Assembly (NCBI RefSeq): GCF_001190925.1
Contig: NZ_CP011072.1
Span: 1,240,001 to 1,304,000, forward strand
Direction of reading: 5' to 3'
DNA: 64,000 nt
Source of the DNA: Azoarcus sp. CIB
GTDB lineage: Bacteria > Pseudomonadota > Gammaproteobacteria > Burkholderiales > Rhodocyclaceae
The position numbers and the translations under genes were made by a program. The first letter of the stretch is position 1. The number at the start of each line of letters is the position of its first letter. Shown piece after piece: positions 1-64,000 of the stretch. Under the pieces are notes generated by a model. It ran no database searches, was not told the DNA's origin, and saw only the letters and a program-made list of their open reading frames with translations.

Positions 1-2
1 GC

Positions 3-200
3 GAAGTCGGCGCAGTGATGATCGTCGGCGGCAACATCGACCATGCCACGCGCGTCATGACCACCGCGATCGCGCTGGAAACCAGCAAGGGCGACCTGCC
101 GCTCGCGATCGCATTGGGCATCGTGCTCGTCGCGGTCATCCTGGTCCTCAACGCTGCCGCATTCGCCATGCGGGCGTGGGCGATGCGCAGGTACGGCTGA
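3..200 (+). CDS. tupB: Tungstate ABC transporter permease, C-terminal part (TupB-like), cut by window edge
   Basis: Only the last 65 residues lie in the window; the frame is open to the left edge. It contains a conserved permease-like stretch (EVGAVMIVGGNI then ATRVMTTAIALETSKGD) typical of TupB/WtpB-type permeases, followed by one hydrophobic membrane segment and a short basic tail. It lies 2 bp before an ATP-binding protein, so it is the membrane subunit of the same importer. The family imports tungstate (or molybdate) oxyanions. The tungstate assignment is from family resemblance; the substrate is not proven by sequence. Confidence 0.75.
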   Translation, partial: EVGAVMIVGGNIDHATRVMTTAIALETSKGDLPLAIALGIVLVAVILVLNAAAFAMRAWAMRRYG

Positions 201-202
201 GC

Positions 203-916
203 ATGTTTCCGCTTCGCCTGCGTGACGTCCGCTTCCAGCCCAACGGCCGCAAGGTCCTTGACGGCGTCGAGCTCGAACTGGGCGGCGAGGGCATCACGCT
301 CGTTCTCGGCCCCAACGGTGCGGGCAAGAGCGTGCTGCTGCGCACCATCTGCGGCCTGCTCGAACCGACCGGCGGGCAGATCGACTGGGGCGGCGGTGCG
401 CGCCCCCATCTCGGCGTCATGATGGTGTTCCAGCATCCGATGATGCTGCGCGCCTCGGTGCTCGAAAACGTCGCTCTTGCGCTCAAGCCCCACGGCGTAC
501 CGCGCATCGAGCGCCGCCGCCGCGCGGCCCGCGTGCTCGATCGCGTCGGCCTGCTCGCACGCGCGTCCGACAGCGCCAGATTGCTATCCGGCGGCGAGCA
601 GCAGCGCCTCGCGCTCGCCCGCGCCTGGGTGACCGCGCCGCGCCTGCTGCTGCTGGACGAACCCACCGCCAGTCTCGACCCCTCCGCGACGGCCGAGGTC
701 GAACGCATCGTGCGCGAGATCCGTACCGACGGCACCCGCATCCTCATGACCACCCACAATCTCGGTCAGGCCACCCGCCTCGGCGACGACGTCGTTTTCA
801 TGAGCGCCGGACGGGTGCGCGAACACGCCCCGGTGCAGCGCTTCTTCGCCCGTCCCGCATCCGACGAAGCCCGCCTGTTCATCCAGGGCGAGCTGCCGTG
901 GCGGATGAATTTCTGA
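203..916 (+). CDS. tupC: Tungstate ABC transporter ATP-binding protein (TupC-like)
   Basis: ABC ATPase of about 237 aa. It has Walker A GPNGAGKS (residues 36-43), signature LSGGEQQRLALARAW, Walker B LLLLDEPTASLD and a switch His (MTTHNLGQA). It would power uptake by the permease encoded just upstream. The ATG at 203 follows the permease stop directly; a GTG at 176 in the same frame, overlapping the permease, would add nine residues and is the alternative start. The short length fits the single-domain TupC/WtpC type without a C-terminal TOBE domain. Confidence 0.85.
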   Translation: MFPLRLRDVRFQPNGRKVLDGVELELGGEGITLVLGPNGAGKSVLLRTICGLLEPTGGQIDWGGGARPHLGVMMVFQHPMMLRASVLENVALALKPHGVPRIERRRRAARVLDRVGLLARASDSARLLSGGEQQRLALARAWVTAPRLLLLDEPTASLDPSATAEVERIVREIRTDGTRILMTTHNLGQATRLGDDVVFMSAGRVREHAPVQRFFARPASDEARLFIQGELPWRMNF

Positions 917-921
917 GCGGT

Positions 922-1818
922 TCAGTCCCAGTACGGAACCGGCCCGATGCGCTCCGCCAGATAGTCGACCAGCGTGCGCACCCGGTGTGGCACATAGCGC
1001 GTGCCGGGAAACACCGCGTAGATGTGCAGCTCGGTCGCCGAGTACTCCGGTAGCAGCACCTCCAGCAGCCCGGCCCGAACCGCCTGCGAGGTCAGGAAGG
1101 TCGGCTCGCGCACGATCCCCAGCCCGCGGATCGCCGCATCGAGCAGGGCATCGCCGTTATTGGCGCGGAAACGCCCCTTGATCGGCACCGAATACGGTTC
1201 CCCATTTACGCTGAAGCTCCAGCCGAGGCTGGAGCCCAGCGTGTAGGTCAGGCAGTGGTGCTGCAGCAGCTCGTCGGGATGCTGCGGCCGCCCGTGCCGG
1301 TCCAGATAATCCGGCGAGGCGACCACCGCCAGCGAGCTGCGGCTCAGGCGGCGGATCACCAGCGACGGATCGATCTGCTCCGAGATGCGCACGGCGAAAT
1401 CCATGCCTTCCTCGATCAGATTCACGCGGCGATCGCTGAACTCGACGTCCACGCTGACTTCCGGGTAGGTCGTGATGAAGTCCGCCACGAGCGGCATCAG
1501 GTGGCGCACGCCGAAGCTCATCGGCACGCTGGCGCGGATCTGGCCACGCGGCGCCTGCTTCTCGCCCGCCAGGTCGCCCTCCGCCGCCTCGACCATCGCC
1601 AGGATGTCGCGGCACTTTTCCAGGTAGGCCGAACCGGATGACGTCAGGCTCAGTCTTCGCGTGCTGCGCGCGAGCAGCTTCGTGCCCAGGTGTGCCTCGA
1701 GCGCCGCGATCTGCCGCGTGATCGCCGAGCGGGCGACATTCAGCCGGTCCGCGACCGCAGTGAAGCTTCCCGCTTCCGCAACGCGAACAAACACTTCCAT
1801 TGCCTGCAGGCGATCCAT
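922..1818 (-). CDS. LysR-family transcriptional regulator
   Basis: About 298 aa. The start at MDRLQAMEVFVRVAE is chosen because this is the canonical LysR N-terminus; upstream in-frame codons would add a non-conserved extension. The N-terminal winged HTH covers roughly residues 1-60 (GSFTAVADRLNVARSAITRQIAALE) and the rest is a substrate-binding-like effector domain. It is transcribed divergently from the NmrA-like oxidoreductase at 1926, and a symmetric palindrome lies between them, so it probably controls that gene and itself. The inducer is unknown. Confidence 0.85.
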   Translation of the reverse strand: MDRLQAMEVFVRVAEAGSFTAVADRLNVARSAITRQIAALEAHLGTKLLARSTRRLSLTSSGSAYLEKCRDILAMVEAAEGDLAGEKQAPRGQIRASVPMSFGVRHLMPLVADFITTYPEVSVDVEFSDRRVNLIEEGMDFAVRISEQIDPSLVIRRLSRSSLAVVASPDYLDRHGRPQHPDELLQHHCLTYTLGSSLGWSFSVNGEPYSVPIKGRFRANNGDALLDAAIRGLGIVREPTFLTSQAVRAGLLEVLLPEYSATELHIYAVFPGTRYVPHRVRTLVDYLAERIGPVPYWD

Positions 1819-1847
1819 TGTTGTTCTCGATGCAACAAAGAGTTTGC

Positions 1848-1871
1848 TTGGTTCCGCTATTTTAGAACCAA
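1848..1871. promoter_or_regulatory. Inverted repeat in a LysR divergent promoter region
   Basis: TTGGTTC-N10-GAACCAA, with 7-bp perfect arms, lies midway between the divergent LysR gene and the oxidoreductase gene. Size, symmetry and position fit a LysR-type recognition site; binding by the neighbouring regulator is inferred. Confidence 0.55.
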
Positions 1872-1925
1872 TCAATCCCATAAAGTGCGCCCATACGCTA
1901 ACGACGCACCGCCAAGGACGACCAC

Positions 1926-2798
1926 ATGATTCTCGTAACCGGAGCAACAGGGCAGTTGGGCCTGCAGATCGTGCAGCAGCTCGCCGTGCGACTGCCGGAC
2001 GCGGGCGCCGGCCGGCTTGCCGTCAGCGTCCGCGACCCCGAGCGGGCCGGGGCGCTTGCAGCGCGCGGCATCGAAGTGCGCCGTGGCAACTTCGACCAAC
2101 CCGAAGCCCTGCGTGCGACGTTCGCCGGCGCATCGCGCCTGGTGATCGTGTCGACCGACGGCCCCAAGGCGCAACGCATCGCGCAGCACCGTAACGCGAT
2201 CGAAGCCGCACGTGCCGCCGGGGTCGAACACATCCTCTACACCAGCTTCCTCGACGCCGACGCCGCTTCGCCGTCCGAATTCGCGCAGGTTCATGCCGAT
2301 AGCGAGGCAGCGCTCGTCGCATCCGGCGTCGGTCACACCATCCTGCGCAACGGCATGTACGCCGACTTCCTGCCGATGACTTTCGCCGGCGCACTCAATA
2401 GCGGCCTGCTGCAGCTGCCGGCCGGGGAGGGCAGGGTCAGTTACCTGTCGCGCAACGAGCTTGCCGCGGCCATTGCCGCCGCAACTGTCGCGCCGCGGCT
2501 CGAAAAGCGCATCTACGAGCTCACTGGCCAGACCGCCCACGACTATCACGACCTCGCCGCTCGCGTCGGTGCCGCAACCGGCAAGACGCTGCGCTACGAA
2601 CCGGTCGGCGAGGACGCCTACGCCGGCGTGCTCGAGGGTGTCGGCATGCCCGGCTGGCTCGCCCGCGCCATGGCGAACATGTTCACCGCCGTCGCCGCGG
2701 GCCGTCTGGCGCGCACCACCAACGATTTCGCCGCGCTGGTCGGTCACCCGCCCAAGTCGATCGACTGCCTCATCGCGGGATTTTTCCGCGCGGTCTGA
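1926..2798 (+). CDS. NmrA-like / QOR2-type NAD(P)-binding oxidoreductase
   Basis: 290 aa atypical short-chain dehydrogenase. It begins with the Rossmann glycine motif GATGQLG (residues 6-12) and keeps the NmrA-like layout: cofactor loop, EHILYTSF segment, and C-terminal region with an active-site-like ELTGQTAHDYHDLA stretch. Such proteins are NAD(P)H-binding quinone reductases or redox sensors; no catalytic Tyr-x3-Lys pair is evident. It is divergent from the LysR gene and probably regulated by it. Substrate unknown. Confidence 0.75.
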   Translation: MILVTGATGQLGLQIVQQLAVRLPDAGAGRLAVSVRDPERAGALAARGIEVRRGNFDQPEALRATFAGASRLVIVSTDGPKAQRIAQHRNAIEAARAAGVEHILYTSFLDADAASPSEFAQVHADSEAALVASGVGHTILRNGMYADFLPMTFAGALNSGLLQLPAGEGRVSYLSRNELAAAIAAATVAPRLEKRIYELTGQTAHDYHDLAARVGAATGKTLRYEPVGEDAYAGVLEGVGMPGWLARAMANMFTAVAAGRLARTTNDFAALVGHPPKSIDCLIAGFFRAV

Positions 2799-2836
2799 GT
2801 ACTGAAACAAAAACCACAGGAACAGGGGGAAACGCG

Positions 2837-3379
2837 ATGAATGCTCCGGGCCAATATTCGAAACCAGCGGTAATCGTGCACTGGATGATTGCGATCCTCG
2901 TGCTCGTCGCCTTGCCGCTCGGCTACTACATGACCGATCTGTCCCTGTCGCCGCGCAAGCTGCAGCTCATCTCGTGGCACAAATGGATCGGCTTCACGGT
3001 GCTGCTGCTGTTCATCCCCCGCCTCATCGTGCGCCTCACGCGGCCGGTCCCCGCGCCGGTCGACTCCATGCCCGGCTGGCAGCGCGCAGTGGCGTCGATC
3101 ACCCACGTCGTGCTCTACGCGCTGATCATCGCCGTGCCGCTCTCCGGCTGGCTGATGAGCTCGGCCAAGGGCTTCCCGGTCGTCTACCTTGGCCTCGTTC
3201 CGCTGCCCGATCTCGTCGGCAAGGACGAAGCGCTCGGCGACTTGCTCAAGTCGGCTCACGAAGTCCTCACGTCCGGCCTGCTGATCCTCGTGGGCCTGCA
3301 CATCGCCGCCGCACTCAAACACCACATCATCGACCGCGACGAAACGCTGGTGCGGATGGTGCCCCTGCTCAAACGCTGA
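2837..3379 (+). CDS. Cytochrome b561 family protein
   Basis: 180 aa with four hydrophobic segments and conserved His residues (VHWMIA near residue 15, SWHKWIG near 50, SITHVVLYA near 95, GLHIAAALKHH near 155) as expected for a di-haem b membrane protein. Family members move electrons between the quinone pool and periplasmic partners. It is followed after 26 bp by a YceI gene, the common cybB-yceI arrangement, so a joint operon is likely. Confidence 0.85.
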   Translation: MNAPGQYSKPAVIVHWMIAILVLVALPLGYYMTDLSLSPRKLQLISWHKWIGFTVLLLFIPRLIVRLTRPVPAPVDSMPGWQRAVASITHVVLYALIIAVPLSGWLMSSAKGFPVVYLGLVPLPDLVGKDEALGDLLKSAHEVLTSGLLILVGLHIAAALKHHIIDRDETLVRMVPLLKR

Positions 3380-3405
3380 TCCGGACAATGAAAGGAATAC
3401 ACATC

Positions 3406-3999
3406 ATGAACAGCAAACGACTTCTTGCCGCAGCCCTCGTGTCCCTCGTCCTGCCTCTGGCTGGCACCGGCGCATACGCGGCGCAACCGGCAGGCACGTT
3501 CGATCAGGTGGTGCCGGCGAAGAACCGTATCGATTTCGTCTTCAAGCAGATGAACGTGCCGGTCAAGGGCCACTTCAAGAAGGCCAATGTCGATCTCGCC
3601 TTCGACCCCGCGGCCCCCACGAAAACGACCGTTCGCCTCGATCTCGACCTCGGCAGCATCGACGCGGGTTCCGCCGACGCGAATAGTGAAGTGGTAGGCA
3701 AGCCCTGGTTCGACCTCAAGACCTTTCCCACCGCAACCTTCGTCTCGTCGTCAGTGAAACCCCTCGGCGGCGACCGCTACGAAATGACCGGCAAGCTCAC
3801 GATCAAGGGCAAAACTCGCGACGTGACGACGCCGGTAACCGTCACGCAGAACGGCAACACCGCTGCGTTCGACGGTGGTTTCACCCTCAAGCGCCTGGAG
3901 TTCGCCATCGGCGACGGCACCTGGTCGGACACCTCGATCGTCGCAGACGAGGTCAAGGTCAGCTTCCACGTCGAAGCCGAACGCCGCGCTGCGAAATAA
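3406..3999 (+). CDS. YceI family periplasmic lipocalin-like protein (copy 1)
   Basis: 197 aa with a signal peptide (MNSKRLLAAALVSLVLPLAG, cleavage near AYA-AQ). The body has the YceI beta-barrel pattern: IDFVFKQMNVPVKGHFKKANV, GKPWFDLKTFPTATF and LTIKGKTRDVTTPV. The family binds isoprenoid-like ligands in the periplasm and often accompanies cytochrome b561. The start is preceded by an AAAGGA-type site. A second, divergent YceI gene follows 50 bp later. Confidence 0.85.
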   Translation: MNSKRLLAAALVSLVLPLAGTGAYAAQPAGTFDQVVPAKNRIDFVFKQMNVPVKGHFKKANVDLAFDPAAPTKTTVRLDLDLGSIDAGSADANSEVVGKPWFDLKTFPTATFVSSSVKPLGGDRYEMTGKLTIKGKTRDVTTPVTVTQNGNTAAFDGGFTLKRLEFAIGDGTWSDTSIVADEVKVSFHVEAERRAAK

Positions 4000-4049
4000 G
4001 CCGTTCCCCTCTCAGAACCCTTTTCAATTCCGAATTCAGGAGTTTCACG

Positions 4050-4628
4050 ATGAAGCAACTCAAGCGCCTCGCACTCGCGTCCATCCTCGCCGCCTCCGTC
4101 GTCGCCCCCGCCATGGCCGCCTCCGAAACCTTCGATATCGACGGCACGCACACTTTCGCGCGCTTCGCCTACAGCCACTTCGGCTATTCGAAGCAGGAAA
4201 GCCGCTTCAACAAGACCACCGGCACGATCAAGCTCGACCGCGCGGCGAAAGCCGGTTCGGTCGACGTCGCGATCGACGCCAAGTCGGTGGATACCGGCTT
4301 TGAAATGTTCAACGGCCACATCCAGGGCGAGGACTTCTTCCACACCGAGAAGTACCCGACGATCACCTTCAAGTCGACGAAGCTGAACTTCAACGGCGAC
4401 AAACTCGCCTCGGTCGACGGCAACCTGACCATCAAGGGCGTCACCAAGCCGGTGAAGCTCGAAGTCACCTCCTTCCATTGCATGGAGCACCCGATGCTCA
4501 AGAAGGAAGCCTGCGGCGCGAACGCCTCCGCCGTGGTCAAGCGTTCCGATTTCGGTGCCGGCAAGTTCGCCCCCCACGTCGGCGACGACGTCACGCTCGA
4601 GATCGCTGTCGAAGCGGTCAAGCAGTAA
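4050..4628 (+). CDS. YceI family periplasmic protein (copy 2)
   Basis: 192 aa, signal peptide cleaved near AMA-AS. It shows the YceI signatures FDIDGTHTFARFAYSHFGYSK, EDFFHTEKYPTITFKST and LTIKGVTKPVKLEV. It differs enough from the preceding copy that this is not a recent duplication. A strong terminator follows, so this is the last gene of the cytochrome b561-yceI-yceI unit. Confidence 0.88.
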   Translation: MKQLKRLALASILAASVVAPAMAASETFDIDGTHTFARFAYSHFGYSKQESRFNKTTGTIKLDRAAKAGSVDVAIDAKSVDTGFEMFNGHIQGEDFFHTEKYPTITFKSTKLNFNGDKLASVDGNLTIKGVTKPVKLEVTSFHCMEHPMLKKEACGANASAVVKRSDFGAGKFAPHVGDDVTLEIAVEAVKQ

Positions 4629-4675
4629 TCCTGCAGTTCCGTCTCCATTGATCCCACCCCCTGGGGATCACTTTC

Positions 4676-4704
4676 ACCACCCCGGAACCCCGGGGTGGTT
4701 TTTT
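4676..4704 (+). terminator. Rho-independent terminator after the yceI pair
   Basis: Perfect 10-bp stem (ACCACCCCGG / CCGGGGTGGT), AACC loop, followed by a run of T. It closes the cytochrome b561-yceI transcript. Confidence 0.9.
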
Positions 4705-4728
4705 ATCCACCGCATTAGGAGTTGATGC

Positions 4729-4974
4729 ATGTCGAACGAATCCGCAAATATCGCCCAGAAATCCCCCTACGCAGTCGACATCGAGGCCGGCAAGAGCTAC
4801 TGGTGGTGTTCCTGTGGCAAGAGCACCAAGCAGCCGTTCTGCGACGGTTCCCACCAGGGAAGCAGCTTCACCCCGGTCGAGTACAAGGCCGAGGAAACCA
4901 AGACCGCCTACTTCTGTGGCTGTAAGCAGTCGGGCAACGGCGTGATGTGCGACGGCGTCCACCAGAAGCTGTAA
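4729..4974 (+). CDS. Double CDGSH-type iron-sulfur protein
   Basis: 81 aa with two CDGSH cluster motifs: C27-x-C29 ... C38-D-G-S-H42 and C63-x-C65 ... C74-D-G-V-H78. Each matches the 3-Cys/1-His ligand set of mitoNEET-type [2Fe-2S] proteins. It is cytosolic (no signal peptide). It has its own promoter region after the preceding terminator. The function of bacterial members is poorly defined; electron transfer or cluster donation is the usual suggestion. Confidence 0.88.
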   Translation: MSNESANIAQKSPYAVDIEAGKSYWWCSCGKSTKQPFCDGSHQGSSFTPVEYKAEETKTAYFCGCKQSGNGVMCDGVHQKL

Positions 4975-5241
4975 ATCACTCTTGTTCCGGCGCGGGACCG
5001 CACATGCGCGGCGCTCGTGACCGGGGCAAATTCCCGCCTATCGTTCCATTCTTGGGGAAGTTCACCCGCAACATTCCCCTTCTTGTGTGCAGTTGTAAGA
5101 GCAGTCCGATCCGCTCGATGCGGGAGTGATAATTGCGCCACGAGCGCGCTCCGGCCTGGCTCCAATGCGGGATCCCCTTTCCGCAGCGTCCGCAGCCCGC
5201 GCAGATTGCGCGCTCCGCCTCCAACATCACGGGCTGCTAAC

Positions 5242-5763
5242 ATGAGACGTTGCGCCGCGGCCTTGGCCGCAAGTCTTCCGCTCCTCGCACACGGCGCCTT
5301 GGTCGCCGGCGAGCATCTCGTTCGTGCAGTCCGCAGCGATCCGCATGGCGCCGAGCACTTCGGTGCCCAACTCGTCCTCACCCCCGACGAGTCGCACTTC
5401 CTGAAAGCCTGGCGCGTGTCCAAAACTCCCCTGCGGCTGCCCGCCACGGCAACCGTCCGGCGTGGGTCGTCCGTCACCGCCATGCTCGTCTTCCAGGGAT
5501 GTGCGAGGGATGCCTCCGGACGATGCGATGTCGTCGCCGATCTTGCGCTCCAGGCGCCGGACGGCGGGCGCATCCCGGGAGGCTCAACGTCCCTGTGGTC
5601 CGCCGAGTCCGTGCCGGGGCGTCTCCATCTCGGCAACGGCAGCATGCAGGTCAGCTTCGATCCGCACGACCGTATCGGCCGCTACAAGGTGATCGCAACC
5701 GTCCGCGACCGCGTGTCCGGGCAATCCCTCATCCTGAGTTCGGGCCTGCAAGTCCTCGAATAG
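5242..5763 (+). CDS. Secreted hypothetical protein
   Basis: 173 aa. The start at ATG 5242 gives a plausible signal peptide (MRRCAAALAASLPLLAHGAL, cleavage near VAG-EH); the frame is open further upstream but that part is low-complexity and unlikely to be coding. The mature part looks beta-rich (LPATATVRRGSSVTAMLVFQGC, HDRIGRYKVIATVRDRVSG), like a small immunoglobulin-like periplasmic domain, with two Cys that could pair. I do not recognise a family. It sits between the CDGSH gene and the cytochrome cluster. Confidence 0.6.
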   Translation: MRRCAAALAASLPLLAHGALVAGEHLVRAVRSDPHGAEHFGAQLVLTPDESHFLKAWRVSKTPLRLPATATVRRGSSVTAMLVFQGCARDASGRCDVVADLALQAPDGGRIPGGSTSLWSAESVPGRLHLGNGSMQVSFDPHDRIGRYKVIATVRDRVSGQSLILSSGLQVLE

Positions 5764-6203
5764 ACGCTGCGGCGTCGCCCCGGCGCTCGCCGGGCGCCAA
5801 CACCGGCGCACATCGGTGCCATCGGGCGGCAAATGTGTCGTGCCCGGACTGCGATGGTTTCCCGTTGTGACAATCAGCCGTCGGCATCACCGCGTAGCCG
5901 GGAGCCGATGCGCGCCGGTGCGCCTGCTTCCGCAGTATTACCATGTGCTAATTAAGATGTCCTGCGTATACATTTAATTAATCACCGGTAATCTAACCGT
6001 GCATGCGGAAATACGGATCCTGTATAAAAATGCGTTGGCGTGTCAAGGTCTTGTGTTGTAACGAGGCAATTGTGTCCTTTTGTACGTTCGTGTCGAACAT
6101 CCTTTGAAAAATTGGGGGTATATTCCACCGACAAAATGTCCAGAGGGACGCCGTTCAGCTCCCGCGGGCATTTGGATGCGTATATATCGAAAGGAGAATC
6201 AGC
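5764..6203 (+). promoter_or_regulatory. Upstream region of the porin-cytochrome cluster
   Basis: No gene seen. The right two thirds (about 5935-6180) is markedly more AT-rich than the surroundings and must hold the promoter of the cytochrome operon. I could not find an unambiguous -35/-10 pair or a clear FNR box. A good ribosome-binding site, AAGGAGA at 6191-6197, supports the GTG start at 6204. Confidence 0.5.
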
Positions 6204-6545
6204 GTGAAGGCACGAATTCTTGCGAGCATGATCCTTGTCGGACTGACGGCAACCCTCGCGACCCCGGCTGCAATGGCTGCGGACGCCGACGCTGCCAAGG
6301 CCACCGCCAAGCGCAACGACTGTTTCAAATGCCATGCGGTCGACAAGACCAAGAAGGGCCCGTCCTACAAGAAGATCGCTGCGAAGTACAAGGACAAGGC
6401 GGATGCCGAGCAGAAGATGGTCGAGCAGATCACCAAGGAACATAAGGTGAAGCTTGAGGACGGCACCGAAGAAACGCACAAGGTGATCGACACCACCGAC
6501 AAGGCCGAGATCAAGAATCTCATCGACTGGATCCGCGCCCAGTAA
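6204..6545 (+). CDS. Monohaem class I cytochrome c, periplasmic
   Basis: 113 aa beginning with GTG behind a strong AAGGAGA site. Signal peptide to about AMA-AD (residue 26). One haem-binding motif C40-F-K-C43-H44 in RNDCFKCHAVDKTKKGP. The distal ligand could be Met72, but His80 or His92 cannot be excluded. It is the first gene of a cluster with a decahaem protein and an MtrB-like porin, so it likely shuttles electrons between the conduit and inner-membrane partners, in the position of MtoD in iron-oxidiser mto clusters. Confidence 0.88.
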   Translation: MKARILASMILVGLTATLATPAAMAADADAAKATAKRNDCFKCHAVDKTKKGPSYKKIAAKYKDKADAEQKMVEQITKEHKVKLEDGTEETHKVIDTTDKAEIKNLIDWIRAQ

Positions 6546-6611
6546 CGCGGCAAGAGATCCGGCGCGCATCGCCGTGGTGCGCGCCACTCATCAGCAAATC
6601 AGGGGGTTTAT

Positions 6612-7568
6612 ATGAAATCGCTAGGAAAAGCGTTGCGCGTGTGCGCATTCGCGGTCCTCGCCGGGAGCTTGTTCCCGGCGCTGACTGCGACCGCTGCCGA
6701 GAAGGAAGCACCCAAGGATATCGTCCTCACGGGCGATGCAAAATGTACGACCTGTCACGACGAGAACGACTCGCCCGAAGCGCTGCGCATCGGCAAGACG
6801 AAACACGGCACCGTCGCCGACAAGCGCACGCCGGGCTGTACGAACTGCCACGGCGAGAGCGAGAAGCACGTCAAGGAAGCCGGTCGCGGCAGCGGCCCGA
6901 CGCCGCCGGTGGATGTCGGTTTCACCAAGAAGAACTTTTCTTCTGCTGAAGCCCAGAACGCCTCCTGTCTGAACTGCCACCAGGGCAGTACCCGCATCTT
7001 CTGGCAGAACAGCACGCACGCCCGTCGTGATGTGACCTGTGCTTCCTGTCACTCGATCCACGATGGACACGACAAGGTCCGCGAAGCCAAGACGCAGCCC
7101 GAAGTGTGCTCGAACTGCCACAAGGAACAGCGTGCGCAATTTGCACGCCCGTCGCACCACCCGGTGCCGGAAGGCCAGATGAGCTGCTCGTCCTGCCACA
7201 ACGTGCATGGCGACAACCCCTCGCAGCTCGCCAAGCCCAGCGTGAATGAGACCTGCTACTCCTGCCACATGGAAAAGCGCGGCCCCTTCGTGCATAACCA
7301 CCAGCCCGTCGCGGAAGACTGTGCCATCTGCCACAACCCGCACGGCACCAACGTAGCCAACCTCCTGAAGGCGCGCGCACCCTACCTGTGCCAGGAATGC
7401 CACAGTCACAACAGCCACCCGAGCCAGCTCGCTGGTCTGCCGACTGACCGCACGACGAATACCAGTCTTCTGGGTACCGTCGGACGTGGCTGCCTGAATT
7501 GCCATACCAACATCCATGGCGGCAACAGCACTGTGAACAATGCGACCGCCGGGCGCTTCCGTCGCTGA
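6612..7568 (+). CDS. Decahaem cytochrome c, MtrA/DmsE/MtoA family
   Basis: 318 aa with signal peptide (cleavage near ATA-AE) and ten CXXCH motifs, from CTTCH at residues 45-49 to CLNCH at 294-298, all of the standard type. Length and haem count match MtrA/DmsE/PioA/MtoA, which fill the lumen of an outer-membrane porin and carry electrons between periplasm and outside. It is followed 20 bp later by the matching MtrB-type porin. Direction of electron flow (out, as in Mtr, or in, as in Mto/Pio) cannot be read from the sequence. Confidence 0.92.
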   Translation: MKSLGKALRVCAFAVLAGSLFPALTATAAEKEAPKDIVLTGDAKCTTCHDENDSPEALRIGKTKHGTVADKRTPGCTNCHGESEKHVKEAGRGSGPTPPVDVGFTKKNFSSAEAQNASCLNCHQGSTRIFWQNSTHARRDVTCASCHSIHDGHDKVREAKTQPEVCSNCHKEQRAQFARPSHHPVPEGQMSCSSCHNVHGDNPSQLAKPSVNETCYSCHMEKRGPFVHNHQPVAEDCAICHNPHGTNVANLLKARAPYLCQECHSHNSHPSQLAGLPTDRTTNTSLLGTVGRGCLNCHTNIHGGNSTVNNATAGRFRR

Positions 7569-7588
7569 TCGGGCCGAGGGAGATTGAC

Positions 7589-9739
7589 ATGAAAAACTTC
7601 AATACAACGTTCAGGCTGACCGCAGTAGCGGCGGCCATGCTTGCGGCATACGGCTCGGCCTTTGCCGAGGACGACGAGATCAAGCAACTCACGGAGCCCG
7701 ACAGCTCCATCTCGGTAGGTGCCGGTTACTGGTCGAACGATCGTCCGCAGCAGGGCATCTTCGATGGCATGCGGGATGATCACGGCTATGCGCTGATCGA
7801 TGCCGACGTCGTCAAACGCGACGACGCCACGGGCACCTGGTTCAAGTTCAAGGGCGACAGTCTCGGACTCGAGAGCCGCAAGATCTCGATCGAAGTGCAG
7901 CAGCAGGGCAACATGGGCGGATTCGTGAACTATTCACGCATTCCGCGCGAGAGCCCGCTGGAGATCCGCTCCGGGATCCGCGGAGTGGGATCCGAGCGCA
8001 TGACCATCAGCGGTGCCGGCGCCAATGCGCTGCCGTTCCATGATGTCGACCTGGCCACCTACCGTGATCTCATCCATGTAGGCTTCACCAAGAACCTGCT
8101 CAAGGACGTCGATCTCAAGCTCAGCTTCAAGAACGAGGAAAAGAACGGCAGCCGGCATTGGGGGCTGGGCAGTGCGCCTCTGTTCCTGGCCGAGCCGATC
8201 GACAGCACCACGCAGCAACTCGACGTGACGCTCGAATATACCGGCGAGAAGTTGCAACTTGCGGGCGGTTATGCGGGGAGCTGGTACAACAACAAGAATG
8301 ACCTCGTGATGGCAACGGTCAGAGGCGTAACGACGAACACCACGAGTGCGCCGAACCCGGCGCCGCTGTCGCAGCCGCTCGACAACGCGGCACACCAGTT
8401 CTTCCTGAATGCGGGGTATGCGTTTACGCCCTCGACGCGCGGCACCCTCAAGGTTTCGCGCAGCGTGGCAACCCAGGACGAAACCATCCCGAGTATCGGA
8501 CTGACGGGCGTCAATGCACCATTTGCCGGTGCGCCGCACAAGCTGGACGGCGAGATCGTCACCACGCTGGCGGAACTCGGGTTGAGTTCGCGGCCGACCA
8601 GCAAGCTGTCGCTGAATGCGAACCTGCGTTATTACGACGTCGATGACAATACCCCGCTGTTCGGCTTCGTCGGCAACAACACGACGCGTGCAGTGACGGT
8701 TCATAACACGCCGCACTCGTACGAAACCAAGTCGGGGAAGGTCGAGGCGTCGTACCTGCTGCCGGAACGTTTCAAGTTGATCGGTGGGGTCGACTTCAAG
8801 GACCAGGATCGCTCCGCTCCGAAGTTCGTGGACGAGCGTTACGTGCCGTTCGCGGAAAGCATCGAGGAAACGACGTATCGCCTGCAGTTGCGTCGTTCGA
8901 TGTCGGAAACGGTTAACGGCTCGGTCGCGTTCCTGCACAGTGTCCGCGACGGATCCGTACGGGTGACCCCGCACGATCCGCACATCTTCGATGCGATCAA
9001 TCCCCTGCACATCGCCGACCGCACGCGCAACAAGTGGCGGATGTCGCTGGATTGGGCGCCTGTCGACGCCTTCAGCATGCAATTCAACGTCGAAGATTCG
9101 CACGACGACTATTCCCGCGAAGAAGGCCGTCCCTGGGGTCTGAAGGACGGTCGTGCGACCCTGGTTTCGGTCGATGCGCGTTATGCCTTCTCGGACAAGT
9201 GGGAATTGACGGGTTGGGCATCGCACGATGTGACGCGTGCCAAGCAGCTTGCGGGTCGGTGGGACCGTGTCACCGAAATCTTCGAAATGTCGAAGGATGC
9301 GAAGCTCGAGGATCGCGGCAATTCGGTAGGCATGGGTCTGCGTGGCGCGCTGACTTCGAAGCTGAAGATCGGTGCCGACGTGCAATGGACGCGGACGGAA
9401 AGTTCATATGACGAGGATACGCAGCTCAGCGGCCTCGGTGGCCTGCAGGCGGTATATCCGACCGACGGGGCTCCGTTCCGTGCGACCGGTGCGCGTCTGC
9501 CCGACATCGAGAACACGCTGACTCGCATTTCGATGTTTGCCCGTTACGCCATCCGGAAGAACGCCGACGTCCAGCTCGACCTGATCCACGAGCGTTGGAA
9601 GACCGACGACTGGACCTGGAGCTTTGCCGACGGGTCGAACTTCACCTACGGCACGACCACGGACGGTACGACCGTCTCGGTCAAGCCGAAGCAGGTGGCC
9701 AACTTCATCGGGGCACGCTACATCTACAAGTTCCAGTAA
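7589..9739 (+). CDS. MtrB/PioB family outer-membrane beta-barrel (decahaem-associated porin)
   Basis: 716 aa with signal peptide (cleavage near AFA-ED). The rest has alternating amphipathic strands with many aromatic-ended segments, and it ends in KFQ after a final strand containing ARYIYKF, the terminal-strand signature of outer-membrane barrels. Size and position after a decahaem cytochrome mark it as the sheath of an MtrAB-type conduit. The N-terminal CXXC of Shewanella MtrB is absent. No outer-surface multihaem cytochrome gene (MtrC/OmcA) follows; a terminator does. Confidence 0.9.
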   Translation: MKNFNTTFRLTAVAAAMLAAYGSAFAEDDEIKQLTEPDSSISVGAGYWSNDRPQQGIFDGMRDDHGYALIDADVVKRDDATGTWFKFKGDSLGLESRKISIEVQQQGNMGGFVNYSRIPRESPLEIRSGIRGVGSERMTISGAGANALPFHDVDLATYRDLIHVGFTKNLLKDVDLKLSFKNEEKNGSRHWGLGSAPLFLAEPIDSTTQQLDVTLEYTGEKLQLAGGYAGSWYNNKNDLVMATVRGVTTNTTSAPNPAPLSQPLDNAAHQFFLNAGYAFTPSTRGTLKVSRSVATQDETIPSIGLTGVNAPFAGAPHKLDGEIVTTLAELGLSSRPTSKLSLNANLRYYDVDDNTPLFGFVGNNTTRAVTVHNTPHSYETKSGKVEASYLLPERFKLIGGVDFKDQDRSAPKFVDERYVPFAESIEETTYRLQLRRSMSETVNGSVAFLHSVRDGSVRVTPHDPHIFDAINPLHIADRTRNKWRMSLDWAPVDAFSMQFNVEDSHDDYSREEGRPWGLKDGRATLVSVDARYAFSDKWELTGWASHDVTRAKQLAGRWDRVTEIFEMSKDAKLEDRGNSVGMGLRGALTSKLKIGADVQWTRTESSYDEDTQLSGLGGLQAVYPTDGAPFRATGARLPDIENTLTRISMFARYAIRKNADVQLDLIHERWKTDDWTWSFADGSNFTYGTTTDGTTVSVKPKQVANFIGARYIYKFQ

Positions 9740-9763
9740 GCGGTACTTGTAAGGTGGCGAAGG

Positions 9764-9790
9764 ACGGGGCGGCGTGAGCTGCCCCGTTTT
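9764..9790 (+). terminator. Rho-independent terminator of the cytochrome operon
   Basis: Ten-bp stem ACGGGGCGGC / GCTGCCCCGT with one G-T wobble, GTGA loop, then TTT. It closes the three-gene cluster. Confidence 0.85.
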
Positions 9791-9909
9791 CATTTGCGAT
9801 CAGTGTTCGAGAATGGGTGCGACGGTGATCGCGCGCAATTTCCGCAGCTGGGAGTGCAAGCCTCTGTGCTGCGCGGGGAAATGGTTGCCCTGAGGCTTGA
9901 TGCTGCGGA

Positions 9910-10404
9910 CTACTGTCCTGCGACCCAATGCCCCGACTTGCCGCCGAGCTTTTCCATCAACTGGATGCCGTCCATGCGCATGCCGCGATCCACGGCTTTG
10001 CACATGTCGTAAATGGTGAGCAGCGCCACGTTTACGGCGGTAAGCGCTTCCATCTCCACGCCGGTACGGCCGACCGTCTCCGCGGTGACGTTGCAGTCGA
10101 TGCGGCTTTTCGCTTCGTCGAGTTCGAACTCGACGGCGACGCGGGTCAGCGGGATCGGGTGGCACAGGGGAATCAGGTCGCTGGTGCGCTTCGATCCCTG
10201 GATCGCCGCAATGCGCGCGATGCCGAGTACGTCGCCCTTTTTCGCGCTGCCGGACTTGACCATCGCGAAGGTCTCCGGCTTCATGCTGATCGAGCCGCGG
10301 GCGACGGCGACGCGGCGGGTTTCGCTCTTGCCGCCGACGTCTACCATGTGGGCCTGGCCCTGGGCGTCGAAGTGGGTGAGGGCGGAAGCTTTCGGCTCGG
10401 TCAT
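9910..10404 (-). CDS. moaC: Cyclic pyranopterin monophosphate synthase MoaC
   Basis: 164 aa, the usual MoaC length. Clear signatures: [47 protein letters not shown] and the catalytic-region [23 protein letters not shown]. MoaC converts the MoaA product to cyclic pyranopterin monophosphate in molybdenum-cofactor synthesis. It stands alone here, divergent from a BepA-type protease gene. Its product is needed by ArxA encoded at the other end of the window. Confidence 0.96.
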
Positions 10405-10421
10405 GGCTGGTATGCGCAGTG

Positions 10422-10434
10422 TCGTACAGTACGA
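10422..10434. promoter_or_regulatory. Short palindrome in the moaC/bepA divergent promoter
   Basis: TCGTAC-A-GTACGA is a perfect 6+1+6 palindrome in the 78-bp gap between the divergent starts. It could be an operator; no regulator is known from the sequence. Confidence 0.35.
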
Positions 10435-10482
10435 TACATTCCGCGCTGAACGGTTGGTGGTGGGCCGGTATCATAGCACCCG

Positions 10483-11931
10483 ATGATCAGACGAATTCTT
10501 ATCCTGCTGTTGTGCGTCGCCCTCGTGCCGCCGGTGAATGCGGCCGGTCTGCCGGATCTCGGCGACGTGGGGGCCTCGGAACTCTCGCCGCTCGCGGAAC
10601 GCAAGATCGGCGAGTCGATCATGCGCGAAATCCGCTGGCGAGAAGCGAGCTATCTCGACGACCCCGAGGTCGAGGATTACATCAACCGGATGGGACGGCG
10701 GCTCGTTGCGGCGAGCTCCGCGCCGCAGCTGGAGTTCGAGTTCTTCGTCGTGCGCGACGGCACGCTGAACGCCTTCGCGATGCCCGGCGGCTTCATCGGC
10801 GTGCACACGGGGCTGATCGTCACGGCGGAGTCGGAGTCGGAACTGGCCTCGGTGCTCGGGCACGAGGTCGCTCACGTGACGCAGCGGCACATCGCGCAGA
10901 TGTTCGGCAAGCAGAGCCAGACCAGCATGGTCATGCTCGCCTCGATGCTCGTCGCGGTGCTTGCGGCACGCGGCGACTCGCAGATCAGCCAGGCGGCGAT
11001 TGCGGCGGGGCAGGCCGGGGCGCTGCAGGCTCAGCTCGGTTATACGCGCGATTTCGAACGCGAGGCGGACCGCCTGGGCTTGCAGTCGCTCGAAGGGGCT
11101 GGCTTCGACGTGCGCGGCATGCCCAGCTTTTTCGAGCGGCTGCAGCGTTCGAGCCGCTTCTACGAGAACAATGCGCCGAGCTATCTGCGCACGCACCCGC
11201 TGACCCAGGAGCGGATTTCCGACATGGGGAACCGCGTGGCGCAGTTACGTTACAAGCAGGTTCCCGATTCGCCCGACTTCGGTTTCGTGCGCGCGAAGCT
11301 GCGCGTCGGAGCGATGCCGCCGATCGATGCCGTGCGCGAATTCGAAGCGCAGGTCGCCAAGAACGGTAGCGATATCGCGCAGCGCTACGGGTACGCGCGC
11401 GCGCTGCTCGCGGCCGGCCGTCTCGACGATGCCGGCAAACAGGTGGAGACCTTGCGGCGCGAGGCTCCGCAGTCGTCCTTCGTGGACATGCTGGCGGCGG
11501 AGTTGCGGCTGGCGCAGCGCGACGCCGCCGGTGCGGTGCAGATCCTCGAAGCGGTGCAGAAGCGTTTTCCCGAGAGCCAGGCGGCGCGGTATGCGCTGAT
11601 GGATGCGATGATCCACGCAGGGCGTGCGCGCGATGCCGGCGCAATGGCGCGGACAGCGGTGCAGAACCGCAAGGAAGATCCGCGCCTGTGGGCCTTCCTG
11701 GCCCGCTCGGAGGCCGAGCAGGGGCACCGCGCGGCCCAGCACCGCGCACAGGCCGAGGTGTATGTGCTGCGCGGTGCGGTTCCGGCCGCGATCGAGCAGC
11801 TGGAGCTGGCACGCCGGGCAGGGGACGGCAATTTCTACGAGCTGTCGGCGGTCGATGCGCGCCTGCGCGAACTCAAGGAACAGGAACGCGAACGCCGCCG
11901 CGAGGAGCGCAAGAGCGGCCGTTCGGAATGA
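10483..11931 (+). CDS. bepA: M48 family metalloprotease, BepA-like, with TPR region
   Basis: 482 aa. Signal peptide at residues 1-20. Zinc-protease motif HEVAH at 127-131 and the third-ligand motif EREADRLG at 192-199. The C-terminal third carries TPR-like helices (residues about 300-470). This is the layout of BepA/YfgC, a periplasmic protease-chaperone in outer-membrane protein and LPS-assembly quality control. It is followed by tusA. Confidence 0.9.
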   Translation: MIRRILILLLCVALVPPVNAAGLPDLGDVGASELSPLAERKIGESIMREIRWREASYLDDPEVEDYINRMGRRLVAASSAPQLEFEFFVVRDGTLNAFAMPGGFIGVHTGLIVTAESESELASVLGHEVAHVTQRHIAQMFGKQSQTSMVMLASMLVAVLAARGDSQISQAAIAAGQAGALQAQLGYTRDFEREADRLGLQSLEGAGFDVRGMPSFFERLQRSSRFYENNAPSYLRTHPLTQERISDMGNRVAQLRYKQVPDSPDFGFVRAKLRVGAMPPIDAVREFEAQVAKNGSDIAQRYGYARALLAAGRLDDAGKQVETLRREAPQSSFVDMLAAELRLAQRDAAGAVQILEAVQKRFPESQAARYALMDAMIHAGRARDAGAMARTAVQNRKEDPRLWAFLARSEAEQGHRAAQHRAQAEVYVLRGAVPAAIEQLELARRAGDGNFYELSAVDARLRELKEQERERRREERKSGRSE

Positions 11932-12017
11932 TAGCCGCGGCAGATCCGCTGCCCGCCGCGGGCGCGGTTATGGCCGTGGGGTAGAATTGCGGTCACTGTC
12001 AGTGAGGGTTACGCGTA

Positions 12018-12248
12018 ATGGAGTTTCAAAAGGAAGTCGATGCGCGCGGGCTGACCTGCCCGTTGCCGATTCTGCGGGCCAAGAAGGCGCTCGCCGAGAT
12101 GAGCGCCGGCCAGGTGTTGCGGGTGCTGGCGACCGATCCCGGTTCGGTGAAGGACTTCCAGGCCTTCGCCCGGCAGACCGGGAACGATCTGCTGCAGCAG
12201 GGTGAAACGGCGGACAAGGCGTTCGAGTTCTACCTGAAGCGCAAGTAG
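12018..12248 (+). CDS. tusA: TusA-type sulfur carrier protein
   Basis: 76 aa. The N-terminal strand leads to ARGLTCPLPILRAKKAL; Cys14 in CPLP is the persulfide-carrying residue of TusA/SirA proteins, and the second half keeps GQVLRVLATDPGSVKDFQAF. It acts as a cytosolic sulfur relay (tRNA thiolation, molybdenum-cofactor enzymes). It is followed by convergent terminators shared with valS. Confidence 0.93.
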   Translation: MEFQKEVDARGLTCPLPILRAKKALAEMSAGQVLRVLATDPGSVKDFQAFARQTGNDLLQQGETADKAFEFYLKRK

Positions 12249-12260
12249 GGATCGGACTGC

Positions 12261-12281
12261 GCCCCCTGCATTGCAGGGGGC
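12261..12281 (+). terminator. Hairpin downstream of tusA
   Basis: GCCCCCTGC / GCAGGGGGC with a 3-nt loop, 12 bp past the tusA stop. There is no T-run directly behind it on this strand, so termination efficiency is uncertain. Confidence 0.55.
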
Positions 12282-12287
12282 AGACGC

Positions 12288-12322
12288 AAAAAAAAGGGGC
12301 CGCCCGGTGATCGGGCGGCCCC
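12288..12322 (-). terminator. Rho-independent terminator of valS
   Basis: On the minus strand an 11-bp GC stem (GGGGCCGCCCG / CGGGCGGCCCC, 5-nt loop) runs straight into eight T. It lies 24 bp past the valS stop. The same stem may also stop transcription from tusA. Confidence 0.9.
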
Positions 12323-12345
12323 CTTTGCTTTCGGCGCGACGTCGG

Positions 12346-15192
12346 TCAGCCGCGATTGAGTTTTTCGAGCTGCGGCCGCAGTTTTTCGAGCGTTGCGACA
12401 AAGGCGTCGAGGCGGTCGCGTTCCTGCTGCACGACGGCGGCGGGGGCGCGTTCGACGAAGCTGGCGTTGCCGAGCTTGCCGTGGGCCTTGCCGATTTCGC
12501 CTTCGAGACGGGCGATCTCCTTTGCGACGCGCTCGCGCTCGGCGGCGATGTCGATCTCGACGCGCAGCATCAGCTTGAAGGCGCCGGACACCGATACCGG
12601 GGCGAGTTCGTCGGCGCCGATATCCTCGACGATCTCGACGCCGGACAGGCGCGCGAGGCCGGCGAGGTAGGGGGCGTAGACCTCGAGCGCGGCGGCGTCG
12701 CCCGCGGCGACCAGCGGCATGCGTTGGGCGGGCGAGATGCCCATCTCGCTACGCAGGTTGCGGCAGGTGCCGACGATGGCCTTCAGTTCCGTGATCTTCG
12801 CCTCGGCGGCCTCGTCGATGCGGCCGAGGTCGGCTTCCGGGTAGCGCGCCAGCATGACGCTGTCGGCGTCCTTGCGGCCGGCGAGCGGGGCGACGGTCTG
12901 CCACAGTTCCTCGGTGATGAAGGGGATCAGCGGGTGGGCGAGGCGCAGCACGGTTTCCAGCACGCGCAGCAGGGTGCGGCGGGTGGCACGTTGTTGGGCT
13001 TCGCTGCCAGTCTGGATCTGCACCTTGGCGAGTTCCAGGTACCAGTCGCAGTACTCGTCCCAGACGAACTCGTACACCGCCTTGGCGACGAGGTCGAAGC
13101 GGTAGTCCTTGAAATGCTGCGCGATGTCGGCTTCGGTGCGCTGCAGGCGCGACACGATCCAGCGGTCGGCAAAGGAGAAGTCGAGCTTCTCGGCGTTGCA
13201 GGCGGCGCTACCGGCGACAGCATCAATGCCGCAGTCGTGGCCTTCGCAGTTCATCAGCACGAAGCGGGTGGCGTTCCACAGCTTGTTGCAGAAGTTGCGG
13301 TAGCCCTCGCAGCGCGACAGGTCGAACTTGATGTCGCGGCCCGGCGTGGCGAGCGACGCGAAGGTGAAGCGCAGCGCGTCGGTGCCGAAGGCGGCGATGC
13401 CTTCGGGGAATTCCTTGCGCGTCTTCTTCTCGATGCTCTGCGCCTGCTTCGGGTTCATCAGGCCGAAGGTGCGCTTCTTGACGAGCTCCTCGACGGAGAT
13501 GCCGTCGATGAGGTCGATCGGGTCGAGTACGTTGCCCTTCGACTTCGACATCTTCTGGCCTTCGGCGTCGCGGATCAGGCCGTGCACGTAGACGTCGCGG
13601 AACGGGATCTTGCCCGTGATGTGCTTGGTCATCATGACCATGCGGGCGACCCAGAAGAAGATGATGTCGAAGCCGGTGACGAGGACCGAAGACGGCAGGT
13701 AGAGGTCGAGCGCGTCGTTCGACTTGGCCGGCCATTCGGGCGTCCAGTCGAGCGTCGAGAAGGGCCATAGCGCGGACGAGTACCAGGTGTCGAGTACGTC
13801 CTCGTCGCGGCGCAGCCTGCCGGTGTAGCCGTCTTTCGCGGCGAGCGCCTTCGCTTCGTCTTCACTGAGGGCGACCCACACGCGCGTGTCGCCCTCGACG
13901 TCGGCGTACCAGGCGGGGATCTGGTGGCCCCACCACAGCTGGCGGGAGATGCACCAGTCCTGGATGTTGTTGAGCCACTGGTTGTAGGTGTTGACCCAGT
14001 TCTCGGGGTAGAAGCGGATCTCGCCCGAGGCGACGCATTCGAGCGCCTTCCCGGTGATGCTCTTGCCGTCCGCGCCGGGCTTGCTCATGGCGACGAACCA
14101 CTGGTCGGTGAGCATGGGCTCGATGACAGCGCTGGTGCGGTCGCCGCGCGGCACCATGAGCTTGTGCGGCTTGACCGCGGCGAGGAGGCCGAGGGCTTCG
14201 AGGTCCTGCACGATCTGCTCGCGCGCGACGAAGCGGTCGAGGCCGCGGTACTTCTCGGGGGCGTCGTCGCTGACGTGGGCGTCGAGGCGCAGGATGCTGA
14301 TCATCGGCAGTTTGTGGCGCAGGCCGACGGCGTAGTCGTTGAAGTCGTGTGCGGGCGTGACCTTCACGCAGCCGGTGCCGAATTCGCGGTCGACGTAGTC
14401 GTCGGCGATGATCGGGATCTCGCGGTCGCACAGCGGCAGCGTGACGGTTTTACCGATGAGCTGCGCGTAGCGCTCGTCCTCGGGGTGCACCATCACGGCG
14501 ACGTCGCCGAGCATGGTTTCGGGGCGGGTGGTCGCGACGGTGAGGCCGGGCAGGCCTTCGATCGGGCCGTCAGAGAAGGGGTAGGTGATGTGCCACAGGA
14601 AACCGTCTTCCTCTTCGGACACCACTTCGAGGTCGGACACCGCGGTGCCGAGCTTGGGGTCCCAGTTGACGAGGCGCTTGCCGCGGTAGATCAGCCCTTC
14701 GTTGTAGAGGCGGACGAAGGTTTCGGTGACGATCTTCGACAGGCCGGCGTCCATCGTGAAGCGCTCGCGCTTCCAGTCCGGCGACGTGCCCATGCGGCGC
14801 ATCTGACGCGTGATCGTGCCGCCGGAGTATTCCTTCCATTCCCAGACCTTCTCGAGGAACTTCTCGCGGCCGAGGTCGTGGCGCGAGATGCCCTTGGCGT
14901 CGAGCTGGCGTTCGACGACGATCTGCGTCGCGATGCCGGCGTGGTCGGTGCCCGGCTGCCACAGCGTGTTGAAGCCGCGCATGCGGTGGTAGCGGGTGAG
15001 CGCATCCATGATGGTCTGGTTGAAGCCGTGACCCATGTGCAGCGTGCCGGTGACGTTCGGCGGCGGCAGCAGGATGCAGAAGGCGTCGGGGTTGGACTTG
15101 TCCAGTCCGGCGTCGAAGTGACCGCGCGACTCCCATTCCGGATACCAGCGGGCTTCGATGTCCGCGGGCTCAAAACTCTTGGCCAGTTCCAT
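12346..15192 (-). CDS. valS: Valyl-tRNA synthetase
   Basis: 948 aa, full length. N-terminal [21 protein letters not shown]; class I HIGH-type motif HMGHGFN following PPPNVTGTL; editing domain ([16 protein letters not shown]); KMSKS motif in [13 protein letters not shown]; and a C-terminal coiled coil (residues about 880-945) that binds tRNA. It charges tRNA-Val. It is the last gene of the pepA-holC-orf-valS group. Confidence 0.98.
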
Positions 15193-15285
15193 GGTGTGCT
15201 CAGGGGCTTGAAGGCAAAGGGCGGATTATAGCGGATCGAGGCCGCCTGCCTTGCCGCCGCAGCATTTGCCGGCCGGTGCGGCCCC

Positions 15286-15765
15286 TCAGGACTGGTCCGG
15301 CGGGAGGACGTCGGTGTTCTTTTCGAGATGGCGCGAGATGTGGGCGGACAGCTCCGGCAGCAGGCTTGCGCGCAGATGGGCGAGGGCTTGTGCGCGGATG
15401 TTGGCGCCGAGCCGGTCGAGTTCGCGCGCGACGATCTGCGGCAGTTCGGCGTGGAACCAGGCTTCGACGGCGCGCGAGACTTCCGTGTCGAGGCTGATGA
15501 GCTGTTCGGCGAGTTCGCTGGCGGAGCGTTTCGCCTGCGGCGGCCGGGGCGAGGCCAGTTCGGCGGGCAGGTCTTCCGGCGCGACGACTTCGGTCAGGAC
15601 GGGAAGGTCCTCATCGTCCAGCGAGACCACCTCTTCCGGGGCCGGGGGCTGCGGCTCCGGGCCCCGGTGCCGCTTGAGCAGGGCGTCGGCCTTGCCGAGG
15701 AGAAGGTCGGCGGCCTTGAGGTCGTCGTCGGGGTCGAGACGTGGCGGCAGCGGCCAGGTTGTCAT
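15286..15765 (-). CDS. Conserved hypothetical acidic/proline-rich protein between holC and valS
   Basis: 159 aa. The start codon overlaps the holC stop by 4 bp (ATGA), so it is translationally coupled. The N-terminal two thirds is acidic and proline-rich (EPQPPAPEEVVSLDDEDLP), probably disordered. The C-terminal part (residues about 85-150, SELAEQLISLDTEVSRAVEAWFHAELPQIV) is a predicted amphipathic helix pair. The position is conserved in betaproteobacteria; function unknown, possibly DNA-polymerase-associated because of the coupling. Confidence 0.75.
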   Translation of the reverse strand: MTTWPLPPRLDPDDDLKAADLLLGKADALLKRHRGPEPQPPAPEEVVSLDDEDLPVLTEVVAPEDLPAELASPRPPQAKRSASELAEQLISLDTEVSRAVEAWFHAELPQIVARELDRLGANIRAQALAHLRASLLPELSAHISRHLEKNTDVLPPDQS

Positions 15766-16202
15766 AGGGCCTCCCTGCGGATCGCGTCGAAGGCCTGCAG
15801 GGGCAGGTCCTTCTGTTTGTAGTGCATCCAGCGCGCCCGTGCAGGGAGCTTCTGCGCTTCGCCCTGGCCGATGATCTCGATCACCATGCGGAAGCGCTCG
15901 AGGCCGGGCGGGACGTCGTCGGCGAGGTTGAAGAGGATCTCGGCGTGCGGCCACTCGTTCGGCGCTTCCGCGTGGCCGATGACGACCGGTGTTTCGGCTG
16001 CGAGGGGAGAGCCCGCCATCACGTGCGGCACGAAGGCCTGCTGCTCGAAGTTCCACAGCATCTGGTCGAGCTGGCGGGCGGCCGTCGCATCCTGCGTGCG
16101 CAAGGCGACCTTGCGGCCGCTGCCGTAGGCCCGCGCGGCGAGCTCGCAGGCGAGCGCGAGCGGGTTCTCGGCGTTATGGTAGAACTGCACGCGTGGAGGC
16201 AT
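15762..16202 (-). CDS. holC: DNA polymerase III subunit chi
   Basis: 146 aa. Characteristic chi features: VQFYHNAENPLALACELAARAY at the start, ARQLDQMLWNFEQQAFVPHVMAGSPLAAETPVVIG in the middle and FNLADDVPPGLERFRMVIEIIG near the end. Chi links the clamp loader to single-strand binding protein. It lies between pepA and valS, the usual order. Confidence 0.93.
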   Translation of the reverse strand: MPPRVQFYHNAENPLALACELAARAYGSGRKVALRTQDATAARQLDQMLWNFEQQAFVPHVMAGSPLAAETPVVIGHAEAPNEWPHAEILFNLADDVPPGLERFRMVIEIIGQGEAQKLPARARWMHYKQKDLPLQAFDAIRREAL

Positions 16203-16219
16203 GGCGGCCGTTTCCCGGC

Positions 16220-17719
16220 TCAGGCCCCGGCAGCCTGGCTGCGCGCGATCAGAAATTCGGCGAGCAGCGGAACGGGGCGGCCGGTCGCGCCCTTGGCGTC
16301 GCCCGACAGCCAGGCCGTGCCGGCGATGTCGAGGTGCGCCCATTTGTACGCCTTGGCGAAGCGCGCGAGGAAGCACGCCGCGGTGATCGTGCCGCCGTAG
16401 CGCCCGCCGATGTTGGCCATGTCGGCGAAATTGCTCTTGAGCAGTTCCTGGTATTCGTCCCACAGGGGGAGCTGCCACACGCGGTCGCCGGAAACGGTGC
16501 CGCAGTCGGTGAGCTCGCGCGCAAGTTCGTCGTCGTTGGCGAGCAGGCCGCTGGGGATCTTGCCCAGCGCGACGACGCAGGCGCCGGTGAGGGTGGCGAT
16601 GTCCACGACGCACGCGGGCTTGAAGCGCTCGGCGTAGGTCAGCGCGTCGCACAGGATCAGGCGGCCTTCGGCGTCGGTGTTGAGGATCTCGATGGTCTGG
16701 CCGCTCATCGAGGTGACGACGTCGCCGGGCTTGGTCGCCCCGCCGCCGGGCATGTTCTCGGTGGTCGGGACGATGCCGACGACGTTGATCGGCAGCGCCA
16801 TGCGCGCCAGCGCCTTGAAGGTGCCGAGCACGCTGGCGGCGCCGCACATGTCGAACTTCATCTCGTCCATCTCGGCGCCGGGCTTGAGCGAGATGCCGCC
16901 GGTGTCGAAGGTGATGCCCTTGCCGACGAGCACGACGGGCTTGTCCTTGGCCTTGCCACCCTTGTAGTGCAGGACGATGAACTTGGGCGGCTGGTGCGAG
17001 CCGCGCGCGACCGACAAGAGGGAGCCCATGCCGAGCTTTTCCATGTCCTCGCGTTCGAGCACTTCGACCTTGAGCTTGAACTGCTTGCCGAGTTCGACGG
17101 CGGTCTCGGCGAGGTGGGTCGGCGTGCAGTAGTTGCCCGGCAGGTTGCCGAGGTCCTTTGCCAGCGCCATGCCTTCGGCGATCGCCTGGCCGCGTTTGAC
17201 GGCGGCCTCCATCGCGGCGGAGATCTTGTTGCGCGTGGCCAGCACGACCTTGCGTGCGCCGCGCGGCTTGTCGTCCTTTTTCTTCGACTTGGTGGCGTCG
17301 TAGCGGTAGGTGCCGTCGGCCAGTGCGCGTGCGAGCTGCTGCAGCGCCCATTCGGCGTCGCGTCCGGGAAGCTCGATGTCTGCGAGGCAGACGGCGGCGT
17401 CGTGGGTGGGCGAGGCAGCGAGGGCCTTGGCGACGGCACCGACGGCGTCGCGCCAGGCGCGGTCGGCGAGTTCTTCCTGCTTGCCGAGGCTGACGACGAG
17501 CACGCGCTCGGCGGCGCAGCCCGGAAGCTCGTGCAGCGCGAGCAGAGAGCCCGCCTTTTCGTCGAGATCGCCGCGCGCGATCAGGGCGGCGAGTTTGCCT
17601 TTGGCCGCCTTGTCGAGGGCGGCTGCGGCGTCGGTGAGCGTGCCGCCGGCAAATGCTCCGACGACCAGGCAGCCGGCCTTGAGCTTTTCCGGGGCCCCGG
17701 TCTTTATGGTAAATTCCAT
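16220..17719 (-). CDS. pepA: Cytosol (leucyl) aminopeptidase PepA
   Basis: 499 aa M17 peptidase. It contains VLVGKGITFDTGGISLKPG with the metal-binding Lys and Asp, the NTDAEGRLILCDALTYAE signature (about residues 345-362), and the usual N-terminal macro-like domain. It is a dimanganese/zinc exopeptidase; some PepA proteins also bind DNA. Divergent from lptF. Confidence 0.97.
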   Translation of the reverse strand: MEFTIKTGAPEKLKAGCLVVGAFAGGTLTDAAAALDKAAKGKLAALIARGDLDEKAGSLLALHELPGCAAERVLVVSLGKQEELADRAWRDAVGAVAKALAASPTHDAAVCLADIELPGRDAEWALQQLARALADGTYRYDATKSKKKDDKPRGARKVVLATRNKISAAMEAAVKRGQAIAEGMALAKDLGNLPGNYCTPTHLAETAVELGKQFKLKVEVLEREDMEKLGMGSLLSVARGSHQPPKFIVLHYKGGKAKDKPVVLVGKGITFDTGGISLKPGAEMDEMKFDMCGAASVLGTFKALARMALPINVVGIVPTTENMPGGGATKPGDVVTSMSGQTIEILNTDAEGRLILCDALTYAERFKPACVVDIATLTGACVVALGKIPSGLLANDDELARELTDCGTVSGDRVWQLPLWDEYQELLKSNFADMANIGGRYGGTITAACFLARFAKAYKWAHLDIAGTAWLSGDAKGATGRPVPLLAEFLIARSQAAGA

Positions 17720-17827
17720 GCCCTGTTCCTTTATAAGACGCGACGTTTCGATTGCCGCCGATTATGGCCCGTTCGCGGCAAACGCGTCAAAAACCCCGCA
17801 CTCCAACGAGATCCAGGCTTTCGCGCG

Positions 17828-18907
17828 ATGATATTCAGCCGCGCCCTCCGGCGTGAATTCTCCCAGTCGGCTGCCGGTGTGTTCGTCGCCCTGTTTGCGA
17901 TCGTCATCACCGTCGTGCTGGTGCGTCTGCTCGGGCAGGCGGCCGGCGGCCGCGTACCCCCCGATGCAGTGCTTGCGCTGATCGGCTTCGGCGCATTGAC
18001 CGAGCTGCCCATCGTGCTGTCGCTGACCGTGTTCATTTCGGTGCTGATGCCGCTGTCGCGCTCGTACCGCGATTCGGAGATGGTCGTGTGGTTCGCCTCG
18101 GGCGTGCCGCTGACGGGCTTCATCCGGCCGGTGCTGCGCTTTGCGCTGCCGGTGGTGGTTGCGATCGCGGCGGCGACCCTGTTCCTGTCGCCGTGGGCAC
18201 ACCAGAAGAACGCGGAGTTCCAGGCGCGGCTCGACTCGCGCGACGATGCGTCGCGCGTCGCGCCGGGGGTGTTCCGCGAGTCGGCCGCTTCGCAACGCGT
18301 CTTCTTCGTCGAGATGGGCGCGGGGGAGAGCGGCAAGGTGCGCAACGTGTTCGTGAGCTCCGAACAGAACGGCCGCCTGAGCGTCATCGTGTCGGCCGAG
18401 GGGTCGCTGCACACGGATGCGAACGGCGACCGCTTCGTCGTGCTCGAAAAGGGCCGGCGCTACGAGGGCCAGCCGGGTACGCCCGAGTATCGCGTGATGG
18501 AATTCGAGCGTTACTCGGTGTTGATCGAGGAGCGCAAGGTGGCCGGCCAGTCGTCGCGCACGCGCGTGATCCCGACCGCGGAGCTGCTGGCGTCGCCCAC
18601 GGACCGCAATCTCGGCGAGCTGCTCGGCCGCATCGGCGTGCCCGTCGCCGCGCTGTTGCTGGCGCTGATGGCGATACCGCTGTCCTTCGTGAATCCGCGC
18701 GCCGGGCGGGCGAACAACCTGCTCTTCGCGATCCTGACCTATCTCGTGTATAGCAACGCGATCAGCATCTTCCAGTCGTGGGTCGGGCAGGGGCGGCTGC
18801 GCTTCGAGCTCGCCGTGTGGCTGCCGCACCTGGCGGTGCTCGCGGTGCTCGCGCTGATGTTCTACCGGCGTCTCGCGGTGTCGCCGTTCTGGAGGGCGCG
18901 CGCATGA
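17828..18907 (+). CDS. lptF: LPS export ABC transporter permease LptF
   Basis: 359 aa starting at MIFSRALRREFSQSA. Six membrane segments: three in the first 130 residues, a periplasmic beta-jellyroll domain, then three at the end. With LptG it forms the inner-membrane gate that extracts lipopolysaccharide to the LptCA bridge. Its stop overlaps the lptG start (ATGA), and pepA lies divergently, the classical arrangement. Confidence 0.95.
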   Translation: MIFSRALRREFSQSAAGVFVALFAIVITVVLVRLLGQAAGGRVPPDAVLALIGFGALTELPIVLSLTVFISVLMPLSRSYRDSEMVVWFASGVPLTGFIRPVLRFALPVVVAIAAATLFLSPWAHQKNAEFQARLDSRDDASRVAPGVFRESAASQRVFFVEMGAGESGKVRNVFVSSEQNGRLSVIVSAEGSLHTDANGDRFVVLEKGRRYEGQPGTPEYRVMEFERYSVLIEERKVAGQSSRTRVIPTAELLASPTDRNLGELLGRIGVPVAALLLALMAIPLSFVNPRAGRANNLLFAILTYLVYSNAISIFQSWVGQGRLRFELAVWLPHLAVLAVLALMFYRRLAVSPFWRARA

Positions 18908-19983
18908 TGACGGTTCTGGGCCGCTATCTCGCCCGCGAGATCGTCGGGGCGACCTTCACGGTGCTCCTCGCCTTCCTCGGGCTGTTCGCGTTCTTCGACT
19001 TCCTCAACGAACTCGATTCGGTCGGCAAGGGGGGGTACGAGCTGCAGCACGCCTTGCTGTATGTGGCGATGATCCTGCCGGGGCGGGTGTATGAGCTTCT
19101 GCCGATCGCGGTACTGATCGGAACGCTGTATTCGCTCACGACGCTCGCGCGTCATTCCGAGATCACCGTGATGCGCGCGTCGGGGATGTCGACGGCGAAG
19201 ATGCTGCGTGTGCTGGCGGGCATCGGCACGATCTTCGTCGTCGCGACCTTCATCTTCGGCGAGTATGTTGCTCCGCCGGCCGAGCGGGCCGCACAGCAGT
19301 GGCGCCTGACGGCGACCAATTCAACGGTTTCGAGCCAGCTCAGGTCGGGCCTGTGGGTGAAGGACGGGCCGCGCTTCGTTAACGTGCGGACGCTGCAGCC
19401 GGACCGCAGCATGGAGAAGGTACGGATCTTCGAGTTCGACGAGCACCATGCGTTGCGGTCGGTGACCGAGGCTGCAACGGGCCGCTACCTGGCCGACGAG
19501 AACGGCTGGCGCCTGAACGGCATCCACCAGACGCGCTTCCTCGGCGATCGCACCGAGATCGTGGATCTGGCGGAAATGGACTGGAAATCGGAGCTGACAC
19601 CGGAAGTGCTGAGCGTGCTGATGGTGCTGCCGGAGCGGATGTCGGTGGCGACGCTGGTGGCCTATGTGAACCACCTGCGCGAGAACCAGCAGAACTCCGA
19701 CCGCTACGAGATCGCGCTGTGGAAGAAGCTGATCTATCCGTTTGCGGCGCTGGTGATGATGGCGCTTGCGCTGCCGTTCGCGATGAGCCACGAACGCATG
19801 GGCGGGGTGAGCGTGAAAGTCTTCCTCGGCGTGATGCTGGGGGTGGGTTTCCACCTGTTGAACGGCCTGTTCTCGAACCTGGGCGTGATCAACAGTTGGC
19901 CGCCGGTCCTCGCGGCGGCGACGCCGAGCCTGATGTTCGTCGTGGCGGCCGCCGGGCTGCTGTTCTGGGTCGAGCGGCGCTGA
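18904..19983 (+). CDS. lptG: LPS export ABC transporter permease LptG
   Basis: 359 aa starting MMTVLGRYLAREIVG, overlapping lptF by 4 bp. Same six-segment plus periplasmic-domain layout (SEITVMRASGMSTAKMLRVL after the third segment; MALALPFAMSHERMGGVSVKVFLGVMLG near the end). A 7-bp hairpin without T-run (19993-20014) follows the stop. Confidence 0.95.
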   Translation: MMTVLGRYLAREIVGATFTVLLAFLGLFAFFDFLNELDSVGKGGYELQHALLYVAMILPGRVYELLPIAVLIGTLYSLTTLARHSEITVMRASGMSTAKMLRVLAGIGTIFVVATFIFGEYVAPPAERAAQQWRLTATNSTVSSQLRSGLWVKDGPRFVNVRTLQPDRSMEKVRIFEFDEHHALRSVTEAATGRYLADENGWRLNGIHQTRFLGDRTEIVDLAEMDWKSELTPEVLSVLMVLPERMSVATLVAYVNHLRENQQNSDRYEIALWKKLIYPFAALVMMALALPFAMSHERMGGVSVKVFLGVMLGVGFHLLNGLFSNLGVINSWPPVLAAATPSLMFVVAAAGLLFWVERR

Positions 19984-20084
19984 GTCCTGTCGCGGGTGCT
20001 CGTCTTGGCACCCGTCCTGGGGGCCGTTTCCTGACGCCCTTACCAGCCGTTCTCGACGGCGATCTGCGCGGGGACCTTCCCCGC

Positions 20085-20327
20085 TCAGCCGGCAGACATG
20101 TTCCCGAGTGCGTGATGCGACGCGAGACGCACGACATATCCGATCTTGAAGAACGCCGCGGACACCGGTAGCACCAGGTGGCCGGTGATCTGCACGCCCA
20201 TGCCGAAGCGTTCGGCGAAGGGATAGGCGATGAGAGCCGCGGCGATCATGCCGAGGCCGGAAAGAACCATGGTTGCGCGTCCGAGGGTGAGGGTCTGTCG
20301 GGCGTTGAGGCGGGCGGGGCGCATCAT
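20085..20327 (-). CDS. Small membrane protein divergent from nsrR-like gene
   Basis: About 80 aa with two hydrophobic segments (TMVLSGLGMIAAALIAYPFA and ITGHLVLPVSAAFFKIGYVV). A perfect GGAGG (20331-20335 on the opposite strand) lies upstream of two adjacent ATG codons; the second (20324) has the better spacing. It is transcribed away from the Rrf2/NsrR-like regulator and shares its control region, so nitric-oxide-responsive expression is plausible. Family not recognised. Confidence 0.65.
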   Translation of the reverse strand: MMRPARLNARQTLTLGRATMVLSGLGMIAAALIAYPFAERFGMGVQITGHLVLPVSAAFFKIGYVVRLASHHALGNMSAG

Positions 20328-20421
20328 TTTCCTCCGTGGAACAAGAAGTTGGGTACGGCGGGCGGATTGGAGCGGGTGTCGTTTAAGGGGAATATAAAAT
20401 GAATGTTTAAAAAGAGTCAAC

Positions 20422-20436
20422 GTAGATGCATCTTTT
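20422..20436. promoter_or_regulatory. NsrR-type half site upstream of the rrf2 gene
   Basis: The minus strand reads AAAAGATGCATCTA, close to the AAGATGCATTT half-site reported for NsrR; the core AGATGCATCT (20424-20433) is itself palindromic. It lies 60 bp before the regulator start and about 95 bp from the divergent gene. Autoregulation is inferred. Confidence 0.45.
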
Positions 20437-20495
20437 AGCTGCGTTCCGTATAATGGAATCGATACCGTGGCCCGACGGCCGCTTCAGGAAGCGCC

Positions 20496-20933
20496 ATGCA
20501 TCTGACCCAGCACACCGATTACGCCTTGCGCGTGTTGATCTACCTCGCCGTAAATGAGGATCGTCTCGTGACGATCGCGGAGGTGTCGGAGCGTTTCGGC
20601 ATCTCGCGCAGCCATCTGATGAAGATCGCGAACCACCTCGTGCGCGACGGGTTCGTCGAAGGGCTGCGGGGCAAGGGCGGCGGATTGCGGCTCGCGCGTG
20701 CGCCGGAGGCCGTCAACGTTGGAGCGGTGGTGCGCAGCATGGAGCGCGGGATGGCGCTGGTCGAATGTTTCGGCACCGGCAGCCAGTGTCTGTTGACCCC
20801 CGACTGCAGGCTGAAGGGCGTGCTCGGCCGCGCGTTGGAGGCCTTCCTGCAGACGCTGGACAAGGTGTCGCTGGCCGAGCTGGTCGATGAGCCACAGCGC
20901 GAGGTGCTGCACATCCTGCGGCGCAGCGCATGA
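20496..20933 (+). CDS. nsrR: Rrf2-family iron-sulfur regulator, NsrR-like
   Basis: 145 aa. It starts MHLTQHTDYALRVLIYLAV, typical of NsrR, with the winged helix ending in GLRGKGGGLRLARAPE. Three Cys at 91, 98 and 104 (ECFGTGSQC...PDC) match the cluster-ligand pattern of NsrR rather than IscR. NsrR senses nitric oxide through its [4Fe-4S] cluster and represses NO-detoxification genes. A candidate half site lies just upstream. Confidence 0.85.
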   Translation: MHLTQHTDYALRVLIYLAVNEDRLVTIAEVSERFGISRSHLMKIANHLVRDGFVEGLRGKGGGLRLARAPEAVNVGAVVRSMERGMALVECFGTGSQCLLTPDCRLKGVLGRALEAFLQTLDKVSLAELVDEPQREVLHILRRSA

Positions 20934-20993
20934 GGGCTGTGGAGCGCCGCAAGATGTCTGCCCCGGCCTCCGCAGCGAAATTGTCGGGGGGCG

Positions 20994-22229
20994 TCAGCCG
21001 GCCGGAGTGAAGGCTGGTGGCTGGCCGACCGGTACAAGTCTGCGCAACTGCCAGGCGCACAGGAGGGCCAGTGCGGCGCACAGGATCAGGGCGGCCGTCA
21101 CGCCGGGCCACGCGGCAAATTCCCACGCCAGGCCGGAGAGTGTGCCGATGAGACTCGCGCCGAGGTAATAGCTGCACAGGTAGAGCGCAGTCGCGAGGGC
21201 GCGCCGTTCGCCGGATCGGCGTCCGACCCACCCGCTCGCCGTGGTGTGGGCGCCGAAATACCCGAAGGTGAAGACGGCGACGCCGGCGACGATGGCCGCG
21301 AGGTGGTCGATGAGGGCGGTCGCGAGGCCCACGCCGCAGGCGAGGATCATGATCCACAGCAGGGCGCGGCGTCCGACGCGGTCGACCAGACGCCCGGTCC
21401 ACGCCGACGACAGCGTACCGACCATGTATAGCAGGAATACCGCGCCGATGGCGGTCTGGCCCAGCGAGAAGGGCGCAGCGTGGAGACGGAAGCCGAGGTA
21501 GTTGTAGAGGCTGGTGAAGGCGCCCATCATCAGGAAGGCGACCGCGAAGAGGCGGCGCAGCCCGCTGTCGGCAAGCAGGGCGGCGATGTCTCCGAGCACC
21601 CGTGCGGGCAGGACGGACCGTGCCCGGAAGTGGTGCGATGGCGGCAGGCAGCGCCAGAAGACGAGGGTCGCGACGAGCCCGAGCACGCCGAGCGCCGCCG
21701 CGGCGATGCGCCACGAGCTCCAGTCCGTGAGGCCGGCGACGAGGAAGCGCCCGCTCATTCCGCCCAGGGCGTTGCCGGCGATGTAGAGGCCCATCGCGCG
21801 GCCCTGCGCGTTCGGTGCGATTTCCTCGCCGAGCCAGGCCATCGCGGACGCCGGCAGGCCGGCGAGGACCGCTCCCATCAGCATCCGCAGGACGAGCAGC
21901 TGAGTGAAGTCCGCTGCGACGGCGGTTGCAAACGCGATCACGGTCGCGAGTGCGAGCGAAGCCTTCATCAGACGTTGGCGGCCATAGCGGTCGGACAGCA
22001 CGCTCGCGGGCAGGAGCATCAGCGCCAGCGCGGCGGTGCCCAGCGAGACGGACAGGCTCGCGGTGGTCGGCGCGACGCCGAAGTCGGCGGCGAGGCGGGG
22101 GAGGATGGGTTGCGTCGCATACAGCAGTGCGAAGGTCGCGAAGCCGCCAAAAAACATCGCGAGGTTGGCACGGCGGAAGGCCGGGGTGCCGGCTTCGATC
22201 GGGGGGGCGGCGGAGGCGGGGTCTTGCAT
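20994..22229 (-). CDS. Major facilitator superfamily transporter (YnfM-like)
   Basis: About 411 aa from MQDPASAAPPIEAG, with 12 predicted membrane segments and the MFS loop 2-3 motif SDRYGRQRLMK; a similar RLVDRVGRRALL motif occurs in the second half. It resembles the YnfM/AraJ efflux group. An upstream in-frame ATG (22310) would overlap the promoter region and is unlikely. Divergent from a LysR gene that probably regulates it. Substrate unknown. Confidence 0.82.
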   Translation of the reverse strand: MQDPASAAPPIEAGTPAFRRANLAMFFGGFATFALLYATQPILPRLAADFGVAPTTASLSVSLGTAALALMLLPASVLSDRYGRQRLMKASLALATVIAFATAVAADFTQLLVLRMLMGAVLAGLPASAMAWLGEEIAPNAQGRAMGLYIAGNALGGMSGRFLVAGLTDWSSWRIAAAALGVLGLVATLVFWRCLPPSHHFRARSVLPARVLGDIAALLADSGLRRLFAVAFLMMGAFTSLYNYLGFRLHAAPFSLGQTAIGAVFLLYMVGTLSSAWTGRLVDRVGRRALLWIMILACGVGLATALIDHLAAIVAGVAVFTFGYFGAHTTASGWVGRRSGERRALATALYLCSYYLGASLIGTLSGLAWEFAAWPGVTAALILCAALALLCAWQLRRLVPVGQPPAFTPAG

Positions 22230-22348
22230 GGTCGTCCGGTGTGGATTGCGGAGGCGATGGTGTTGCGCTGCGTCAGCGAATCCTAGGTTGCGACCAATGC
22301 ATACGTCCAATATATTTAAATGGCTCTGGTTATCTGTGGAATATATGA

Positions 22349-23248
22349 ATGGAACTGCGCCACCTTCGCTACTTCGTCGCGGTCGCCGAGGAGCTCAACT
22401 TCACGCGGGCAGCCGCGCGCCTGCACATTGGCCAGCCGCCCCTGTCGATGCAGATCCGCGATCTCGAGCAGGAGATCGGCACGTCGCTGTTCGAGCGCAA
22501 CAAACGGCGTGTCGCGCTGACCGAGGCCGGGCGGCGCTTCCTCGAGCATGCGCGCGAGATCCTCGCACGCGCGCAGGTCGCGACCGAGGACGCCCGCCGT
22601 GCCGGCAAAGGTGAGCTGGGGGAATTGAGGGTCGGTTTTACGTCCTCGCTGCCCTACACAACGACACTTTCGGACGTGTTGCACACCTATCGGCAGGACT
22701 TTCCGCAGGTCGGCCTGTCCTTGCGCGAGATGTTCACGGGGGCGCAATTCGAGGCCCTGCAGCGCGGCGAGATCGACGTCGGCTTCGTGCGCTACCGCGG
22801 CCTGGACGTGCCCGCGGGGATCGTCACGCACGAGATCGGGCGCGACGCCCTGCGGCTGGTCGTCAATGCCGCGCACCCGTTGGCGGGCCGTGCGGAAGTC
22901 TCGCTCGCGGAATTCCGCGACGAGGGTTTCATCGCCTATCCGCCCGATATCGGCACGGGGGTGCCGGCGATCGTCGATGACCTGTGCCGCAAGGCGGGTT
23001 TCGAGGCGCGCATCGTGCAGCGCGCGCGCGAGGCAACGACGCAGATCGGGTTGGTCGCATCCGGGCTCGGCGTTGCCGTGCTGCCGGCGCCGCTGGAGTG
23101 CGTGCGCCTGCCGCGCGTGCGCTACCTGGCGATCGGCGACGAAGGGGCTTACCTGTCGCTTGCGGTCGCGCGTGCGGACCGGCCGCCTGCGCCGGTGCTC
23201 GATACCTTCCTCGGCGTGATCGGGCGCATTGCGGTGCGGCCGGTCTGA
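22349..23248 (+). CDS. LysR-family transcriptional regulator (CynR/BenM-like)
   Basis: 299 aa starting [33 protein letters not shown], the consensus N-terminus of the BenM/CatM/CynR branch, followed by a type-2 periplasmic-binding-like effector domain. Divergent by 119 bp from the MFS transporter gene, its probable target. Inducer unknown. Confidence 0.88.
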
Positions 23249-23278
23249 AAGGCCCGCCGCGGCGAGTAGTGGCCGCGC

Positions 23279-24082
23279 CTACTCCTTCAGGCCGCTCGCC
23301 CAGTCTGCGAACAGGCGGGCGAGGGCGGGCAGCCCCTCGCGGATCGCGACCGGGCCCGGCGCGAGGATGATCGCGGACTTGATCTCGTGGATCTGCCCGT
23401 TGCGTGCGGCGGGCACGTCCTGCCATCCCGCCCGCGCGGCGACCTTTTCGGGCCGGAAGCGCTTGCCGCACCACGAGCCGATGACGATGTCCGGTTGCCG
23501 GCGCGCGGCTTCGAGCGGGTCGGCGAGGCAGCGGTCCTTTGCCGACGGGCGGCTGGCGAGTTCGGCGAAGACGTCTTCGCCGCCCGCGATCCCGATTAGC
23601 TCGGACACCCAGCGGATGCCCGAAATCGCCGGTTCGTCCCATTCCTCGAAATAGACGCGCGGACGCCGCGGAAGCCGCGCGGCGGCGGCACGCGTGGCGT
23701 CGATCAGCTGTTCCAGTTCGCCGACCAGCGCCTGCGCGCGGGGCTCGGCGCCGACGAGGCGGCCGACCGTTTCGATCATCGCGAGGATGTCTTCGACGCT
23801 GCGCTGGTTGAAGACATGCACGGCGACGCCGGCCTTGACGAGATCGCGGGCGATGTCGGCCTGAAGGTCGCAGAAGCACAGCACGAGGTCCGGTTCGACG
23901 GCGAGGATGCGGTCGAGGTCGCCGGTGCTGAAGGCGAAGACCTTCGGCTTGTCCTTGCGGGCCTGCGGCGGGATGACCGTGTAGCCGGAAATGCCGACGA
24001 TGCGGTCCTGTTCGCCGAGGGCGTAGAGGACTTCCACGGTTTCGGTGCTGAGGCAGACGATGCGTCGGGGCAGTCGGGACAT
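23279..24082 (-). CDS. Cobalamin-binding / iron-chelate ABC substrate-binding-like protein (BtuF-like)
   Basis: About 267 aa. The start at MSRLPRRIVCLS is preferred; ATG at 24112 would add ten residues. Helical-backbone binding-protein fold: RIVCLSTETVEVLYALGEQDRIVGISGY, EPDLVLCFCDLQADIARDL and VFAFSTGDLDRILAVEPD. No signal peptide is evident and no permease or ATPase lies next to it, so it may be a cytosolic stand-alone member often labelled cobalamin-binding protein. Ligand unproven. Confidence 0.7.
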   Translation of the reverse strand: MSRLPRRIVCLSTETVEVLYALGEQDRIVGISGYTVIPPQARKDKPKVFAFSTGDLDRILAVEPDLVLCFCDLQADIARDLVKAGVAVHVFNQRSVEDILAMIETVGRLVGAEPRAQALVGELEQLIDATRAAAARLPRRPRVYFEEWDEPAISGIRWVSELIGIAGGEDVFAELASRPSAKDRCLADPLEAARRQPDIVIGSWCGKRFRPEKVAARAGWQDVPAARNGQIHEIKSAIILAPGPVAIREGLPALARLFADWASGLKE

Positions 24083-24302
24083 GGCGGTTCGATGTGGTGT
24101 GAGGACGGCCATTTTGCCGTCAAAGTCGCCGGAAGCCGAAGGCGGATGCGCGCCCGGGTTTGCCGGGGGGAGGGAATCCTGCTAAAAGGCGCGGTCCGGT
24201 GGCGGACGGCGGACCTCGGTCGGACGATGTCCGGTTTGGTGCCGCCTCCGCCTTCCCGGTCATTCTTCCCGATCCCTGCCATCGCCGAGCGCTACCGTAC
24301 CC

Positions 24303-24947
24303 GTGCCGCATCTTGCTCCTGCCATCGTCCATGCGGACGACGCCATCGTCGTCGCCGACAAACCCTCCGGTCTCCTGTCGCAGCCTGCGCGCGGCGAGGA
24401 GCGGCAGGATTGTCTCGAGCTGCGCGTGCAGGCGCAGTACCCTGACGCGCTCCTCGTGCATCGGCTCGACATGGCCACATCGGGACTGATCCTGCTCGCG
24501 CGCGGGCCCGAGATGCTGCGGCGGATGAATCATGCGTTCGCGCAGCGCACGGTCGGCAAGCGCTACGTTGCGGTCGTGCACGGCCTCGTCGCGGGCGACA
24601 GCGGGGAAATCGATCTGCCGCTGGCGGCCGATCCGGACAACAACCCGCGCCAGAGGGTGGACCGCGAGCGCGGGCGGCGGGCGCTGACGCGGTTTTGCGT
24701 CGTCGAACGCCGTGGCGAAGGCGAGGGAGCGGTGTCGCGCGTCGAACTGGAGCCGGTGACGGGGCGCACCCATCAGCTGCGCGTGCACCTGATGTCGCTG
24801 GGGCATCCGATTCTTGGCGACGTGCTGTATGCGCCGCCACAGAGCGCGCAGCATCACGCGCGCCTGCACCTGCATGCCGCGGCGATCGCCTTCATTCATC
24901 CGGAGCGGCGCATCGCGATGACCTTCGAGAGCGTCGTGCCGTTCTGA
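24303..24947 (+). CDS. rluA: RluA-family pseudouridine synthase
   Basis: 214 aa starting at GTG. Catalytic motif HRLDMATSGLILLAR with Asp56, plus VGKRYVAVVHG and VTGRTHQLRVHLMSLGHPILGD. Length and the lack of an S4 domain fit RluA (23S rRNA U746 and tRNA U32) rather than RluC or RluD. Confidence 0.85.
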   Translation: MPHLAPAIVHADDAIVVADKPSGLLSQPARGEERQDCLELRVQAQYPDALLVHRLDMATSGLILLARGPEMLRRMNHAFAQRTVGKRYVAVVHGLVAGDSGEIDLPLAADPDNNPRQRVDRERGRRALTRFCVVERRGEGEGAVSRVELEPVTGRTHQLRVHLMSLGHPILGDVLYAPPQSAQHHARLHLHAAAIAFIHPERRIAMTFESVVPF

Positions 24948-24997
24948 CCCGCCGCGCCGTGACGGCATTGACGCACGCGGCCGCGTTTCGTTACGAT

Positions 24998-25017
24998 ATT
25001 TCAACAAATTTGGAAAT
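24998..25017. promoter_or_regulatory. arsR: Candidate ArsR operator of the ars operon
   Basis: An imperfect 20-bp palindrome with ATTTC and GAAAT arms and an AT-rich centre, in an otherwise GC-rich region, ends 9 bp before the arsR ATG. ArsR repressors bind such sites overlapping their own promoters. Confidence 0.5.
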
Positions 25018-25026
25018 GTGGAAGCA

Positions 25027-25398
25027 ATGGACGAAAAAGCGGCCGTGGCCGTATTCGAGTGCCTCTCCTCGGGCGTGCGGCTCGGCGTCTTCCGGCTGCT
25101 CGTGAAGGCGGAGCCGGCGGGCATCGTTGCCGGGGACATCGCCACCGCGCTCGACATCGCGCCGAGCAGCCTGTCTTTCCACTTGCGCACGATGACGCAG
25201 GCGGGACTCTTGCGCGTGGAGCAGGAGGGGCGATTCCTGCGCTATCGGGCGAATCTCGCGCTGATGACCGAGGTCGTCGGCTTCCTCACCGAAAACTGCT
25301 GCAGCGGGGTGCCCGGCGGCTGCCGGGATGGGGACATCCTGTCCGGAGGGATTCCCGGCTGCGGCTCTTCCAACCCTGCGCGGGAATCGAAAGCATGA
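25027..25398 (+). CDS. arsR: ArsR/SmtB-family arsenic-responsive repressor
   Basis: 123 aa from ATG 25027 (GTG 25018 is an alternative directly abutting the operator). Winged HTH with GDIATALDIAPSSLSFHLRTMTQAGLL. A C-terminal cysteine group, C91-C92 and C99 (NCCSGVPGGC), resembles the arsenite site of the Acidithiobacillus-type ArsR, not the CVC-type site in the DNA-binding helix. First gene of the ars operon; its stop overlaps the arsC start by 4 bp. Confidence 0.92.
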   Translation: MDEKAAVAVFECLSSGVRLGVFRLLVKAEPAGIVAGDIATALDIAPSSLSFHLRTMTQAGLLRVEQEGRFLRYRANLALMTEVVGFLTENCCSGVPGGCRDGDILSGGIPGCGSSNPARESKA

Positions 25399-25874
25399 AT
25401 GTGTTGTTCCTGTGTACCGGCAACTCGTGCCGGTCCATCCTTGCCGAGGCGACCTTCAACGCCCTGGCGCCTGCGGGTATGCGGGCGATGAGCGCCGGCA
25501 GCCAGCCTGCGGGCTATGTGCACCCGCGCTCGCTGGCGCTGCTGGCGCGCGAGGGCTTCCCGACCGAGGGGCTGTGCAGCAAGTCGTGGAGCGATCTGCC
25601 GCGGGTGCCCGACCTGATCGTCACGGTGTGCGGCAGCGCCGCCGGCGAGACCTGTCCGGTGGTGCTCGGCAAGGTGCCGCGCACCCATTGGGGCGTCGAC
25701 GATCCGGCGAAGGCGACCGGTACCGATGCGGAGATCGACGCGGCGTTCGCGCTTGCCTACCGCGTGTTGCGGGCGCGTATCGAGGCATTCCTCGCCTTGC
25801 CCGGCGATCTCGCCCGGCGCGACCCCGCTGCGTTCCAGGCGGCGGTCGACCGCATCGGCAAGCTGTCGGCCTGA
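25395..25874 (+). CDS. arsC: Arsenate reductase, low-molecular-weight phosphatase type
   Basis: 159 aa. Phosphatase-like loop C7-TGNSC-R13-S at the N-terminus, with further redox Cys at 79 and 87 (VCGSAAGETCP), the three-Cys layout of thioredoxin-coupled ArsC. It also has HWGVDDPAKATGT. It reduces arsenate to arsenite in the cytosol for export by Acr3. Coupled to arsR by an ATGA overlap. Confidence 0.93.
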   Translation: MNVLFLCTGNSCRSILAEATFNALAPAGMRAMSAGSQPAGYVHPRSLALLAREGFPTEGLCSKSWSDLPRVPDLIVTVCGSAAGETCPVVLGKVPRTHWGVDDPAKATGTDAEIDAAFALAYRVLRARIEAFLALPGDLARRDPAAFQAAVDRIGKLSA

Positions 25875-25918
25875 ATTCTCCTTCTTCCTCTTCCAATTCC
25901 TCTACCGAGACCACCATC

Positions 25919-26278
25919 ATGAAATCGATCCAGATCTTCGATCCTGCCCTGTGCTGCAGTTCCGGCGTGTGCGGTGTCGATGTCGACCAGCAGCTTGTCA
26001 CCTTCGCCGCCGACGTCGAGTGGGCGAAGCAGCAGGGCGTCGCGCTCGAACGCTTCAACCTCGCGCAGCAGCCGCTGGCGTTTGCGCAGAACGCGGTGGT
26101 GAAGGGCTTCCTCGAGCGTTCGGGCGCCGAGTCGCTGCCGCTGATCCTGATCGACGGGGAGTTCGCGCTGGCGGGGCGTTATCCGACGCGCGACGAGCTC
26201 GCCCGCTGGGCCGGCGTGAAGGCCGAGCCGGCCGGGAAGTCTGCCGGCGGGTGCTGCAGCGGCGGCCGCTGCTGCTGA
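25919..26278 (+). CDS. arsD: ArsD arsenic metallochaperone
   Basis: 119 aa. Conserved arsenite-binding Cys12, Cys13 and Cys18 (LCCSSGVCG), the ESLPLILIDGEFALAGRYPTRDEL block, and a C-terminal Cys-pair tail (GGCCSGGRCC). ArsD hands arsenite to ArsA, whose gene starts 11 bp downstream. Confidence 0.95.
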   Translation: MKSIQIFDPALCCSSGVCGVDVDQQLVTFAADVEWAKQQGVALERFNLAQQPLAFAQNAVVKGFLERSGAESLPLILIDGEFALAGRYPTRDELARWAGVKAEPAGKSAGGCCSGGRCC

Positions 26279-26289
26279 GCGGGACGGCG

Positions 26290-28107
26290 ATGCGCTTCCT
26301 CGACCAGCCGCCGCGCTACCTGTTCTTCACCGGCAAGGGCGGGGTCGGCAAGACCTCGCTCGCCTGCGCCACTGCAATCCATCTTGCCGGACTTGGCCGC
26401 AAGGTGCTGTTGGTGAGCACCGATCCGGCCTCGAACGTCGGCCAGGTCTTCGGGCAGGAGATCGGCAACGTGCTGACGCCGATCGCCGCCGTGCCCCATC
26501 TCACCGCGCTGGAAATCGATCCGCAGGCCGCCGCGCAGGCCTACCGCGACCGCATCGTCGGCCCGGTGCGCGGCGTGCTGCCGGACGACGTCGTGCGCGG
26601 CATCGAGGAGCAGCTTTCGGGCGCGTGCACGACCGAGATTGCCGCCTTCGACGAATTCACCGGGCTACTGACCGATTCGCAGCTCACGACCGGTTTCGAG
26701 CATGTGGTGTTCGACACCGCGCCGACCGGCCACACGATCCGCCTGCTGCAGCTGCCTGCCGCGTGGTCGGGATTTCTCGCGAACAACACCGAAGGGGCGT
26801 CCTGCCTCGGTCCGCTGGCCGGGTTGCAGAAGCAGCGCGAGCAATATTCGTCCGCCGTCGCGGCGCTTGCGGACGCCGCGCGCACGCGGCTGGTGCTGGT
26901 CGCACGCGCCCAGGCCTCGACGCTGCGCGAAGTGGCGCGCACGCATGCCGAGCTGGCCGCCATCGGACTCAGCCGCCAGTTCCTGGTCATCAATGGCGTC
27001 CTGTCCGACGACGAGGCCGCGCGCGCGGACGGACTGGCCGCGGCGGTGCTGCGTCGCGAGCGGGATGCGCTCGCCGCGCTGCCCGAGCCGCTGCGCGGGC
27101 TGCCGACCGACTACGTGCCGTTGATGCCCTTCAACCTCGTCGGGCTGGCGGCATTGCGTAGCCTGCTGGGCGTGACCGGTGCGCAGGCCTGCGACTCGCC
27201 GGGTGACGAGCGGTCACCGGCGGCGCACGGGTTGCCGAATCTCGCGGGCCTCGTCGACGGCATCGCCGCGGAAGGCCATGGGCTGGTGATGCTGATGGGG
27301 AAGGGCGGGGTCGGAAAGACCACGCTCGCCGCCGCGATCGCGGTCGAACTCGCGCACCGCGGCTTTCCGGTACATCTGACAACCTCCGACCCCGCCGCGC
27401 ACCTCGCGGAGACGCTCGAGGGTTCGTTGGGGAACCTCATCGTCAGCCGTATCGACCCGCAGGTCGAGACGGAGCGCTATCGCCGGCATGTGCTGGAGAC
27501 GAGCGGCAAGGATCTGGATGCGCACGGACGCGCGATGCTCGAGGAGGACCTGCGTTCGCCCTGCACCGAGGAGATCGCCGTCTTCCAGGCCTTCTCGCGC
27601 GTGATCCGCGAAGCGGGGAACAGGTTCGTCGTGATGGATACGGCCCCCACCGGGCACACGCTGCTGCTGCTCGATGCCACCGGCGCGTATCACAAGGAGA
27701 TCGCGCGCCACATGGACAAGAGCGGCATCACGCACTTCACGACGCCCATGATGCAGCTGCAGGATCCGCAGCAGACCAAGGTGCTGATCGTGACGCTCGC
27801 CGAGACCACGCCGGTGCTGGAGGCCGCGAACCTGCAGGCCGACCTGCGTCGCGCGGGCATCGAGCCGTGGGCGTGGATCATCAACAACAGCCTTGCCGCT
27901 GCGCGAACCGACGCACCCGTGCTGCGCCGGCGCGCCGCGCAGGAGTGGCCGCAGATCGAGGCCGTGCGGGAGCACCACGCCAGGCGCGTCGCGCTGGTGC
28001 CGGTGCAGGCGGACGAGCCGGTGGGCGTACCGCGCCTGCTGGTGCTGGCCGAAGGGGGCGCCGGCAAACAAACAAAAATGGAAGGAAACGATGTCCGTAC
28101 AGTGTGA
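26290..28107 (+). CDS. arsA: ArsA arsenite-stimulated ATPase
   Basis: 605 aa with two homologous halves. P-loops GKGGVGKT at residues 15-22 and 337-344, and two DTAPTGHT switch motifs. Cys residues in SGACTTEI, ASCLGPL and RSPCTEEI correspond to the arsenite-binding triad. It would energise efflux through Acr3. The last 17 bp overlap the acr3 start. Confidence 0.95.
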   Translation: MRFLDQPPRYLFFTGKGGVGKTSLACATAIHLAGLGRKVLLVSTDPASNVGQVFGQEIGNVLTPIAAVPHLTALEIDPQAAAQAYRDRIVGPVRGVLPDDVVRGIEEQLSGACTTEIAAFDEFTGLLTDSQLTTGFEHVVFDTAPTGHTIRLLQLPAAWSGFLANNTEGASCLGPLAGLQKQREQYSSAVAALADAARTRLVLVARAQASTLREVARTHAELAAIGLSRQFLVINGVLSDDEAARADGLAAAVLRRERDALAALPEPLRGLPTDYVPLMPFNLVGLAALRSLLGVTGAQACDSPGDERSPAAHGLPNLAGLVDGIAAEGHGLVMLMGKGGVGKTTLAAAIAVELAHRGFPVHLTTSDPAAHLAETLEGSLGNLIVSRIDPQVETERYRRHVLETSGKDLDAHGRAMLEEDLRSPCTEEIAVFQAFSRVIREAGNRFVVMDTAPTGHTLLLLDATGAYHKEIARHMDKSGITHFTTPMMQLQDPQQTKVLIVTLAETTPVLEAANLQADLRRAGIEPWAWIINNSLAAARTDAPVLRRRAAQEWPQIEAVREHHARRVALVPVQADEPVGVPRLLVLAEGGAGKQTKMEGNDVRTV

Positions 28108-29197
28108 AGTCACGGGAAAGCGCGCCGCGCCGGCGCCGATGAGCGTCTTCGAGCGCTATCTCACCGTCTGGGTGTTCCTGTGCATCGTCGCCGGCATCGC
28201 GTTCGGCCAGATGGCGCCGGCGCTGTTCCAGGCCATCGGGCGGATGGAGGTCGCGCAGGTGAACCTGCCGGTCGGGGTGCTGATCTGGGTGATGATCATC
28301 CCGATGCTGATGAAGGTCGATTTCGGCGCCCTGCACGAGATCCGCGGCCACATGCGCGGCATCGGCGTGACGCTGGTGGTGAACTGGCTGGTGAAGCCGT
28401 TCTCGATGGCGCTGCTGGGGTGGTTTTTCATCCGTCACCTGTTCGCGCCCTGGCTGCCCGCCGAGCAGATCGACAGCTACGTCGCGGGCCTGATCCTGCT
28501 CGCCGCTGCGCCATGCACGGCGATGGTGTTCGTGTGGAGCCGGCTCACCAACGGCGACCCGATCTTCACGCTGTCCCAGGTCGCGCTCAACGACGCGATC
28601 ATGGTGGTCGCATTCGCCCCCATCGTTGCCGTGCTGCTGGGTATGTCGGCGATCATCGTGCCGTGGGACACGCTGTTCACGTCGGTCGTGCTGTACATCG
28701 TGATTCCCGTCGCGCTCGCGCAGGTCGCGCGTAAGGCGCTGCTGGCGCGCGGGCAGGCGGCCTTCGACGCGGCGATGGAGCGCATCGGCCCGTGGTCGAT
28801 CAGTGCGCTGCTGGTGACGCTGGTGCTGCTCTTCGCCTTCCAGGGCGAGGCGATCCTCGCGCAGCCGCTGGTGATCGCGTTGCTGGCGGTGCCGATCCTG
28901 ATCCAGGTGTTCTTCAATTCCTCGCTCGCCTACCTGCTCAACCGCGCGGTGGGGGAGAAACACAGCGTTGCCTGCCCCTCCGCGCTGATCGGCGCGTCGA
29001 ACTTCTTCGAACTCGCGGTGGCCGCAGCGATCAGCCTGTTCGGCTTCGAGTCCGGTGCGGCGCTGGCGACGGTCGTGGGCGTGCTGATCGAGGTGCCGGT
29101 GATGCTGCTGGTCGTGCGCGTCGTCAATGCCAGCAAGGGGTGGTACGAGGCGGGCGCAGCGGCCCCGGCGGCGGCAGGCCGTCGCGGCGGCGCCTGA
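28091..29197 (+). CDS. acr3: Acr3-type arsenite efflux permease
   Basis: 368 aa, ten membrane segments. It contains the conserved TM4 cysteine in AAAPCTAMVFVWS and the GEKHSVACPSALIGASNFFELAVA block of Acr3. It exports arsenite. A GGAA-type ribosome site lies within the end of arsA. Last recognisable gene before the accessory island. Confidence 0.95.
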   Translation: MSVQCEVTGKRAAPAPMSVFERYLTVWVFLCIVAGIAFGQMAPALFQAIGRMEVAQVNLPVGVLIWVMIIPMLMKVDFGALHEIRGHMRGIGVTLVVNWLVKPFSMALLGWFFIRHLFAPWLPAEQIDSYVAGLILLAAAPCTAMVFVWSRLTNGDPIFTLSQVALNDAIMVVAFAPIVAVLLGMSAIIVPWDTLFTSVVLYIVIPVALAQVARKALLARGQAAFDAAMERIGPWSISALLVTLVLLFAFQGEAILAQPLVIALLAVPILIQVFFNSSLAYLLNRAVGEKHSVACPSALIGASNFFELAVAAAISLFGFESGAALATVVGVLIEVPVMLLVVRVVNASKGWYEAGAAAPAAAGRRGGA

Positions 29198-29663
29198 CCC
29201 GGACGAGGGCGCATGCGCTGTTCGCCTGCAAATTGGCCGAGGCGGACTCCGGGTTGATCGCAGGATAGGTATGGCGGCAGGTCGGTTGGAACGGCCAATG
29301 AGACGACGAACCGTGACTGGCAGGGTCCGGCTATCAAGCGACGTAGCGACTGAGAAATTTCGCCCACCGCGATCGGCGGGTAACCGATCTTGGACCGGTC
29401 GGCTGTCTGTCGTCGAACTCGGACAAGTCCTCGGCCTCAACGGTCATTGGGCTGCTGCTCGGCCAACGGCCGCAATGAATCCGCGATCGGTCATCTGCCG
29501 CAGAGCAGGAAACCGTCGCTAATGACAGCTTTCAAGTTCACCATATAGCCGAACCCGCCCTAAAGCGGACATGACGCGCAGCGAACGCTCCGCAAGCGGT
29601 CCCGGTGTCGGTTTTACCATTGGAACTCGGTGAGCAATGAATCCCGAGAGATAAAGGACGCAG
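29198..29663. other. Intergenic junction between ars operon and accessory island
   Basis: No convincing gene in 466 bp. Short frames on both strands lack family features. The texture resembles decayed mobile DNA, and base composition drops toward the right. An AAAGGA ribosome site just before 29664 serves the following gene. No clear terminator for the ars operon was seen. Confidence 0.4.
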
Positions 29664-32600
29664 ATGCTGCTAGTCCCGCGTACATGCGTGCGCCAATCCG
29701 ACGTCAAAGGTGAGACGATTGTAGAGCCAATGCCGCTGAGCGACACGCGAGACTTGACGGCATACGTGTTGCTCGGCGATCCCGGCTTGGGCAAGAGCGA
29801 GGCGTTCCGGCAGGAAGCCGATGCTGGCGGGGGCCATCGCATCAGCTCGGGCGATTTTTTGGCGCTGGATCATCCTGAACTGAAGGACTCGCCGCTACCC
29901 GTGTTCATCGACGGCCTTGACGAAACGCGGGCGGGCACAGTGGACGGCAGGGTTCCGCTGGACAACATCCGCAAGAAGCTGCAGCTGCTGGGATGCCGCA
30001 GCTTCCGCCTCTCGTGCCGCGCTGCCGACTGGCTGGGGAACCCGGACGCGACCAAGCTGCAGTCCCTACTACCCGCGAGCAAACAGGTCCAAGTTTTCAC
30101 CTTGCAGCCACTGACGTCGGCCGACGTCGCCGCCATCCTTCCGACTAACCACGGAATCACCGATCCGCAGGCCTTCATCAACTCGGCCGAACAACATGGA
30201 CTGACCGATCTTCTGTTCAACCCGCAGACCCTGGGCATGCTCGCTAAGGCGGTCGGTCCGGACAACCGCTGGCCGGAGACTCGACCGGCTGTTTACGAAA
30301 TGGCCTGCGAGCGGCTGGTGCAGGAGCACAACGAGGAGCACGTCGCCGCCACTCGCAAAACCGCGCCGGATCAAGGCGCGCTTCAACGGGCTGCCGCCTA
30401 CCTCTGTGCCATCCAACTGATCGCAGACCTCGCCGGCTTCACGCACCTGCCGAACCATCCGGACCGGGTGCTCAGACTGAACGCCGTGCCCAATCCCGAA
30501 GGACTGCCGCTGGACGAAGCATTGGCCAGCCGCCTGTTCAAGTCGATAGGGCGCGATGTGTTCACCGCTGTGCACCGGACCGTGGCCGAATTCCTTGCCG
30601 CCCGCTGCCTGGCCGATCGCCTCGACGGGAAGCTCACGCTACGGCGTGTGCTCGCGCTGATCTGCGGCTCAGACGGCGGGGTTGTCAGCAGCATGCGCGG
30701 CCTGGCCGGTTGGCTGGCATCAATGTCCCCCGCGGCGCGGATCCCTCTCGCCCGGCTCGATTCGCTTGGCGTCCTCCTGTACGGGGACGCGGAGGGTTTC
30801 TCGATCGCGGAAAAGTCGGCGTTGATGGAGCGGCTCGGCGGCGACATCGCGGTTTCAGCGTCGTTCCGCTGGTACGAATGGGGCGGCCGGCCGTTTGCGG
30901 CGTTGGTGACGCCGGAGATGGGTTCGGTGGTCAGCCAGAGGATGGCCGCCGCCGACCGCTCGGAGAACGGTCAACTCCTCGTGCTTGCCCTGCTCGAAGG
31001 ACTGCTCGACGCGCCACCGGACACCGGACTGACGCCTCTCCTGCTGTCCATGGTCCGGGATGCGTCCCGGTGGCCAGCCGTGCGCGGGCGGGCCTTGAAA
31101 ATCTATCGACGTTGGGTTGGCGTGAACGATCCTTCCCTGCGCACCTTGCTGGACGATATCGGCACCGGCGCGGTGACGGACAGCGACGACGAATTGCTTG
31201 GAGCACTGCTCAAGGCGATGTACCCGCGAGCGCTTCCGTCCGCTGATCTCCCAGCATTCCTTCATCCGCCGAAACGGGAAAACCTCATCGGCAATTACAC
31301 GATGTTCTGGCGGCGCGACCTGGATCGGATCGACGCCGCGGAGGCTCCAGGCTTGCTGGACGCGTTCGCCGCGCGTACAGACCTACGCAAAGGAGCCCGC
31401 CTGCGTGAGTACGCCAAGGCCGTCGGCAGCGTGCTGGCCCGCGTGCTGAAGGAAAGCGGTGACAAAACTCCCGACGATCGATTGCTGAACTGGCTTGACG
31501 CCACTTGCGGCAAGCACGCGGAGAGCTTGCTGGAAAACGATGACAAGCTGATGGTCCAGCAATGGTTGGAAGCACGCCCGAAGCGCTACTTCTCGCTTCT
31601 AGACCTCGCATTGACGCGGTACGCAAACAAGCAGAACCGAATTTGGCCAGCCGAGGCCCGGCTGCACGGGACCAAGGCGCCGGCGAACGAGGCCGCGTGG
31701 TGGCTTGCCAAGACCCAAGCGACCGACGATGAGGCGTGGGCAAAGGAGTACTTCGTCCAGGCTCTCCATGCCATCACCAACGAGTCCGGAACCGAACTCG
31801 AGGAATTGCTGGTCGCCTGCGAAAACCTCGCGGCGTCGCGCGGGTGGCAAGACTCGCTCGCCGGCAGGCTTACTTGCAGCTTCGACGATTGGCAGTGGAA
31901 ATTGGACGAAGCCGCACGCCGGCAGGAACATGAGCGCGAGGCCGCCGAACGGCGCGATTCTTATCGCGCACGGCTGGCCGATTTCTCACTGCCGCTGGCG
32001 CCGCTTGCCGTCCTGAGTCCCGTGGCCGAGGTGTACGCACACAGACACTACGACGTCGATGGCGAAACGCCGCAGGAAAGGCTGGCCAGCCTCTTCGCGG
32101 GCGACGAGGAATTGGTCCAGGCCGCGCTCGCGGCGCTGCGTAACACGATCGGTCGGGCGGACTTGCCGTCCGTGGAAGAAACTCTGGCCGCCATCGCCGA
32201 GGACAAGGTGATGGTGCTGAACGCGCCGGCGTTGATCAGCCTGGAGATGGCCTATCGTCAAGATCACGCGTTCCTCGACTCGCTCTCCGACGAGCGCCTC
32301 GTGGCCGCATTGGTTGCCCATTTGGTTCACTCGGTCGAAGGCCACGACACATGGGTGGCTGCGGCGGTCGCATCCCGACCGCAATGCATGGCCGACGCCT
32401 TGAGCGCCTACCTCACAGCCGCGATGCAATGGAAGACCCGCACCCCGCATGCCACGCACCTGTTCCGCGACCAAGCCTATGCTGAAGTCACGAGGAGGTG
32501 CTTGCTGCCGCTCCTCGCGCAGATCCCCTTGCGAGCGCGCCCCAACCTCCGCAGCGCACTCACGGATATGCTTCACGCCGCGCTGACGCTACCCGCGCGC

Positions 32601-33680
32601 GACGAGCTGCTTCCCCTCATTAAGGCCCGGGTCGACGCGCCGAAAGTTGACGGGCCGCAGCGCGCGTACTGGCTGGGCGCAGGCTTGCTCTTGGACCCGG
32701 ATCACTACCTTCTGCAGGCCAGCTGCTACTTGCAGCGCCGAGCGCCGGCCGTTCAGCACCTCGCCCGTTTCCTGCACTATCGCCGTGAGGTCGGCGGCGA
32801 CGGGATTCCGCGCCCGTCGAACGTGCTGGGTTTTCTGATCGAGCATTTCGCCGTCGGCTGCTCGCCTGCGCAGTTCGACGGCTCGGGCTGGGTGAGCCCC
32901 GAAATGAATCGGGCCGATCTCGTCAAGCGCTTCCTCAACGAATTGGCGGGCAGGCCGGATGCAGAGAGCGCCGAGCTGCTCAAGCGCCTCGCGAGACTTC
33001 CGGCGCTCGCCGAATGGGCATCAAAGCTGCGGGAGGCCCGAGCTGCCCAGCAGGTCGTGCGGCGCGATGCAACTTACGAGCGGCCCATGTGGCCGCAGGT
33101 TTGCACGGCCTTGCAGCAGGGGGCGCCCTCCAGCCCAGCAGAGATCGCCGCCGTCGTGAACGACACGATCGAAGACCTGAAGGAACAGGTTCGCCGTAGC
33201 GACCTTAACCTGAACCATCAATACTGGAACGCCGATTCGCACAAGAAGGCAACAACGCCTCGCCATGAAGAGCTTTGCCGCGACACGTTCGCTGACCAGT
33301 TGCGCGTCCGGCTGGAGCGATTCGAGATTGCCTGCTTGCCCGAGGCCTACCATGCCGACGGCAAGCGCTCCGACGTGTGGTGCACCACCGGCACCCTGGG
33401 TGGCGTGCCGATCGAGGTCAAACTCGATCGGCATCGCGAACTGTGGTCCGCCACACGTGGACAGCTGATAGCGCGCTATTCGACCGATCCCCGGGCTAAA
33501 GGGCGCGGAATTTACGTCGTTCTCTGGTTTGGCGACCCGAAGCAGGTTCCCCTGTCGCCCTCGGGCGTGCGAACCCAGACGCCCGACGAACTCCAGGCAA
33601 TGTTGGAGGCGGGCTTGTCGGAGGAAGAGAAGCGCTCCATCACGATCCACGTGCTCGATTGTTCGGTGCGAGGGAAGTAA
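29664..33680 (+). CDS. Large STAND (NACHT-like) NTPase with C-terminal PD-(D/E)XK nuclease-like domain
   Basis: 1338 aa. A short N-terminus precedes P-loop GDPGLGKS (residues 38-45) and Walker B VFIDGLDE (80-87), followed by SFRLSCRAADW, a NACHT-type sensor arginine region. A long helical middle (about 330-1180) looks HEAT/TPR-like. At the C-terminus, D1237-x13-E1251-V-K1253 within KRSDVWC and GVPIEVKLD matches the PD-(D/E)XK nuclease core, with following RGQLIARYSTDPRAKGRGIYVVLWF as in the family. The ATP-binding module is almost at the N-terminus and the nuclease at the far end, the reverse of Avs proteins. A role in anti-phage defence is inferred from the architecture and neighbours. Confidence 0.75.
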   Translation: MLLVPRTCVRQSDVKGETIVEPMPLSDTRDLTAYVLLGDPGLGKSEAFRQEADAGGGHRISSGDFLALDHPELKDSPLPVFIDGLDETRAGTVDGRVPLDNIRKKLQLLGCRSFRLSCRAADWLGNPDATKLQSLLPASKQVQVFTLQPLTSADVAAILPTNHGITDPQAFINSAEQHGLTDLLFNPQTLGMLAKAVGPDNRWPETRPAVYEMACERLVQEHNEEHVAATRKTAPDQGALQRAAAYLCAIQLIADLAGFTHLPNHPDRVLRLNAVPNPEGLPLDEALASRLFKSIGRDVFTAVHRTVAEFLAARCLADRLDGKLTLRRVLALICGSDGGVVSSMRGLAGWLASMSPAARIPLARLDSLGVLLYGDAEGFSIAEKSALMERLGGDIAVSASFRWYEWGGRPFAALVTPEMGSVVSQRMAAADRSENGQLLVLALLEGLLDAPPDTGLTPLLLSMVRDASRWPAVRGRALKIYRRWVGVNDPSLRTLLDDIGTGAVTDSDDELLGALLKAMYPRALPSADLPAFLHPPKRENLIGNYTMFWRRDLDRIDAAEAPGLLDAFAARTDLRKGARLREYAKAVGSVLARVLKESGDKTPDDRLLNWLDATCGKHAESLLENDDKLMVQQWLEARPKRYFSLLDLALTRYANKQNRIWPAEARLHGTKAPANEAAWWLAKTQATDDEAWAKEYFVQALHAITNESGTELEELLVACENLAASRGWQDSLAGRLTCSFDDWQWKLDEAARRQEHEREAAERRDSYRARLADFSLPLAPLAVLSPVAEVYAHRHYDVDGETPQERLASLFAGDEELVQAALAALRNTIGRADLPSVEETLAAIAEDKVMVLNAPALISLEMAYRQDHAFLDSLSDERLVAALVAHLVHSVEGHDTWVAAAVASRPQCMADALSAYLTAAMQWKTRTPHATHLFRDQAYAEVTRRCLLPLLAQIPLRARPNLRSALTDMLHAALTLPARDELLPLIKARVDAPKVDGPQRAYWLGAGLLLDPDHYLLQASCYLQRRAPAVQHLARFLHYRREVGGDGIPRPSNVLGFLIEHFAVGCSPAQFDGSGWVSPEMNRADLVKRFLNELAGRPDAESAELLKRLARLPALAEWASKLREARAAQQVVRRDATYERPMWPQVCTALQQGAPSSPAEIAAVVNDTIEDLKEQVRRSDLNLNHQYWNADSHKKATTPRHEELCRDTFADQLRVRLERFEIACLPEAYHADGKRSDVWCTTGTLGGVPIEVKLDRHRELWSATRGQLIARYSTDPRAKGRGIYVVLWFGDPKQVPLSPSGVRTQTPDELQAMLEAGLSEEEKRSITIHVLDCSVRGK

Positions 33681-34018
33681 GCCGCGGGCCTGTTGCTGGC
33701 GGTGGCGGCGAGAGCCTTCGTCGCAGCCAGACTAGGGGCCCGGGTCGAGGGCAAGAAAGCGTTCGGGCTAGGGCTGCTTCTCGCCGGGAGCACCGGGGCG
33801 ACCTGCATCTCCCAAGCGGTCGTAGCCGAAAGGCCAACGCGCCTTGACTGACTGCTTATCGGCCGACTGTCGAACTCCCGCTTGGGCACATTGCTATCTC
33901 GCATCTCGATTCCCCATACAGCTGAAGTTTCCAACTTCTTGCTGTACGTGAAATCGAGGCAGGGTCAGTTTGTTCACGCTCAGCGATACAGATGCCTGTC
34001 CATCGGCTTTTTTCCCAG
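33681..34018. other. Intergenic region in the accessory island
   Basis: 338 bp with no gene that I can support between two convergent genes. It contains short frames without recognisable features. No terminator hairpin with T-run was seen. Confidence 0.35.
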
Positions 34019-35413
34019 TTAGGACGGGATTCGCGTGGAGGCACGAAACGGCAACTGCGATGTCTCGCTTGCCGCAACGTCGCGATCGAAGTCCGCGCGC
34101 GTGTAATCGCGCGGGTAATAGGAGAAGCTCTTCAGGTCGAAATATGCATCTGCATCCATGTAGCGCCGAGACAATTCTAAACTTGCGGCCTCAGCCGACT
34201 TTGCGTCGAAATCATGGCTGAGGTGAATCATCGATATCCCGCTGTCGTTCGCGCTACTTGGGTCGACCGGCACGGCACCGCTCCTCGACCATTCACGCAA
34301 AAGAATGTCCGCAATTTTCGGCGGGCCATAGGCCACGACCGGGCCAACTGAAACTCCGGCGATCGAACCCTTGTGCTCATCGAGAAACGAACGCGTTTCG
34401 TCGAAAGTCCTGGTCGTTTCCCCGGCATAAAGCAAGACATTTACCTTGGCGGCGATGTCGTGATCGCCGCATGCCCTAAGCAAAGTGGACGCTCGCTCTA
34501 GGTAGCGATCCGGATCGCGCGATTTGCGCATGTTTAGGATTTGCGTCGGCGACGCCGTTTCGAGCCCGAGATCGAGCACCTTCATGCCTGCCTTGGCGAG
34601 ACAGGCGATCGTTTCAGGCGTGAGCGCATCGACGCGGCTTTCCGTCCGCCACGGGACATCGAGGCCGACGGCCCGCACCGCATTCGCTAGGCCGGTGCCC
34701 CAATTCTCATTGGGGGCGAACATCGATGATTGGAAATAGGGCCGGATCTCGCTGCCGCCATACTGGCTAGCAACCGTCGCAAGCGCGCTGGCAATCTGCT
34801 CCGGCGCCCGCAGCTTCCCAAGCCGGATATCCCGCTCCTCGCAGAAGGCGCAGCCCATGCCGCACCCGCGCGATGCCTCAATGCTTGGTTGATAGCGCTC
34901 AAAACCCGATACCAGAGGGTGGTTCAGGACGGAGTCTGGTGTCGGCGCAGGCAGGCGGCGCAAGTCCGGCGCGCTCGTGAGCAGGCTTTCTATAACCGGT
35001 TCTGCCAACCCTGGGACGAGCAGGTTCGCCTCGGGCAGTTTCGCGTGCAACCAGCCAGGATCCGGCCCAACCACCCAACGACCACCAACAATGATCCTGG
35101 CGTCCGGATCAACGCCGCGCACTAGCCGGCAAAAGGTCTGCGCCCACGGGAGGGCGTAGAAGCTTGGGATCGATAGCATCACCGGCAATCGAGACGGAAA
35201 CACGCCTTTGTCGAGCAGCATGCTCAGCACGTCGGCGGGTTCGTCGTGCTCGCCATGCACCAGCAGGGTCTCGATTCCCATGGCATCTAGGATCGTTGCC
35301 AGCGACAATGCGCCGTAGTTGAGATAGAGCTGCCGACGCGCAAGCATATGATCGCGCCTCTTGGGCGACAACATACCGGCGGATACGAATGCAACTGTAT
35401 TCGAGCGCTTCAT
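34019..35413 (-). CDS. Radical SAM protein with cobalamin-binding-like N-terminal domain
   Basis: About 464 aa from MKRSNTVAFVSAG. Residues 1-170 resemble a B12-binding Rossmann-like domain (YLNYGALSLATILDAMGIETLLVHG, DPDARIIVGGRWV). The radical SAM core starts with SIEASRGCGMGCAFCEERD, a canonical C-x3-C-x2-C cluster motif, followed by TESRVDALTPETIACLAKAGMKVLDLGLETAS. This is the layout of class B methylases and related cobalamin radical enzymes. The substrate is unknown. It is divergent, by 43 bp, from a thymidylate-kinase-like gene, suggesting linked function on nucleotides. Confidence 0.8.
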   Translation of the reverse strand: MKRSNTVAFVSAGMLSPKRRDHMLARRQLYLNYGALSLATILDAMGIETLLVHGEHDEPADVLSMLLDKGVFPSRLPVMLSIPSFYALPWAQTFCRLVRGVDPDARIIVGGRWVVGPDPGWLHAKLPEANLLVPGLAEPVIESLLTSAPDLRRLPAPTPDSVLNHPLVSGFERYQPSIEASRGCGMGCAFCEERDIRLGKLRAPEQIASALATVASQYGGSEIRPYFQSSMFAPNENWGTGLANAVRAVGLDVPWRTESRVDALTPETIACLAKAGMKVLDLGLETASPTQILNMRKSRDPDRYLERASTLLRACGDHDIAAKVNVLLYAGETTRTFDETRSFLDEHKGSIAGVSVGPVVAYGPPKIADILLREWSRSGAVPVDPSSANDSGISMIHLSHDFDAKSAEAASLELSRRYMDADAYFDLKSFSYYPRDYTRADFDRDVAASETSQLPFRASTRIPS

Positions 35414-35456
35414 TGAAATATCATTGTTTGTTTGAGTTGGACCGGAAAGGGTACAC

Positions 35457-36068
35457 GTGCCATTTGTAAGTATCGAGGGCATCGATGGTAGCGGGAAGAC
35501 CGTGCAGGTTAGGCTGCTTGTTGAACGCCTTAGAAGTACCGGCCTGACGGTGCTACAGACAAAGGAACCGGATGGGGGGCAATTGGGTGCGGAGGTGCGG
35601 GCGATCCTGACGCGCCCCGACCGCCGACTCGCCCCGGCAGAGCAGCTCCTGCTGGTAAGCGCTGCTCGATTTGATCATGTGCGCAGCGTTATTCGGCCGG
35701 CATTGACGAACGGCCATTGGGTCGTCTCCGATCGCTTCATCGATTCGACTTACGCGTTTCAGGTCGCGGTGTCCGACGTCGATCTCCACCAGATGTTCCG
35801 GGCGACCCGCGACATCGTCGTGGGGCCCACACTCCCGGACCTGACGATCATCCTCGACCTTCCGCTTGAGGTGGCTCGTGGCCGGAGGGGACTGCGCCGC
35901 GACGGCGTTCTCGACCCGGCGGAAGCGACTCGGGACTTTGCCGCCATCCGCGAAGGTCTGCTCGCGGTGGCATGCGAGGACCCCCGACGCTGCCATGTCG
36001 TCGACGCGAACCAGACGCCGGGCGCGGTGGCACACGATATCTGGTGCATCATCGAACGCTTGCTATGA
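35457..36068 (+). CDS. Thymidylate kinase-like nucleotide kinase
   Basis: 203 aa beginning with GTG after a GGAAAGG site. P-loop EGIDGSGKT (residues 7-15), the Tmk motif TKEPDGGQLG and DRFIDSTYAFQ, with a shortened lid region (ARGRRGLRRDG). The family phosphorylates dTMP. The housekeeping tmk normally lies with holB, so this is probably a second, specialised copy. It is divergent from the radical SAM gene and 66 bp upstream of a STAND NTPase gene. Confidence 0.85.
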   Translation: MPFVSIEGIDGSGKTVQVRLLVERLRSTGLTVLQTKEPDGGQLGAEVRAILTRPDRRLAPAEQLLLVSAARFDHVRSVIRPALTNGHWVVSDRFIDSTYAFQVAVSDVDLHQMFRATRDIVVGPTLPDLTIILDLPLEVARGRRGLRRDGVLDPAEATRDFAAIREGLLAVACEDPRRCHVVDANQTPGAVAHDIWCIIERLL

Positions 36069-36134
36069 CGCGCCGCTGCGAGTCGGCGAACGGACATCGC
36101 CAATCACCACCGATATGAAACCCGGAGCCTCTTC

Positions 36135-38867
36135 ATGAACCCGCAGACCCGCAGTCTGCTCATCCAGCGCGTGATCGACGCGCTCGCGATTATGGCGCCG
36201 GGTTCGATCTTCGAACGGTTCGGGGTCGTGCTTGTCGAGCGGCTGTGCGATGTGAGACTTGTGCAGCGAGGGTCGTCGGTCGGCGGCAGTCCGGTCGGCG
36301 GCGCGCTAGATGCGGTGTCGGAAGATGGTCGTGTCGTCGTCGAGGCTTCAATCGTGAAGGGATATTTCTCCGGTGCGATGGCCAAGCCGTGGGGCGATCT
36401 CGATCACACCCTGACCTTGGCGCCACGCGCCCAAGACATCTATCTACTGAGTTCCCAACGCGCGGAAACCGGCGTAATCGAAGCGATGGTCAACACGGCC
36501 TTGGAGCAGGATCGGATGGCCGGGCGACGCCTCCACCTGATGGACAGTCGCGCTATCGCCGAGGCCATCGTTGACGCGCTGATACTTCGTGACGACGCAA
36601 TCGACGACCTGGCCCGGCATCTGCCCGTCCTGGCCGAGATCCGCGATGACCACCCCGTGTCATTGAACGCGCCGCCGCTGAGCGCGCTCTATGTTAAGAA
36701 TGAGGCGGTTGACGCCGAACTGCACCGGCGGCTCGAGACCAATGCTTGTGTCGAGATCGGCGGAATTGGCGGCATCGGCAAGTCTCAGGCGGCAGCCGCG
36801 TGTCTGCTGAGCAGCGAGGACCGCTTTCATTACAGGTTCTGGGTAAGCGGTCGAGACATCGACAGCGTCGAGCGGCTCTCGTCAGTACCGGTCCGGCGCG
36901 GCGGTGCCGAGCGCAATGTCAGCGCTCTGCTGCGCAGAAACCGCACGTTTCTGGTCGTGGACGACGCCAGTCCCAGCCTGGCGGTCGACCGGCTTGCCAA
37001 TTTGTGCGGGCCGGATTCGCGGATCCTGATCACTCGGCAGAACCCCTCATCCGGGGCCTTCGCCATGCCTACGATGGACGCCCAGCAGGCCCGCACATTG
37101 CTCGGCAGAGGTCTCGATACGCAGCCGCCCAGAATGGCGTTCCAAACGATCTGGCGCGCCGTTGGAGGGCATCCGCTGAGCTTGGCAATGCTGAATGCCG
37201 CCGCGCGCGAGGGCGTATCGTGGAACGACCTCGCTGAGGACTGCGCCAATGTTGCGAAACTGCCGGTTGATGGCGTCCGGCTCGCTGACCGTATTCTTGG
37301 ACGGCTGAAACCGGCGCTCGAGGATGAACTGTGTCTGTTTCAGTGGGCGGGCCAGAGCCACTGTGATCGCGCCTTCTTCAAGCATGTCGTCGGCTTGCTG
37401 CGTTTGAGGGCTTTCGAACAACATGGCCTGACTGCGCCTGAAGGCGCTGCGTCGATTCGTATCCACGATATCGTCTTCACCGCACTGAGATCGCTGAACT
37501 GGCTGACAACTAAGAAGGCGGACGAGATTGACGGTCATCTTGAAGCATTCATTCTTCAGCAAATCCGCGAGGACGGGCATGGCCTGCATCTGATCGCCTC
37601 TCAGCTGAGGGGAAAGATCGCCAGCAACGTCGCGAATGGCGATCGTCGTCCGGCCTTCCTTTACGCCCTGGCGATGACCTGGATGGGCAGCGCCATTCCG
37701 GTGCATCTGCTGCCAAACCCGCTAGAAGAGGCACAGCGGCTCAAATCGCTGAGCGCGACTGAAAACGAGGTGGCCATCCTAGTCGTCCTCGAGTCAATCG
37801 AAGCAAAGGGGCGCTATCTCCGGCAAGCGTCAAGGGACAAGGCTGCAGTCACATGGCTAGAAACGGTCGTGCCTGCCTATGACGACCTCGCGGCCATGGC
37901 TGACCTCAGTGCCCGGCAGGCTGCCGAGATCAAGCATCACCGTGCAAAGACACTCCGCATCTTGGGAAAACATGCCGAAGCCGAGCGCTTGTTCGAGGAG
38001 GTGGTCGCCAGCTATCCGCTGAATGATGCCAAGCTTCAGCTGGTGCGATCTGTCGGTGGCAAGCCGCAAGGTTACGACACGGCAAAGCGATATGCGTCAG
38101 AGATCATCACCGCAAAGCTGGACAACGGCAGCGTGTCTCCCTCACTGCTGATGGCATTGGGCGATGCGCTCAATGGCGCACGTCAGACCTGGGCGGGCGA
38201 CCTTATCGAACAGCATGAGGAGCTGTTTCTGTCGGAAGCGCTGTACAGCGCCGCCATCGGGATACCGCAAGGCTATCATTCGGTCGCGAGCTTCGTCCGC
38301 GCGCTGGTCTGGCATGCACCGGAGCGGGTCGAGAGCGTGCTGGCGCGCCTGCCCGACCCAACGCCGTGGATGCTGGACGATGACCAGAGCCGCGGCGGTT
38401 ACGCGGAGATCATGCTGCTCGCAGCGGGCGTCGGGGACGAATCCGTTTACCTGAACCGCGCTCTCGAAGCTTACGAGACACTGAAAACGCCGGACCACTA
38501 CCAGAAGCGCAAATGGGGCGAGGCGCTCTACAAGCTCGGCCGCTATGCAGAGGCAGAGGCCATCCTCCAGACGATCGAAGACAAAGGCGGCCGGATCTGG
38601 TTGGCTCATAATCTGTCGCAGGTGAAACTCCAGCTGGGCAAGTTCGAGGAAGCTCTTGATCTCGTTAACGAGTCCGTCGCGGGGGCGACCGGCGTTAACG
38701 AGAAATATCGCAGCAGCTTCCTTCTGCAGCGCGTCAAGGTGAAGGTCGCGCTACACCAGGATCCAGCCGACGATATCGCCGAGGGCCTCCGGTACACAAT
38801 CAACCCCGGCCTTCTCGATCAGTTTTCCGCGTTCTGGCCTGGTGTCGTCGCGATATCAACGCGCTGA
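36135..38867 (+). CDS. NB-ARC-type STAND NTPase with TPR repeats and degenerate nuclease-like N-terminus
   Basis: 910 aa. The N-terminal domain (1-170) has a Mrr-like pattern: F26-E27, then D59 and E70 in GALDAVSEDGRVVVEAS, but Ser72 stands where the catalytic Lys would be. P-loop GGIGGIGKS (209-217) and Walker B FLVVDD (272-277) mark an NB-ARC/AP-ATPase module. The C-terminal half is built of TPR-like helices (for example LGKHAEAERLFEEVVASYP and LGRYAEAEAILQTI). The architecture of effector, STAND and sensor repeats resembles anti-phage Avs or plant-NLR-like proteins. Effector activity unproven. Confidence 0.75.
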   Translation: MNPQTRSLLIQRVIDALAIMAPGSIFERFGVVLVERLCDVRLVQRGSSVGGSPVGGALDAVSEDGRVVVEASIVKGYFSGAMAKPWGDLDHTLTLAPRAQDIYLLSSQRAETGVIEAMVNTALEQDRMAGRRLHLMDSRAIAEAIVDALILRDDAIDDLARHLPVLAEIRDDHPVSLNAPPLSALYVKNEAVDAELHRRLETNACVEIGGIGGIGKSQAAAACLLSSEDRFHYRFWVSGRDIDSVERLSSVPVRRGGAERNVSALLRRNRTFLVVDDASPSLAVDRLANLCGPDSRILITRQNPSSGAFAMPTMDAQQARTLLGRGLDTQPPRMAFQTIWRAVGGHPLSLAMLNAAAREGVSWNDLAEDCANVAKLPVDGVRLADRILGRLKPALEDELCLFQWAGQSHCDRAFFKHVVGLLRLRAFEQHGLTAPEGAASIRIHDIVFTALRSLNWLTTKKADEIDGHLEAFILQQIREDGHGLHLIASQLRGKIASNVANGDRRPAFLYALAMTWMGSAIPVHLLPNPLEEAQRLKSLSATENEVAILVVLESIEAKGRYLRQASRDKAAVTWLETVVPAYDDLAAMADLSARQAAEIKHHRAKTLRILGKHAEAERLFEEVVASYPLNDAKLQLVRSVGGKPQGYDTAKRYASEIITAKLDNGSVSPSLLMALGDALNGARQTWAGDLIEQHEELFLSEALYSAAIGIPQGYHSVASFVRALVWHAPERVESVLARLPDPTPWMLDDDQSRGGYAEIMLLAAGVGDESVYLNRALEAYETLKTPDHYQKRKWGEALYKLGRYAEAEAILQTIEDKGGRIWLAHNLSQVKLQLGKFEEALDLVNESVAGATGVNEKYRSSFLLQRVKVKVALHQDPADDIAEGLRYTINPGLLDQFSAFWPGVVAISTR

Positions 38868-39126
38868 ATTCTGCCGTTCCACGGTCAATGAGGGGTAAGC
38901 CATCAGGCGTGAAGGCCTCGATGCCCAACCAAAAGCTGCTGCCTGCCATCGCGATTTTTTTGAGGGAGGCGCGTCGTATGTCGTCTTTCGCTACTTGGAC
39001 TAAACCGCTCGCGCGGTAGGGCGTGCTGAACCGCTTCGAACAGTCAGGACGTCGTGGGTGTGCATCGGCAGTGCTCTGCCATGTTGGAGATGAGGCGATC
39101 CGCCTCGTTTTCGACAGGAGCACGTC

Positions 39127-40002
39127 ATGGAAACGACTATCCGCCCCATCAGCCCACTGCGCCAGCGCATGATCGAGGACATGCGGATGCGCAAGCTGGG
39201 CGACAGAACCCAGGAAGGGTACGTGCGCGCCGTGCGCTACTTCACGAAGTATCTTGGGCGCGCTCCGGATACCGCGACCGTCGAGGATCTGCGGAACTAC
39301 CAGCTGTACCTCGTTGATCACGGGACGTCGCCCACGTCGCTCAACGCGGCAATTTCTGGCTTGAAGTTCTTCTTCACCGTCACGCTCGACCGTCCCGAGC
39401 TGATGGCCAAGATGCAGCCGGTGCATCTGCCGCGCACGTTGCCGGTGATCCTGAGCCCGGACGAGGTGAAGCGCCTGATCGCTGCGGCGGGCAACCTGAA
39501 ACACCAAACCGCCCTGGCTCTGGCCTATGCCACGGGCCTACGCATCAGCGAAGTGGTGTCCCTGAAGGTGAGCGACATCGACAGCCAGCGCATGACCCTG
39601 CGGGTTGAACAAGGCAAGGGCCAGAAGGATCGTTATGCGATGCTGTCGCCGTTGCTGCTGGAACGGCTGCGCGTGTGGTGGCGGGTGGCCCGCGCGCAGG
39701 GCAAGATGCTCGATGGCGGCTGGCTGTTCCCGGGTCAGGATCCGGTCCGGCACCTCAGCGCCCGGCAACTCGACCGTGCCATCCACGCCGCTGCCGACGA
39801 AGCCGGCATCGGGAAGCGGGTATCGATGCACTCGCTGCGCCATGCCTTTGCCACGCACCTGCTGGAGCAGAAGGTCGACATCCGCCTGATCCAGGTCCTG
39901 CTCGGGCACAAGAAGCTCGAAACAACCGCCCTGTACGCCCAGGTCGCCACCGACATCCTGCGCGAGGTCGTCAGCCCGTTGGAGAAGCTGAACTCCCCGT
40001 AG
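39127..40002 (+). CDS. Tyrosine-type site-specific recombinase of the IS91-family element
   Basis: 291 aa XerC/D-like. N-terminal SAM-like core-binding domain (TQEGYVRAVRYFTKYLGRAPD), then catalytic residues: Arg in ATGLRISEVVSL, His/Arg in HSLRHAFATHLLE, His in LGHKKLETT and the nucleophile Tyr in ALYAQV. It lies immediately upstream of the IS91 transposase, an arrangement known for part of that family. Confidence 0.9.
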   Translation: METTIRPISPLRQRMIEDMRMRKLGDRTQEGYVRAVRYFTKYLGRAPDTATVEDLRNYQLYLVDHGTSPTSLNAAISGLKFFFTVTLDRPELMAKMQPVHLPRTLPVILSPDEVKRLIAAAGNLKHQTALALAYATGLRISEVVSLKVSDIDSQRMTLRVEQGKGQKDRYAMLSPLLLERLRVWWRVARAQGKMLDGGWLFPGQDPVRHLSARQLDRAIHAAADEAGIGKRVSMHSLRHAFATHLLEQKVDIRLIQVLLGHKKLETTALYAQVATDILREVVSPLEKLNSP

Positions 40003-40009
40003 CGCCGCC

Positions 40010-41176
40010 ATGGGGCGGCCTGCCCTGGAGGTCGCCGACATCTTCCGCACCCATGGCCCCGCGTGGCGAGCACAGCAGTCGGGCCACCTGAGCCTCGGTC
40101 AGCTCAAGGTCATGTCGGCCATCGAACAGTGCCGTACCGCGGCGCTGGGCGGACACGCATTGCGTTGCAATGGCTGCGGGCATGAGGAGATCAGCTACAA
40201 CTCCTGCCGCAACCGGCACTGCCCGAAGTGCCAGGCGCGTGCCGCCCAGCGCTGGCTCGAGGCCCGACAAGCCGATCTGCTGCCGGTCGAGTATTACCAC
40301 GTCGTCTTCACGCTGCCCGAACCGATCAGCGCCATCGCCTACACCAACAAGGCGGTGCTCTACCGGCTGCTGTTCGACATGGCGGCGGAAACGCTGACGA
40401 CCATCGCCGCCGATCCGAAACACCTCGGCGCCCAGATCGGCGCCACTCTGGTCCTGCACACCTGGGGTTCGGCATTGACGCATCATCCCCACGTGCATGG
40501 CATCGTCCCCGGCGGTGGAATTTCTGCAGACGGGAAGCGCTGGGTCGCTTGCCGGCGCGGGTTCTTCCTGCCGGTGCGCGTGCTGTCGCGCTTGTTCCGT
40601 CGGCGCTTCATCGAGGAACTCGAGAAGCGGTATCGCGCCGGCCAGCTGCAATTCTTCGGCGAGCACGCGCCCCTGGCCGATGCCGGCGCGTTCGGCCGGT
40701 GGTTGGTGCCGCTGCGCAGGTGCGAGTGGGTGGTGTATGCCAAGCGTCCGTTCGCCGGTCCCGAGGCCGTATTGGCCTACCTCTCCCGCTACACCCACCG
40801 GGTGGCCATCTCGAACCGGCGATTGGTGGCGATGAATGACAGTGACGTGTCCTTCCGCTGGAAGGACTACCGGGCCAAGGGGCGTACCCGCCACAAGACG
40901 ATGACGCTCGCCGCCGACGAGTTCATGCGGCGCTTCCTGCTGCATGTGTTGCCAACGGGCTTCCACCGCATCCGTCACTACGGACTGCTGGCCAATGCCG
41001 GGCGACAGCAGAATCTCGCCACGGCGCGTGCCTTGCTCGATGTGCCTCGACCCGAACCGGTCGACAACGAAAGCGCCGTCACGCCACCGCCGACCTTCGT
41101 CTGTCGCTGCTGCGGCGGCGCCATGCTTGTCGTCGAGATCATGATGCGTCGACAGCCGATTCGCGCACCGCCATGA
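40010..41176 (+). CDS. tnpA: IS91-family transposase (HUH rolling-circle)
   Basis: 388 aa. N-terminal zinc-binding region (LRCNGCGHEEISYNSCRNRHCPKCQ), HUH motif in THHPHVHGIVPGG and the YLSRYTHRVAISNRRL block with candidate catalytic Tyr. A C-terminal Cys pair (FVCRCCGGAM) is also typical. It nicks and transfers one strand of the element. Confidence 0.93.
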   Translation: MGRPALEVADIFRTHGPAWRAQQSGHLSLGQLKVMSAIEQCRTAALGGHALRCNGCGHEEISYNSCRNRHCPKCQARAAQRWLEARQADLLPVEYYHVVFTLPEPISAIAYTNKAVLYRLLFDMAAETLTTIAADPKHLGAQIGATLVLHTWGSALTHHPHVHGIVPGGGISADGKRWVACRRGFFLPVRVLSRLFRRRFIEELEKRYRAGQLQFFGEHAPLADAGAFGRWLVPLRRCEWVVYAKRPFAGPEAVLAYLSRYTHRVAISNRRLVAMNDSDVSFRWKDYRAKGRTRHKTMTLAADEFMRRFLLHVLPTGFHRIRHYGLLANAGRQQNLATARALLDVPRPEPVDNESAVTPPPTFVCRCCGGAMLVVEIMMRRQPIRAPP

Positions 41177-41490
41177 TGCACCGCCTGCAGTTCTCTCGTC
41201 ACACGACAGCATCGGCACCCGAGTTCCCGGCGCCGAGAGCGGCCGGCTGTTGCTCGATGCCGTATCGCCAGCATTCGCCGCCTCAGGCACGTGTCATCGT
41301 GGCGCCAATGACCGCCGTCGGTGTCGATCTGTGCGTTGCCGATGGTTCGATGCGCCAATCATCGGTCATCTTGGGAACACCGCCTGGCGTCAAATCCCCA
41401 TAGGCCGCGTCCTACCCGAACCGCGCACCAGCATTCCGCGGTTTCGTCCCTGGAGGTTTATTCAACGTCTGCCCGCAGGCGCTCTCGCGT

Positions 41491-41756
41491 CATCCAGCCT
41501 CGTCACGTGAAGGGCAGACGTCAAACAAACCTAAACCTTTGCTGCCGCTCGGACAAGTCCCGAGTTACGTCAGCAATGCGGCCGATTACTGACGGCGAGA
41601 GTATCGGGCGCCATCGCTACTGCCATCCGCATAGCGAATTTCAGCCCAGTTAGCCACTGGCGTACCGAGCATGGCGAACGTACTTTACGCGTCGCGGGGT
41701 CTATCAAACATCAGTAAACTAGGCGATGACAAAACAATGATGACTTAGGAGGGGAA
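41491..41756. promoter_or_regulatory. Region upstream of the giant STAND gene
   Basis: No gene between the IS91 element and 41757. The last 60 bp is AT-richer and should hold the promoter; AGGAGGGG lies directly before the start codon. No repeat or operator recognised. Confidence 0.4.
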
Positions 41757-44700
41757 ATGGCTTCAAGGAAGTCCGCTGCGACTGCGACCAATCCACAACT
41801 GGACTTGCTCAAGTCCGAACTCGAGACCCACGACGACTCTGTCTTCGAGCACTTGTCGGCGCATCTGATAAGTCGACTCCTCGGTGATGTAGCGATCACG
41901 GTCTCTAAGAGCGGACACCAAGTAGGCGCCGATGCCGGCACGGCCGGCTTGCGCGGGCGTCGACTGCGCATCGAATGCAAGCGCTACCAAGAATCGACCG
42001 GACTGCGCTCCCGCGACTTGGCGGGCGAGGTTGCGGAGGCGGCAGATGACGACGAACTCTTGGAAGCCTGGATTCTCATGGCCACGAAAAAGGTCAAGGA
42101 GAACGAGCGCAGACTAGCCTGGAGGCAGGGGCAAAAAAACGGAATCGCGGTCATCGTCATTGATTGGACTCCACCGGCAAGTGGCGCTGGCATCTGCTCT
42201 TTAGCAGCTTTGTGTGCAACTTGGCCAGAAGTGGTCGAGCAGCACCTCAGTAAGACGGCGGCGGACGCGGCTCGAGCGCTTGCGCCGCTCGTTGGGCCGG
42301 CCGTCGACAACCTGCGCAAGGACATCGAGGTCTGGAACATTGGCTACAAGAGCCTGCGTGAGTCCTCGCACAAACATTTGAAGTCGATCTGGGAAAGTCG
42401 CAGGCAATCCCGCGCTTATCTGGGGCAGGACGCCGCAGGAGGAGAGGCGGGAGTTCACCTCATTTCGCGCAAGGGACCGCTCAAGGAACTTACATCCTGG
42501 TGGAACGCCCCGAGCAAGCTTGAGGCGCCCGTGGCTGTCACGGGCCTAGAAGGTGTCGGAAAGACATGGGCGGCACTGGACTGGGCTCGCCAAAGCTGTG
42601 ACGATCTGCCTATCGTCCTGGTGGTTCCCTCTGGTGCTTTCGCAAAGAACTACGATGTCTCGGTTGGTGGCATCCAGGAACTCCTCGCCAATACCCTCAA
42701 AGAGCACACCAACTCGACCCTGACGGACAGGTACTGGCGCACGCGCGTGACGCGTTTGCTTACAAGCCCCGTCACAGAGGGGCCGACCTTCTTCCTTTTC
42801 CTGGACGGGTTGAATCAGCACCCGCACACGAACTGGACGGGCTTGGCGCAGACGTTGCAGGCGGACGTCCTGCTGGGACGCGTGCGACTCCTGATGACCT
42901 GCAGGCAAAGCTACTTCGAGCAGGACCTGAGGCGGCTCTCTCAAATCGACCCCCGGCCGGTCGAGATCCCAGCGCATGTGTACGACGACGCCGAATTTGA
43001 AGAGGTTCTACGCCTGCATGCGATGAGCAAGGAGCAACTGCACGAGTCACTTCGCCAACTGGCGCGCACACCGCGGCTGTTTCCACTTGTGTACCGGCTT
43101 AAGGACAACGACGCGCTGAAGTCGGACGCCACAGTGCACCGCCTCCTCTTTGAGTATGGGCGAGACGTTCTGGAGCAGCGCGAGCGCAGCGCCTTCACAC
43201 CAGACGATTGGGCCCAGTGGCTCGCAGACAGGGCAAGACACCACCGGGAACGCATCAAAGACACCGGTGTGCTGGCAAAGCCCGAGCCGGTGAAGGAACT
43301 CGAGAGCAGCCTGGCCTCGCCGGCATTGACGCCCGAAGGTGTTCAACGCCGTCTGAGCGAGCTCGTCGACGGACATCTGTTCGAGAAGAGGAAGGTCGGA
43401 GCCACGACTCAAGTGCTCCTGCGCAATGAGGCAGCGGTGCTTGGCTTGGCCTTGGCCCTACTCGAGACGCTGGACAACAGGGGCGACGACTTCGATGCTC
43501 AGCACGCAGCACTCGAGGAGTGGGTCGAGCCGGTTAGCGCCATCGACCAGACCACCGAGGTGCTGCGAGCGGCGCTGTCCGTGATTTCGGCTGGCGCTGG
43601 GTCCGACGGAGAGGTCAAGACCGATTGCCTTCTGGTGACTTGGATGAACGCCCAGAACCCGGGCCGAACCTACGAGCAAGACGCTGCCGTATTCGGCGAC
43701 GCGCTGCCTCGCTCCATGCTCGCGGTTGTCGAGCGCTCATCAAGCCAGGCTCGTGGGGCGGCTCGCCAGTTGGCGATTCGGAGTCTTCGAATGCTGCCAA
43801 GGACACGCGCTGAGGATTGGCAGTTCATCGAGCGGCGGCTTGTCCATTGGGCTGGATGGTTCTACGTCCCGCGCCCAGACAAGATTGCTGACACAACACA
43901 CTTCGCCCAGAGGGATCACGATCAAATCGTTGAGCGTATCGGGACGGCCCAACCAGGAGAAAAGCTTGTCCTTGGAGTGCGGCTGCAGCTCGACTACCAG
44001 CATCTGGGCGACCCTGCATCAGCCATTCCGGGAATTCTGGAAGGGCACGACCTGACTCAGTTCCCAGAGATTTTCCGCACGGCGGCGGTGCGGGAGGCAG
44101 CCCAAGTCGGTGGGTTCGGCAAGATCTGGGCGGGCTTTCACTGGTTGGCGTCGATTGCAAGCGCCGACGAGCAAAAGACAAGAGAGTTTCTCTGGCGACT
44201 TGCCGATGCGATGCTTGCCACCCGGGCCGAACCTGGTGTGCATTCACGGCTTTGCAACCGCGCGGCCGCTTTGCTGCTGCGAGTTGGCGGAGAAGAGAGC
44301 ATGGAGAAGCGAGCGTCGGAGGTCGACGAGACTTTCGGCGCGGCCTGGAAATACGAAGACGACTACGAGAAGGACCCCGCCCACTCCTTCATCGAGCCGG
44401 AACGGCGGCATCTCGAAGCCATCTTGGCGACCGAGGACCTTCCCGTATGGAGGCGGCTGGAGAAGGTCAACGATTTCCTATCTGACCCTACGGTCAGCAT
44501 GCCCGAAGACATTCTCAGAGCGCTCGCCTTGTCGCTCGATGCACAGACGTTCGAGGGAGTTCGTCAGGGCATGCACCACACCAGCGAGGACCATCAGTGG
44601 GAGAAGCTGCAGCCTGTCGCAGCCAGGTTTCTGCCAGAAAAGTTCTCCGAGGCGTCACGCCGTCACTTGCAGGCGCTTGCTGCCCGGCGGGGAGAGCAGA

Positions 44701-46472
44701 AATACTGGTCCGCGTTGCACCTGGCGGAGCTGCTGCTTCTGGTTGCGCCTGAGGACATGCCAACGCTTGCGGGCCTGCGCACCGGCACCAAGCTTGAGAG
44801 CTACGAGGAGATTGCCAATACCTTCTGCCTGCAGCTTGAAATCCTACATATGCCCGTGGAGCAACAGCTCGAACACCTGCTCAACGCGGGCGAGTATCGT
44901 GCGACGCTTGACCTCCAGGAGGTCTTGCGACCAGCAAGCGCTGAGCATTTGGGCAAGTTCCTCGAGAAGCACCAGCCGTCGCCTAGGGCGGAGCGCATCG
45001 TCCTTGAAGTGATGGCGCAGCAGCAAACGAAGGATGCCGCGGCGCTGGCCGAGAAGTTGCTGCACACGCTCGACAGCGAGGATGAGGAGCTCAGGAACAT
45101 CAGCTTTATGGCGCTCTCACTGTGCGCCCCGGAGGTGTGTGGACAGCGCCTGCTCTCCAAGAACTGGAAGGCCGATGCAGCGGATGCCTTTGCTTCGCAC
45201 TATGGCAGCGATGCAGTCGCGCGTGCTTCCAAGACCTTCAGCTTTGAAGACGTGCAGGCGCTCATCGCGCCGTGGCGCTGGCTGGATACAGCTGTGTCGC
45301 GTGGTAGTCAGCCCCTGGAGCTGCAATCCGTATCCGTCTCTCTCGTCCGGCTGGTGTTGAGCGCTGCTGGTGAAATCGCTGAGCCGCCAGGTGAACTCTC
45401 CATGCGTAGTCCGGAAATGGGGGGGCTGCCCAGCATCGGCATCAGAGAGTCAAAGCACCAGGAGACTTCGGAGCGCGAATTCTTTCGCGCGATGGGCGAG
45501 AGTGCAGAGGCAGCCAACCGCCGGATGGAGGAACTCTCCAAGGCAGCGGCTGCTAGCATCCGAAAGATTCGCGCGAGCGGCTACAGCTTCTACTTGCAGT
45601 CGTTCGAAGTCTCTGCAGTAAGAGCGGCGTACAACTGCGCGCCGGCAGAGTGGAATAAGCTGTTGGATGGGGGGCAAGACAAAACATCGGATTTTGTGAA
45701 GCGCGTACGTTCAGCCGAGGGGCTATACATGGCCCTTTGCGAGGTGATGCTGGAGGTTGCTCCTGCTCAAGGTGCAGTACTGTGGGAGGCCTTGGCTAGC
45801 GTCGTGCGAACCAAGATGAAGGGAACCGCCGGAATCTCGGAGTTCATTCACATGGTGTTCAGGGCGCCAGATTCGCCTGAGGTCGAGAAGCTGCGGGAGT
45901 CCCTCACCGCGTTCGCTCTGACCAGCACGGACTTGGCAATCCTGGACACTGTCATCGCTGCCCAGGTCAATAGCTGCGATGGTTGGCTCGACAAGCTCAT
46001 CCAGCAGGATCAGGCGTCTGCGTACCAGTGGCGGCGAAAGCGCGGGCTGATGCTTGATGCTTTGCGTTCTTACCCGGACCCTCAGACGTTGGACTGGCCG
46101 TTCGGACTAAAGGTGACCTCCATCGAGTCGCTCGCGAGTCGCATGGCCAAGTGGCACAACAGAGGAGCTTTGGCCCGCATGTGGTGGTCCAGGTTCATAC
46201 AGGCGGTCGACGCTCCCAGCGCTTTTGCTGCGTGGAAGGTGTTCCTGACTTGCGCCGATCGGCGCGCCTACGTGTGGATGAAGAAGGAAGCGGAGAGCGC
46301 GTTCAAGGATTCGGAGCTGGACCGTCTTCGCAAACTGCACGTTCGGATGAACTGCAGTCAGCTTGAGAGAAACCTCTCCGCGCGTGAGGAGAAGACTAAC
46401 GGCCTAAACAACCATCTCTTCGGACGAGAGGCACCGGCGCATTGGCTTGAGATGGACGCCATTGCCAGTTGA
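41757..46472 (+). CDS. Giant Avs-like STAND NTPase with N-terminal PD-(D/E)XK nuclease
   Basis: 1571 aa. N-terminal nuclease-like domain: E31, then D59-x13-E73-C-K75 (GADAGTAGLR, RIECKRYQES), a complete PD-(D/E)XK core as in Mrr/Cap4-type effectors. P-loop GLEGVGKT (263-270) and Walker B FFLFLDGLN (about 345-353, Asp350) follow. The long C-terminal part (about 500-1571) is helical and repeat-like. An effector-STAND-sensor order and this size are typical of Avs anti-phage sensors. The start is backed by AGGAGGGG. The stop codon directly abuts a decayed IS3-type end, so the last residues may be altered. Base composition is lower in GC than the core genes. Confidence 0.75.
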   Translation: MASRKSAATATNPQLDLLKSELETHDDSVFEHLSAHLISRLLGDVAITVSKSGHQVGADAGTAGLRGRRLRIECKRYQESTGLRSRDLAGEVAEAADDDELLEAWILMATKKVKENERRLAWRQGQKNGIAVIVIDWTPPASGAGICSLAALCATWPEVVEQHLSKTAADAARALAPLVGPAVDNLRKDIEVWNIGYKSLRESSHKHLKSIWESRRQSRAYLGQDAAGGEAGVHLISRKGPLKELTSWWNAPSKLEAPVAVTGLEGVGKTWAALDWARQSCDDLPIVLVVPSGAFAKNYDVSVGGIQELLANTLKEHTNSTLTDRYWRTRVTRLLTSPVTEGPTFFLFLDGLNQHPHTNWTGLAQTLQADVLLGRVRLLMTCRQSYFEQDLRRLSQIDPRPVEIPAHVYDDAEFEEVLRLHAMSKEQLHESLRQLARTPRLFPLVYRLKDNDALKSDATVHRLLFEYGRDVLEQRERSAFTPDDWAQWLADRARHHRERIKDTGVLAKPEPVKELESSLASPALTPEGVQRRLSELVDGHLFEKRKVGATTQVLLRNEAAVLGLALALLETLDNRGDDFDAQHAALEEWVEPVSAIDQTTEVLRAALSVISAGAGSDGEVKTDCLLVTWMNAQNPGRTYEQDAAVFGDALPRSMLAVVERSSSQARGAARQLAIRSLRMLPRTRAEDWQFIERRLVHWAGWFYVPRPDKIADTTHFAQRDHDQIVERIGTAQPGEKLVLGVRLQLDYQHLGDPASAIPGILEGHDLTQFPEIFRTAAVREAAQVGGFGKIWAGFHWLASIASADEQKTREFLWRLADAMLATRAEPGVHSRLCNRAAALLLRVGGEESMEKRASEVDETFGAAWKYEDDYEKDPAHSFIEPERRHLEAILATEDLPVWRRLEKVNDFLSDPTVSMPEDILRALALSLDAQTFEGVRQGMHHTSEDHQWEKLQPVAARFLPEKFSEASRRHLQALAARRGEQKYWSALHLAELLLLVAPEDMPTLAGLRTGTKLESYEEIANTFCLQLEILHMPVEQQLEHLLNAGEYRATLDLQEVLRPASAEHLGKFLEKHQPSPRAERIVLEVMAQQQTKDAAALAEKLLHTLDSEDEELRNISFMALSLCAPEVCGQRLLSKNWKADAADAFASHYGSDAVARASKTFSFEDVQALIAPWRWLDTAVSRGSQPLELQSVSVSLVRLVLSAAGEIAEPPGELSMRSPEMGGLPSIGIRESKHQETSEREFFRAMGESAEAANRRMEELSKAAAASIRKIRASGYSFYLQSFEVSAVRAAYNCAPAEWNKLLDGGQDKTSDFVKRVRSAEGLYMALCEVMLEVAPAQGAVLWEALASVVRTKMKGTAGISEFIHMVFRAPDSPEVEKLRESLTAFALTSTDLAILDTVIAAQVNSCDGWLDKLIQQDQASAYQWRRKRGLMLDALRSYPDPQTLDWPFGLKVTSIESLASRMAKWHNRGALARMWWSRFIQAVDAPSAFAAWKVFLTCADRRAYVWMKKEAESAFKDSELDRLRKLHVRMNCSQLERNLSAREEKTNGLNNHLFGREAPAHWLEMDAIAS

Positions 46473-46535
46473 GGACCGCCCCGCGTTTTAGGCGGTCTGT
46501 GAACTGGACAGGACATATCGACAGGGAGGTTGTCA

Positions 46536-46610
46536 ATGACTGATCAAGTGACTAGGAACAACCACTACGCCCGAGAACTGCGCAAAGCCAATGAAATCCT
46601 GAAGCTTGCC
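46536..46610 (+). pseudogene. IS3-family orfA remnant (left part), interrupted by nested IS
   Basis: Encodes 25 codons ending in the coiled-coil-like ARELRKANEILKLA. The normal N-terminal HTH of IS3 OrfA is missing. The frame resumes exactly at 47857 (SAFFAQAELDRRFKS, stop at 47904) after the nested element, once one copy of the GCC duplication is removed. Confidence 0.75.
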
Positions 46611-46660
46611 TGAATCGCCCCGGGTTTCCTAGACACCCTTTTGCCTCACAATGAGGCGTC

Positions 46661-46963
46661 ATGGAGGTGTTGATGGAAACGAAGAAGGCGCAGCAGCGCT
46701 TCACCGAAGAGTTCAAGATCGAAGCGGTCAAGCAGGTAACCGAGCGGGGGCATGCGGTTGCCGAAGTGGCGGTACGGCTCGGCGTGAGCGCCCATAGCCT
46801 TTACACCTGGATCAAGCGCTATTCCGTTCCCGCGGAGCAGCGCGCCCAGCACGACGGCCAAGCCGACGAGATCCGGCGCCTGAAGGCCGAGCTGCGGCGC
46901 GTGACCGAGGAGCGCGACATCCTAAAAAAGGCCGCCGCGTACTTTGCCAAGCAGTCCGGGTGA
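46661..46963 (+). CDS. IS3-family transposase OrfA
   Basis: 100 aa with HTH (EFKIEAVKQVTERGHAVAEVAVRLGVSAHSLYTWIKRY) and a C-terminal leucine-zipper-like segment (EIRRLKAELRRVTEERDILKKAAAYFAK). A slippery heptamer A-AAA-AAG (46923-46929), in the zero frame CTA AAA AAG, allows -1 frameshifting into orfB, whose frame is open across the site. An internal ATG at 46673 is an alternative start. Confidence 0.92.
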   Translation: MEVLMETKKAQQRFTEEFKIEAVKQVTERGHAVAEVAVRLGVSAHSLYTWIKRYSVPAEQRAQHDGQADEIRRLKAELRRVTEERDILKKAAAYFAKQSG

Positions 46964-47835
46964 AGTACGCCTTCATCGACGCTCACGCGGCGCAGTACCC
47001 GGTGCGTCGCCTGTGTTCGACGATGGCGGTGCATCCAAGCGGCTACTACGCGTGGAAGCAGGAGCCCACCTCTGAGCGTTCAAACAACGACCAGCGGGTC
47101 GGTGCGCTCATCACGCAATGCTGGGAAGCCAGCGGTCGCGTCTATGGCTATCGCAAGATCCGCAACGATCTGCACGACATGGGCGAGCCGTGTGGCAAGC
47201 ATCGCGTGGCGCGGTTGATGCGCTTGGCGGGCCTGCGCTCGCACACCGGCTACGGGCGCCGTCCCGGTCGCTACGGTGGACGGCCTGCGGTGGTCGCCCC
47301 GAATCTGCTCGAGCGGCAGTTCGCTCCGAGCGGACCGAACAAGAGCTGGGTGACCGACATCACCTACATCCGAACACATGAGGGGTGGCTGTACCTTTGT
47401 GCGGTGCTCGATCTGTTCTCCCGCCAGGTCATTGGTTGGTCGATGGGCGAGCGAATGACCAAGGAGCTGGCGTTGAACGCCTTGCTGATGGCGGTGTGGC
47501 GGCGCAAACCCACCGAGGAGGTGGTGGTGCATTCGGATCAGGGCAGCCAGTTCAGCAGCCACGACTGGCAAGACTTTCTGAAGGCGCACCGCTTGGTGCC
47601 GAGCATGAGCCGGCGCGGCAACTGCCACGACAACGCGGTCGCCGAAAGTTTCTTTCAGCTCCTGAAGCGCGAGCGGATCAAGCGAAAGATCTACACGGAT
47701 CGGGCACAGGCGCGCTCCGATGTGTTCGATTACATCGAGCTTTTCTACAACCCGCGACGACGCCACGGTTTCACCAACCAGCTCTCGCCGGTAGAGTTCG
47801 AGCGGCAGTATTTTTTGAAGAACGGGACCGTCTAG
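46960..47835 (+). CDS. IS3-family transposase OrfB (DDE)
   Basis: 291 aa rve-type integrase core: first Asp in SWVTDITYIRTHEGWLYLC, second in VVHSDQGSQFSS, Glu in NCHDNAVAESFFQLLKRE. It overlaps orfA by 4 bp and lies in the -1 frame, so the active enzyme is the OrfAB fusion. Confidence 0.95.
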   Translation: MKYAFIDAHAAQYPVRRLCSTMAVHPSGYYAWKQEPTSERSNNDQRVGALITQCWEASGRVYGYRKIRNDLHDMGEPCGKHRVARLMRLAGLRSHTGYGRRPGRYGGRPAVVAPNLLERQFAPSGPNKSWVTDITYIRTHEGWLYLCAVLDLFSRQVIGWSMGERMTKELALNALLMAVWRRKPTEEVVVHSDQGSQFSSHDWQDFLKAHRLVPSMSRRGNCHDNAVAESFFQLLKRERIKRKIYTDRAQARSDVFDYIELFYNPRRRHGFTNQLSPVEFERQYFLKNGTV

Positions 47836-47897
47836 AAAACCCGGGTCGATTCAGCCAGTGCGTTTTTCGCCCAGGCGGAGCTCGACCGCCGATTCAA

Positions 47898-48809
47898 GTC
47901 CTGAGGTCTTTCGTCGACGCGCATCGTGATGCTTTCGGGGTCGAGCCGATCTGCAGGCAATTGCAGATCGCCCCGTCCGGCTACCGGCGTCATGTCGCCC
48001 TGCAGCGCAACCCTGAACGACGCAGCCCGAGGGTGCAGCGTGATGAAGCGTTGATTCCCGAGATCGAACGCGTCTGGCAAGCTAACCTGCAGGTTTATGG
48101 TGCCGACAAAGTCTGGCGGCAACTGAACCGGGAAGGTGTCGCGGTGGCCCGCTGCACGGTCGAGCGGCTCATGCGCCGTCAGGGTTTGCGGGGTGTCGTG
48201 CGCGGCAAGGTCGTGCGCACCACGATCAGCGACAGCAAGGCGGTGTGTCCGCTGGATCGGGTCAATCGGCAGTTCAAGGCCGATCGTCCCAACCAGTTGT
48301 GGGTCTCGGACTTCACCTATGTCTCGACCTGGCAAGGCTGGCTTTATGTGGCCTTCGTCATCGACGTCTTTGCCCGACGCATCGTGGGCTGGCGCGTGAG
48401 CAGTTCCATGCACACGGACTTCGTGCTCGATGCGCTGGAACAGGCGCTGTACGCCCGCCAACCAAGTCCCGAAGAAGCCCTGATCCACCACTCCGACAGA
48501 GGCTCGCAGTACGTCTCGATCCGCTACAGCGAGCGGCTGGCCGAGGCGGGGATTGAGCCATCAGTGGGTAGCAAGGGCGACAGCTATGACAATGCTCTGG
48601 CAGAGACGATCAATGGTTTGTACAAGGCAGAGATGATCCACCGGCGAGCGCCTTGGAAAACCAAGGAATCCGTGGAGTTGGCAACGCTGGAATGGGTGTC
48701 CTGGTTTAACCACCACAGGCTGCTCGAACCCATCGGGTATATCCCGCCCGCAGAAGCTGAGGCAAACTACTACAGGCAACTCGCCCGTCAGGCCGCCATC
48801 GCGGCCTGA
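47898..48809 (+). CDS. IS3-family transposase OrfB of the interrupted element
   Basis: About 303 residues beginning around VLRSFVDAHRDAFGVEPICRQL. Full DDE core: LWVSDFTYVSTWQGWLYVAFV, LIHHSDRGSQYVS and SYDNALAETINGLYKAE. No good start codon is seen, as expected for an orfB made by frameshifting from orfA. Because its orfA is split, this copy is probably not expressed as an active transposase. The upstream part of the open frame (before 47857) belongs to the nested element and is not coding here. Confidence 0.8.
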   Translation, partial: VLRSFVDAHRDAFGVEPICRQLQIAPSGYRRHVALQRNPERRSPRVQRDEALIPEIERVWQANLQVYGADKVWRQLNREGVAVARCTVERLMRRQGLRGVVRGKVVRTTISDSKAVCPLDRVNRQFKADRPNQLWVSDFTYVSTWQGWLYVAFVIDVFARRIVGWRVSSSMHTDFVLDALEQALYARQPSPEEALIHHSDRGSQYVSIRYSERLAEAGIEPSVGSKGDSYDNALAETINGLYKAEMIHRRAPWKTKESVELATLEWVSWFNHHRLLEPIGYIPPAEAEANYYRQLARQAAIAA

Positions 48810-49204
48810 CTTAAACCAACCGGCCTCCACGGAACCCGGGGCGATTCAGTATCGGTTGGGAGACCGCTTTCTGAGTGCTGCAGACCTTGGCAGAGACGGT
48901 TCGCTGCACGAGTAACTGGTGGGCCGCTTCAGGCCGGACAGAGACCTCGGCACGTCGCTGGCCAACGTCTGGTGCGGATTCCGACCCAACGTGACCGCTG
49001 ATTCCGAGAAGGGTGTGACCGGTGTTTCCGGGATGGTGACCGCGGATTCCGATTTGATCGTGACCGATTTGGGCGGTCGTCGGAATGACCGGTCACGTTG
49101 TCGGAATCGCCGGTCACGATCAGATCGGAACGGGTGTATGCAGCAGGCGTGGCAACGTCGTTTATCAGGCCGGCTACCCTCGCGCGCTTTGCGCGGAGAC
49201 GGGG

Positions 49205-50767
49205 ATGCCGGCGGAGCGGATTGCCATGCACAAGATCAGGGAGCTGTTACGGCTCAAGTACGACTGCGCGCTCTCGCATGAGCGCATCGCCCGCGCGCTG
49301 TCGATTTCGAAGGGGGTGGTCGCCAAGTATGTGAAGGCGGCCGAGGCGAGCGGACGGGCGTGGGCCGAGTTGTCGGCGGCCGACGAGGCGCAGCTGCGCG
49401 GGTGGCTCGGCGGGACGATGCGCCCACGCGGGGCGACGGCGGGCTACGTGCCGCCGGACCTGGCGGCGGTGCATCAGGGACTGAAGAAGAAGAGCGTCAC
49501 GCTCGCGCTGCTGTGGGAAGAGTACGTGCAGGCGGCCGACGGGCCGAGCTACCATTATTCGCGCTTTTGCGACCTGTACCGCGCTTTTGCTCGCAGCCTG
49601 AAGCGCTCGATGCGCCAAGTGCACCGCGCCGGCGAGAAACTCTTCATCGACTACGCCGGCGACACGGTGCCGATTGTTGATGCCGGCACCGGCGAGATTT
49701 CCCGCGCGCAGGTCTTCGTCGCGGTACTCGGGGCCTCGAGCTACACCTTCGCCTGTGCCACGGCGACGCAGTCGCAGGCGGACTGGCTGGGGTCGTTGGC
49801 GAAGGCGCTGACCTTCATCGGTGGCGTGCCTGAACTCGTCGTGCCCGACAATACCCGCTCGCTGGTCGGGCAGGCCGACCGCTACGAGCCGCAACTGCAA
49901 CGCACGACCGCCGAATTCGCGGCGCACTACGGCGTGGCGATCCTGCCCGCGCGCCCTTACAAGCCACAGGACAAGGCCAAGGTCGAGGTTGGCGTGCAGA
50001 TCGTGCAGCGCTGGATTCTGGCGCGGCTGCGGCATCGGCGTTTCTTCTCACTGGTCGAGTTGAACGAGGCGATCGCCGCGCTGATCGAGCCGTTGAACAC
50101 GCGCCCCTTTCGCCGCCTGCCGGGCTGCCGCCGCGAAGCGTTCGAGACGCTCGACCGCCCGGCGCTGCGCGCGTTGCCGGCCACGCCCTTCCAGTTCGCC
50201 CAGTGGAAGCGGGCCAAGCCCAACATCGATTACCACGTCGAGTTCGACGGGCATTACTACAGCGTGCCCTATGCGCTCGCCGGCCAAGCGGTGGAGCTGC
50301 GCATCACCGCGAGCAGCATCGAATGCCTCGCCGCCGGCAGGCGCGTGGCCGTGCATGCGAGAAGCCACCGGCACGGTGCCTTCACCACGCTCACCGAACA
50401 CATGCCCGCCTCGCACCAGGCACACCGTCAGTGGTCGCCCGGCAAACTCGTCGGCTGGGGCGCGACGGTCGGACCGCACACCGAGCAGGTGGTCCTCCAC
50501 CAACTCGAACGCATGCCGCACCCCGAGCAGGGCTACCGCGCCTGTCTCGGGCTGATGCGCCTCGGTCGTCAATACGGCAACGAACGCCTCGAGGCCGCGG
50601 CCACCCGCGCAGTGACGCTGGGCGCGATGCGTTACCGCAGTGTCGCCTCCATCCTCAAGAGCGGGCTTGACCGGGCACCGCTACCCACCCCCGCCGCCGC
50701 TAGCCAAACCGAACTGGCGCTCCCCGCCGCGCACGAGAACCTGCGCGGCGCGCACTACTACCACTGA
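49205..50767 (+). CDS. istA: IS21-family transposase IstA
   Basis: 520 aa from [20 protein letters not shown]-terminal HTH ([25 protein letters not shown]), DDE core ([36 protein letters not shown]) and Mu-like C-terminal domain with [18 protein letters not shown]. An earlier in-frame start lies inside the terminal-repeat region and is unlikely. istB follows 22 bp later. Confidence 0.93.
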
Positions 50768-50789
50768 TTCCACCCACCGGAGAACATCG

Positions 50790-51524
50790 ATGCTGATGCA
50801 ACACAGCCTGCAACAACTGCGCGCCCTGCGCCTGGAAGGCATGGCGCACGCCTTCGAAGAACAGCTCACCCAGCCCGCCATCGCCGCGCTCAGTTTCGAG
50901 GAGCGCTTCGCCCAGCTCATCGATCGCGAGATCCTGTTGCGCGATGGCAAACGCATCGACCGGCTGCTCAAAGCGGCCCGCATCAAGGCCGCTGCCGCCT
51001 GCCTGGAGGATGTCGACTACCGCGCCGGGCGCGGGCTCGAGCGCAGCCAGATCGCCGCGCTCGGAACTGGCCAGTGGATTCGCCACCACCAGAACTGCCT
51101 CATCACCGGACCGACCGGCAGTGGCAAGACCTGGCTCGCCTGCGCGCTCGCCAATGCTGCCTGCCGGCAGGGACTGTCGGCCTACTACGTGCGTCTGCCG
51201 CGGCTCTTCGAGGAACTGCGCATCGCGCACGCCGACGGCAGCTTCAGTCGGCGGCTGATGCAGCTCGCGCGCCTCGATCTGATCGTCATCGATGACTGGG
51301 GCCTGGCGGCGCCGTCGGCGCAAGAGCGCTCCGACCTGCTGGAGCTTCTGGACGATCGGGTCGGCACGCGTTCGACCGTGATCACCAGCCAGTTACCGAT
51401 CGAGCACTGGCACACCTATCTGGGCGATCCGACCTTCGCCGACGCCATCCTCGATCGCGTCGTGCACGCCGCGCACAAGTTCGCCCTCAAGGGCGAATCG
51501 ATGCGCAGAAAGGAAAAAGCATGA
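50790..51524 (+). CDS. istB: IS21-family helper ATPase IstB
   Basis: 244 aa DnaC-like AAA+ protein: P-loop GPTGSGKT, Walker [10 protein letters not shown], and [32 protein letters not shown]. It selects the target and activates IstA. Confidence 0.95.
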
Positions 51525-51543
51525 GGCCGTGCGCGCGATACGC

Positions 51544-51604
51544 CTTACCCACAGGCGCCCGCCCGCCAGCGTATGAGGCGCGCTGGCGGTCGCCTGTGGA
51601 TAAG
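51544..51604. repeat. Long inverted repeat (hairpin) inside the right end of IS21
   Basis: Two nested stems: CTTACCCACAGGCG pairs with CGCCTGTGGATAAG (one mismatch, outer), and CCGCCAGCG with CGCTGGCGG (inner, 9-nt loop), with a 5-nt/1-nt bulge between. It lies 19 bp past istB and could terminate element transcription or form a cruciform. Confidence 0.8.
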
Positions 51605-51730
51605 CCTGCGCACTGCCCCCAATCGACCGTGATCGTGACCGACGCGGTTAGAATCTGAACCCCACGCTTGCGCGCAGACCCCACCGGTCACGTTCGTCGG
51701 TGCAGGCGGTCACGTTCGTCGGAATGCGCA

Positions 51731-52152
51731 GTCTGGAACACTTTCGAACCTGCCGCTCAAGGGCTCAATTGCCCCGAGCGCACCCAACGGCCGCTTCCGC
51801 GACGTTGGCTCTACCGACGAATGTCCGGTCTGGAAATGATCGTGCGTCCGCTGTGGCCGAGAACGAGGCGCTCAGCCTGAGGAGCTGACTGGCGGTTTGA
51901 AGATCAGGAAGCCGACTTCGACCGTGCAAACATCATCGGGCAGGTCACGGTCGGCTCCGGGCGTTGATCGATCAAGCACTGACGGACAACTCCGGCCGAC
52001 GAACTGCCCGCCACGAGTTTCCGACGATGTTGAGTGCTTGTGCGCAACGAGTGTGCGTTCCGCGCATCGCATTCCTAAATGTCGACGTCGGCAGCGACAT
52101 TGCCGGCCGCGAACAGCGAACGCGACCATTTGCCATAGTCTTGCGGCCCGCC
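51731..52152. other. Right edge of the accessory island, no gene seen
   Basis: 422 bp between IS21 and the last gene of the arx operon. Only short frames without recognisable features. No clear terminator for the leftward arx transcript was found. Confidence 0.4.
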
Positions 52153-53004
52153 TCATTCGTAACGTGATCCCTTGCGCGGCCCGGGCGGTGTGCCGCGCGA
52201 GTAGCCTCGGGCCTCGTCGCGCCGTTCCGGCGGGATTGCCAGGTGATCCGTGGACAGCCCCTTTTCGCGCAGTTTCCGGGCGATGAAGGCCATGTCCTCG
52301 GCCGTCACGCCGCGCATTGCGCGTTCGTGACGGGCCTTGCCGATGGCTCGGCGGGCGCGCAGTTCGGCGGGGGGCAGGCTTTCGGCGCAGGCATCGTGGG
52401 CGACGGCGGCGACGAGGACGCGCGTCAGCGGCAGCCACGGATTCGGGCCTGTGTCGGCGGATTCGAGGTCGCGGATGAAGGCCGGCAACCAGCGCGCGAC
52501 GGGGTCGTGGAGGAAATATTCGGGGTGCACCGGCGGCAGCGGTGTGCCGGCCTCCAGTGCTTGGGCGCTGCGCAGGTAGAGCAGGGCGACGAACTCGAGT
52601 TGCACCGATACATGGTCGGAGAGATCGTGGAAATCCGCGCCGCGTTCGACACCGCAGCTTCGATAGGCCTCATCCATTGCCGCGACGGTACCGCCGTTGA
52701 GCGCGCCGTCGAGGTAGCAGGCGGTGTTGATCTGTACCGTGCGCGGCGGTGTAACGAACAGCGCGCTGTAGCGCCCGAGCAGCGTCAGGTGGTCGGGGAT
52801 CGCGGCGATTGCGGCGCGGTAGTCCGCGAGCGCATCGGCGCAGGCGTAGCCGAGCGAGGCGGCGAGTTCCGCCAAGTCGTCTGCCAATGCGTCGCGCAGG
52901 CCGTCGAAGGCCTGCACTGTGTGCGGCGTGAGGAAGGCGCGCGCGAGGCACAGGTAGAACTCGCCGCGCTCGGTCAGGGATTCGATGTTGCGTGCGTCCA
53001 TCAT
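52153..53004 (-). CDS. arxD: TorD-family chaperone of the arx operon (ArxD)
   Basis: About 283 aa from MMDARNIESLTERGEFYLCLARAFLTP. All-helical TorD/DmsD fold with the conserved HPEYFLHDPVARWLPAFIRDL region. Such proteins fold and proof-read a Tat-exported molybdoenzyme before export; here the client is ArxA, which has a twin-arginine signal. An unusually long basic C-terminal tail (GYSRGTPPGPRKGSRYE) is present. Last gene of the leftward operon. Confidence 0.85.
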   Translation of the reverse strand: MMDARNIESLTERGEFYLCLARAFLTPHTVQAFDGLRDALADDLAELAASLGYACADALADYRAAIAAIPDHLTLLGRYSALFVTPPRTVQINTACYLDGALNGGTVAAMDEAYRSCGVERGADFHDLSDHVSVQLEFVALLYLRSAQALEAGTPLPPVHPEYFLHDPVARWLPAFIRDLESADTGPNPWLPLTRVLVAAVAHDACAESLPPAELRARRAIGKARHERAMRGVTAEDMAFIARKLREKGLSTDHLAIPPERRDEARGYSRGTPPGPRKGSRYE

Positions 53005-53092
53005 GCGGGCTTCCGGAAGGTGGCCGGGGGCGGGGAGAACGCGCCCGGCCGGGGAGCGGACCGGGGGCAAACCGGTCCGCCGGGAGAAGCGC

Positions 53093-54217
53093 TCAGTCCT
53101 GCGGCGCGGCGTCGAGCTTCAGCATCTTCTCGCCCAGCGCCCAGCCGACGAACGCAATCGAGAACGCCAGCAGCGTGAGCATCCACTCGGTCGTCGACGG
53201 CGTGTAGGCGATCAGATCGGGCACCCAGCTGCCCTTGAACAGCGGCAGGAGCTGCCCGCCGATGACGAAGTCGTAGCGGTCGATGAAGAAGCCGCCGATC
53301 ACCATCACCGAGGCCACTGCCAGGGCCTTGCGTTGCAGCAGGAGGTAGAAGGCGCCGATCAGCAGCGCGGCTTCGATCCAGTACCACGGCGAGGCGACGA
53401 TGGCGTCCCACACTTGCAGGCCGTCGGCGTTGCTCCACAGGCCGATCACGGTGCGGTAGCCGATCACGAGGATGGTGATGCCGAGCAGCCCTGCGAAGGC
53501 GGTCGGCAGCGGCCCCCGCATCAGCGTGCGCACCTGGGCCGGCATCGTGTCCTCGCTGCTGTAGCTGAGGCGGGTGACCAGCATCGCGAAGGCCGCGCCG
53601 GTGCAGGCCGCGGTGAGGATGAAGTACAGCGGCACGAGGTTGCCGTACCACATCGGGCGCATCGCCATCGCGCCGAAGGCCATGCCGAGCATGCCGCCTG
53701 CGAGCAGTTCGGTGACCAGCGCCGCGAGACCGATCTGCTTGCTCGTGGCGCTGTTCCAGTCGCCGTTGTGGATGCGCAGGAACTTGAGGATGCCGAGCAC
53801 GAGGAACACGGCGTAGAAGATGCCCATCCAGTTGAGCGGCGAGACGAGCTGCGCGTTCAGCGGGATCGCCCACAGCATGCGGAACGGGTGGCCCAGCTCC
53901 AGCGCCAGCGATGCGAACCCTGCCACCAGCGTGACCAGCGACAGCCACACGCAGCGCTTGGCGATGGGGTACCAAGCCCTGTTGCCGAAGGTCATCGCCA
54001 CCGAGGCGACCAGCGTGAGGCCGGTCGAGGTCAGTGCGAAGAACACGTAGTTGACCACCGGCAGCCCCCACGAGACGCCGTCGCTGCCGGTGTTGAAGGC
54101 GCTGTGGCCGCCCGACAGCAGGTTGAAGAAGGCGATGCCGAGGCTGACGACCAGGCCCGCGAGGCCGGCCATCAGTACCGCGCTCACCGCGCCGCTGCCT
54201 TGAGTATTTGTTGCCAT
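53093..54217 (-). CDS. arxC: NrfD/PsrC-type membrane subunit (ArxC)
   Basis: 374 aa with about nine or ten membrane segments, for example VSAVLMAGLAGLVVSLGIAF, YVFFALTSTGLTLVASVAMTF and ILVIGYRTVIGLW. NrfD-type subunits anchor the complex and exchange electrons with the quinone pool. It lies 13 bp downstream of the Fe-S subunit gene in the arxABCD order. Confidence 0.88.
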   Translation of the reverse strand: MATNTQGSGAVSAVLMAGLAGLVVSLGIAFFNLLSGGHSAFNTGSDGVSWGLPVVNYVFFALTSTGLTLVASVAMTFGNRAWYPIAKRCVWLSLVTLVAGFASLALELGHPFRMLWAIPLNAQLVSPLNWMGIFYAVFLVLGILKFLRIHNGDWNSATSKQIGLAALVTELLAGGMLGMAFGAMAMRPMWYGNLVPLYFILTAACTGAAFAMLVTRLSYSSEDTMPAQVRTLMRGPLPTAFAGLLGITILVIGYRTVIGLWSNADGLQVWDAIVASPWYWIEAALLIGAFYLLLQRKALAVASVMVIGGFFIDRYDFVIGGQLLPLFKGSWVPDLIAYTPSTTEWMLTLLAFSIAFVGWALGEKMLKLDAAPQD

Positions 54218-54230
54218 GGTGTGCTCCTCC

Positions 54231-54989
54231 TCAAGCCTTCGTGTTCGAGCGGGTGCCCGGAACCGCGCCGCTGGCCGCGCCGCCGCCGCTGACGTAATAC
54301 ACCTGCGGCTTGTTGCCGGTGTGGTCGAGCAGACGCGTGCCCTGCTTGTCGGAAATCAGCCGGCTGACCTGCGAGTTCGGGTTGTCCAGGTCGCCGAAGT
54401 AGCGGGCCTTGGGCGCGCAGGTGCGCACGCAGGCGGGCACGTATTCGACGAGCTCGGGATTGCTCTCGTCGAGATCCGCCGTGCCCTTGGGCGCCTTGCT
54501 GATCTTGTGGTAGCAGAAGTTGCACTTCGACACGACGCCGTTGGGCTGGATGCCGACGCCGTGCTTCGGGTCCTGCTGCGGGCCCTTGTACGGCGGGTTC
54601 CACGACAGGTCGCCGTCGCCCTTGAACACCTGCTTGATGTTCGGTTCGATCAGCGGCTTTTCGTCGGTGTAGAAGCGCACGCCGTATGGGCACGCGATCA
54701 TGCAGTACTTGCAGCCGATGCACTTGTCCCAGTCGATCAGCACGACGCCGTCCTCGGTCTTGTAGGTGGCCTTGGTCGGGCACACATGCATGCACGACGG
54801 TTCCTCGCAGTGCATGCAGGGGCGCGGGAACCACTTCAGTTGCGGCGTCGGGTGCTTGCCTTCCGTGTAGTACAGGACGTCCTGGTAGTTCTCGCCGGGC
54901 AGACGGTTGTTTTCCATCTGGCAGGCGGTGCTGCAGGCCTGGCAGCCGGTGCACTTCTCCAGGTCGATGACCATTCCCCATTTAGCCAT
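54231..54989 (-). CDS. arxB: Four-cluster [4Fe-4S] subunit (ArxB)
   Basis: 252 aa. Four Cys groups: C13-x2-C16-x2-C19-x3-C23 (CTGCQACSTAC), CMHCEEPSCMHVCP, CIGCKYCMIACP and CNFCYHK...CVRTC, as in DMSO-reductase-family beta subunits (TtrB, PsrB, ArrB, ArxB). No signal peptide, so it would be exported with ArxA by the hitchhiker mechanism. It starts 13 bp after arxA. Confidence 0.9.
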   Translation of the reverse strand: MAKWGMVIDLEKCTGCQACSTACQMENNRLPGENYQDVLYYTEGKHPTPQLKWFPRPCMHCEEPSCMHVCPTKATYKTEDGVVLIDWDKCIGCKYCMIACPYGVRFYTDEKPLIEPNIKQVFKGDGDLSWNPPYKGPQQDPKHGVGIQPNGVVSKCNFCYHKISKAPKGTADLDESNPELVEYVPACVRTCAPKARYFGDLDNPNSQVSRLISDKQGTRLLDHTGNKPQVYYVSGGGAASGAVPGTRSNTKA

Positions 54990-55002
54990 TTTGCGAGTCT
55001 CC

Positions 55003-57492
55003 TCAAGCCTTCTCGACCGACACCTTGCCGGTGTAGTAATTGGCCATGCCCGAGATGCGGTCGGACTGGTTGTCGATGATCGAATCCACGTGCGATCCGC
55101 GTCCCTTGGCCCAGCGGCCGTGCGCCCAGTGGCCGTGCTCGAAGGGCAGCACGATGGTGTCGGGGCGGGTGAGCTCGGTGACGCGGGCGACGGCGACGAT
55201 CTCGCCGAGTGTCGATTTGATGCGGATGCGGTCGCCGTCCCTGAATCCCTTGGCTTTCGCGACGGAGGGATGCACTTCTGCATACACCTGTCTGCGTCCG
55301 CCGGCGGTCGGCTGCATCAGCGAGATCGCGTTGGGGATGTTCGCGCTGCGTCCTTCCGCGTGGAGCGCGTTCTTTGGCGTGACGAAGTGCAGGTCGCCGC
55401 TGCCGGTGTATTTCGGCTCCTCCCAGTGCGGGAAGTTGAATTTCGCCGGGTCGCGGCCGGTCTTCGCGATCACCCAGTCGCGCTTGTGGTCGAGGTAGGA
55501 GGACTTGAATTCGAACTTGCCCGAATCGGTCTTGAGCAAGTTCTTCTTCACGTCGTCGGCGCTCATCGGCTTGTTCCAGCCCTGGCCGTCCCACTCGAAG
55601 AAGTCGCCGCGCACCTGGCGCCAGTGATAGGGCTTCTTGTACCAGACGCCTTTCTCGACCCACGACTCGAAGCTGTTCACGCCGTTGTCGCCGGGCGTGG
55701 CCTCGAAGCCCTTGGCCAGGTGGCGCAAGATGTTCTCGACGTTTTCAAGCTTGGCGTAGTACTCGCTGGCGGGGCCCTTGAGGCGCTTGCCGATTTCGAT
55801 CAGGGTGTTGCCGAAGGTCTGGGTGTCGTACAGCGGCTTGATCGCGGGGGTGCGGATCTGCGCGAGCGGCCAGCCCTGGAAGGGGTAGGTGGGTGCATCC
55901 TGCCAGCGTTCGAGGTAGGTCGAGTCGGGCAGGATCAGGTCGGCCATCATCGCCGTCTCACCCGGGAAGGGCGAGGTGTCGATGACGAAGACCTCGGCGA
56001 GCATCTTCTCCCACGCCGTCGCATCGGGCGACGAGAACACCGGGTTGGTCATGTAGAACATGACCGTGTCCATCTTGTACGGCTTGCCCGCGAGATGGTT
56101 CTTCGGCACTTCCTGCAGCATGTTCTTCGCGAACATGTAGCCGTCCTCGTGCCCTTTCAGGTCGATGCGTGGCATGTCCTTGTGCGGGCCGTTCTTCGCG
56201 TAGTCGTCGAGATGGTCGTCCGGGTTTGCGGGCGCCGGACCGTAGGCGGGCCCCATCTGGTAGGCGAGGCCGCCCTCGGCGAAGAGCGAGCCGACCAGCG
56301 CGTTGAGCGAATGGATCGCCATGCCGTTGAGCACGCCGTTGCTGTGGTTGTGCGCGCCGCGCTCGAACAGCGCGATGGCCGGGCGCGTCGTCGCGAATTC
56401 TCGCGCCGTCTTGACGATGAGGTCGGCGGGAATCGTCGTGACGCCTTCGGCCCATTTCGGCGTGCGGTCTTTCAGTTCGACGTTCCACCATTCGGTGAGC
56501 CCTAGTGTCCACTTCTCGTTGAACGCCGCGTCGACCGGTTCGCCCGCCTTGAAGTGGTTCTGGCCGTCCGCGAAATTGCCGACGAAATTCCGGTCCCACA
56601 GGCCTTCGGTCAGGATCACATGGGCGATCGCCAGCGCCAGCGCGCCGTCGGTGCCGGGCTTGATGATGAGCGCGCGGTCCGATGCGGACAGCGTCTGGTT
56701 CATGTGCACGTCGACGGCGGTCACGCGTGTCTTCGGCGCCTTCTCGCCGCGGATGTAGCCCCACACCTGCAGGTTGTTGTTGTACGGGCGGAAGGACTCG
56801 AGGAAGTTGGCGCCGAAGATCAGCAGGTAGTTGGCGTTGCGGTAGTCGTACGAGCTGTAGGACGCGTTGCCGTCGGTGCATTGCTTCGCAAGCACCGAAC
56901 CGTCCGAGCACATCGAGGAGTGGCCGATACCGATGTTGGGTGAGCCGTAAAGCTTTGCCATCGGCACGAGCGTCACGCCGACGTCGGTCGCGCCCCAGCC
57001 GCGCCCGAAGAACAGGCCGAAGCGGTGCGACTCGCTCTTGTCGCGCAATGCGTTCATGCGGTCGGCGACCGTCTGCCAGGCCTCGTCCCACGTGATCGGC
57101 ACGAACTGCGGGTCCTCGTTGCGCCCCTTCTTCGGGTTCGTGCGCTTCATCGGCCCCTTGAAGCGATCCGGGTCGTACAGGATGTAGGTGCCCAGGTGCA
57201 TCTTCGGGCAGCCCTTGCCGTTGGCGATCGGATGGCCGGCGTTGCCGTAGATCGCGTGCACCTTGCCATTGGTCGTGTAGACGTCGATGCCGCAGCGCGC
57301 CGGGCATTGTGCGCAGATGCTCTTGGTGACCACGGTGTTGCTGTCGACGGTGGCTGCCTGTGCTTCCTTCAGCGTCGACAACTGCGCGATGCCGAATCCG
57401 CCGCTGCCCGCCACCGCCGCGCCGGCCGCCGTTCCCGCACCGCTGACCTGCAGGAAGCGGCGCCGCGAAATGAGTTTCTTGAGCATTTCCAT
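55003..57492 (-). CDS. arxA: Molybdopterin oxidoreductase, probable anaerobic arsenite oxidase ArxA
   Basis: 829 aa. Twin-arginine signal SRRRFLQ (9-15); [4Fe-4S] ligands C60-x2-C63-x3-C67 and C95; candidate molybdenum-ligand Cys195 in HSSMCSDGS. F162-GRGWG-A168 matches the GRGWG motif that I recall as typical of ArxA rather than the respiratory arsenate reductase ArrA. It is flanked by arxB, arxC, arxD, an arxB'-like ferredoxin gene and divergent arxXSR-like regulators, the full arx gene set. The enzyme would oxidise arsenite in the periplasm with electrons passing to quinone. Tetrathionate or polysulfide reductase are alternatives made less likely by this context. Confidence 0.85.
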   Translation of the reverse strand: MEMLKKLISRRRFLQVSGAGTAAGAAVAGSGGFGIAQLSTLKEAQAATVDSNTVVTKSICAQCPARCGIDVYTTNGKVHAIYGNAGHPIANGKGCPKMHLGTYILYDPDRFKGPMKRTNPKKGRNEDPQFVPITWDEAWQTVADRMNALRDKSESHRFGLFFGRGWGATDVGVTLVPMAKLYGSPNIGIGHSSMCSDGSVLAKQCTDGNASYSSYDYRNANYLLIFGANFLESFRPYNNNLQVWGYIRGEKAPKTRVTAVDVHMNQTLSASDRALIIKPGTDGALALAIAHVILTEGLWDRNFVGNFADGQNHFKAGEPVDAAFNEKWTLGLTEWWNVELKDRTPKWAEGVTTIPADLIVKTAREFATTRPAIALFERGAHNHSNGVLNGMAIHSLNALVGSLFAEGGLAYQMGPAYGPAPANPDDHLDDYAKNGPHKDMPRIDLKGHEDGYMFAKNMLQEVPKNHLAGKPYKMDTVMFYMTNPVFSSPDATAWEKMLAEVFVIDTSPFPGETAMMADLILPDSTYLERWQDAPTYPFQGWPLAQIRTPAIKPLYDTQTFGNTLIEIGKRLKGPASEYYAKLENVENILRHLAKGFEATPGDNGVNSFESWVEKGVWYKKPYHWRQVRGDFFEWDGQGWNKPMSADDVKKNLLKTDSGKFEFKSSYLDHKRDWVIAKTGRDPAKFNFPHWEEPKYTGSGDLHFVTPKNALHAEGRSANIPNAISLMQPTAGGRRQVYAEVHPSVAKAKGFRDGDRIRIKSTLGEIVAVARVTELTRPDTIVLPFEHGHWAHGRWAKGRGSHVDSIIDNQSDRISGMANYYTGKVSVEKA

Positions 57493-57550
57493 TTTCCTGA
57501 CTCCTCCATTGACCCTCTTGGTATGGCGTTCATGACGAGCGCGGCGGGGG

Positions 57551-58786
57551 CTAAGGGCCCTCGGGGGCTGCCGGCGCGTCTCTGTGCGGGCGGCTGAAGA
57601 GGGCAAATCCGGCGCGTGCGAGGTTTTCGCTCTTGCGGCAGCGCTCGCACAGCGCTTCGTCGTCGTGCGCGGCGAACAGGGCGCCGCAGCGCACGCACTC
57701 GCTTTGTTCGATCGTCGCGAGCACGGGCGGGGCACCCAAGGGACGCCAGGCGCGCGCTTCGTGTTCGAGCGCATGGGATGGACAGATCTGCGCACAAGCG
57801 CCGCAATCGACGCACAGCCATGCGTCGAACTGCAAGCGGGCGTGCCCATCGCCACGATCTGTTTCGAGGTGCAGGGCGCCCGTCGGACATGCGCGCGAAC
57901 ACGCGCCGTGTGCCCGGCAGGCGGTGCTAACCGTAAGTGCAGGCAGCAGCGCGGACCGGGGATGGGGTTGGCCGAAGCGACGTGCGATGTGCTCGAGCAA
58001 TACGCGCGTCTCGTCGCCACGATGGGTTGCGATGCCGACGCGGCGTCCCCGGGCGACGGGAATGTCGGCTTGCAAGGTCTCGCCCGTCGCTGTCCGGGTG
58101 ACGGCTGCGGCGAGCGAACGCGAGAGGCCCGCAAAGAAGCGGCGTCGGCTTTCGATGGGCAACTCGTCGGTCGCGGCATCCGGGCGGTTACCGTTCGGTA
58201 ACGCGTCCGGGCCGACCGCCGCAGGCAGGTGGTTTGCCCGCATGCCGGCTTCGGACAGCGCGCGGCGCGCGATCTCCAGGGGCGCGCGCCAGGGCGCTTG
58301 GTGCGCGCGTGCATTGCCGCACGCTGCGCAGGCGCCGTCATCGACCAGCCGAATCGGTGCATCGCCGGCGGCGATCGCGAGTCGCAGCCAGTCGTTGACG
58401 GCGAGCCCTCCGAGGCAGGCCACGCGGTGCAGGGGGGCGTCGATCGCCGCGCGGCTGCGCTCGCAACTCAGCACCAGTCCCCGGGCAGGCACCGTCGCCG
58501 GCAGCCTTACCCCATCGACCGCCAGGGCACCCGTCGGGCAAGCGGCAGCGCAGAGGCCACAGCCACTGCACGCGGCCGGGTCGAGCAGCGGCGCGTCCTC
58601 GCCGAGTGCGATGCAGCCGTGAGGGCAGGCCACTTCGCAGCGCTTGCATGCGGTCGCCGGCAGGGTCCCCGCGATGCACGCCGCACGGCGCAGGCCGACG
58701 AGTCCGAGTGCGTGCAGGCGCCGAAAACCGTCCTCCGGTCCTGCGGGGGCAGCGTCGCGGGCGAGATGGCGGAGATCTTGATTCAT
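57551..58786 (-). CDS. arxB': Multi-cluster ferredoxin-like protein (ArxB'-like)
   Basis: 411 aa from MNQDLRHLARDAAP. Cys groups: ACKRCEVACPHGC, CSGCGLCAAACPTGA, CRAHGACSRACPTG and CVDCGACAQICPSHA, so up to four [4Fe-4S] clusters. A rubredoxin/zinc-ribbon-like pair (CVRCG ... CERC) lies near the C-terminus. An internal SRRRFFAGLSR lies at about residue 225. First gene of the leftward operon behind the sigma-54 promoter; it corresponds by position to arxB'. Exact role unclear (extra electron carrier or maturation factor). Confidence 0.8.
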   Translation of the reverse strand: MNQDLRHLARDAAPAGPEDGFRRLHALGLVGLRRAACIAGTLPATACKRCEVACPHGCIALGEDAPLLDPAACSGCGLCAAACPTGALAVDGVRLPATVPARGLVLSCERSRAAIDAPLHRVACLGGLAVNDWLRLAIAAGDAPIRLVDDGACAACGNARAHQAPWRAPLEIARRALSEAGMRANHLPAAVGPDALPNGNRPDAATDELPIESRRRFFAGLSRSLAAAVTRTATGETLQADIPVARGRRVGIATHRGDETRVLLEHIARRFGQPHPRSALLPALTVSTACRAHGACSRACPTGALHLETDRGDGHARLQFDAWLCVDCGACAQICPSHALEHEARAWRPLGAPPVLATIEQSECVRCGALFAAHDDEALCERCRKSENLARAGFALFSRPHRDAPAAPEGP

Positions 58787-58815
58787 GGTCGCCTTCCGGA
58801 TTGGTCGAGCTAGTA

Positions 58816-58833
58816 CCGCAAGAGCCGGGCCAT
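58816..58833 (-). promoter_or_regulatory. Sigma-54 promoter of the arxB'ABCD operon
   Basis: The minus strand reads ATGGCCCGGCTCTTGCGG: TGGC at -24 and TTGC at -12 with exactly GG-N10-GC, close to the consensus TGGCACG-N4-TTGC. It lies 30 bp before the arxB' start. The divergent operon encodes a sigma-54 activator. Confidence 0.85.
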
Positions 58834-58896
58834 TCGATTCAAGTAACGGAAAAATAAGGAAATATGCGTTTCCAGAAGGAGCCGGGGGGAGTCGCG

Positions 58897-58914
58897 GGTT
58901 ACGGTTCGGTAACC
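58897..58914. promoter_or_regulatory. Upstream activator site 1 (palindrome)
   Basis: GGTTAC-GGTTCG-GTAACC with 6-bp perfect arms, about 64 bp upstream of the -24 element. Candidate ArxR enhancer. Confidence 0.65.
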
Positions 58915-58940
58915 TAAACTGCAGTTGGGAACAGGGTTTT

Positions 58941-58956
58941 GTTACGATTTGGTAAC
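58941..58956. promoter_or_regulatory. Upstream activator site 2 (palindrome)
   Basis: GTTAC-GATTTG-GTAAC, the same arms and 6-nt spacer as site 1, centre-to-centre distance 43 bp (about four helical turns), on the same side of the sigma-54 promoter. Candidate ArxR enhancer. Confidence 0.65.
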
Positions 58957-59087
58957 GGGGATCCCGGCACGATGGGCGCAGGCTGTCGGCGTGCACCCTC
59001 GGTGCGGTTCTTGCGTAGGCAGGAGACCCGTTCTTCCACGAGCGAACGGGAAGGGGGAGGGATGCTGGCCTCGGGAATGGGGGAGCG

Positions 59088-59951
59088 ATGAACCGGCGGC
59101 AGGCCTTGTTCGGCCTGTGCGGCCTCGCGTTTGCCGGTCGCGGCGCCCGGGCGTTCGCGGAGACCGGCGGCGATGTCGTGCGGATCGGCATGACTCCGGT
59201 GTTCCTCGACGACCAGGTGGGCTTTCTCGGCGCGTGGCGCGACTACCTCGCGCAGGCGCTGGGGCGACCGGTCGAATTCATCCAGCGCGGCAGCTACCGC
59301 GAGATCGTCGAGCTGATGCGCCAGGAGAAGCTGCACTTCGCGTGGCTGTGCGGTTATCCCTACGTGCGCGAGCAGCGCTGGATGCGGCTGCTGGTGGTGC
59401 CCGTGCATCAGGGGCAGCCGCTGTACCGCTCCTACCTCATCGTGCCTGCGCGGGATACGGCCACCACCAAGATCACCGAGCTGCGCGACCGCGTGTTCGC
59501 GTTCTCCGATCCGGATTCGAACTCCGGCTATCTCTATCCGCACTATCAGCTCAACCGCGCGAATACCTCGCCGGCGAACTTCTTCCGCCGCACTTTCTTC
59601 ACCTATTCGCACAAGAAGGTGGTCGAGGCGGTGGCGCTGGACGTCGCGCACGGCGGGGCGGTCGACGGCTACGTCTGGGACACGCTCGCACGCACGCACG
59701 CGGAACTGACCGGGCGCACGCGCGTTGCCGACCGCTCGCCGCCGTTCGGTTTTCCTCCTTTCGTCGCCGGGCCCGCGGCATCGCCTGCGCTGTTCAAGCG
59801 CATGCAGGAGATCCTCCTCGCGATGCACGATGACGGCGCCGGCGCGGGGTTCCTGCGCCAGCTCAACCTCGACCGCTTCGCCCTCGGCACGCCGGCTCTC
59901 TATGCGGACATCGAGCGCATGCTGCGCACCATCGGCCAGCCCAACGCCTAG
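59088..59951 (+). CDS. arxX: Periplasmic phosphonate/phosphate-type binding protein (ArxX-like sensor component)
   Basis: 287 aa with signal peptide (MNRRQALFGLCGLAFAG...). PhnD-type fold: VVRIGMTPVFLDDQVGFLGAWRDYL at the start, KLHFAWLCGYPYVR and VFAFSDPDSNSGYLYPHYQL. No ABC transporter genes follow; instead a sensor kinase starts 8 bp later, so it likely binds arsenite and signals to ArxS, as proposed for ArxX. The start is backed by GGGGGAG. Confidence 0.85.
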   Translation: MNRRQALFGLCGLAFAGRGARAFAETGGDVVRIGMTPVFLDDQVGFLGAWRDYLAQALGRPVEFIQRGSYREIVELMRQEKLHFAWLCGYPYVREQRWMRLLVVPVHQGQPLYRSYLIVPARDTATTKITELRDRVFAFSDPDSNSGYLYPHYQLNRANTSPANFFRRTFFTYSHKKVVEAVALDVAHGGAVDGYVWDTLARTHAELTGRTRVADRSPPFGFPPFVAGPAASPALFKRMQEILLAMHDDGAGAGFLRQLNLDRFALGTPALYADIERMLRTIGQPNA

Positions 59952-59959
59952 GAGGACGC

Positions 59960-61413
59960 TTGCTGCATTTCCGCGACATCAGCTTCCGCTACAAGATTCC
60001 GCTGCGCGCGACGGTGCTGGTGCTGGTTACCGCGACGGTGCTCACGGCTTCGCTGCTGCTGCGCGAATACCGGGACCTGCGCCGCGACATGCTCGACGGC
60101 TCGGCGCGCTGGTCGGCGGTGCTGAGCCAGACGCTGGTTGCGCCGATGTTGCACGACGACCTGTGGCGCGCCTTCGAGATCGTGCGTGCGGCGACGTCGC
60201 CCGGTGGCGGCGAGCAGGCCAGCGCGATCACGCTCGTCGATCCGCGCCTGCGCATCTACGTGTCGACCGATCCGGCGCGCTACCCCATCCTCGCGCCGCT
60301 GCACGAGCGCGGCGAGGCGGCACGCGAGATCGCGAGCCGGATCGACGGCGCTGCCGGCACGGCGTCGTACAGCGTGGAGATCGGCGACAAGCTGTACGTA
60401 ATCACGCCGATCGACGCGGACGGCGTGCGCCTCGGCCACATGATCCTCGAGCACACCAGCACCTTCATGCAGTCGCGCTTTGCCGGCATGTGGCTCAGTG
60501 CGACGCTGGTGACGCTGTTCGTGCTGCTGTTGATCCTGCCCGTGTCGTGGTTCTGGGGGCGACGCATGGCCGAGCCGCTGGTGCATCTGGCCGATTGCAT
60601 CGGCAAGGTCGGCGCGACGATTCCGCCGCCCGGCGCGCTGCAATTCGAGGATTCGAAGGACGAGCTCGGCCAGGTCGGGCGGGCGGTGGAGCGGATGTTC
60701 GACGAGTTGCGCGAGAAGGCGGGACTCGAGCGCGAGATGCTGTTCTCAGAGCGGCTCGCGGCGATCGGCCGGCTCACCGGCGGCATCGCGCACGAGATCA
60801 ACAATCCGCTCGGCGGGATGCTCAACGCCATCGGCACCTACCGCAAGCATGGCGCGAGCGACCCCGAACTCGCCGCGCGCACGATGTCGCTGCTCGAACG
60901 CGGGCTGCTGCAGATCCGCGACACGGTGTCGGCACTGCTGGTCGAGGCCAAGGCGCCGAGCCATCCGCTGGCGCCGCAGGACATCGAGGACGTGCATATC
61001 CTGCTCAAGCCCGAGGCGGCGAAGAAGTTTGCGCGACTGCAATGGAACTGCGAACTGCCGGACGAGATCCCGCTGCCGGCGACGTTGGTGCGGCAGGTGC
61101 TGATCAACCTCGTGCTCAACGCGCTGCAGGCGGTCGAGGCGGGAGGCTCCGTCGCCTGCGACATCGGCCTGTCGGCGGACGGCATGACGATGGCGGTGCG
61201 CAATGACGGCCGCTACATCGAGGAGGCGCGCCTGCCCTACCTGTTCGAGCCCTTCGTCGGGGACGGCAATGGCAAGCACGGTCTCGGCTTGTGGATCACC
61301 TATCAGATCGTCACCGGGCTCGGGGGGCACATCTCGGTGCACAGCGAGCCGGGCCTCACCGTGTTTGCGGTCGATCTGCCGCTGGGCCTGGCCGTCGAAA
61401 TGGAGTCCGCATC

Positions 61414-61417
<4 letters not shown>
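59960..61417 (+). CDS. arxS: Sensor histidine kinase (ArxS-like)
   Basis: 485 aa with a TTG start directly behind a perfect AGGAGG (59950-59955). TM1 about 13-34, a periplasmic sensor domain, TM2 about 174-196, HAMP, HisKA with His278 in TGGIAHEINNPLGG, and an HATPase domain (GKHGLGLWITYQIVTGLGG) whose N box is diverged (LINLVLNALQA). It would phosphorylate ArxR; the stop overlaps the arxR start by 4 bp. Confidence 0.9.
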
Positions 61418-62748
<1,331 letters not shown>

Positions 62749-62833
62749 AATCTTCGCGGGGCCACCAGTTCGGCATCGCGGGGTGCGGCATCTGTTAGGT
62801 CCTTGGCATCGGCGCGGCGGTTTTCGGAGGATA

Positions 62834-62849
62834 ATCAGCAGTGACTGAT
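62834..62849. promoter_or_regulatory. Palindrome upstream of the ArsP-like permease gene
   Basis: ATCAG-CAGTGA-CTGAT, 5-bp perfect arms, in the 232-bp gap after arxR and 132 bp before the permease start. Possible operator for a metal- or arsenic-responsive repressor; only symmetry and position support this. Confidence 0.3.
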
Positions 62850-62980
62850 ATAGGAGCCGTTGGCGATTCGTCGATGGCTGACCCGTGCGAACGCGGGCGG
62901 GCGCAGGAATCCACCCGCGGGAACGGTGCCGGTGCGCGAGCCTCGCGTGGGGCGCTGTCGTCGGGCCGAGGAGCAATGCG

Positions 62981-64000
62981 ATGGAAAGCGTTTCATCCTG
63001 GATCCTGCCCGTCTTCTACGGCGGGCTCGGAAACCTGGCTGCGTATCTCGCAGCACATGTGCTGTTGTGCCTGCTGCCGGCCTTCTTCATCGCCGGTGCG
63101 ATGGCGGCGCTGATTCCCAAGGAAACGGTCACGCGCTTCCTCGGGCGCAATTCCAGCAAGGCGGTGTCCTATCCGGCCGCGGCAGCGGCGGGATCCCTGC
63201 TGGCGGTATGTTCCTGCACCATCGTCCCGCTCTTCGCCGGCATCTACAAGAAAGGCGCCGGGCTGGGGCCGGCGATCACCTTCCTGTTCTTCGCGCCCGC
63301 GGCGAACATCCTCGCGCTGGTCTACACCGGCGGCATCATCGGGCCGGATCTCGCCATCGCGCGTTTCGTGCTGTCGCTGATCTTCGGCATCGGCATCGGC
63401 CTGATCATGGCGCTGATCTTCCGCGCCGACGATGTCGCGCACGACCTCGCGACCGACAGCCCCTTCACTGCGCGGGGTGAGGGCATGGGGCGGGCGTCCC
63501 TGTTCTTCCTCTTCGTGTGGGTCGCGCTGTTGCTGGCCGGCACGCTGAAGCTCGGGGTGCTGACCGGCACCTACGTGAATTTCGAGCTGCCGCTCGCCGA
63601 TGCGCAGATCTGGCAGGGCGTGCTCGACCGGCTCGTGCCCTTCGATGCGGCGAAAGGCGAGGAGGGGGTGTCGCTGCAGGGTGTGGTGCTGATCGCCCTG
63701 CTCGCGGTGATCGGCTTCAGCGCGTGGCGCGGGCTCGAGAACATCCAGGACGGGGCGAACGCATGGACGTGGACGAGCCTCGCGACGATCGCCCTGACGC
63801 TGCTCGTCGCCGCGCTGTCGGTGCAGACGGCGCCGGAGGGACTGCAGGTCGGGCTCACCGGAAAATTCTTCGGTGTAGCCGTCGCGCTGGCGGGAGTCGG
63901 GCTGATCGCACGCTCGCACCTGTCGCCGGACGAACTGCGCGACTGGCTGTGGGAGTCGTGGCGCTTCGTGAAGCAGATCTTCCCGTTGCTGGTGATCGGC
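62981..64000 (+). CDS. DUF318/ArsP-type permease, truncated by window end
   Basis: The first 340 codons from ATG 62981 (GAGGAG site upstream) are in the window; the frame runs off the right edge. Multiple membrane segments and the hallmark SYPAAAAAGSLLAVCSCTIVPLFAGIYKKGAGLGPAI, with the Cys pair CSC typical of the ArsP_1 (SO_0444-like) permeases. Family members export organoarsenicals or metal ions. Its position behind the arx regulators supports an arsenic link, but copper/zinc-type members look alike. Confidence 0.8.
   Translation, partial: MESVSSWILPVFYGGLGNLAAYLAAHVLLCLLPAFFIAGAMAALIPKETVTRFLGRNSSKAVSYPAAAAAGSLLAVCSCTIVPLFAGIYKKGAGLGPAITFLFFAPAANILALVYTGGIIGPDLAIARFVLSLIFGIGIGLIMALIFRADDVAHDLATDSPFTARGEGMGRASLFFLFVWVALLLAGTLKLGVLTGTYVNFELPLADAQIWQGVLDRLVPFDAAKGEEGVSLQGVVLIALLAVIGFSAWRGLENIQDGANAWTWTSLATIALTLLVAALSVQTAPEGLQVGLTGKFFGVAVALAGVGLIARSHLSPDELRDWLWESWRFVKQIFPLLVIG

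Follow-up and report, generated by a model that had tools for sequence, protein, structure and literature searches.

A possible nucleotide-analogue-making antiphage module with a STAND sensor in the genome of Azoarcus sp. CIB

To our knowledge, viperin is the sole radical-SAM enzyme established as the maker of an antiviral nucleotide for intracellular immunity, and SAMHD1 belongs with the viperin-CMPK2 arrangement of vertebrates. The radical-SAM enzyme OxsB takes dAMP, dADP and dATP as substrates, and for AprD4, a radical-SAM diol dehydratase, we know of no kinase or STAND partner. STAND defence proteins of the Avs type sense phage proteins. A radical-SAM-like gene (A) next to a thymidylate-kinase-like gene (B) is carried on the PADLOC candidate list as PDC-M51, so the pairing of two such genes is not unseen; a test of PDC-M51 was not found in the open-licence PMC literature. 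For the locus described below, the viperin-CMPK2 pair is the vertebrate parallel (PMC12889620, in its accessible part).

The window analysed here, a stretch of 64,000 nucleotides of Azoarcus sp. CIB (NZ_CP011072.1, positions 1,240,001 to 1,304,000), contains at 29664-46472 what looks like a bacterial antiviral-defence island, with the gene order P0001, radical-SAM gene (P0006, reverse strand), kinase gene (P0003, forward strand), P0004 (forward strand), IS91 element and P0005 (Table 1). G+C content is 0.60-0.63 over most of 33-48 kb, compared with 0.67-0.70 over 23-28 kb to the left. The three large P-loop frames on which the original prediction was built are real, and each shows a Walker A motif in its translation (GDPGLGKS, GIGGIGKS and GLEGVGKT in P0001, P0004 and P0005 respectively); the D...ExK residues noted in two of them are present at the C-terminus of P0001 (by eye) and the N-terminus of P0005 (by alignment), and the radical-SAM (PF04055, 1.3e-8), Thymidylate_kin (PF02223, 1.1e-39) and IS91 transposase assignments were all confirmed. 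That these genes form a defence island is borne out by the full-length match of P0001 to EruA, by another STAND protein near two of the four P0005 homologue loci and by Gabija, Hachiman, Lamassu, Kiwa or Ssp genes near relatives of the module. The island had been placed between ars and arx loci, of which the ars operon is indeed found on the left, whereas the molybdoenzyme on the right is only ArrA/ArxA-like. Three candidate new STAND systems had also been proposed, most of which does not hold, as P0001 falls to a named family and P0005 to a familiar nuclease-STAND kind; the radical-SAM and kinase genes are present as described, but rather than being interleaved with the large genes they are module partners of P0004.

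Table 1. Features of the island and its flanks, in positions of the window
Feature	Position	Strand	Basis
ars operon (left flank)	25018-29197		ArsA and ACR3 over cut-off; ArsC 70 bits, under cut-off; ArsR by eye
P0001, 1338 aa, NACHT/STAND protein, EruA-like	29664-33680	+	NCBIfam NF058535 EruA
P0006, 464 aa, radical-SAM enzyme, module gene 1	34019-35413	-	
Divergent gap between radical-SAM and kinase genes, 43 bp	35414-35456		sequence
P0003, 203 aa, thymidylate-kinase-like P-loop kinase, GTG start, module gene 2	35457-36068	+	
P0004, 910 aa, STAND protein, module gene 3	36135-38867	+	alignments; TPR_12 3.6e-10; Foldseek
IS91-type element, between module (P0004) and P0005	39127-41176	+	
Tyrosine recombinase of IS91-type element	39127-40002	+	NCBIfam XerA-like 194 bits, cut-off 220
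IS91 transposase	40010-41176	+	NF033538 IS91 439 bits
P0005, 1571 aa, Mrr-like N-terminal nuclease-like domain, STAND NTPase, long C-terminal part	41757-46472	+	
Right-edge IS cluster	46661-51524	+	IS3, second IS3-like frame, IS21 IstA/IstB; ORF list
IS3	46661-47835	+	IS3 358 bits
Second IS3-like frame	to 48809	+	by eye
IS21 IstA/IstB	49085-51524	+	IS21 296 bits; IstB by eye
ArrA/ArxA-like molybdoenzyme (right flank)	55003-58362		ArrA model 429 bits, cut-off 1600

By the standards of their kind, the STAND proteins are ordinary. P0001 aligns over its whole length with the model of the 'NACHT domain-containing antiphage protein EruA' (residues 15-1334 on model positions 10-1318 of 1318; 901.3 bits, E 1.5e-270), although its score lies under the curated equivalog cut-off of 1000 bits, and no Pfam or PADLOC family matched it up to E 1. 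The nuclease-like residues of its C-terminus read RSDVW...IEVK. Among the papers listed from the open-licence PMC literature, EruA does not occur as the name of an antiphage protein, the E. coli regulator EruA being the sole match. Below E 0.01, nothing in Pfam, NCBIfam or PADLOC matches P0005; two weak AAA families (0.015 and 0.073) are all that was seen, and the Avs families of PADLOC and NCBIfam do not match it up to E 1. By alignment, it shares with Avs3 and Avs4 the order of nuclease-like head, STAND core and tail. The four homologues of P0005, one on a plasmid and three in genomes (27-34% identity), have the Mrr-like head, the Walker A motif and the protein length in common with it, with D59 and E73 of the head invariant in all five aligned sequences and the K two residues after E73 replaced by R in one of the five. 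At E 1e-20, P0005 is found in 4 of 398 genomes of the phylum, its own included. A weakly Avs4-like protein (115 bits, cut-off 1500) is encoded close to one homologue; another has as its neighbour a HyoA-like antiphage NACHT protein (L094 15671-18979; 679 bits against a cut-off of 1200, gene partial). P0001 is taken as a self-contained sensor-nuclease and P0005 as a self-contained nuclease-STAND protein, each a new member of a familiar kind and separate from the module; they would be two further sensor-nucleases of the same island.

The remaining genes, at 34019-38867, may, with some hesitation, be read as a mobile antiphage module that makes a nucleotide analogue and carries a STAND sensor. 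A scan across 84,980 species, with one genome per species, gave at least 72 loci, of which at least 23 were kept as family (L010-L032), while 49 weaker, mostly short radical-SAM-core matches (L033-L081) were left out of the counts. The radical-SAM family set thus comprises, among the matches listed, 29 loci, namely the window, five plasmid loci and 23 genome loci (L005-L032); L004, which duplicates L022, and another Burkholderia glumae plasmid that carries the module (NZ_CP100241) are uncounted. Counts rest on the scan of genome contigs and on plasmids because the class and phylum samples hold few matches (2 of 274 genomes at E 1e-15 and 1 of 398 at 1e-30, the own genome included in both). In the tree of all 29 loci, a clade of 14 members (the window, L005-L008 and L010-L018, among the matches listed) has a support of 100/99 and spans alpha-, beta- and gammaproteobacteria, including plasmids.

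The kinase gene adjoins the radical-SAM gene in divergent orientation in all 14 clade members (L016 read by eye), and the gap between the two measures 39-47 bp in 13 of them, the window and 12 others, the starts in L018 being unclear. P0004 follows the kinase in 10/14; L008, L015 and L018 are without it, and the contig of L011 ends before its place. Pairwise distances of the radical-SAM enzyme correlate with those of the kinase (r 0.91; 0/2000 permutations) and of P0004 (r 0.79; 2/2000 permutations). By tblastn, all three genes recur, identically arranged, on plasmids of Burkholderia glumae, Sphingomonas aerolata and Pseudomonas sp. XWY-1, with radical-SAM enzyme and P0004 79-86% and kinase 74-76% identical to the window proteins. 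As the window radical-SAM enzyme is 80-91% identical to those of L005, L006, L007, L010 and L011, which belong to three proteobacterial classes and some of which are on plasmids, recent transfer is pointed to. The tie of P0004 to the pair is not permanent, since two plasmid homologues of P0004 at 31-33% identity stand without the radical-SAM/kinase pair. On the Burkholderia glumae plasmid L005 (2539-5674), two TcmP (three-Cys-motif partner) genes and a Gp37/Gp68-family gene are annotated beside the module, and a Pseudomonas frederiksbergensis plasmid carries near IS66 genes a decayed P0004 copy in three pieces, about 84% identical (L085 6001-6746). No description of the module was found among the matches listed from the open-licence PMC literature, and the accessible parts of PMC10853773 and PMC10250203 hold nothing on it; in the latter, a radical-SAM gene flanks a defence hotspot of Pseudomonas aeruginosa. 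Viral contigs gave no relative by the radical-SAM alignment, the P0004 alignment or P0005.

The radical-SAM enzyme P0006, whose more likely start, M24 of its frame (35413), leaves no overlap with the kinase gene, consists of an N-terminal Rossmann, B12-domain-like part and a radical-SAM barrel with CxxxCxxC at 184-191, and C184, C188 and C191 are invariant in all 19 aligned family members (10 of the 29 being outside the alignment). Its predicted model (pLDDT 93) is matched about equally by AprD4, OxsB and MgmA. With viperin (RSAD2)/CMPK2 and the prokaryotic viperins, the locus shares a radical-SAM enzyme beside a nucleotide kinase, the CxxxCxxC motif and the antiviral setting, but P0006 has the extra N-terminal Rossmann part, viperin aligns only to about 171-431, and none of the 18 NCBIfam matches of P0006 bears the name viperin. 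With OxsB/OxsA (oxetanocin A) and AlsB (albucidin), it has by structure the same two-domain core, Rossmann domain and barrel standing in the OxsB arrangement, and an HD phosphohydrolase is a recurrent neighbour among its relatives. On the other hand, at 464 versus 727 aa, it is without the approximately 115 N-terminal residues of OxsB, the match starting at OxsB residue 117; identity is 14-16%, and the HD neighbours are SAMHD1-/dGTPase-like and absent from the window module. The B12-binding family PF02310 appears in P0006 at only E 0.032, under the cut-off. AprD4 gives the highest structural Z and the best PDB sequence match, but acts on an aminoglycoside substrate. PDC-M51 resembles the pair in its two genes, radical-SAM-like and thymidylate-kinase-like, but the PDC-M51A profile matches P0006 marginally (15.9 bits, E 0.001, residues 116-221 only, 106 residues), and P0004 is without a PADLOC match; Desulfobacteraceae and Nostoc relatives of P0006 reach 27-31 bits with the same profile. 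PDC-M51B matches the kinase P0003 at 40.3 bits (6.4e-11), while the generic dTMP kinase model TIGR00041 scores higher with 134.9 bits (cut-off 83.25).

The kinase is a thymidylate-kinase relative with two conserved motifs altered. P0003, about 38% identical to the Tmk of its host, reads EPDGG and SAAR versus EPGGT and aromatic-AAR in Tmk; in a reference of ten Tmk-family proteins over the family cut-off (L106 aligned in part only), G stands at the former place in 10/10 and an aromatic residue at the latter in 9/10. EPDGG replaces EPGGT in 13 of 14 island kinases, L018 keeping EPGGT, and the FAAR aromatic is Ser in 12 of 14, Asn in L014 and Phe in L018. At the YQG place, 13 of the 14 read FQV or LQV (P0003 FQV) and L018 reads YQF, a change not diagnostic and not counted, as the host's own Tmk has YQV. 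In the Mycobacterium enzyme, the thymine ring has Phe70 stacked on it and is held by Arg74 (PMC3619541, in its accessible part); the FAAR Phe may be the equivalent of this Phe70, though the spacing to the Arg is off by one.

Among the matches listed, the radical-SAM gene has a gene for an HD enzyme as its immediate neighbour in 6 of the 29 family loci. The HD genes of L008 and L014 are dGTPase-like (L014 7e-63 to PADLOC dGTPase, L008 94% identical to that of L014), as is that of L027, which lies in an overlapping frame; those of L015 and L016 are SAMHD1-like (L015 with PDB 2o6i 1.8e-44 and SAMHD1 about 1e-17), and L025 has an HD gene related to that of L015, placed 34 bp upstream of its radical-SAM gene, which is frameshifted. 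These neighbours, of two HD families, occur at four places on the tree, two of them inside the clade; no HD gene stands beside the window radical-SAM gene. In both Nostoc loci (L009, L032), a different P-loop kinase-like protein takes the place of the kinase, matching PADLOC dCTPase at 2e-11 over part of the model, and L030 has a thymidylate-kinase-like gene two genes off from the radical-SAM gene. The Tmk likeness of the kinase, the HD neighbours and the kinase-like substitute in Nostoc argue for a nucleotide substrate, against which stand the 10 of 15 distant family loci that have neither partner for the queries used; the nucleotide chemistry of the module would have somewhat less than an even chance. 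The frameshifts in radical-SAM genes concern L025 (Pseudoalteromonas rhizosphaerae) and L029 (a Parabeggiatoa assembly). A Rhizobium plasmid (L008 12187-15930) combines the pair and dGTPase with a 7-cyano-7-deazaguanine synthase gene in a set recalling Qat, by annotation only.

P0004 consists of a nuclease-like N-terminus, for which the original prediction had made no claim, an NB-ARC-type STAND core and C-terminal TPRs. Its core motifs, Walker A (212-217), Walker B (273-278), GGHPLSL (344-350) and IHD (443-445), the latter two of which we take to be the GxP and MHD-like motifs, are invariant at their core residues in all seven aligned sequences. D59, E70, S72 and K84 of the head are likewise invariant in 7/7, two of the seven being nearly identical, and are kept in the two homologues at 31-33%; the head reads ExS (E70-x-S72, with K84 downstream), not ExK. 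The order of elements in the head fits the alpha-beta-beta-beta-alpha-beta of PD-(D/E)XK, in a model that is uneven there (10-residue means 51-90) and modest as a whole (pLDDT 71.6, pTM 0.47). The best folds by Foldseek, in a search that covered mainly the TPR part and in a second look listed TPR matches only, were the STAND-TPR protein 6mfv (3.9e-7), Avs3 (5.2e-6) and Avs4 (5.6e-6), with which P0004 shares nuclease-like head, STAND core and repeat tail, but neither a PADLOC nor an NCBIfam Avs match was found up to E 1, nor any other PADLOC match. P0004 would be a likely infection sensor and second effector, which detects infection and cuts DNA. A CBASS- or Thoeris-like logic, by which the pair would make a modified-nucleotide second messenger for P0004 as its DNA-cutting receptor, would agree with the position of P0004 beside most pairs, with the correlated distances and with a STAND core and TPR tail that could bind a ligand, but three pairs lack P0004, its distant homologues dispense with the pair, and STAND defence proteins of such build sense phage proteins; we consider signalling of this kind unlikely.

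PADLOC was run on 78 neighbours within 10 kb from eight loci, 18 of which were then scanned singly; L017 was not used, as its flanks are almost the same as those of L010. Known defence genes lie within 10 kb in five of the eight loci, namely Lamassu (LmuA, LmuB) in L010, Gabija (GajA, GajB) in L014, Hachiman (HamA, HamB) in L016, KwaB of Kiwa in L012 and SspC of Ssp in L018. In L013, three singly scanned proteins gave a PRTase_III-A match only (1.5e-16), five in L015 gave no PADLOC match, and none from L011 was scanned singly; in the window itself, the neighbours are P0001 and P0005. As a control, 78 of 184 neighbouring proteins were taken at random from 12 of the 49 dropped loci, mostly of other phyla, and gave fewer matches, not none (a type I restriction set, PDC-S11, mad5 and four mad2); the PADLOC families matched numbered 184 in the module set versus 115 in the control, the best 25 of each being examined. 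As this control is imperfect, the enrichment of defence genes round the module is suggestive, not measured. The distant radical-SAM relative (45%) of Pseudomonas sp. A-1 (L019 7620-14619) is flanked by genes of a type I restriction system, for subunit R (1215 bits) on one side and for an S-like subunit (133 bits, cut-off 662) on the other. The plasmid relative L009 from Nostoc stands between a DrmMI/type IIG-like methylase and a DruE-like helicase, and with these neighbours, its radical-SAM and kinase-like pair is a possible mixed system of its own. Five different defence systems near the relatives and the position of L019 speak against a passenger role, in which the pair would be a small secondary-metabolism or nucleoside-salvage unit just riding along in defence islands, while the rarity of the radical-SAM enzyme, the antibiotic-biosynthesis role of AprD4 and the 10 of 15 distant family loci with neither kinase nor HD neighbour for the queries used speak for one; a passenger role seems unlikely to us, and the module probably acts in defence.

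A reading in which each of the three STAND proteins is a single-gene sensor-nuclease system of its own, and the pair has nothing to do with P0004, would accord with the EruA likeness of P0001, with P0004 homologues that occur alone and with P0005 homologues without the pair, yet pair and P0004 stand together in 10 of 14 clade members, and such independence is improbable. One way in which phages obtain modified DNA is to modify a dNMP and then use a dedicated kinase, and by the same route, the pair could make a modified dNTP for host DNA, with the nuclease-like head of P0004 cutting unmodified DNA; given the ExS instead of ExK residues and the pairs without P0004, self-marking of this kind is most improbable. 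That P0003 simply supplies dTMP kinase activity, considered because an island dNMP kinase does so in Pseudomonas putida KT2440 (PMC10653934, in its accessible part) and compatible with a TIGR00041 score over the cut-off, is hardly credible with changed motifs, and was set aside because the host tmk frame is open elsewhere in the genome (G000:C1:3167716-3168297). By its identity figures, PP_3363 of that study does not look like a member of the family of P0003 (22% to Tmk for PP_3363 versus about 38% to the host Tmk here).

In the preferred reading, that of a nucleotide-analogue-making module, the radical-SAM enzyme of AprD4/OxsB-like build would probably remodel a nucleotide, and P0003 would probably phosphorylate the product towards the di- and triphosphate, which the host nucleoside-diphosphate kinase could complete to the analogue triphosphate. 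The resulting (d)NTP analogue, a chain terminator or toxic in some other way, would then stop phage polymerases by the logic of viperin and CMPK2, with P0004 possibly gating the response, and the SAMHD1-/dGTPase-like gene of some relatives could deplete the dNTPs with which the analogue competes, or else clear the analogue itself. The pair and P0004 are best read as a variant of nucleotide-analogue defence, with a fair chance of a distinct chemistry. More doubtful is the full proposal, in which a radical-SAM enzyme of the AprD4/OxsB class works with a re-tuned thymidylate kinase to produce an antiviral (deoxy)nucleotide analogue, and the two are coupled with a STAND sensor-nuclease, joined in some lineages by a SAMHD1-/dGTPase-like enzyme. 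If this is true, bacteria would have in the module an independent equivalent of the viperin-CMPK2-SAMHD1 set of vertebrates, and new natural chain terminators could be drawn from it; with a second, structurally different class of radical-SAM enzymes, the trick would have arisen more than once, and new antiviral nucleotides would be in prospect.
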